From a virus: a stretch of DNA of 24,517 nucleotides. The notes under the pieces were generated by a model, which did not search any database, was not told where the DNA came from, and saw only the letters and a program-made list of their open reading frames with translations. Each line of letters starts with the position of its first letter. Position 1 is the first letter of the stretch. Shown in pieces: positions 1 through 24,517 of the stretch. Position numbers and translations under genes: made by a program. The stretch is taken from the IMG/VR virus record IMGVR_UViG_3300020180_000330, positions 1-24,517 of that record. One strand, 5' to 3'.

Positions 1-210
1 ATATCCGGGGACGTGCGAAGCCACCCGATCGGCACCCACCGAGCCGCGTGGATCGTCATCCACGGCTACGTCCCGACAGGGCAGATGGTCTGCCACCGCC
101 TCGCCGCGGATGTCATCGCGCGTCACCAGAACGGCGAAACGACTAACGGCATCTCCCGTGCGCTTGGCATCGGGCGCGCCACCGTGTATCGGATCCTCAA
201 TGAGGAGTGA
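1..210 (+). CDS. HNH endonuclease remnant joined to a HTH, 5' partial
   Basis: The frame is open from base 1, so the true start lies upstream; GTG at 13 is an internal alternative. The first part (THRAAW, then GYVPTGQMVCH) matches the stretch leading into the metal-binding core of phage HNH homing-type endonucleases, where VCH is normally followed by a CDNP/CVNP-type segment and a second His/Asn. Here that core is absent: after VCHR the protein goes directly into a resolvase-like helix-turn-helix (ISRALGIGRATVYRIL) and stops. It therefore looks like an in-frame deletion derivative that kept DNA binding but lost nuclease activity. It sits just before the neck genes, a usual place for HNH genes. 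Family likeness is by eye; a small intact HTH protein is the alternative. Confidence 0.55.
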   Translation: MSGDVRSHPIGTHRAAWIVIHGYVPTGQMVCHRLAADVIARHQNGETTNGISRALGIGRATVYRILNEE

Positions 211-866
211 CCTTGAGCCAGTTCGCCACGGCGCAGGAGCTGCGTGACTTCCTCGACATCGCGTCCACCACCGGGCGGGCCAGCACGACGAACCTGGACC
301 TGCTGCTGACGGCCGCCTCCGACTTCCTGGAGCGGGCTACCGGGCGGATCATCACGTCCAGCGCGTCGAACACCGCACGCACGTTCAGCTCTGACGGGCG
401 CGACGCCATCACCATCCCGGACCTGCGGACGGCCTCGGGCGTGACCCTCCAATCGTCGGTGCTGGCCGCGGACAGCACCTACTACCTGCTCCCGTCTCGC
501 CAGCAACCCGAGTCGGGCGTGACCATGTATACCGGCATCCAGCTTCGGGCCTTCGGGACATACGACTACCGATCCAACCCCGAATGGTTCGACCGTAACC
601 TCGACTCCCCGTACTGGACGATGCGGCGCAACGGTCTGCCCAACGATCTCGTCATAACGGGTCTGTGGGGCTGGACGACGGTCCCGTCACAGTGGAAGTT
701 CACGGCGCTGATCCTGGCGGGCTATTACTACAAACGGCCCGACTCCCTGTTGGCGAACGTCGCCATCACGCCCGAAGGGAACGTCCTCAACTACGGCGAG
801 CTCCCGCCCGAAGTCCGCGACCTCATCGACCTCTGGCGACTCACCGACCACGTCGTGACGCTATGA
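207..866 (+). CDS. Head-tail connector (gp6-like adaptor)
   Basis: Protein of 219 aa, a normal size for a gp6-like head-tail connector, which forms the ring under the portal. The N-terminus has a helical bundle pattern (LRDFLDIAST, then LDLLLTAASDFLERATGR), as in these adaptors. It is followed by a beta-rich middle (ITIPDLRTASGVTL) and a C-terminal helix (ELPPEVRDLIDLWR). Position supports this: it precedes an HK97-gp10-like gene, the tail terminator and the major tail gene. GTG at 207 makes a GTGA overlap with the previous stop; TTG at 213 has a better-placed GAGGAG (202-207), so the start may be six bases later. The role is inferred from architecture and synteny. Confidence 0.7.
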   Translation: MTLSQFATAQELRDFLDIASTTGRASTTNLDLLLTAASDFLERATGRIITSSASNTARTFSSDGRDAITIPDLRTASGVTLQSSVLAADSTYYLLPSRQQPESGVTMYTGIQLRAFGTYDYRSNPEWFDRNLDSPYWTMRRNGLPNDLVITGLWGWTTVPSQWKFTALILAGYYYKRPDSLLANVAITPEGNVLNYGELPPEVRDLIDLWRLTDHVVTL

Positions 867-1342
867 CCGCGCTGCAGGGCGACGACGCCCTCCGCAAGCG
901 ACTGCGCGCCATCGGCGATACCCGGAAGCTGCTCGGCACCGTGGCTTTGCTGGGCGTCTCCGAAGCCAAGAAGATCGCGCGCAAGGACTTCACCAAGACG
1001 GCCAACCTGGAGCGGAGCATCCGCCTTGGGACCGTCACCGAGAAGTCCGCGCAGATCGTAGCCGGCGGCACGTCGGGCGTCGGGTATGCGCGCTACGTCG
1101 AAGAGGGCACCGGCCTGTACGGCCCCCGCAAGCGCAAGATCGTGCCGAAGCGCGGGAAGCTACTGGCGTGGAAGGGCGGCGGCTCTCGGTTGACTGGGCG
1201 CGGTCCTGGGGCATCGTGGCGGTTCGCTCGTTCCGTGCGCGGACGCAAGGCGACCCCGTATCTCGTCCCCGGCGCGAAGAAGGCCATCGAGAAGTCGGGC
1301 GTGGCCGACGCAATCACGGCTGCCTGGAATGACGCCGCCTGA
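863..1342 (+). CDS. HK97 gp10-like neck / tail completion protein
   Basis: 159 aa, starting at ATG 863 in an ATGA overlap with the connector gene. The protein is basic and has the traits of the HK97-gp10-like family: an N-terminal helix ending in SEAKKIARKDF, a central strand pair with YARYVEEGTG, a variable Lys/Gly-rich loop (residues about 85-115), and a C-terminal ATPYLVPGAKKAIEK that matches the family's FLxPA helix. These proteins sit at the head-tail joint or finish the tail tube. A longer reading frame upstream (from 665) is only the shadow of the connector gene. Function is inferred from motif pattern and order. Confidence 0.72.
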   Translation: MTALQGDDALRKRLRAIGDTRKLLGTVALLGVSEAKKIARKDFTKTANLERSIRLGTVTEKSAQIVAGGTSGVGYARYVEEGTGLYGPRKRKIVPKRGKLLAWKGGGSRLTGRGPGASWRFARSVRGRKATPYLVPGAKKAIEKSGVADAITAAWNDAA

Positions 1343-1779
1343 TGGCGACCACCTTCCGGGCCAACACGCGGACCGGCCTGTACGCGCTGCTGACCGGGTT
1401 CCAGACCGCCAACCCGACGCTCCTGCACCACGCCTATTCGCGGCGACCGGCGACGTTCCCCGACAAGCTCTCGGGCTACGTCGGCTCGATGCCCGAATCC
1501 ATCGTCCACACCGGGACCACCATCCGCCAGCGAACGATGGCTCCGACCATCGTCCTCGTCGCCCGTCTATCCGAGGTCGTCAGTGAACAGGCCGACGCGA
1601 TGGACGTGCTGGTGGATGCGTTCCTGGACTACTGCTCCGCACGGCCTCATGCGATCAGCAATCAGACCGTGACGGTGCCGACTTCCATCGAGGACGCCGA
1701 GATCGACGCTGAGGGCACTTTCTACCCCGCTGCCGTGTTCACGTTCGGCGGGACCATCGCACAGGAGGGGCGGCTCTAG
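1342..1779 (+). CDS. Tail terminator-like protein
   Basis: 145 aa. Its ATG at 1342 overlaps the previous stop by one base (TGATG), so translation is probably coupled. Sequence has the alternating short strand/helix pattern of tail terminator proteins: N-terminal helix RTGLYALLTGFQTANP, central MAPTIVLVARLSEV strand and a DAMDVLVDAFLDYCSA helix. These form a hexameric ring that caps the tail tube and stops polymerisation at the tape-measure length. It lies exactly where that gene is expected, between the gp10-like gene and the major tail gene. Sequence conservation in this family is weak, so the call rests mainly on position and size. It is followed by a hairpin terminator. Confidence 0.6.
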   Translation: MATTFRANTRTGLYALLTGFQTANPTLLHHAYSRRPATFPDKLSGYVGSMPESIVHTGTTIRQRTMAPTIVLVARLSEVVSEQADAMDVLVDAFLDYCSARPHAISNQTVTVPTSIEDAEIDAEGTFYPAAVFTFGGTIAQEGRL

Positions 1780-1805
1780 CTCGCTCCGTTTCCATCGGCC
1801 AATGA

Positions 1806-1828
1806 CCCGCCAAGTCGGCGGGTTTTTT
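1806..1828 (+). terminator. Rho-independent terminator before the major tail gene
   Basis: Perfect 6-bp GC stem CCCGCC / GGCGGG (1806-1811 with 1817-1822), 5-base loop, then six T (1823-1828). This is a textbook intrinsic terminator. It lies only 32 bases before the GTG of the major tail gene, so it should reduce read-through from the neck genes or act as a 5'-end stabilising hairpin. Confidence 0.75.
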
Positions 1829-1845
1829 GATGCCCCGAAAAGGGC

Positions 1846-1851
1846 AGGAGG
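1846..1851 (+). promoter_or_regulatory. Strong Shine-Dalgarno of the major tail gene
   Basis: Perfect AGGAGG, nine bases before the GTG at 1861. Most genes in this window rely on stop/start overlap and have weak sites, so this full-strength site fits a protein needed in high copy number. A small inverted repeat TGCCC/GGGCA (1831-1835, 1842-1846) ends at its first base. It decides the GTG start. Confidence 0.8.
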
Positions 1852-1860
1852 AATACCCAA

Positions 1861-2868
1861 GTGCCCATTTCAGGACAGACTCGCTTCCGTAGGCACCAGA
1901 TCGGACACTCGCTGTCGCTCTCGTCAAACTCCCCTGCAACCCGCATCCTGCCCTATCGCGGGGTCATCACCATCGACCCTGCGCGAACCGACCCGGATGT
2001 GGACGTCGGCTCGCTCGACCCCATCCTCGCCCCGTTCAACGGACCGACCGAAGTGTCCGGCTCGTGGGAGGGCAACCTCGCGTTCGACGACGCCCCGTAC
2101 CTGTGGGCCGGGACCGTCAAGGGCGGTGTCTCCCCGACCGGGGCCACGGCCAAGTCGTGGGTCTTCCAAGCGGCCAGCCTCACCGCCGACGCATTCGCGT
2201 ACTTCACCGACCAGTGGGGCGACGACTACGCGACCGACGTCATCAACGCGGGCGGCGGTGTCATCGACTCGCTGGAGCTGTCGTTCGGGGATGACCTGTC
2301 GGCCTTCGAGGTCAACGCCGACCTCGTCTACGCCCGCGCGGACATCTCCGGCTTCACCGGCGGCCTGACCATCGACGATACCCCCAACTGGGTCTACGGC
2401 GCGGATACCGAGGTCTTCCTCGACAGCGTCGCGGCGTCCATCGGGACCACGAAGCTCACCGACGCCATCCACGGCGTGACGGTCAGCATCGGGAACAACC
2501 TCGACCGCAAGCGGTTCGCCAACGGTTCCAACTCGCGCTTCCAACTGGCCGGCTACGGCCGCGGCGCGCGCGAGGTCGAAGTAACGCTGGTGGTCGCCAA
2601 GACCGTGGCCACGGTCGCCGAGTACAACACGCTCCAGAACACGCCGGTACCCAACCGGTATATCGAGGTCAAGACCACGAGCCCGGAGATCATCACTGGC
2701 TCGACCCCGTACAGCCAGTCCATCCGCATTCCCGCGCGGCTCATCAGCCGGTCGGACGGGGAGCTTGGCGGCAACTCCACGGTCACGCTCGTCTATCGCG
2801 GGTTCTATGACTCGACCCTGGGCTACGCCATCCGGGCCGTGGTCGTGAACACTTTGGCTAGCCTTTGA
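1861..2868 (+). CDS. Major tail (tube) protein
   Basis: 335 aa starting at GTG 1861 behind a perfect AGGAGG. Beta-rich composition with the pattern of siphophage tube proteins: SWEGNLAFDDAPYLWAGTVK, then AKSWVFQAA and ADAFAYFTDQWGDD. A second half (about 165-330) ends in an STVTLVYRGFYDSTLGY strand pair. Tube proteins stack as hexameric rings around the tape measure. The gene follows the tail terminator and precedes the frameshifted chaperone pair and the tape measure, the canonical position. It has its own leader with an upstream terminator and strong ribosome site, consistent with high output. The length is above the common 140-250 aa, so an extra C-terminal domain is possible. Confidence 0.82.
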   Translation: MPISGQTRFRRHQIGHSLSLSSNSPATRILPYRGVITIDPARTDPDVDVGSLDPILAPFNGPTEVSGSWEGNLAFDDAPYLWAGTVKGGVSPTGATAKSWVFQAASLTADAFAYFTDQWGDDYATDVINAGGGVIDSLELSFGDDLSAFEVNADLVYARADISGFTGGLTIDDTPNWVYGADTEVFLDSVAASIGTTKLTDAIHGVTVSIGNNLDRKRFANGSNSRFQLAGYGRGAREVEVTLVVAKTVATVAEYNTLQNTPVPNRYIEVKTTSPEIITGSTPYSQSIRIPARLISRSDGELGGNSTVTLVYRGFYDSTLGYAIRAVVVNTLASL

Positions 2869-2940
2869 CGTTCGGTCCGTAGCGTCGTCGCCGAGTCGCA
2901 AACTGCGGACTCTGGCCCAAGCGAGCGCATTCTCGACAGT

Positions 2941-2956
2941 TGCGGACGGTTCCGCA
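2941..2956. other. Inverted repeat in the 2869-2980 intergenic gap
   Basis: The 112-base gap between the major tail and chaperone genes contains no ORF I trust. It holds a perfect 6-bp inverted repeat TGCGGA-cggt-TCCGCA; GTTG/CAAC flanks (2939-2942, 2959-2962) could lengthen the stem across a bulge. TGCGGAC also occurs at 2905-2911. There is no T-run, so it is not a classic terminator; an mRNA processing or stabilising hairpin, or a protein site, is possible. Confidence 0.4.
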
Positions 2957-2980
2957 CACAACGGAAAGCGAGGGCACCAA

Positions 2981-3463
2981 GTGAACGACCACGTCGTCGT
3001 CCCCATCGGTCCATGTGGCTGCACCGGCACGCCGCACGATGGGGATGAGGTCTATCTGGCCCGCCACCTGTCCATGACGGGCGGGATGGCGGCCCAGGCG
3101 GCCATATCGGAGTCCGATGGTGACGCCATCCGGCTCCAAGAGCTGCTGGCCCGTATCTGGATCAGTCACGGCATCGTCGGGTGGAACCTTGTCGATGCCG
3201 ATGGCGACCCGCTCCCGGTGGACACGGCCAACGTGGCCGCCCGTCTGCCCTACGGGAAGGGAGGGATGGCGGTCGCAGAGCGTGCTGACGACCTGTACGC
3301 CGAAGACATCCTCGCCCCTTTACGGGCACGACTCAAGCGTCTCTCGCAGCTTGGGTCGACCGACTCTGGCCCACGGCCGACCTCTCGGGCCGCGGGTTCG
3401 ACCAAGAAGCGGCCGTCGCCATCGTCGACCGCTACTACGGATCAGGAGCCTCGGAGCGCATGA
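2981..3463 (+). CDS. Tail assembly chaperone, short form (G-like)
   Basis: 160 aa, GTG start at 2981 with GAGGG about 8 bases upstream. It is the unshifted product of the two-frame tail chaperone system that coats the tape measure during tail assembly. Coding character is good up to about residue 115 (ERADDLYAEDILAP). It then turns into low-complexity Ser/Thr/Arg/Pro sequence (GSTKKRPSPSSTATTD), which suggests that the tail after the frameshift site is a by-product of the overlapping -1 frame. N-terminal PCGCTG could be a small metal-binding or structural turn. The gene directly precedes the tape measure. The call is by synteny plus the frameshift cassette, since G-like proteins share little sequence. 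Confidence 0.75.
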   Translation: MNDHVVVPIGPCGCTGTPHDGDEVYLARHLSMTGGMAAQAAISESDGDAIRLQELLARIWISHGIVGWNLVDADGDPLPVDTANVAARLPYGKGGMAVAERADDLYAEDILAPLRARLKRLSQLGSTDSGPRPTSRAAGSTKKRPSPSSTATTDQEPRSA

Positions 3464-3588
3464 GCTTCCGCGGGTGGATGGCCGCCCGCCAACTGCTCAC
3501 CGAGGAGTTCTTCGGGACCTTGCTCCGTGAGAACCAGCGCGTCGAAGACGCCCAGTACCGCGCCTCCCTCCGTCGCATGAACCGTTAG
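2981..3588 (+). CDS. Tail assembly chaperone, frameshifted long form (GT-like)
   Basis: Predicted -1 frameshift product: residues 1-114 are read from 2981 to 3322, then frame -1 from 3322 to the TAG at 3586, giving about 202 aa. The -1 frame is open from 3289, has no ATG/GTG/TTG before 3460, and reads like a real protein (SLAAWVDRLWPTADLSGRGF, then DQEAAVAIVDRYYG, then MAARQLLTEEFFGTLLRE). In the zero frame the same bases give low-complexity sequence. Lambda gpG/gpGT is the model: the long form links the tape measure to the tube protein. An alternative is a separate 42-aa gene from ATG 3460, but that leaves the start-less coding stretch unexplained. Confidence 0.8.
3316..3358 (+). promoter_or_regulatory. 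-1 ribosomal frameshift signal: slippery CCCTTTA plus stem-loop
   Basis: CCCTTTA at 3316-3322 is in the exact X-XXY-YYZ phase for the zero frame (C CCT TTA). Six bases later a 10-bp stem begins: 3329-3338 (CGACTCAAGC) pairs with 3349-3358 (GCTTGGGTCG), with one G-U pair and a 10-base loop. Slippery heptamer, 6-base spacer and stem are the standard -1 frameshift layout. It lies inside the tail chaperone gene, where such events are conserved across siphophages. Confidence 0.85.
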
Positions 3589-3600
3589 CAGGTGACCTAG

Positions 3601-5589
3601 ATGGGTCTCGCGGATACCGCCAAGCTCGTCGTCAACCTGAGTCTGGCCGGTAACTTCGCGTCCAGTTTGGGCAAGGCCGGGAAGTCGCTCGACACGTTCG
3701 ACGGCAAGGTCTCGCGCACGTCATCGCGCGGGTATCAGGCCGGGCAACAGATCGGGACCGGCATCAAGAACGGCGCGCGCATCGCCGCGGTCGGCATCGG
3801 CATCCTGGCCTCGCAGGTGGCGCTCGGCCTCCGGTCGCTGGTGGAGCTGGAGCAGGCCACGGCGCAGACCGAGGCCGTCATCAAGTCCACGGGCGGCGCG
3901 GCCGGCGTTAGCGCCGAACAGGTGCGGGTCCTTTCGGAGAAGTACGAGGCGCTCAACGCCACCATCGGCGATGAGGTCATCCAGTCGGGTCAGAACCTGC
4001 TCCTGACGTTCACTGCCATCGGCAAGGAGGCGTTCGAGCCGACCCTGAAGGCTGCGCTGGACCTGTCCACGGCGCTCGGGACCGACCTCGACTCGGCCAT
4101 CACGACGGTCGGCAAGGCGCTGTCGGACCCCGCCAAGGCGATGGCGAGGCTGCGACGACAGGGCATCATCCTGACCAAGGCCGAGCAGAAGCAGATCGAC
4201 GCGCACCTGGACAACAATGACGCGCTGGGAGCGCAGAACGTCATCCTTGCTGCTCTTGACAAGCGCTACGGCGGATCGTTCCTCGGCAAGGGCGGGACCA
4301 CCGCGGCCAAGGTCGCCAAGTTCACGGACAGCATCGAGGACTTGCAGCGCGCTCTCGCCGAAGCACTGCTGCCGACCCTCGGCAACATCGCTGACGAGAT
4401 GTCAACGTTCCTCCAGGACCCCGCGGTCAAGGCTGGCATCAAAGACCTCGGCAAGGACATCGCGGGCCTGTTCAGCAAGGAGAACATCCGCAAGGGCGCG
4501 GACGTGCTGGGCGGGTTCCTGCGAGCGGCCAAGGATGCGGCACCGGCGATCGGCGCGGCAGCCAAGGCCGCGGGTGCCGTCATCGGAACCGCCGTCAAAC
4601 TGTTCAACTCCCTGCCGCCAGAGATCCAGTCGCTCGCCATCGGCGGCCTCGCCGTGAACAAGCTGACCGGCGGCCTCGTCACCAATCTCGCAGGCGGGCT
4701 CATCTCGTCTGTCCTCAAGCAACTCGTGTCGGGCGTCGTCAACGTCAACGGCGGCGTCGTCAACGTCGTGGGCGGCGGTGCTGGCGTGGTACCGGGCGGT
4801 GGCGGAGGGAAGCTGGGCGGCGTCGCTGGCCTGCTGAAGGTCGCGGTCGTCGGGGCCGTTGTCGTTGAGGGCTTCAACCTCTGGGCTCAGAGCATCGGGG
4901 CATTTGTTGACGCAAACAACGAGCTCGGTGCCCAAGGGCTAAACGCGGCCGAGATCAGTGCGATGCGCTACTACGAAGCGTCGGCTGCTGACCAGGCTTT
5001 CATGGCGAAGCGGCTTGGGCGTGTGCCCACGATCGCGGACTGGCAGTCGGCGATCGCCAAGCTCAACAAGCCCAAGCCTGACATCTCGTCTGGTTCTCCC
5101 AACGACCGAGAGGACCGCAACAAGCCGACCACGAGTTCGCTCACCAACGGCACGAAGTTCGACGCCAACCTCGCCCCGGCCGTCGCCAAGCTTCGCACGG
5201 AGTTCATGTCCAACATCGCCAACCTGCGGAAGGGGCTGGAGGGCAAGGGCGACAAGACGATCACCTCCGTCGAAGCCGCGAAGGCAGCGGTCAACGCGTC
5301 CAAGGACCGGCTGACGGCTGCCGCTGCCGAGACGAAGCGTGAGACATCCCGCGGCGCGATGCTCACCGCGTCGGCGTCCCGGCTCGGTGCATCCCAGACC
5401 TCGCTGGCGACCATGTTCGGCTCGGCTCGCATCGTCTCGGCCATCTATGCCAACCGGCCGGTCATCAACACCAACGTCAACGTCAACGCGACGACCGTCA
5501 CGAAGACCGCGACCGTGGCTGCTCGCTACGGGCCGTCCGGCGGCTCGCGGACTCGCGACGCCGTTGGCCCCAACGCCGGTGGGCGCTAG
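3601..5589 (+). CDS. Tail tape measure protein
   Basis: 662 aa, ATG 3601 with AGGTG six bases upstream. Ala/Gly/Lys-rich and largely helical, with the N-terminal region typical of tape measures (KSLDTFDGKVSRTSSRGYQ, then LVELEQATAQTEAVIKSTGG, then VIQSGQNLLLTFTAIGKE and ALGTDLDSAITTVGKAL). Hydrophobic stretches lie near residues 60-78 and 345-430; the latter includes Gly/Val-rich repeats (VVNVNGGVVNVVGGG). The C-terminus has short Asn/Val/Thr repeats. It sets tail length and is ejected with DNA. At roughly 1.5 angstrom per residue, 662 aa would suggest a tail near 100 nm (inference). Longest gene of the window, directly after the chaperone pair. Confidence 0.92.
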   Translation: MGLADTAKLVVNLSLAGNFASSLGKAGKSLDTFDGKVSRTSSRGYQAGQQIGTGIKNGARIAAVGIGILASQVALGLRSLVELEQATAQTEAVIKSTGGAAGVSAEQVRVLSEKYEALNATIGDEVIQSGQNLLLTFTAIGKEAFEPTLKAALDLSTALGTDLDSAITTVGKALSDPAKAMARLRRQGIILTKAEQKQIDAHLDNNDALGAQNVILAALDKRYGGSFLGKGGTTAAKVAKFTDSIEDLQRALAEALLPTLGNIADEMSTFLQDPAVKAGIKDLGKDIAGLFSKENIRKGADVLGGFLRAAKDAAPAIGAAAKAAGAVIGTAVKLFNSLPPEIQSLAIGGLAVNKLTGGLVTNLAGGLISSVLKQLVSGVVNVNGGVVNVVGGGAGVVPGGGGGKLGGVAGLLKVAVVGAVVVEGFNLWAQSIGAFVDANNELGAQGLNAAEISAMRYYEASAADQAFMAKRLGRVPTIADWQSAIAKLNKPKPDISSGSPNDREDRNKPTTSSLTNGTKFDANLAPAVAKLRTEFMSNIANLRKGLEGKGDKTITSVEAAKAAVNASKDRLTAAAAETKRETSRGAMLTASASRLGASQTSLATMFGSARIVSAIYANRPVINTNVNVNATTVTKTATVAARYGPSGGSRTRDAVGPNAGGR

Positions 5590-7320
5590 ATGGCACCCGT
5601 CTACCGGCTGGCCGAGGTGGGTGGAAAGATCTACACCGACATCTCCAGCTACTTCCGCCTGTACCAACTCGATGTGTCGATGAACGCCGAGGAAGGGTCG
5701 GTCAACCAGTCCACGATCCAGGCCGACGACCCGACCGGCGTCTTCGATATCGTCGGCACCCGCAGGCTGGTCATCAGCGACGACACGGCCAGTAGCTCGA
5801 ACACGCGCATCTGGGACGGGTACGTCGCTGGCCGGCGCGTCCACCGTGGCGACTCTCAACTGACCGGCACGGCGCGGGTCTGGGACATCGACCTCGTGGA
5901 CATCAACTCCCTGCTGGCGTTGCGGGTCATCACCGGGACCGACGCCAACCGACCCGCCGAGACGGACGTGGCCCGTGTCCAGTGGCTGTACGGGAGCAAC
6001 GAGAACGCGCACATCACCGACTCGCTGTACCTGAACACGTCGGGCGGCGTGGCGATGGATGCCGCCGACTATCGCGGCCAGCGGTTCAATCAGGTGCTGG
6101 ACGACTGCGCCCAGGCATCGGGCAAGAACTACTTCGTGTGGTGGCGCGAAGAGGTCGCCAAGCTCTCGCTCTGGTACGACTTCGCCTCCAGCACCAGCTA
6201 CAGCTCCCCGCTGCGCCTGTCCAACGTCTCGACCGATGTGGACTCGGTCCTGACATTCGCCATCAGCCCTGACACCGAGCTGTCTCGCTCACCGGATCGG
6301 GTCAACAGCGGGGCCTATCTGCCCTTCGACGGCGGGGCGGTCTACGTCCAGAACACCGCCACGGCCAACTCGTTCGTCCGGCGCGACGCGAACATGCCCT
6401 CGGAGAACGTCAAGTCAACGGCCAAGGCCACGGCGCGAGCGAACCGCTACCTGCTGGAGATGAACACCGAAGAGGACGTCATCACGACGACCGTCCAGCT
6501 TCCGGCGGCCAAGGTCAACTTCATCATGCAGGGGATGCGCGTCCAGTTCAAGGCGTCCCACCTGCCGGGGTACACCGATTTCGTGTGGGCTCGCGTGCTC
6601 AATCGGTCCGTCCAGCAAGTCTCCGAAGAGTTCTACGACGTGAAGATGGAACTCTCGGTGGTGACGTGCTGGAGCCTGATCGGCGAGGGTTACGACTACG
6701 GGGACGCGCCGCTCAACCTGACCCCGACGTGGGACACGACCCCCGCGCCTGGCGACGTGATGCTGGGCTTCGGCACGTCGTCGGTCACGCCCGTCGATGG
6801 TCTGCCGGCGGGTTGGGTTGATCTCGGGCAATCGGACGGGGCACTCTCGTTCGTGTCGGTCGGTGCGTACGCCAAAGTCGCGGGGGCCGGGGAGACAGAC
6901 CCGGTGTTCGCGCGTATCGAACACTTCACCAACCTCGCGGTGCTCGCGTTCCGCAACGTCGGGGACATCGGGACGGTCACCGTATACGGCGACCTCGGCG
7001 CGACCACGAGCCTGACGCTGACCGACGCCGTCGCCGATGGTCCGGGTTTCCTCGTGTGTGCTGTCGCCATCCATAACTTCGATACCGGCGCTCGCATCCT
7101 CACCCCGCCGGTCGGGTTCGTGGAGGTCATGCAGGTCAAGGGCGGCGTCGGCCTGTTCGGGACGACCCGCGATTACCCATCGACGTCGATCGGCTACTAC
7201 CCCGTGACGTCGGCTGGGACGTATGACCTGACCTGGACCCTGTCGAACACCTTCTTCGACTGGGTCCAGACCGGCATCGCCGTGTTCATCGCGACCGATG
7301 GCGATGCGTGCGTCGTATGA
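5590..7320 (+). CDS. Tail hub / minor tail protein with C-terminal beta domain
   Basis: 576 aa. ATG 5590 follows the tape measure TAG with no gap. The N-terminal part (about 1-370) resembles tail-tip hub proteins: NQSTIQADDPTGVFD, RLVISDD and IWDGYVAGRRV strands, a LVDINSLLALRVITG segment and KASHLPGYTDFVWARVLN, consistent with a protein of the distal tail ring. From about residue 380 a separate module starts after a Pro/Thr linker (TPAPGDVMLGFGT, GLPAGWVDLG, YAKVAGAGETDP, AVLAFRNVG). This pattern recurs at the ends of phage tail proteins and looks like a jelly-roll, probably host-surface binding. Domain boundaries are by eye; the hub role comes from position between tape measure and fibre. 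Confidence 0.75.
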   Translation: MAPVYRLAEVGGKIYTDISSYFRLYQLDVSMNAEEGSVNQSTIQADDPTGVFDIVGTRRLVISDDTASSSNTRIWDGYVAGRRVHRGDSQLTGTARVWDIDLVDINSLLALRVITGTDANRPAETDVARVQWLYGSNENAHITDSLYLNTSGGVAMDAADYRGQRFNQVLDDCAQASGKNYFVWWREEVAKLSLWYDFASSTSYSSPLRLSNVSTDVDSVLTFAISPDTELSRSPDRVNSGAYLPFDGGAVYVQNTATANSFVRRDANMPSENVKSTAKATARANRYLLEMNTEEDVITTTVQLPAAKVNFIMQGMRVQFKASHLPGYTDFVWARVLNRSVQQVSEEFYDVKMELSVVTCWSLIGEGYDYGDAPLNLTPTWDTTPAPGDVMLGFGTSSVTPVDGLPAGWVDLGQSDGALSFVSVGAYAKVAGAGETDPVFARIEHFTNLAVLAFRNVGDIGTVTVYGDLGATTSLTLTDAVADGPGFLVCAVAIHNFDTGARILTPPVGFVEVMQVKGGVGLFGTTRDYPSTSIGYYPVTSAGTYDLTWTLSNTFFDWVQTGIAVFIATDGDACVV

Positions 7321-8477
7321 AGATCACCCGACTCGGCCAAGCTACGCCGCTCCTCTCCGCAACGTCGCTCGGCGGCTCCGGCGGCACGCTGGACCCCGTG
7401 GTGGGCGGCGGTCTGGTGCCTGTCGCCAGCGGCTCCAACTCGTGGTCCTGGGGCAGCAACGTCTCGCTCATCACGGCTAACGGCTCTAACGCGGTGCTTG
7501 GGCCGCTCGTGAACTTCGCCGCCGGATCGAACATCACGCTTTCCGTGTCATCGAACACGCTGACCATCACGTCTGCCGCGGGTGGGGGCTCGACATCGTA
7601 CGGGTCCAACTCCAACGCGGTCGCGTCAGCCAACGATGGCGGGGCGTCCACGCTGGCGTCACGGGCCGATCACGTCCATCTCGGCGTCCGCTCGCTCGCC
7701 CATTCGTCCAACTCATTCTCAGGGCCGGTCATCCTCACCGCGTCCGGGACGCTGGGGATCACCAGCCCGACGCCCGGTACATACAACCTGTCGGCTGGCA
7801 CGGGCGGCGGCGGGGGCTCTGCGCTCACCGTCAAGGACGAGGGCGTGGCGCTCGCGACCGATGCCACGTCGCTCGATTTCGTCGGCGCAGGCGTGGTCGC
7901 GTCAGGGGCCGGGGCGACGAAGACGATCACCATCGCTGGTGGCTCAGGCTCTGGTGCGCTCGTCCTGTTAGAACAAAAGACTGCATCAGCCTCGGCGCAA
8001 CTCGACTTCACAACGTTCATCAGCTCGACCTACGATACCTATAAGATCGAAGGCATCGACATTGTGGCGGCTACTAGCGCGGCAGACCTACAGCTACAGA
8101 TCGGCACGGGCGGCGGGCCGACCTATGACACCGGCAACACCTACACTTGGGGGCGCCTCGGCTACCGCGCATCCGCCGCGACGGACAACGATGCCGGCTC
8201 GACCGGCATCGCCCGTATCTTCAAGTCGATGGACATAAGCGCAGGCTTCGGCTTCGGGACGTTTAGCCTGACTGCTTCCGGCCTGCAAAGCACCGCGCTC
8301 CGGAAGTCGTTCCATGGCACGCTCGCCTACGTCACGTCGGTATCGACGGAGATCATCTACGCCACGTTCGGCATGCACTGGATCACGGCAGGCACAGCCG
8401 TCACGGCGCTCCGGTTCGTGATGTCGTCCGGCAACATCGCGTCGGGCACGATCCGCATCTACGGGCTTACCAAGTGA
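7317..8477 (+). CDS. Tail fibre / receptor-binding protein
   Basis: 386 aa from ATG 7317 (ATGA overlap); GTG at 7308 would add three residues. The N-terminal two thirds is Gly/Ser/Thr/Asn-rich with short repeats (SNSWSWGSNVSL, NGSNAVLG, SSNTLTITSAAGGG, DHVHLGVRSL), typical of trimeric fibre shafts. The C-terminal domain (about 220-386) begins LVLLEQKTASASAQLDFT and ends FVMSSGNIASGTIRIYGL. This pattern is found at the tips of many phage and prophage fibres and is predicted to be a beta-sandwich. It should contact the host surface. It is the last large tail gene. Confidence 0.78.
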   Translation: MKITRLGQATPLLSATSLGGSGGTLDPVVGGGLVPVASGSNSWSWGSNVSLITANGSNAVLGPLVNFAAGSNITLSVSSNTLTITSAAGGGSTSYGSNSNAVASANDGGASTLASRADHVHLGVRSLAHSSNSFSGPVILTASGTLGITSPTPGTYNLSAGTGGGGGSALTVKDEGVALATDATSLDFVGAGVVASGAGATKTITIAGGSGSGALVLLEQKTASASAQLDFTTFISSTYDTYKIEGIDIVAATSAADLQLQIGTGGGPTYDTGNTYTWGRLGYRASAATDNDAGSTGIARIFKSMDISAGFGFGTFSLTASGLQSTALRKSFHGTLAYVTSVSTEIIYATFGMHWITAGTAVTALRFVMSSGNIASGTIRIYGLTK

Positions 8478-8577
8478 GACACCTCGTCGAGGCGAACCGC
8501 GGCAGCCTTCGACTATCTGCGGATCTTCAGTTCCGCTCTGACATTCCCGAGCGTCATCTAGCACAAAGGAGACAGAC

Positions 8578-8835
8578 ATGGCAGACCTGACCAACGCCCA
8601 GCGGGCGCAGCTCTTCATCGGCGGCAGCGACGTGAACGCCGACACGCCGGGCGTCGCCAGCACGGACCCCACTGTGGCGGCCGTCGTGGGTATCGCGGGC
8701 AAGTTCTGGATCGTCGGCGAGGCGGCGGGCTCCACGACCATCACGGCGTCCTTCCTCGGCCGGTCGGGCTCGCTCGACGTGACCGTATCCTCGGAGCCGC
8801 TGGTGCTCACCCTCGGCGCTCCCGAGCCGAAGTAA
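8578..8835 (+). CDS. Small single Ig-like (BIG2-type) domain protein
   Basis: 85 aa, ATG 8578 with AAGGAG six bases upstream, one of the best ribosome sites here. Residues about 28-75 (PTVAAVVGIAGKFWIVGEAA, GSTTITASF, GSLDVTV) follow the bacterial Ig-like group 2 pattern, where a 'G.a.GtttItA' turn links two strands. Such domains often decorate phage tails or heads and bind host glycans loosely. A free-standing one after the fibre gene, with its own strong ribosome site, suggests an abundant virion decoration protein. No signal peptide is seen. The exact location on the virion is not known. Confidence 0.7.
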   Translation: MADLTNAQRAQLFIGGSDVNADTPGVASTDPTVAAVVGIAGKFWIVGEAAGSTTITASFLGRSGSLDVTVSSEPLVLTLGAPEPK

Positions 8836-8836
8836 C

Positions 8837-9040
8837 GTGCGTGGCCTAGCCCTACGCCTCGTCGCCGCCTTTTGCCTCGACTACGAACGCCTCGTGTGGC
8901 CTTGGCAGTCGCGCTGCGGCACGTCGCATACCGCCTGCCTCCACGCGGAGATGGCCCGCTCGTGGCGACAGAACCTCGCGGCGACCAACGGACCGGCGGA
9001 GTGCTGGCCCTGTACGTGGTGCCGGGTCCGACCCGCCTGA
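8837..9040 (+). CDS. Cys-rich small protein, unknown
   Basis: 67 aa; GTG at 8837 lies one base after the previous stop. Six Cys (13, 27, 34, 56, 59, 62) with His31 and His36; CWPCTWC near the end looks like a metal knuckle. Last gene before the strong terminator at 9058, so probably co-transcribed with the Ig-like gene. I do not recognise the family. Short length and no independent ribosome site leave some doubt that it is translated. Confidence 0.5.
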   Translation: MRGLALRLVAAFCLDYERLVWPWQSRCGTSHTACLHAEMARSWRQNLAATNGPAECWPCTWCRVRPA

Positions 9041-9057
9041 TCCCAACGCCATACCTG

Positions 9058-9097
9058 CCCCGTCTCCCTAGTGGGAGGCGGGGCGTTCTTTGTTTTT
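9058..9097 (+). terminator. Strong intrinsic terminator ending the tail block
   Basis: An 11-bp stem (9058-9068 with 9073-9083, one G-T pair), a 4-base loop TAGT, and a T-rich tail TTCTTTGTTTTT (9086-9097). It separates the tail genes from the promoter at 9128. Confidence 0.88.
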
Positions 9098-9127
9098 GGC
9101 AATCTTTACGCCAATACCCAAGTACCA

Positions 9128-9156
9128 TTGACACGATGGCACGGTGCGCCTATCGT
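9128..9156 (+). promoter_or_regulatory. Sigma70-like promoter for the rightward gene run, probably leaderless
   Basis: Perfect -35 TTGACA (9128-9133), 17-bp spacer, -10 TATCGT (9151-9156, 4 of 6 matches). The predicted start site, about 7 bases after the -10, is on or next to the ATG at 9163. There is therefore no room for a Shine-Dalgarno site and the first mRNA would be leaderless. It follows the tail terminator directly. Sequence evidence only; the start site is unmapped. Confidence 0.72.
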
Positions 9157-9162
9157 CATCCC

Positions 9163-9384
9163 ATGACCACTCGCAGCCACCAAGGCATCGCGGCCATCGA
9201 GGGCCACCCGCCCGCCAAGGTCGATCACCGGCCGGACCCGACCTCTCTGGACCCGCGTCGTGCAGCGTGTCGCGATTGTGGCGCGCGCGTCCACTTTGTC
9301 CGCCGCACCTACGGTCAGCACGGACGCGCCGCCCATTGGCAGCACACGGGCGATGGGCTAGCTCAGTACAGGAGCTGGAAGTGA
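9163..9384 (+). CDS. Small zinc-ribbon-like protein, first gene of the rightward run
   Basis: 73 aa from ATG 9163, which coincides with the predicted transcription start. ATG 9136 in the same frame lies inside the promoter spacer and is unlikely. Has CRDC (Cys36, Cys39) followed by His59 and His61 (HWQH), a plausible single zinc site. Ends in GTGA overlap with a HTH gene. Family not recognised; being first behind the promoter suggests early expression. Confidence 0.62.
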   Translation: MTTRSHQGIAAIEGHPPAKVDHRPDPTSLDPRRAACRDCGARVHFVRRTYGQHGRAAHWQHTGDGLAQYRSWK

Positions 9385-9536
9385 AGCGTATCGACATCCC
9401 CGAACGACAGGTGCGCGACGCCATCAAGACCGCGCCGACCATGACCGCCGCCGCCGCATCCCTGGGCGTCAGCCGCGTGACGCTGTACCGGATGATGGCC
9501 CGGCACGGCATCGAGATTAAGAGGATCGTGTCGTGA
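9381..9536 (+). CDS. Small Fis-type helix-turn-helix protein
   Basis: 51 aa, GTG 9381 with AGGAG six bases upstream and a GTGA overlap. The C-terminal half (MTAAAASLGVSRVTLYRMM, then ARHGIE) is a clear Fis/NtrC-C-terminal type HTH ('AA..LGvsr.TLYr.l..hgI'). The short acidic/basic N-terminus may dimerise. It is probably a DNA-binding regulator. Its position second in the run behind the promoter at 9128 would allow autoregulation, which is inference. Confidence 0.7.
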   Translation: MKRIDIPERQVRDAIKTAPTMTAAAASLGVSRVTLYRMMARHGIEIKRIVS

Positions 9537-9748
9537 AACCCTGCCAGATGGCCGGTGGCTGCTACCACGAAGCCGTCGTCACCGCCCGCATCTACCGCGT
9601 GGGCGACCGGCCGTTGTGCCAGACGCACTTCGACTGGCTCGTCTCGCAGTTTGGCCAGGACTGCCGCGCCCTCGATGTGAACGCCTACGTCCCCGAGTGG
9701 AAGCGCCGCGCACTCCAGCGCGACGAGACGGCGCGGGTCGTCGCATGA
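9533..9748 (+). CDS. Small Cys/His protein, unknown
   Basis: 71 aa, GTG start in a GTGA overlap. Cys4, Cys10, then Cys29-x2-His32 (CQTHFDWL) make a likely zinc site of the type 'C..xxGC...yC..H' common in phages of high-GC hosts. The C-terminus is a basic helix (EWKRRALQRDETAR). No function can be assigned. Confidence 0.6.
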   Translation: MKPCQMAGGCYHEAVVTARIYRVGDRPLCQTHFDWLVSQFGQDCRALDVNAYVPEWKRRALQRDETARVVA

Positions 9749-9963
9749 CCGCCACGGAGCGGACGGCGCGCCAGCCGCACAAGTGCGCCCGACAGGCGTA
9801 CTGGGACCGCCTATCGGCCGAGTCCAGAGCATGGTATCGCGCGTCTCCGTGCCCCGAAGGCGGATACATCGCGGCCGGGGACAAGTACGCCGAGACAGAG
9901 GGTGGCGACCCGTTCCACCCGACCCGCCAGCATCTTGGATGTCTGGAATGGGTGGCGTCGTGA
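9745..9963 (+). CDS. Small Cys/His protein, unknown
   Basis: 72 aa from ATG 9745 (ATGA overlap). Pattern HKCARQAYWDRL, then CPEGGYIAAGDKYAE and HPTRQHLGC recalls phage proteins with 'C....I..Gd.Y.......H..C' in which the Cys/His residues bind a metal, although the first half-site here has only one Cys. Upstream in-frame sequence belongs to the neighbour's shadow frame. Function unknown. Confidence 0.55.
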   Translation: MTATERTARQPHKCARQAYWDRLSAESRAWYRASPCPEGGYIAAGDKYAETEGGDPFHPTRQHLGCLEWVAS

Positions 9964-10364
9964 ACACCCTCACCTACACCGGGGAACTGACCATCGAAGC
10001 GTGCCCGACCTGCGGGACGTGGCACGGCATCCCCACGACACTGCGCGAAGCGGCAATCAAAGACCACAGCAAGCTCATCTGGTGCCCCCTCGGACATAGC
10101 TGGTGGTTCATCGGCGAGACTGAGGCGCAGAAGCTCACGCGCTCGCTGAAGTGGGAGCGCGACCTGCGGGCGTCCGTAACCGCCGACCGCGATCAAGCCC
10201 GCGCCTCGCTCCGGGCGACGAAGGGCGTTGTGACGAAGCTCCGCAAGCGGACGGCTGAAGGCGAGTGCCCGTTCTGCGGCCAGCACCTCCGGGACCTAGA
10301 GCGCCACGTCAACCGGCAGCACGTCAACGAAGCGGCCGACGCACTGGCCGAGACCGACGCATGA
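9960..10364 (+). CDS. Zinc-finger protein with coiled-coil middle
   Basis: 134 aa, GTG 9960 in a GTGA overlap. Three parts: an N-terminal ribbon (CPTC at 15-18; Cys42 and His46 in WCPLGH), a charged helical segment likely to be coiled coil (about 55-98, SLKWERDLRASVTADRDQAR), and a C-terminal C2H2 finger (CPFC at 103-106, His116 and His121, RDLERHVNRQH). The finger spacing matches classical C2H2. Similar proteins occur in actinophage early regions without known role; DNA binding or dimerisation is plausible. Confidence 0.68.
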   Translation: MNTLTYTGELTIEACPTCGTWHGIPTTLREAAIKDHSKLIWCPLGHSWWFIGETEAQKLTRSLKWERDLRASVTADRDQARASLRATKGVVTKLRKRTAEGECPFCGQHLRDLERHVNRQHVNEAADALAETDA

Positions 10365-10495
10365 CCGCCCTCCGCCGCGCTCTCGCGGAATGGGACGCCA
10401 CACCCCGCGACCTCGCCCTGACCCTGCTCGCCGCGCCGGTCTGCCTGCTCGGGCTGTGGGCGGGGCTGGTGTTGCTGATCGCGGTGGCGGCGTGA
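10361..10495 (+). CDS. Small membrane protein
   Basis: 44 aa from ATG 10361 (ATGA overlap). A short charged N-terminus is followed by one hydrophobic segment (LALTLLAAPVCLLGLWAGLV to the end), so it is probably a single-span inner membrane protein with N-in or N-out not decidable. Its last ten residues (AGLVLLIAV) recur in the gene at 10686, at the nucleotide level too. Function unknown. Confidence 0.5.
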   Translation: MTALRRALAEWDATPRDLALTLLAAPVCLLGLWAGLVLLIAVAA

Positions 10496-10689
10496 GCGTC
10501 CGCGATGTCCACGTCCACGGTGTCCACCCGGTGCATGACCGGGGCGCGCCGATGGGCATCGAGATGACCCTCTTTTTGACCTACCTCAAGGGCGGACCGA
10601 TAGCGAAGGCCCCCATCAGCCGTGAACAGGCAATCCGACTCATCGAGCAGCTCGCGGCGGCGCTCCGCGTGACGGAGCCGCAGCCGTGA
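10492..10689 (+). CDS. Hypothetical protein
   Basis: 65 aa, GTG 10492 in a GTGA overlap. His/Val-rich start (VRDVHVHGVHPVHDRG), then a helix ISREQAIRLIEQLAAALRV. No domain recognised. In-frame Met at residue 21 is a possible alternative start, which would remove the His-rich segment. Confidence 0.5.
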   Translation: MSVRDVHVHGVHPVHDRGAPMGIEMTLFLTYLKGGPIAKAPISREQAIRLIEQLAAALRVTEPQP

Positions 10690-10793
10690 CCCGCTACCAG
10701 CTAGTCCCCTGCCCCGTCCCCGGCTGCACCCGCATCCACGGGGTCGTGCCCCTGCTGGCCGGGCTCGTGTTGCTGATCGCGGTGGGGGGATGA
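10686..10793 (+). CDS. Chimeric 35-aa gene made from two neighbours
   Basis: GTG 10686 in a GTGA overlap, stop at 10791-10793 in an ATGA overlap with the next gene. Residues 2-23 are identical to the start of the gene at 11017 (69-bp exact repeat). Residues 24-35 (LLAGLVLLIAVGG) copy the end of the membrane gene at 10361, with 29 of 33 bases matching (10463-10495 against 10761-10793). The product would be a Cys-bearing head (CPVPGC) on a truncated membrane tail. Probably a recombination by-product that kept its frame; function doubtful. Confidence 0.5.
   Translation: MTRYQLVPCPVPGCTRIHGVVPLLAGLVLLIAVGG
10687..10755 (+). repeat. 69-bp direct repeat, copy 1
   Basis: Identical, base for base, to 11018-11086 (offset 331). 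Covers the first 23 codons of the chimeric gene at 10686. Homology breaks at 10756, where similarity to the end of the 10361 gene begins. Confidence 0.9.
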
Positions 10794-11020
10794 GCACTCT
10801 TGTCGAGACGACTTGTGACGGTTGCGGCGCTGTCAAGCCGGGACAGCGCGGACTGACCGCGCCGTGGTGGGACTGGCAGTTCACATCGATGGACGTTCCA
10901 AGTGAGCTACGCATTGATGGCATCGCGACCGGCTGGCCGCTCCTATCGGGATCGTGGGACTTGTGCCCGACGTGCTCAAAGAAGGTGCGCGCAGCCATCG
11001 ACGCGGCTGGCGAGCGATGA
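10790..11020 (+). CDS. Zinc-ribbon-like protein, unknown
   Basis: 76 aa from ATG 10790 (ATGA overlap). Two CxxC knuckles, CDGC (9-12) and CPTC (59-62), frame a Trp-rich middle (PWWDWQF) as in treble-clef or rubredoxin-like ribbons. The final helix SKKVRAAIDAAGER is typical of such proteins. It lies between the two copies of the 69-bp repeat, so duplication or deletion by homologous recombination could remove or multiply it. No specific function. Confidence 0.65.
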   Translation: MSTLVETTCDGCGAVKPGQRGLTAPWWDWQFTSMDVPSELRIDGIATGWPLLSGSWDLCPTCSKKVRAAIDAAGER

Positions 11021-11211
11021 CCCGCTACCAGCTAGTCCCCTGCCCCGTCCCCGGCTGCACCCGCATCCACGGGGTCGTGCCCCTGCGTTCAGCGTCTGAC
11101 TCGCCTGATGCCTTGGGGGCCGAAAGCGATCGGGCGCTGAACGGAGCGGCATCGCTCCCCCATCCCATGCCAGCGCCGCAAGGCCGTCTGGTTCGGGCTT
11201 CCGAGAGGTAG
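11017..11211 (+). CDS. Small Cys protein, parent copy of the duplicated segment
   Basis: 64 aa from ATG 11017 (ATGA overlap). Begins MTRYQLVPCPVPGCTRIHG, a CPxxGC-type metal turn with a following His. After residue 23 it becomes Ala/Pro/Ser-rich (SDSPDALGAESDRALNGAA) with little coding character, so the gene may itself be a truncated form running into leader sequence. A 6-bp hairpin (GGAGCG/CGCTCC, 11143-11158) lies within it. Function unknown. Confidence 0.45.
   Translation: MTRYQLVPCPVPGCTRIHGVVPLRSASDSPDALGAESDRALNGAASLPHPMPAPQGRLVRASER
11018..11086 (+). repeat. 69-bp direct repeat, copy 2
   Basis: Second exact copy of 10687-10755. Together they flank the zinc-ribbon gene at 10790. The pair is a substrate for deletion of a 331-bp unit. 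Confidence 0.9.
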
Positions 11212-11219
11212 CCCACCGC

Positions 11220-11280
11220 GCCCCGGCCGGTTTGCCCGTTTCCGGCCGGGGCTGCTTCCAACGGGCAAACGGGCAAGGAG
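11220..11280 (+). promoter_or_regulatory. Structured leader with mutually exclusive stems at a ribosome site
   Basis: Stem A: an 11-bp perfect pairing 11220-11230 with 11242-11252 (CCCCGGCCGG/CCGGCCGGGG core). Its loop, TTTGCCCGTTT, is complementary to downstream sequence: 11230-11240 is the exact reverse complement of 11260-11270 (11 bases). ACGGGCAA is repeated at 11261-11268 and 11269-11276, the second running into the AAGGAG ribosome site (11275-11280) of the gene at 11290. The RNA could form a pseudoknot or switch between stems, changing access to the site. ACGGGCAA could instead be a protein operator. No T-run follows, so it is not a standard terminator. Confidence 0.55.
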
Positions 11281-11289
11281 AACGGGGCA

Positions 11290-11568
11290 ATGACGACAGA
11301 GACAGCGACCACGGCAGCGACCATCGAGGCAGAGGGCTATCCGTGGGACGCACCGGACTCGCCGACGATCTACGCGTCCATCCACATCCTCGCGCAGGCC
11401 CCGGCGGTCACGTTCGGTGCGGGCACCTACCCGTTCGTGACGCTCCGCGGCGGCTTGACCCTGGGTTCAGACGTCACCGTGAGCCTGACCGGCGATGCGG
11501 CACAGCGTGCGGCCTTCACCGCCGCGCTCCGGGACGTTGCCGACGCCATCGACGGGTGGACGGAGTGA
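11290..11568 (+). CDS. Hypothetical protein behind the structured leader
   Basis: 92 aa, ATG 11290, AAGGAG nine bases upstream; the first gene of the run that does not overlap its predecessor. Beta-strand-rich middle (TIYASIHILAQAP, TYPFVTLRGGLTLGSDVTV), then a helix (AAQRAAFTAALRDVADAID). It has the look of a small alpha+beta phage protein of unknown role. Its independent ribosome site with the folded leader suggests separately controlled translation. Confidence 0.62.
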   Translation: MTTETATTAATIEAEGYPWDAPDSPTIYASIHILAQAPAVTFGAGTYPFVTLRGGLTLGSDVTVSLTGDAAQRAAFTAALRDVADAIDGWTE

Positions 11569-11810
11569 CGACCCGCGACCGCACCACGACACCGCGGGTC
11601 TACCGGCTATCCGGGGAGAGTCCGGCACCGACGCTGGACGTCGGCCGGCTGGCACGGGCCATCTGGTATCACCGTGAACACGACAACGCCGGACCGCAAG
11701 GCTGCGATCACAACTGCGCTCCGAACATCGCCCGCGAGTACGACACGCTGGCAGCGGGCAGCGAAGACCTCGCAGCGGGCGACCATCACCTACACCCGGT
11801 GTCGGCATGA
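11565..11810 (+). CDS. Small protein with LDVGxLARA motif
   Basis: 81 aa, GTG 11565 in a GTGA overlap. Contains LDVGRLARAIWYH and IAREYDTL, with Cys/His in between (GCDHNC). The same framework, LDVGILARALI then LAREYADL, occurs in the gene at 13360, so the two are probably diverged paralogues. No function known. The upstream in-frame stretch lies within another gene. Confidence 0.58.
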   Translation: MTTRDRTTTPRVYRLSGESPAPTLDVGRLARAIWYHREHDNAGPQGCDHNCAPNIAREYDTLAAGSEDLAAGDHHLHPVSA

Positions 11811-12037
11811 CCGCGCCGAGCCTCGACGCGGCATGGGCCGAGGTCGAGGCCGCGCTGCCCGAAGGGTGGGGCATCCTGTCGCTCAAGTCCGTCGGGACCC
11901 TCTGGAGCGCGTCGGCTGACGCGCCCAGTCTCGTCGGGCTCCCGTGGCACGAGCGGCATGTGCTCGCCCACGGCCTGACTCCCGCTGCCGCGCTGCTCGC
12001 GCTCGCCGCGGCGCTCCGCGACGGGCGGACGAAGTGA
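11807..12037 (+). CDS. Hypothetical protein
   Basis: 76 aa from ATG 11807 (ATGA overlap). N-terminal helix LDAAWAEVEAALPEGWG, a short strand pair with a conserved-looking Trp (GTLWSASAD), and an Ala/Leu-rich C-terminal helix (PAAALLALAAALRDG). Looks like a compact folded phage protein; family not recognised. Confidence 0.58.
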   Translation: MTAPSLDAAWAEVEAALPEGWGILSLKSVGTLWSASADAPSLVGLPWHERHVLAHGLTPAAALLALAAALRDGRTK

Positions 12038-12273
12038 CGACCATCCCCCGACTCCACGAACGAGCGCAGGAGGCGTTCCATGCGGCCCTCGTGGCCCGCG
12101 AGCGCAGCGGCAAGTGGGACCCGATCCTGGCGGACGAATACCTGAACCGCGAGGCCGACGTCCGCTGGGAAGAGTCGAAGCTGGCGATGGACGCGCTCCA
12201 GGACCGCGACGAAGACTACTGGGCCATGTACGAGACGGAGGCCGAGATGCGTGCCGCCCACGGCGACCGATGA
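12034..12273 (+). CDS. Helical acidic hypothetical protein
   Basis: 79 aa from GTG 12034 (GTGA overlap). Almost wholly helical and charged (RLHERAQEAFHAALVARERS, EADVRWEESKLAMDALQDRD, EDYWAMYETEAEMRAA), with coiled-coil potential over most of its length. No Cys. No function assigned; it may be a protein-binding factor. Confidence 0.55.
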   Translation: MTTIPRLHERAQEAFHAALVARERSGKWDPILADEYLNREADVRWEESKLAMDALQDRDEDYWAMYETEAEMRAAHGDR

Positions 12274-12470
12274 TGGCTGGCGACGAAGTGGTCATCACGC
12301 CGACCGGCATCCTGGCCGAGGCTTTCGCGCGGCTTGTCAAAGACGCTGAGGCCCCGCATTCGCATTCGTGGTGGCGTACCAGTCCGCTGCTCGCTGGTAC
12401 CGGGCTCGCCTATCACCTTGACCAACTCGGATACAAGGTCGTGCCCAAGACGCCGGAGGCCGACCGATGA
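12270..12470 (+). CDS. Hypothetical protein
   Basis: 66 aa from ATG 12270 (ATGA overlap with a TGATGATGG start). Begins MMAGDEVVITPTGILAEAF; ends TGLAYHLDQLGYKVVPKT. Immediately precedes the exonuclease gene with a 4-base overlap, so it is co-translated with the recombination set. Family not recognised. Confidence 0.55.
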   Translation: MMAGDEVVITPTGILAEAFARLVKDAEAPHSHSWWRTSPLLAGTGLAYHLDQLGYKVVPKTPEADR

Positions 12471-13363
12471 CGACCGAGTACGACGTGACGGTGCCCCACA
12501 AGACTGGCGTCTCGCCGATAGCGATGCCCCCGACTAAGGCCATCGACCCTGAGCGCATCGGCCTGTCCAAGTCCCTGATGTCCTCGCCCTGCGAACGGCG
12601 CGGCTGGTTCAGCCAGCACGTCCGGGATAACGACGGTCGCCGCCTTCGCTTCCCGATGCCCGAGCGCGTGACCTTCGGCAAGGCCGTTGACGTAGCCCAC
12701 GGCTACATCGTGTGGCACGAGCGAAACGGCCTGCCGTGGACCATCGGCGAGGCGGTGGCGGATGGCGTCAAGGAAGCACGACAGGACGCGGCATCGTGGG
12801 CCGAGATCACGGACATCGAGACGTTCGTGGCCCAAGTTCACACCGCGATGCGGAAGTTCATGGAACAGCCGGACGGGCTGGAGCGGTTGCGCCCATTCAT
12901 CCCCGGCATCCGCATCCAAGGCAACGATGGCGAGACGCTGCGGTCCGGCGACATCATCGGGACGCCCGACTACCTGCTCCCCGATGGGTCGGTCCTGGAC
13001 GTCAAGACCGCCAGCCGGAAGTACAGCGAAGACAAGTTCTGGAAGTCACCCGAGATGGGCATCTACGCCCTGCTCGCCACGGCGCTGGCCGAGGGTGCGC
13101 TGCCGCCCAAGCTGATCTATCAGGTCTACGTCCGGGTGGCGCAGCCGTACTGGATGTGGATCGAGACGGAAGGCACGGGCGATCTCGTCGCCATCGGGAG
13201 CGATACCGCCGATCACTGGCGCGAAGTCGTCGCCTTCGATGACCCCATCAAGGCCGCGCCCAACACCATGTTCTGCGGGGATTGCCCCTACGCACAGCCC
13301 ATCCCTGACATCGGCTTTGACGGCTGCTCCGTGGGCCGCCGGATGCCGAGGGAGGCAGCATGA
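12467..13363 (+). CDS. PD-(D/E)XK exonuclease, Cas4/AddB-like with Fe-S cysteines
   Basis: 298 aa, ATG 12467 (ATGA overlap). Nuclease motifs in order: His78 (VAHGYIVW), Asp168 (GTPDYL), Asp178-x-Lys180 (VLDVK), and Gln219 (YQVYV), the RecB-family pattern. Four Cys sit as in Cas4 and AddB: one N-terminal (Cys42, SPCERR) and three C-terminal (Cys270, Cys273, Cys287), a probable 4Fe-4S cluster that staples the domain. It would resect double-stranded ends to give single strands for the annealing protein encoded one gene later, as in Red-type systems. Cas4 without CRISPR genes is usual in phages; no CRISPR array is present here. Confidence 0.85.
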   Translation: MTTEYDVTVPHKTGVSPIAMPPTKAIDPERIGLSKSLMSSPCERRGWFSQHVRDNDGRRLRFPMPERVTFGKAVDVAHGYIVWHERNGLPWTIGEAVADGVKEARQDAASWAEITDIETFVAQVHTAMRKFMEQPDGLERLRPFIPGIRIQGNDGETLRSGDIIGTPDYLLPDGSVLDVKTASRKYSEDKFWKSPEMGIYALLATALAEGALPPKLIYQVYVRVAQPYWMWIETEGTGDLVAIGSDTADHWREVVAFDDPIKAAPNTMFCGDCPYAQPIPDIGFDGCSVGRRMPREAA

Positions 13364-13611
13364 CTGAGCTCGACGTAGGCATATTGGCGCGTGCCTTGAT
13401 ATTGACCGGTCTTTATATCGACGAGACGCCAGCCCTGCCGGATGAGTTAGCAGCCGATCTCGCTCGGGAATACGCCGACCTGTCGCGCCACCTCATCGAG
13501 CGCCCGGCCGTGGATAGATCGACAGCATGTCCGCTGGACGCGCGCTGCTACCGCTATCAGGGCCACGAGGGCGAGCATCTCTATGGGGAAGCCGCGAGGA
13601 AGCTGACATGA
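13360..13611 (+). CDS. Small protein with LDVGxLARA motif and Cys pair
   Basis: 83 aa from ATG 13360 (ATGA overlap), between the exonuclease and the annealing protein. Shares LDVGILARALI / LAREYADL with the gene at 11565. C-terminal part has CPLDARCYRYQGHEGEH, a likely C-C-H-H metal site (Cys57, Cys63, His69, His73). Its place inside the recombination set hints at an accessory role, which is not shown by the sequence. Confidence 0.6.
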   Translation: MTELDVGILARALILTGLYIDETPALPDELAADLAREYADLSRHLIERPAVDRSTACPLDARCYRYQGHEGEHLYGEAARKLT

Positions 13612-14273
13612 CTGACCAGATGAACGTCGCAGCCGAGCTGCTGCGCGCCGAGTTCGACCACGGCGAGGTCCGGCAGTTCACCGGGCGCGGGAACAAGGTC
13701 TATGACTACATCGAAGACGAGACGGTCATGGACCGCCTTGACGAAGTGCTGGGCATCGGAGCCGTGTCGTTCGACTTCGAACCGCTCGACCACGGCTGCG
13801 TCAAGGGAACGTTGATCGTGACGTGGCCCAACGGCGAGCGATCCCACTACCAGGACTTCGGCTACACGAACAACGCCGACTCCGGGGAGCCGCTGAAGGA
13901 AGCGGTGAGCGATGCCATCCGCCGTCTTGGCCGGTACGTCGGTGTGGCCCGCTACCTGTACCGCAAGCACGCGCCAGCATCGCCCACGCGCCCGCAGTCT
14001 GCCCCACAACGAACGCAACCCGTCCAAGCGGTGAATGACCCGTATGCGGACCTCCCGAACGACTGGGAGACGCCCGGCTACCCGGCCCCTGCCGCCCGCG
14101 ACGACGAGGCCGACTCCTGCCCGGAGCACAACCTCCGCTGGACTCTGAAGCCTGCCGGGACCAGCAAGGCGGGCAAGGCATACGACGCCTTCTGGAAGTG
14201 CGACGGCCGAACCAATGACGAGTACTGCAAGGCCAAGCCGACGAAGGCGTGGCAGGCGAGGCACGAGGGATGA
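13608..14273 (+). CDS. Rad52/Sak-like single-strand annealing protein with zinc tail
   Basis: 221 aa from ATG 13608 (ATGA overlap). Residues 1-120 match the Rad52/22 fold: DRLDEVLGIGAVSFDFEPL, VKGTLIVTWPNGE, then LKEAVSDAIRRLGRYVGVAR and YLYRK ('sKAavSDAlKRaar..GvgrYLY'). A Pro/Gln/Ala linker (121-168) leads to a zinc-ribbon-like end, CPEH (171-174) with Cys198 and Cys207, preceded by GTSKAGKAYDAFWK. Such a tail is often seen on annealing proteins of phages from high-GC hosts. It should anneal complementary strands made by the exonuclease at 12467. The exonuclease, annealing protein and resolvase lie within 2.3 kb. Confidence 0.87.
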   Translation: MTDQMNVAAELLRAEFDHGEVRQFTGRGNKVYDYIEDETVMDRLDEVLGIGAVSFDFEPLDHGCVKGTLIVTWPNGERSHYQDFGYTNNADSGEPLKEAVSDAIRRLGRYVGVARYLYRKHAPASPTRPQSAPQRTQPVQAVNDPYADLPNDWETPGYPAPAARDDEADSCPEHNLRWTLKPAGTSKAGKAYDAFWKCDGRTNDEYCKAKPTKAWQARHEG

Positions 14274-14746
14274 GCGACCTGCCGTTCGACTACCCATCGG
14301 AGCCCAACCTCGGAGCGGCACCGCGGAGGGTCTGCCGCCGCCACGAGTGGCTCCAGACAGCGGACGCGGTCGGGGGCGGCCGCCGCGTGGTCTGCTTTCG
14401 CTGCTGGAAGGTGCGTGATGACACCACCTCCCGGCGCGGCAGGAACAACCGATCGCGCGGGAACGCTGCCGAGCTTGTCGTCGCCCGCCACCTTGGCGGA
14501 AAGAAGATGGGGCCGCTCGGGCTGCCGTGGGATGTCGAGATGCCCGGCTACGCCCGACTCCAGGTCAAGAAGCTGGCGACCGCGCCGTCCCTGCGCTCCG
14601 TCGCCTCCGAGCTGGCGCGCATCGGGTCGGGCGCGGAAATGCCCGGATTTATCTGGGTCGAGCCGGGACGCGGCGGCGAGCGACTGATCGTGTTCCGTCT
14701 GAGCGACTTCGCCGAACGTCACGGCATCCCGGAGGTAGAGGAATGA
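14270..14746 (+). CDS. Hjc-like Holliday junction resolvase (PD-(D/E)XK)
   Basis: 158 aa from ATG 14270 (ATGA overlap). N-terminal Cys/His ribbon (Cys22, His25, Cys42, Cys45). From residue 56 a resolvase-type PD-(D/E)XK core: RSRGNAAELVVARHLGGKK (Glu68), WDVEMPGYARLQVKK (Asp88, Gln98-x-Lys100) and a C-terminal LIVFRLSDFAERHG. Archaeal Hjc and related phage enzymes have Glu, Asp and Glu-x-Lys; the Gln in place of Glu is seen in some family members. It would cut four-way junctions made by annealing or replication. Immediately follows the annealing protein gene. Confidence 0.78.
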   Translation: MSDLPFDYPSEPNLGAAPRRVCRRHEWLQTADAVGGGRRVVCFRCWKVRDDTTSRRGRNNRSRGNAAELVVARHLGGKKMGPLGLPWDVEMPGYARLQVKKLATAPSLRSVASELARIGSGAEMPGFIWVEPGRGGERLIVFRLSDFAERHGIPEVEE

Positions 14747-15033
14747 GCGGCTCCGACGCGCTGCGGGTGGCGCTCATTCGCCTCCCACCCCCGGCCAACT
14801 TCGCCGCCTACCACGCGGCGGTGCTCGCGTCGCTAGAAGAACAGGGCTACCTCATCACCGACCGCGACGCCTACGAACTGCTGACAAAGGCAGCCGAGTC
14901 CGCGCTGATGCCGACCGGCGAACACCGCCTCTTGGATGGCTACTGCCCGGATTGTCAGGGCGGTTGCATGCTGGGCTTCGGGGCTGAGGAAGTGCGATAC
15001 GTCGAGCCCTCGCCGATCGAGCCTAAGCCATGA
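14743..15033 (+). CDS. Hypothetical protein with CPDC knuckle
   Basis: 96 aa from ATG 14743 (ATGA overlap). N-terminal helical part (ALRVALIRLPPPANFAAYHA), then YLITDRDAYELLTKAAESA and CPDCQGGC near residue 66-73. The GHEH-like zinc site is incomplete: three Cys are close together. No function. Confidence 0.55.
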   Translation: MSGSDALRVALIRLPPPANFAAYHAAVLASLEEQGYLITDRDAYELLTKAAESALMPTGEHRLLDGYCPDCQGGCMLGFGAEEVRYVEPSPIEPKP

Positions 15034-15275
15034 CGGCCATGACGCAATCCCAACGTGTCCTCGCCTACCTCCGCGCCCATCCCCGAGCCACGGCAATGGA
15101 GATCGGCATGGGTGTCCATCCATGGGTGAGCAACCCGCGGGCGCGCATCTCGGATCTCCGCGCCGCGGGCTACGTCATCGAGCCCCAACGCCGGACCGAC
15201 GGCAAGATGGGCTTCGTCGTGGTCCGCGAACCTCACCGGGTCACGACAGGCGTGGCTGTGGAGATGGGCCCGTGA
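15030..15275 (+). CDS. Small winged-helix protein
   Basis: 81 aa from ATG 15030 (ATGA overlap). The pattern TQSQRVLAYLRAHPRATAME, then PRARISDLRAAGYVIEPQRR and GFVVV is a winged helix-turn-helix: helix 1, a turn before the second helix, recognition helix RARISDLRAAG, and a beta wing. Similar small proteins are common near phage replication genes. Likely a DNA-binding regulator; target unknown. Confidence 0.7.
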   Translation: MTAMTQSQRVLAYLRAHPRATAMEIGMGVHPWVSNPRARISDLRAAGYVIEPQRRTDGKMGFVVVREPHRVTTGVAVEMGP

Positions 15276-15502
15276 GAACTCCGGCTGGCATGATCGTTCG
15301 TCGCCAAGGCGCGCAGTGGATCGGCGTTCTTCGATGTGGAGCCGGCACGCCCGAAGAGGCGCGCGACCTAGCGGATGGCTACATGGCCCGTCGTGGGATT
15401 GCGTGCGAGTGGGCTAAGACCATTACCGGCTACCGCCCGAAGGTCGGGGTCATGGGCTACCGGCGATACGACGTGGTCTATCGCCTGGAGTCAAAGCCAT
15501 GA
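15272..15502 (+). CDS. Hypothetical protein
   Basis: 76 aa, GTG 15272 in a GTGA overlap. Strand-helix-strand pattern (MIVRRQGAQWIGVLR, PEEARDLADGYMARRG, YDVVYRLE), the look of a small ferredoxin-like or dsRBD-like alpha+beta domain, too short to decide. It precedes the methyltransferase with a 4-base overlap. Confidence 0.58.
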   Translation: MRTPAGMIVRRQGAQWIGVLRCGAGTPEEARDLADGYMARRGIACEWAKTITGYRPKVGVMGYRRYDVVYRLESKP

Positions 15503-16635
15503 AGAGCGGGGCGCTCGATGTATCGCGGCAGGCGTTGGCTGCTGCGACCGGGTTTGACAATCACCCCGCGCACGGGGGGGGGCAGGTCGTGACTACGGAT
15601 ATGTCGTGGATCGAACCAGAGGTCAGCCTGTCCGGCGCTCTGCTGGAGCGTTTCATCGTGCCGCCCTTCAGCATCCTGGACACCCGCCAGGGCTACTGGC
15701 AGGAGCGTCGCCGATGGTGGTTGGGGCTGGGGCTCCAGTCGGAGCTAGGGCGAGGCGATATCTCCGGCGTGACGCGGTATCGCATCGCGGGACAGACCTC
15801 GACAGCCAACCCGTCTTCGCAGGTGCGCTTGGCTGACCCGCGCTATGGGCCAGCCCGCGCCTTTAGCACCGACATGATGAAAGGCGAGCACGTCGGATCG
15901 GACATTACCGCGGCTGGCACGTCCATCTTCGACCCCGTTCTTTGCGAGCTTGCCTATCGTTGGTTCTGTCCACCCGGTGGCGTTGTGCTCGACCCGTTTG
16001 CGGGCGGTAGCGTCCGTGGCATCGTGGCCGCCTACCTGGGGCACCCGTACCTTGGCGTCGACCTATCGGCGCGACAGGTCGAAGCCAACCGTGAGCAGGC
16101 GGCGCGCATCCTGACCACGCAGCCCATCCCCGAGTGGATCGTGGGCGACAGCGGCGCGGTCCTGCCGGGCGTCACCAGGTCGGCCGACCTCGTCTTCACC
16201 TGCCCTCCGTACTACGACCTAGAGGTCTACAGCGACGACGCCCGCGACCTGTCGGCGCTACGCAGCTACGCGGACTTCCTCGTCGCGTATAGGGCCATCA
16301 TCGCGGCGGCCGTTGACCGCCTGCGACCCGGCCGCTTCGCCTGCATTGTCGTCTCCGAAATCCGGGGCAAGGAAGGGACATTCCAGGGCCTCGTGCCCGA
16401 CACCATCGCAGCCTTTATCCATGCCGGGATGCGCTACTACAACGAGGCAATCCTGATCAACTCGGCTGGGTCGCTGCCAATCCGCATCACCAAGCAGTTT
16501 GAGGCAGGTCGCAAGCTTGGCCGGACGCATCAGAACGTGCTGGTGTTCCTGAAGGGCGACCAGCCGCGCGGGTGGTCGTATGACCGCGAAGCGCCCCCTG
16601 ACCCGCAGACAACGATGTTCGGGGACGACGCGTGA
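15499..16635 (+). CDS. Phage DNA methyltransferase (N4/N6-amino type)
   Basis: 378 aa from ATG 15499 (ATGA overlap). SAM motif I VLDPFAGG (163-170) followed by YLGVDLS; catalytic motif IV TCPPY (234-238). Order I then IV with no partner specificity domain points to a solitary phage enzyme. The N-terminal block (FIVPPFSILDTRQGYW, QERRRWWLGLGLQSELGRG), DPVLCELAYRWFCPPGG and the C-terminal GSLPIRITKQFEAGRKLGRT, HQNVLVF belong to a type widespread in phages of high-GC bacteria. It methylates adenine or cytosine amino groups, probably to resist host nucleases. A G9 tract (15574-15582) lies in codons 26-28, in a poorly conserved N-terminus; ATG 15601 is an alternative start. Confidence 0.85.
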   Translation: MKSGALDVSRQALAAATGFDNHPAHGGGQVVTTDMSWIEPEVSLSGALLERFIVPPFSILDTRQGYWQERRRWWLGLGLQSELGRGDISGVTRYRIAGQTSTANPSSQVRLADPRYGPARAFSTDMMKGEHVGSDITAAGTSIFDPVLCELAYRWFCPPGGVVLDPFAGGSVRGIVAAYLGHPYLGVDLSARQVEANREQAARILTTQPIPEWIVGDSGAVLPGVTRSADLVFTCPPYYDLEVYSDDARDLSALRSYADFLVAYRAIIAAAVDRLRPGRFACIVVSEIRGKEGTFQGLVPDTIAAFIHAGMRYYNEAILINSAGSLPIRITKQFEAGRKLGRTHQNVLVFLKGDQPRGWSYDREAPPDPQTTMFGDDA

Positions 16636-16958
16636 GCGCCCTCCGCCTCTCCCGCCCCGGCCAGCCCACCCGCCTCGTAATCCTCGATGACGGCGCACGG
16701 CCTGTCGGTCGCCGCTACATCGGCGGATCGCTGGTCGCCGCCGCCCCACCCGTTCGTCGCCAGGCCAACGCGGTATCCCCGGCGCGCGCCGAACAGCTTG
16801 CCGCGGCACATGAGCGATACAGAGCCAAGCACACCGTGACGTGCGGTTTGTGGATGGGCAAGGCCCGCGCCAAGTGCGCCCGGACGCCGGACCATCGCGG
16901 CCCGTGCCGGACGCCGACGTACATGCGCGAGTCGGCGCTGGCGAGACGGTCGGCATGA
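16632..16958 (+). CDS. Protein with CGxWM...CAR metal motif
   Basis: 108 aa from GTG 16632 (GTGA overlap). Basic N-terminal half of low complexity, then CGLWMGKARAKCARTPDHRG with Cys71, Cys82, His88 and Cys92 as likely metal ligands. The same CGxWM-x3-AR-x2-CAR-x-P-x-H framework is in the gene at 17125, so both carry one short metal module. Role unknown; sits between methyltransferase and nuclease genes. Confidence 0.58.
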   Translation: MSALRLSRPGQPTRLVILDDGARPVGRRYIGGSLVAAAPPVRRQANAVSPARAEQLAAAHERYRAKHTVTCGLWMGKARAKCARTPDHRGPCRTPTYMRESALARRSA

Positions 16959-17128
16959 CGCCGACGACCCGCGAGGAGGCAGCGGCGCTCGCCGTCCTCG
17001 CCAAACGCGGGCGCATCCTAGCTATCGTCATCCCGAAGGGCATCGAGCGTGAGCAGATCCTGACCCTCCAGCGTGAGGTCAGCGCGAAGCTGGAGCTCCT
17101 CGTCGCCGAGCGAGGACCGCTGACGTGA
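16955..17128 (+). CDS. Small helical hypothetical protein
   Basis: 57 aa from ATG 16955 (ATGA overlap). TREEAAALAVLAKRGRILAI, VIPKGIEREQILTLQREV and SAKLELLVAERG read as one compact helix-strand-helix. Upstream in-frame residues are a shadow of the gene at 16632. No function. Confidence 0.52.
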   Translation: MTPTTREEAAALAVLAKRGRILAIVIPKGIEREQILTLQREVSAKLELLVAERGPLT

Positions 17129-17376
17129 TCCGGCTCCCCGGCGTCTGCATCGTCTGCCGTGCGCCTGTCGTCTGGACGGGCAAGAGCTGGAAGAACCCCG
17201 GCCAGCGGAGTGGTCGCCACATCTGCGCAGCGGAGCGGGCCGTGTGCGGCTCGTGGATGCCGCGCGCCAGGGAACGGTGCGCCCGTGGTCCGGGGCACGT
17301 CGTCAAGGCACACCGGACGGCCTACGCGATGGAGAACCAGTACCAAGCCGCCATGGGTCGGGAGCGGATGGCGTGA
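17125..17376 (+). CDS. Zinc-ribbon protein, paralogue of the 16632 module
   Basis: 83 aa from GTG 17125 (GTGA overlap). An N-terminal knuckle CIVC (8-11) pairs with the later Cys34/Cys41, and the CGSWMPRARERCARGPGH module (Cys41, Cys52, His58) mirrors that at 16632. Ends in a helix AYAMENQYQAAMG. A DNA- or RNA-binding role is possible but not shown. Confidence 0.58.
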   Translation: MIRLPGVCIVCRAPVVWTGKSWKNPGQRSGRHICAAERAVCGSWMPRARERCARGPGHVVKAHRTAYAMENQYQAAMGRERMA

Positions 17377-17798
17377 ACGTGAAGCACGGCGTCGGGACGC
17401 TGCACTCCGTTCACGAGATCCGCGTCTCCCTCGAGACCGGCGGTCCGGCTGCTCGGCCAACCGTGTTCCGTGGTGTCACCTTCCGATCTCGCCTCGAGGC
17501 CCGGTTCGCGTGGCACCTCGAGGCCAGCGGGGAGCGGTGGGTATACGAGCCTCGGCCCTACGGCGGTCCGGGCGAGGGCTACCTGCCGGACTTCGAGCTA
17601 CTGGGCCATCGACAGCCAACGTTCATCGAGGTCAAGCCGACCATCGCCGAGGTGCGCGAGGCGTGCCGGCGGATGCGGGTTATCTGGGAGGCGCACCCGG
17701 ACGCGCTGCTGATCGTCGCTGTCGAAGAGGGCAGGACGTTCGTGGCCGCCATGAAGGGGATGCCTTGGGAGTCCTGGCAGGAGCGGTGGGCCGCGTGA
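17373..17798 (+). CDS. TnsA/VSR-like PD-(D/E)XK nuclease
   Basis: 141 aa from GTG 17373 (GTGA overlap; GTG 17379 also possible). Core: VFRGVTFRSRLEARFAWHL (Glu42), WVYEPRPYG, GYLPDFEL (Asp73), TFIEVKPT (Glu86-x-Lys88). Spacing Glu / Asp / Glu-x-Lys fits the PD-(D/E)XK fold of the TnsA and phage nuclease type ('fRS.lEArwA...YEp...y.pDF....EvKp'). Probably a phage DNA endonuclease; it could nick, process ends, or degrade host DNA. There is no TnsB/C or transposon context, so transposition is not implied. Confidence 0.75.
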   Translation: MNVKHGVGTLHSVHEIRVSLETGGPAARPTVFRGVTFRSRLEARFAWHLEASGERWVYEPRPYGGPGEGYLPDFELLGHRQPTFIEVKPTIAEVREACRRMRVIWEAHPDALLIVAVEEGRTFVAAMKGMPWESWQERWAA

Positions 17799-18367
17799 CT
17801 GTTAGCGATCGCCGATACGCCCGCTTCTACTTCCCGGAGTTCGTCGAGGACTATCCCGAGGTCTACCGCAACGATGCCGCCTTCGCGACCTGGATGCGGC
17901 TGCTGGTGGTGGCCGAGCAGATGTGGCCGATGTCCGCCGAACTGCCGCGATCCGTCCGCGCCCGACCTCTTCAGGTGCTGGTCGATGCGTCGCTCGTCAC
18001 CGTCGATGGGCTGACCTTCCGGCTCAAGGGCCACGACGCCGAACGGTCCCGCCGTAGTGCGTCCGGTCGCAAAGGTGCCGCAGTGCGTTGGGATAGCGAA
18101 GGCAATGCAAACGCATCTGCGAACGCAATGCCTAGCACAAGCACAAGCACAAGCACTAGCAAAGAGATTCCCCCTCCCCCCACGAGTGGGGGCAATAGGA
18201 AGGACGGGACGAACCCCCGCGCCAACGGATCGGCACCGAGGCAGACGCACGACTCCCCTCGAGACCGTGGTGAGTCGCCGAGGCAGGAACGCCAACGGGC
18301 CAAGCGGGACATGACCCCGATCCACGTCATCTTGGCCCGTGCTGCGGCGAACGGGACCGACGCATGA
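17795..18367 (+). CDS. Replication initiator-like protein with repetitive linker
   Basis: 190 aa from GTG 17795 (GTGA overlap). The first 90 residues (RYARFYFPEFVEDYPEVYRN, FATWMRLLVVAEQMWP, ARPLQVLVDASLVTVDGLTF) are of the N-terminal HTH type of phage replisome organisers/DnaD-like initiators. They end in RSASGRKGAAVRWDSEG, a familiar join in this family. A low-complexity linker follows (NANASANAM, then STSTSTSTSK), then a basic, Pro/Arg/Asp-rich tail with a short C-terminal helix (IHVILARAAANG) suited to recruiting a helicase loader or helicase. By analogy with lambda O, origin repeats may lie inside the gene. No helicase gene is seen in the window. Confidence 0.62.
   Translation: MTVSDRRYARFYFPEFVEDYPEVYRNDAAFATWMRLLVVAEQMWPMSAELPRSVRARPLQVLVDASLVTVDGLTFRLKGHDAERSRRSASGRKGAAVRWDSEGNANASANAMPSTSTSTSTSKEIPPPPTSGGNRKDGTNPRANGSAPRQTHDSPRDRGESPRQERQRAKRDMTPIHVILARAAANGTDA
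18134..18163 (+). repeat. Hexamer repeat inside the initiator gene
   Basis: Five 6-base units in register: AGCACA three times, then AGCACT and AGCAAA. They encode Ser-Thr repeats. Preceded at 18103-18129 by GCAATGC twice and AACGCA twice. This AT-richer block is the lowest-GC stretch in the gene. It may be only a protein linker, or origin iterons. Confidence 0.6.
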
Positions 18368-18576
18368 CCACCGTCTACGGCAACCCCACCGCCCATCTGG
18401 CCTGCGACCTGTGCGCCGTCATCGCACCCGACGTCCGCTCTGGCCTCGCCTGCTACGCCGAAGACGCCCGGTTCGAGCGCATCGACCGTTGCTCAGACCA
18501 TCAATCCTGCCGAGATCGCGTCGAAGCGGCCGGGCAGCCCTGGTTGCTATCAGACCTCACGGAGAGCCGACGATGA
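18364..18576 (+). CDS. Cys/His zinc-type protein, unknown
   Basis: 70 aa from ATG 18364 (ATGA overlap). CDLC (14-17) and CSDHQSC (43-49), with Cys30 between, suggest one or two zinc sites in a small treble-clef-like fold. Also ends in an acidic/basic helix. Family not recognised. Confidence 0.58.
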   Translation: MTTVYGNPTAHLACDLCAVIAPDVRSGLACYAEDARFERIDRCSDHQSCRDRVEAAGQPWLLSDLTESRR

Positions 18577-18809
18577 CCCGCTGTCTCACCGCCGCCGTCC
18601 TGGCCGTCGCCTTGCTCGCTGTCGTCGTGGGCTACCGCCGAGGCCGCGAGATGGCCGAGCCCGAGGACGTGCCGCCGCCGGACCCGTACCTCGCGGCGCT
18701 GGTCTCCGAACCTCTCGCCGATGCGCTGCGCGAACACGTCGCCTGGCGGCGCTGGCCTTCGTCGGACTGCCCCGAGTGCATCGCAGCCGAAGCGGCGGGA
18801 CTGCGATGA
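18573..18809 (+). CDS. Single-span membrane protein
   Basis: 78 aa from ATG 18573 (ATGA overlap). Short MTRC start, then a hydrophobic helix (residues 5-20, LTAAVLAVALLAVVVG) followed by RRGRE. The soluble part PPPDPYLAALVSEPLADALREH ends with CPEC. It is probably anchored with the soluble part in the cytoplasm (positive-inside). Could be an inhibitor of a lysis protein or an accessory factor; no evidence for either. Confidence 0.58.
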   Translation: MTRCLTAAVLAVALLAVVVGYRRGREMAEPEDVPPPDPYLAALVSEPLADALREHVAWRRWPSSDCPECIAAEAAGLR

Positions 18810-19375
18810 GCGCGGGCGTCCGTGTGGCCGTGGACGATGCGCGATGCGCCGCCGAGTCAGTTGCAACGATGCTGGCAGATGCGGTCGAGCGGATTGTCAT
18901 TGCCGGGTCCATCCGCCGTGGCCGCCCCGATGTAGGCGACATCGAGCTGGTCGCGATCCCGCGCTTCACCGACGAGCCTGATGGCATGTTCGAGTCCCGA
19001 CGGGTCAATCGCCTGACCGAGACCGTCGATGCCTTGACGTGGGCCGGGGCGCTCGCGAACCATCCCGACGACCCGAAGCGGGGCGAGCGGTACAGCAAGC
19101 TCATCCACTCGGCAAGCGGCCTCCAAGTCGACCTGTTCAGCGCGTCGGCTGACACCTTCGGTCTGATCCTGCTCATCCGGACGGGACCCGCTGCTTACTC
19201 GCGGAGGTTCGTCACCGACCTCCGCCGCCGGGGCCTCCATGTCGGGGGCGGCGAGCTACATCGGGGCGGCTTAGGATGCGGCGATTACACGTGCGAGATG
19301 CTGCCGACGCCAACCGAAGAGGACGTCTATCTCGCTGCCGACTGGCGCTACGTCGAGCCGGCGGACCGAGCATGA
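18806..19375 (+). CDS. Minimal family X DNA polymerase-like nucleotidyltransferase
   Basis: 189 aa from ATG 18806 (ATGA overlap). Residues 31-50 read VIAGSIRRGRPDVGDIELVA: the GS (34-35) and Asp45-x-Glu47 signature of the Pol beta palm. Asp109 (LQVDLF) is the third metal ligand. A thumb-like end follows: LIRTGPAAYSRRFVTDLRRR, then PTEEDVYLAA and YVEPADR. These match the 'TGs..fn..lr..A', 'tEe.if' and 'yipPe.R' motifs of bacterial Pol X. The 8-kDa lyase and fingers domains are missing and Glu47 replaces the usual second Asp, which some family members share. Possible gap-filling or nucleotide-adding enzyme. Confidence 0.72.
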   Translation: MSAGVRVAVDDARCAAESVATMLADAVERIVIAGSIRRGRPDVGDIELVAIPRFTDEPDGMFESRRVNRLTETVDALTWAGALANHPDDPKRGERYSKLIHSASGLQVDLFSASADTFGLILLIRTGPAAYSRRFVTDLRRRGLHVGGGELHRGGLGCGDYTCEMLPTPTEEDVYLAADWRYVEPADRA

Positions 19376-19965
19376 GGCGCATCGGCTGCCTGCTCACGCT
19401 CGTCGTCTGCCTCGCCTTCTGGGCGCTCGTCGCCTTCGTTGCGATCAACGTGTTTGCGGCCTCGCGCGAAGCTCAGGACCCCGGCTCTGCGGCCGGTCTC
19501 ATCGGACCTGGGCTTCGCGGGACGCCGCACGTCGGGGAGGCGGCCGTCGTGGCCGTGGCTTCGCGAAACGCCGGCGTCCCAACCCCCGAACAGGCGCGCA
19601 CCGAAGCGCTCGGCGCGATGGTCGAAGGCGAGATCGGGACCGTCCTGCTCTCCGGGACAGCGTCGTGGTACTGCGGCGACGTCTGCACCCGCGGCTACCC
19701 GGACGGCCTGTACGCGGCGGCCGGGCGCGAGCTCCAAGTCGGCGACTGGCGGGGGAGCGAGGTCACGGTCTGCGCCGATGGCTGCGTCACGGTGACGTTG
19801 ATCGACGTCTGCCGCTGCCCCGGCGCTCGCATCATCGACCTCTACCGGATGGCGTTCTCCCGCATCGCCGACCCATCCCGCGGCGTGGTCCCCGTGACCA
19901 TCGAGTACGGCGGCCCGCGGATGACCTTGCCACCCACGAGTACAGCCGAAGGAGCGACGCCATGA
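19372..19965 (+). CDS. Membrane-anchored RlpA-like double-psi beta-barrel protein
   Basis: 197 aa from ATG 19372 (ATGA overlap). N-terminal hydrophobic segment (residues 5-29, CLLTLVVCLAFWALVAFVAI) serves as signal anchor; Cys6 and Cys13 precede no clear lipobox. A linker runs to about residue 90, then a DPBB domain (94-178): GTASWYCGDVCTRGYPDG, LYAAAGRELQ, VCADGCVTVTLIDVCRC, IIDLYRMAFSRIADPSRG. The Asp of IIDL (156) corresponds to the catalytic Asp of RlpA lytic transglycosylases; four to six Cys could form disulphides outside. Role: peptidoglycan cutting or binding, possibly at lysis or entry. Unusual in a run of replication genes. Confidence 0.75.
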   Translation: MRRIGCLLTLVVCLAFWALVAFVAINVFAASREAQDPGSAAGLIGPGLRGTPHVGEAAVVAVASRNAGVPTPEQARTEALGAMVEGEIGTVLLSGTASWYCGDVCTRGYPDGLYAAAGRELQVGDWRGSEVTVCADGCVTVTLIDVCRCPGARIIDLYRMAFSRIADPSRGVVPVTIEYGGPRMTLPPTSTAEGATP

Positions 19966-20234
19966 CACCGACAGCCGTCAACCCGAGCAAGCCCATCGAC
20001 GGCGGTCCCGTCGTGTACGCGGCAGACCAGCCAGAGTACCTGCCGCTCCCGGTCTGGCGGCGCGAGTCCGGGGAGGTCGTCAGCCGATGGCGGCTGACGT
20101 GGCGAGAGCGACTCGCCGTCCTGCTGGGGCGGGACATCTACCTCGGGGTCTTCACCTACGGGCAGCCCCTCCAGCCCCTCTACCCCACCGTCAGTGAGGC
20201 CGACATGTTCGGTTGGGATCAGGAGACACCATGA
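19962..20234 (+). CDS. Small conserved-type protein (RLTWRERLAVLLGRDIYLGV motif)
   Basis: 90 aa from ATG 19962 (ATGA overlap). Contains WRLTWRERLAVLLGRDIYLG, a segment recurring in small proteins of actinobacterial phages ('W.erl..Ll.G.iwl.v.t.g.P..P'), and a Pro-rich end LQPLYPTVSEADMF. It lies next to the RlpA-like gene. No biochemical role known. Confidence 0.62.
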   Translation: MTPTAVNPSKPIDGGPVVYAADQPEYLPLPVWRRESGEVVSRWRLTWRERLAVLLGRDIYLGVFTYGQPLQPLYPTVSEADMFGWDQETP

Positions 20235-20464
20235 CCCGCGACGTAGCAGCCAAGGCCCAGCATTCCTGGGTGGACCGGGTAATCGGCCGACACGATTGGG
20301 TTATCCAGGCCACATCGCGCTACCACTTCCGGGGGGGCGGCACCGCGGTCTTCGAGTACGAATGCCGGTGCGGCGCTCTGAAGGAGTCCGTATGGCCCGG
20401 CGAGCACGCGGCGGGGCGTCGCCTGACCGTCGAGGAGAAGAAGGCGCTAGGGCCGTATCTGTGA
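20231..20464 (+). CDS. Hypothetical protein with CxC-H pattern
   Basis: 77 aa from ATG 20231, with AGGAG five bases upstream and ATGA overlap. DWVIQATSRYHFRGGGTAVF, then YECRCGALKES and EHAAGRRLTVEEKK. Three strands and a helix, possibly with one metal site (Cys-x-Cys, His). The pattern resembles a ribbon on its own, function unknown. Confidence 0.58.
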   Translation: MTRDVAAKAQHSWVDRVIGRHDWVIQATSRYHFRGGGTAVFEYECRCGALKESVWPGEHAAGRRLTVEEKKALGPYL

Positions 20465-20727
20465 CCGCCGCCGACATCGCAGCGGCGCTGGCCGCGCTGC
20501 CCGAACTGCCCGTGTTTGCCCAAGAACTGCGGTACCTCACGATATTCGAGGCCGAGGGGGTAACGACCGCCGTCAACCTCGCCGAGCCCCTGTGGCGCGT
20601 AGCTGAGGCGGCACGGGCGGTCGCGAGGCCGGGCGACTGGGACAGCTCAGACGACGAGGAACGGGCATGGGTCGGCCTACGCACCGCCCTCGCCGACCTA
20701 GACGCCAACGTTGAGGAGACGCCGTGA
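20461..20727 (+). CDS. Hypothetical protein A, source of later duplicated ends
   Basis: 88 aa, GTG 20461 in a GTGA overlap. Ala/Leu/Glu-rich helical protein: ADIAAALAALPELPVFAQEL, RVAEAARAVARPGDW, ALADLDANVEETP. Both its ends recur downstream: the first 36 bases at 21328-21363 (33 of 36 identical), the last 37 bases at 21295-21331 (35 of 37). This suggests an old tandem duplication. No function. Confidence 0.55.
   Translation: MTAADIAAALAALPELPVFAQELRYLTIFEAEGVTTAVNLAEPLWRVAEAARAVARPGDWDSSDDEERAWVGLRTALADLDANVEETP
20701..20727 (+). repeat. 27-bp exact gene-end repeat, copy 1
   Basis: Encodes DANVEETP and the stop/start overlap GTGA. Identical to 21305-21331. Extending left by ten bases gives 35 of 37 matches. 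Confidence 0.88.
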
Positions 20728-20954
20728 GCAAGCCGCTGAATGTGCTCGTCATCGAGCCCGGCAACGGCTCGCACTGGCTCTCCGGTGCCGTATTCGTTGA
20801 CCGCTTCGGGAAGCCCAATCACCGTGGCCGGAGCGTGCAGGGCAGCGTATGGGCCTACGACGGTGGCTGGAACATGCCGGACGACTACCACGGCCAGTAC
20901 GAGACGTACACGACGCCTCGGCGTCTCATTCTCAAGATTGAGGAGATGCCATGA
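20724..20954 (+). CDS. Hypothetical protein
   Basis: 76 aa from GTG 20724 (GTGA overlap). Strand-rich, with VLVIEPGNGSHWLSGAVFVD and VQGSVWAYDGGWNMPDDYHG, Trp/Tyr/Gly-rich, as in small beta-barrel or SH3-like phage proteins. Family not recognised. Confidence 0.55.
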   Translation: MSKPLNVLVIEPGNGSHWLSGAVFVDRFGKPNHRGRSVQGSVWAYDGGWNMPDDYHGQYETYTTPRRLILKIEEMP

Positions 20955-21331
20955 CCCTCGACGCCACCCGCAAGCTCGCCGACGAAGGTCTGGCGGGGGA
21001 GCCGACTACCGAGGCCGGACGACGGCTAGCGGAAGCCATAGCCAGTCTCGATGAACGACTGCCCATCGACCCCGGCGATGCCATCCTCGCCATCGAAGCC
21101 GAAGCCGCCACCCCGCCAGCGCTGAGATGCGATTACGACTGTGATGCCTGCCGCGCGCAGCCCGAGGACGAGGAGTACCCCGACACCCTCCGCGAGACGC
21201 TCCGCATGGCGCTGCCGCGAGCCATCAACTTTCGCTTCCTTCCGCCACGCATCGTCTCCGACGCCATCTGGGGTGAGGTTGCCGACGAACTGGTCGCCGC
21301 CCTGGACGCCAACGTTGAGGAGACGCCGTGA
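20951..21331 (+). CDS. Hypothetical protein with Cys cluster and duplicated C-terminus
   Basis: 126 aa from ATG 20951 (ATGA overlap). Helical N-terminus (ATRKLADEGLAGEPTTEAGR), a Cys cluster CDYDCDAC around residue 59-66, a helix INFRFLPPRIVSDAI, and ends AALDANVEETP, which repeats the C-terminus of the gene at 20461 at DNA level. The C-terminal tail was probably acquired by recombination with that gene. Confidence 0.55.
   Translation: MTLDATRKLADEGLAGEPTTEAGRRLAEAIASLDERLPIDPGDAILAIEAEAATPPALRCDYDCDACRAQPEDEEYPDTLRETLRMALPRAINFRFLPPRIVSDAIWGEVADELVAALDANVEETP
21305..21331 (+). repeat. 27-bp exact gene-end repeat, copy 2
   Basis: Second copy, ending the gene at 20951 and directly followed by the stub of the gene at 20461. 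Same GTGA junction as copy 1. Confidence 0.88.
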
Positions 21332-21369
21332 CCCCCGCCGCCCTCGCAGCGGCGCTGGCCGCGAGGTAG
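21328..21369 (+). pseudogene. 13-codon stub of the gene at 20461
   Basis: GTG 21328 opens a frame encoding VTPAALAAALAAR then TAG. Its first 36 bases match the start of the gene at 20461 in 33 positions. The GTGA junction with the previous gene is intact, but the body is gone. It reads as a leftover of a tandem duplication later deleted. Confidence 0.7.
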
Positions 21370-21371
21370 CC

Positions 21372-21543
21372 ATGAACGACTGGAACCTCGGTTCTGACCG
21401 TCGCGACGAGCCCGTATACCCGGACGATGACCACGCCGACGTGTTCGCAAACCGTCCGCCTGCCGCCTCTCCGTGAATGGCTCGAATGGGAGTGTCGGTA
21501 TTGCGGCTACGCGGTCAGATCGCCTGTCGCAGGTGCCCAGTGA
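21372..21543 (+). pseudogene. Small gene with frame disruption
   Basis: Two frames share this stretch. Frame from ATG 21372 gives 34 aa (MNDWNLGSDRRDEPVY...) and stops at 21476. The +1 frame has a stronger-looking end, PPLREWLEWECRYCGYAVRS, with CRYC, and stops at 21543 exactly in a GTGA overlap with the next gene; its only ATG is 21427. A single-base insertion near 21450-21475 would explain both halves as one roughly 56-aa gene; alternatively only the 38-aa ORF 21427-21543 is made. I cannot decide from sequence alone. Confidence 0.42.
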
Positions 21544-21706
21544 CCGACGACCTCGACCACGAATGGCTGACGATCCGCGAGGTCGCCCGCTACTGGCGCG
21601 TCTCCGACTGGACCGTGGCCGCCGCTTGACGCCGGGCCGCGTCGTGTTACCGTGGAACGTGTCCCTATCGCGTAGCCTCCCCCGTGCCCGTCGTCGCGTC
21701 CGGTGA
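21540..21706 (+). pseudogene. Excisionase-like HTH broken by a frameshift
   Basis: GTG 21540 (GTGA overlap) reads TDDLDHEWLTIREVARYWRV, then SDWTVAAA and stops at 21629. LTIREVARYWRVSDWTV is the start of a MerR/excisionase-type HTH, which should continue with a recognition helix and wing. The -1 frame continues RGRRLTPGRVVLPWNVSLS and stops at 21706 in a TGATG overlap with the next gene, as coupled genes here do. The simplest reading is a small deletion inside the HTH that shifted the frame. A programmed shift is less likely because no slippery heptamer is seen. Confidence 0.55.
21626..21653 (+). promoter_or_regulatory. Weak promoter candidate before the holin-like gene
   Basis: TTGACG (21626-21631), 16-bp spacer, TACCGT (21648-21653). 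It would transcribe the genes at 21703-22923. The -10 matches the consensus at only 3 of 6 bases and it overlaps possible coding sequence, so confidence is low. Confidence 0.3.
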
Positions 21707-21963
21707 TGGATGACCAGCGCCGCCGGACGGCCGATCGCGCAGTCGGGACCCGCGTCACGGTGGTCGAGGTCGAGCTGACCGCCCTGGCCCGGCGCTTCGA
21801 ACGGCACATCGACGACAACTCCAAGCTCATCGCGAGGCTTGACGATCGCGCCGACCGGCAGGACATCGCAATGGCGCGACTACTGGCGGCGCTCTCGGCC
21901 GTCATGGTCCTGGCTAACCTGCTCGCGCCGTTCTTGCAGCGATTGGTCGGGCTGCCGACGTGA
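21703..21963 (+). CDS. Holin-like protein: coiled coil plus C-terminal TM
   Basis: 86 aa; GTG 21703 or ATG 21706. Charged, heptad-like N-terminal part (VTVVEVELTALARRFERHID, DNSKLIARLDDRADRQDIAM) followed by one membrane helix (RLLAALSAVMVLANLLAPFL) and a short tail. This layout is like XhlA-type and other small lysis-linked membrane proteins. The endolysin lies 1.8 kb downstream, which supports a holin or holin-accessory role without proving it. Alternative: a membrane-bound scaffold. Confidence 0.55.
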   Translation: MMDDQRRRTADRAVGTRVTVVEVELTALARRFERHIDDNSKLIARLDDRADRQDIAMARLLAALSAVMVLANLLAPFLQRLVGLPT

Positions 21964-22274
21964 CCATCGCCGAGCTGCGCATCGACTACCGCTGCGACAC
22001 GTGCCGGAAGCGATACCGGCGCCCCGACCCTAAGTGGTCGTGTTGCGTTCTGCACCTGCCGGCCGAGTGCTGCCACTTCGGCGAGGTTCGGATCACGAAG
22101 CACGGCAAGCCGAAGGACCGCCACCGGGCGCAGTCGGTAAACGTTTCGGCCCCCATCACATGGACGTTCCCGGTCGGGACCAACACCTACGGACCGCGTT
22201 GCACATGCCCATCGAACCGCGGCGACAACTACTACGGAACGTGCCCTGTCCATGACGTGACGGTGATGTCGTGA
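21960..22274 (+). CDS. Cys-rich protein, unknown
   Basis: 104 aa from GTG 21960 (GTGA overlap). CDTC (12-15), CC pairs at 28-29 and 37-38, CTC (81-83) and CPVH (95-98) give up to three metal sites. Its first 17 bases after the G (TGACCATCGCCGAGCTG) are shared with the start of the gene at 22549, though the rest is unrelated. Probably a zinc protein; function unknown. Confidence 0.6.
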   Translation: MTIAELRIDYRCDTCRKRYRRPDPKWSCCVLHLPAECCHFGEVRITKHGKPKDRHRAQSVNVSAPITWTFPVGTNTYGPRCTCPSNRGDNYYGTCPVHDVTVMS

Positions 22275-22552
22275 CCATCGCCGACCCGCGCATCGCCTCC
22301 TTCCTTTCGCTGGGAAAGGGCTGGGACTCATATGGCGGCGAACCGATCGACCCGAAGGTGGCCGAGCGCGCCGACGAACTGCTCCGGCTCACGGCGGCCC
22401 CCGGTCAAGCGTGTCCCATGGCCAACGGTGGCATCACCCTCGAATGGCATCTAGGCGACCGCGAGTTCGCCGTGACGCTGGACCCGAACGGCGAGTGGGG
22501 CGTGTTCTACAGCGGCGACCACGGTGAGTGGGAACGGGAGACTGGGCCATGA
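22271..22552 (+). CDS. Small GWDSYGGxPI-type protein
   Basis: 93 aa from GTG 22271 (GTGA overlap). LGKGWDSYGGEPIDPKVAER, then ITLEWHLGDREFAVTLDPNG fits a small alpha+beta domain widespread in bacterial and phage proteins of unknown role ('GWDgyga.pi....a....l', 'leW...g..l.v...pdG'). Bacterial versions are sometimes near toxin-type genes; no partner toxin is visible here. Confidence 0.6.
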   Translation: MTIADPRIASFLSLGKGWDSYGGEPIDPKVAERADELLRLTAAPGQACPMANGGITLEWHLGDREFAVTLDPNGEWGVFYSGDHGEWERETGP

Positions 22553-22923
22553 CCATCGCCGAGCTGTTCGCCCAACGCAAGAACGACCGGCCGCGTGATG
22601 CCGCCATCGTCAATTACGGGGCCCTGTTCGAGTGGTTCGCCGAGACTCAGCAACGCTACGCCACCGACCTCCCGGGACTCGCCGATGTCGTCGGCCACAC
22701 GGCGTTCATGTTCCTGAACGCCCGACAGGCCGAGTTCAACGATCCGGAACCCGCCGCCGCCCCGTGGTGCGCCTGCGCCTCTTGCTGGCTGTACCGAGGC
22801 TTGCCACCCGAGGCCAAGCCGCACCGGGAGATGCGCGCGGAGTACCCGGACCGTCCGATGCCGGACCACCCTCACTACATCCCGATCCCCGGTTGCCCTC
22901 GCTGCGAAGGGGTCCGGCCGTGA
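22549..22923 (+). CDS. Cys-containing protein at the end of the rightward run
   Basis: 124 aa from ATG 22549 (ATGA overlap). N-terminal helical domain (FEWFAETQQRYATDLPGLAD, TAFMFLNARQAEF), then CACASC (74-79) and a C-terminal CPRC (116-119), consistent with one structural zinc. Ends two bases before the stop of the oppositely oriented gene at 22926. Function unknown. Confidence 0.6.
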   Translation: MTIAELFAQRKNDRPRDAAIVNYGALFEWFAETQQRYATDLPGLADVVGHTAFMFLNARQAEFNDPEPAAAPWCACASCWLYRGLPPEAKPHREMRAEYPDRPMPDHPHYIPIPGCPRCEGVRP

Positions 22924-22925
22924 CC

Positions 22926-23345
22926 TCAGCCTTCCTTGCGCCGTCGCCCCGGCGATCGCGGGATAGTCGCCCAGCGCTCGATATCGGGGTAGTACCAGAT
23001 CGGACCCATCGCCAGCCGTTGGGCTGGCTCCGGGAACACGCCGCGATTGATCCAGCTTTTGACGGTGCCCGCCGTGGTGCCGAGACGCTTGGCGATTTCG
23101 GGGATGCCGACGATGGCCCGGTCAACGAAATCGCTATGTGCGTCTCGGACTGCCAGATGTTCCGTGAGGCGCCAAAGGGCCTCGCGCCGCGTGAGGTCGC
23201 CGCGGGTGCGGTCCACGGGCTCCCGGCTGGCGACGCGGTCGGCGTACCAGCGGTTGCCGTCGGACCGGAACACCTCGTACCCAAGAGCGCGGGCCTCGGG
23301 CACGGTCAGCGCCTCTCCCGCGTTGTAGCGGTCGGTCGGTGTCAT
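22926..23345 (-). CDS. AlpA/MerR-type HTH regulator, leftward
   Basis: 139 aa on the minus strand, start CAT at 23343-23345. C-terminal domain (78-125) reads IVGIPEIAKRLGTTAGTVKS, WINRGVFPEPAQ, GPIWYYPDIERWA: the AlpA/excisionase-like winged HTH, with the recognition helix TTAGTVKSWINRG and wing tyrosines. The N-terminal 70 residues (TVPEARALGYEVFRSDGNRW, then YADRV, and a helical LTRREALWRLTEHLAV) look like a separate sensor or dimer domain. It is the second gene of a leftward operon, starting three bases before the upstream gene's stop region. It could control the divergent lysis side. Confidence 0.72.
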   Translation of the reverse strand: MTPTDRYNAGEALTVPEARALGYEVFRSDGNRWYADRVASREPVDRTRGDLTRREALWRLTEHLAVRDAHSDFVDRAIVGIPEIAKRLGTTAGTVKSWINRGVFPEPAQRLAMGPIWYYPDIERWATIPRSPGRRRKEG

Positions 23346-23348
23346 CGG

Positions 23349-23660
23349 TCAGTCCCAGCACGAGCAGCGCTCGCCGGGATACTGCTCGCAGTCGGCAGGG
23401 TCGCTGCCGGGGCGATGGGCCGAACGGGAAAACGCCGATGCGCGCAGGCCGATGACCGGCTCGCTCGGCTCAAAGTCGCGGGGTCGGGCGGCGAAGCAAC
23501 GGGTACAGCCGTGAGGACCGTATCCGGGATGACCCTCGGCCGCGCAGCGGATGTCCGCCTCGATTGCCTCGGGGAAGCGGCGGAAAAGCGGGCGACGCGT
23601 TCGCTCCTCCAGCGCCATCGCCTCTTTGACCATCTGCTTAATTGTCGTCTCGTCCATCAT
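23349..23660 (-). CDS. Cys-containing hypothetical protein, first of the leftward operon
   Basis: 103 aa on the minus strand. Start CAT 23658-23660, with AGGAGA (complement of 23667-23672) six bases before it, a good ribosome site. N-terminal helices (TTIKQMVKEAMALEERTRRP), then HPGYGPHGCTRC (Cys52, Cys55, with Cys39 and His44 nearby) as a probable zinc site, and a C-terminal CEQYPGERCSCWD. Read first behind the leftward promoter; it stops four bases before the regulator's start codon. Function unknown. Confidence 0.65.
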   Translation of the reverse strand: MMDETTIKQMVKEAMALEERTRRPLFRRFPEAIEADIRCAAEGHPGYGPHGCTRCFAARPRDFEPSEPVIGLRASAFSRSAHRPGSDPADCEQYPGERCSCWD

Positions 23661-23680
23661 CGCTCGTCTCCTGCTGCTCT

Positions 23681-23721
23681 ATCTGATATCCAGATGGTAG
23701 CGGTATGACAATGCGCTGTCA
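23681..23721. promoter_or_regulatory. Two candidate operators over the leftward promoter
   Basis: Inverted repeat ATCTG-atatc-CAGAT at 23681-23695 covers the start-site side of the -10. Inverted repeat TGACA-atgcgc-TGTCA at 23706-23721 covers the -35. Dyads over both promoter elements are what a dimeric repressor would use; the HTH protein at 22926 is a candidate. The arms are only five bases long, so chance is not excluded. Confidence 0.45.
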
Positions 23722-23722
23722 A
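23694..23722 (-). promoter_or_regulatory. Leftward sigma70-like promoter
   Basis: On the minus strand: -35 TTGACA (complement of 23717-23722), 17-bp spacer, -10 TACCAT (complement of 23694-23699; 4 of 6). The predicted start near 23687 gives a leader of about 27 bases with AGGAGA before the ATG at 23660. Same -35 and spacing as the promoter at 9128. Confidence 0.75.
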
Positions 23723-23756
23723 GCCTTCCCACGCAATCGCAACCTTGGGTGCCGTC

Positions 23757-24517
23757 GTGAGTAGCCCGCATCGCCCGGCCTTCGTCAAGCAGCTCGACGG
23801 CTCGCCGCTCGGCGGCCTGTCGTGCACCGCCGCCGCTGCCGCGATGGCCCTTGACCGCGAGACCATCGGCGTCAAGACCACGACCGGAGCTCGGGTCCGC
23901 GACCTGACCGGCGACACCAAAGGCGGGACGACGCTGGCCCAGGTCACGGCGGTCTTGTCTCGTGACTTCGGCGTCAGCCTCAGCACGCGCACGCCGGGCA
24001 GCCTCGCCGACTTCGATAACCGGCTGCGCGATGGTCAGGGCGCCATCCTCCAAGGCGCGTCAAGCGCGACCCGCGGCACCCAATGGCAGGCATCCGAGAC
24101 GTTCGGTGGCAACCACGCGTGGTACGTCAACGCGGGCCGCGGCTGGTCGCTCGTCGCGGGACTCTGGAAGCCCGACGAATACCTCGTCTATGACCCGCTG
24201 GCCGACGGCCGCCGTGCCGGGATCGCCGTGAGTCCGTTCTGGTTGCCGCGCTTCCACCTGATGACGTTCGCGCTGCGCCTGGACCTCGACGGCCGGGGCA
24301 ACCTGCTTGGCATGGGCAAGGTGTATGCGGCTTATACCCGCGACACCGAGCCGCACCACCACGCCAAGTACGGCGGCAAGGCGACCACGCCGTATCCCGA
24401 CCGGACCCGTGGCAAGGCGGCAGCGGGCAGGCGGGTCAACATCCGCGCCACCCCGAGCACCAACGCCCCCATCGTGGACTGGCTGGACGATGGCGAGCTA
24501 TTCATCGCCTATCAAGT
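23757..24517 (+). CDS. Endolysin-like: C39-type peptidase plus SH3-like domain, 3' partial
   Basis: GTG 23757 (TTG 23745 also in frame); the frame stays open to the window end, giving at least 253 aa. N-terminal peptidase: GLSCTAAAAAMALDR with candidate catalytic Cys23, GGNHAWYVN with His120, and EYLVYDPLAD with Asp146, the Cys-His-Asp order of papain-like C39 peptidases. C-terminal part (about 222 on) GRRVNIRATPSTNAPIVDWL is a bacterial SH3-like repeat that binds cell wall. C39-type lysins occur in phages of actinobacteria. No signal peptide is seen, so release needs a holin. The weak GGGTG upstream leaves the start uncertain. Confidence 0.72.
   Translation, partial: MSSPHRPAFVKQLDGSPLGGLSCTAAAAAMALDRETIGVKTTTGARVRDLTGDTKGGTTLAQVTAVLSRDFGVSLSTRTPGSLADFDNRLRDGQGAILQGASSATRGTQWQASETFGGNHAWYVNAGRGWSLVAGLWKPDEYLVYDPLADGRRAGIAVSPFWLPRFHLMTFALRLDLDGRGNLLGMGKVYAAYTRDTEPHHHAKYGGKATTPYPDRTRGKAAAGRRVNIRATPSTNAPIVDWLDDGELFIAYQ

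Follow-up and report, generated by a model that had tools for sequence, protein, structure and literature searches.

The window (the whole stretch of DNA analysed, a 24,517-bp uncultured virus record) contains five consecutive small genes on the plus strand that are linked by NTGA stop-start overlaps. In order, these are gene A (10361-10495; a small protein of 44 aa with a hydrophobic C-terminal half), gene B (10492-10689; 65 aa, of unknown function), a 35-aa ORF (10686-10793; GTG start, MTRYQLVPCPVPGCTRIHGVVPLLAGLVLLIAVGG), gene D (10790-11020; 76 aa) and gene C (11017-11211; 64 aa). Gene D has two CxxC pairs and is zinc-ribbon-like, with weak profile matches. The 35-aa ORF overlaps gene B through GTGA (10686-10689) and gene D through ATGA (10790-10793), and its predicted product has a Cys-rich start and a hydrophobic end of 15 residues. 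After gene C and before the next start, the gap at 11212-11289 has a pair of inverted repeats (11226-11240 and 11260-11274; 93%), a possible terminator or regulatory site.

The 5′ piece of the 35-aa ORF is one copy of the longest repeat within the window. Its 69 bp at 10687-10755 (H1) are identical to 11018-11086 (H2) on the same strand, so the match to the head of gene C that the preliminary description had pointed out is exact. The identical stretch leaves out the first base of the start codon, which is GTG in the ORF and ATG in gene C. The two copies bracket the 3′ piece of the ORF and gene D.

The last 33 bp of the ORF had been likened to the end of gene A, and 29 of these 33 are identical to 10463-10495. 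The similarity extends further, to 34 of 39 positions between 10757-10795 and the gene A tail at 10459-10497 (plus strand). A 42-nt query from the 3′ piece matched the gene A tail at 34 positions and the next-best site in the window at 25. When its 39-nt core was codon-shuffled (500 shuffles), the best match genome-wide was 29/39 against the 33 observed; this resemblance and the 69-bp match are both far beyond chance. We refer to the 3′ piece as T′ (10757-10797, plus strand), which continues into the start of gene D. The ORF is thus a fusion of two sources, as had been described: the head of gene C and the tail of a gene like A. Its frame, stop codon and both 4-base overlaps are intact, which is unsurprising since a gene edge came with each piece and one join in three would fall in frame.

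A relative with an undivided A-B-C order

A search for a related phage in the unduplicated state, which the preliminary description had proposed, yielded the IMG/VR contig IMGVR_UViG_3300020213_000253 (G001; 21,085 bp). It is collinear with the window over much of its length, mostly at 93-98% identity, and the flanks of the locus are 95-98% identical. In G001 the gene order is A-B-C, with gene C (one copy, in a 70-aa version) directly after gene B, and neither the fusion ORF nor gene D is present. G001 matches 10365-10755 and 11018-11178 of the window, with a single 69-bp stretch common to the two matches and nothing between them; the 331 bp that comprise T′ and gene D have no counterpart in G001. 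Judged from this comparison, the fusion is the derived state, as each phage has intact A and C genes and the window alone has the fusion. Gain of D in the window is indistinguishable from its loss in G001, because recombination between H1 and H2 would give the G001 order without a scar.

We searched IMG/VR, GTDB genomes and GenBank phages using DNA patterns in the 69-bp repeat and the gene A tail, and the proteins B, C, D, the nuclease and the annealing protein described below. G001 was the sole relative found in these collections; a phage with a gene A-like gene followed directly by D and C (A′-D-C) was not among the matches, and gene D had no relative there. Three other contigs with a 19-nt pattern of the gene A tail were unrelated and were discarded as chance matches.

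The G001 sequence also bears on the source of T′. Over 37 nt, T′ differs from the gene A tail of G001 at two positions and from the window's own at five. At all three diagnostic sites, where the gene A tails of the two phages differ, T′ has the G001 base, and it is 92.7% identical over 41 nt to the gene A/B junction of G001 (14099-14139), past the stop-start overlap. Two further bases are peculiar to T′. Given these alleles, T′ came from a G001-like allele and probably not from the gene A now next to it, which the preliminary description had taken as its source. The source can be placed no closer than G001-like, given the two private bases and the small number of diagnostic sites (three).

The exact identity of the 69-bp piece had been taken as a sign of recent origin, which is loosely supported: 0/69 differences bound the divergence of H1 and H2 at less than ∼4.2% (95%). 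Gene B is likewise identical between the window and G001 (0 differences in 177 nt), and therefore 69 identical bases cannot place the event after the split of the two phages. Dating of the duplication from the identity of H1 and H2 failed, as 69 bases are too few. The single copy in G001 differs from both window copies at 6 of 69 positions, clustered within about 16 bases. This cluster may reflect a later duplication, or a patch that was exchanged; as H1 and H2 are the same, a recombinant origin of the G001 copy would not be recognisable.

Proposed origin of the fusion ORF

We propose that a single unequal crossover between two related phages left the 35-aa ORF as its novel joint, and give this reading somewhat better than an even chance. 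One parent, Q, would have had the order A-B-C, as in G001. The other parent, P, would have had the order A′-D-C, with a gene A tail of the G001 type. Joining of Q after base 69 of the gene C head to P inside the A′ tail would produce A-B-[C head + A′ tail]-D-C. The 69-bp repeat would then consist of one gene C head per parent (H1 from Q, H2 from P), and the stop-start overlaps would be inherited with the gene edges of each parent, the join being in frame. The putative crossover point (10752-10756, plus strand) includes a CTG common with the gene A tail (10454-10456), whereas the bases C and T that follow it match neither known gene A allele; homology at the joint would amount to ∼3-4 bases (CTG or CTGC, 10752-10755).

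A single crossover of this kind would give both flanks, gene D and both overlaps. It would also explain the unequal pieces: the 5′ piece is exact because both parents contributed the gene C head, and the divergence of the 3′ piece reflects another allele of the gene A tail. The different ages that had been ascribed to the two pieces are not needed, since one event between phages accounts for both. The novel joint, and the stacking of B and D, are seen in the window; parent P was not found in the databases searched. What speaks against the single crossover is the lack of an A′-D-C phage among the database matches, together with the small numbers of diagnostic sites (three) and of known relatives (one).

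The window phage encodes an Erf/Rad52-like single-strand annealing protein (13608-14273, plus strand; PHROG 1097, E 2.9e-7), which scores 19.5 bits with Pfam Rad52_Rad22, slightly below the cut-off of 20.3. This protein may have taken part in the exchange, although it is not required, as the microhomology at the joint is merely 3-4 bases. A PD-(D/E)XK nuclease-family protein (12467-13363, plus strand; Pfam PF12705, over the curated cut-off) is its possible partner.

The polarity of the change could be the reverse of what the gene content suggests, with the fusion predating the split and G001 or an ancestor having lost the fusion and gene D by scarless recombination between H1 and H2. Such recombination gives exactly the G001 gene order, and identical H1 and H2 are compatible with an older duplication when gene B has also stayed unchanged between the phages. 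An added conversion is needed, however, as both window copies are alike where G001 has its six differences. We hold this to be a minority possibility, and one that would alter the date alone, because either way the fusion arose after intact A and C. An identical end structure would also arise from an insertion with two junctions, in which D and the end of A′ were copied from another phage into an A-B-C genome. The template switch would have gone out at the CTG(C) in gene C and come back at the TGA starting gene C, 69 bp upstream, making the 69-bp repeat a target duplication. In line with this, other cassette borders relative to G001 lie on the TGA overlap, and 9-10 of 14 breakpoints are ≤6 nt from an NTGA seam. 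We nevertheless regard it as unlikely, as it takes two joints where one suffices, plus a return exactly at the start of gene C. Recombination within one genome, in which the C and A genes now nearby supplied the two pieces, has in its favour that both sources are <350 bp away and that the 69-bp piece matches the window's gene C without a difference. The 3′ piece, however, is nearer the gene A tail of another phage than that of its neighbour, and local copying accounts neither for the origin of D nor for the unequal divergence of the two pieces, which makes it distinctly unlikely.

We also considered an assembly artefact from a mixed population, as the window is a metagenome contig of an uncultured virus and 69 bp can mislead short-read assembly. 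At the H1-T′ and D-H2 joints, the overlap with alternative assembly paths is ∼3-5 bases, too short for an assembler to have joined them falsely; a repeat error may reorder the paths around the repeat, and would not be expected to make these joints. An artefact is therefore highly improbable. The idea that the fusion as a whole is a collapsed repeat was rejected for the same reason, the novel joints having 3-5 bases in common with the alternative paths. The fusion ORF might itself have been selected, either as a functional small membrane protein or as a translational bridge coupling D to B. Its frame is open, it has 4-base overlaps at either end, and its last 15 residues are as hydrophobic as those of gene A (Kyte-Doolittle mean 2.77 versus 2.67). 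All these properties, however, arrive with the pieces, and the ORF is not conserved, the sole known relative being without it; the sequences are too few for a selection test, and we find selection very doubtful.

The preliminary description had presented the ORF as a gene born by local recombination. The allele of T′ points to another phage, and birth presumes an expressed product that has a use. From the alleles and gene orders, the 35-aa ORF is most likely a by-product, or scar, of exchange between phages rather than a new gene made by local copying.

Comparison with known systems

The closest published case to this locus is genes 67/68 of the mycobacteriophage Island3, which is near-identical to Brujita and differs from it by one small gene (Pope et al. 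2011, PMC3029335). Island3 has a direct repeat of 58-60 bp at gene edges, of which the shorter phage, Brujita, has a single copy, and gain of the gene via an unknown partner could not be distinguished there from its loss between the repeats (PMC3029335). We re-found the published repeat at 7290-7347 and 7547-7604 of L014. The window and G001 similarly differ by gene D and the fusion, with a gene-edge repeat that is doubled in one and single in the other, and they present the same ambiguity of gain and loss. In Island3, however, the repeat consists of two gene tails, and a head-tail fusion of different genes is not described there, whereas the window has an exact repeat of gene heads with a two-gene fusion ORF between the copies.

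Rad52-like phage recombinases promote mosaicism by recombining short, diverged sequences (De Paepe et al. 2014, PMC3945230). The window phage, like those phages, encodes an Erf/Rad52-like protein, recognised here from its sequence, but the joint described above has merely 3-4 common bases, unlike the exchanges reported in that work. Two models have been put forward for phage mosaicism, namely illegitimate recombination with selection for intact genes, and recombination at short conserved boundary sequences (PMC3233612). As in these models, most breakpoints between the window and G001 are at gene boundaries. The boundaries here are 4-base stop-start overlaps, themselves short common sequences, and the two models are inseparable at this locus. 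The locus is an unusually readable case of known phage mosaicism, with the fusion ORF as a by-product: the joint of an out-of-register exchange is visible at base resolution, and the undivided state is seen in a near relative. What looked like gene birth by local copying is better understood as a side product of inter-phage recombination.

Gene-edge repeats and stop-start seams

Frequent out-of-register joining in this lineage would be expected to leave additional gene-edge repeats among genes that lie close together, and those found in the window fit the proposed crossover. Gene tails are repeated at 20690-20727 and 21294-21331, and gene heads at 20461-20496 and 21328-21363; further repeated heads are those of the genes starting at 21960, 22271 and 22549. 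A 24-nt repeat (11550-11573 and 12019-12042; 92%) spans a gene tail, a GTGA overlap and the next gene head. Repeats anchored on seams scored 69, 32, 27 and 24, compared with a maximum of 17 in a codon-shuffled null (200 trials), and weaker scores of 18, 16 and 16 are suggestive by rank. In G001, which is without most of the right arm, no gene-edge repeats were present at the same threshold. The small-gene arms of the GenBank actinophages L015 and L016 have repeats, none of which join gene edges; this comparison covers three actinophages (Island3, L015 and L016) and is not a survey.

Between the window and G001, 9 or 10 of the 14 breakpoints in 9381-17376 are ≤6 nt from an NTGA seam, compared with 5% of the region. 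The corresponding P of ∼1e-9 to 1e-11 is indicative, as the breakpoints are paired and non-independent and the list of seams was compiled manually. The clustering is not proof of targeting, since selection for intact overlapping genes predicts the same. A broader reading, that NTGA overlaps in this lineage are recombination seams by which gene heads and tails of the small-gene arm are repeatedly recycled, and that some of the resulting scars (the 35-aa ORF, for instance) are retained as functional small proteins, strikes us as improbable. The many gene-edge repeats make this lineage suited to asking if stop-start overlaps steer recombination or merely survive selection.

Several smaller observations were made on these repeats. 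In the segment 21294-21363, duplicates of the tail and of the head of gene 20461-20727 are joined in that order, and the head copy is shortened to a 13-codon ORF (21328-21369), an arrangement that resembles another out-of-register joining scar. The gene starts at 21960, 22271 and 22549, within a span of <600 bp, begin alike (NTGACCATCGCCGA..., MTIAE/MTIAD). The 24-nt repeat flanks the genes at 11565 and 11807, both of which are missing from G001. Extra cassettes relative to G001 have short flanking repeats on NTGA overlaps, examples being CGNCGCATGACCGCC at 9739-9753 and 10355-10369 and CATGACTGA at 13359 and 13607. Finally, gene B in G001 begins with 11 nt (TGAACACCCTC, at the gene A/B overlap; L002, about 5040-5060) that also open the window gene at 9960 (9960-9973), a gene that G001 does not have here, as if the first codons of gene B in G001 had been derived from it.
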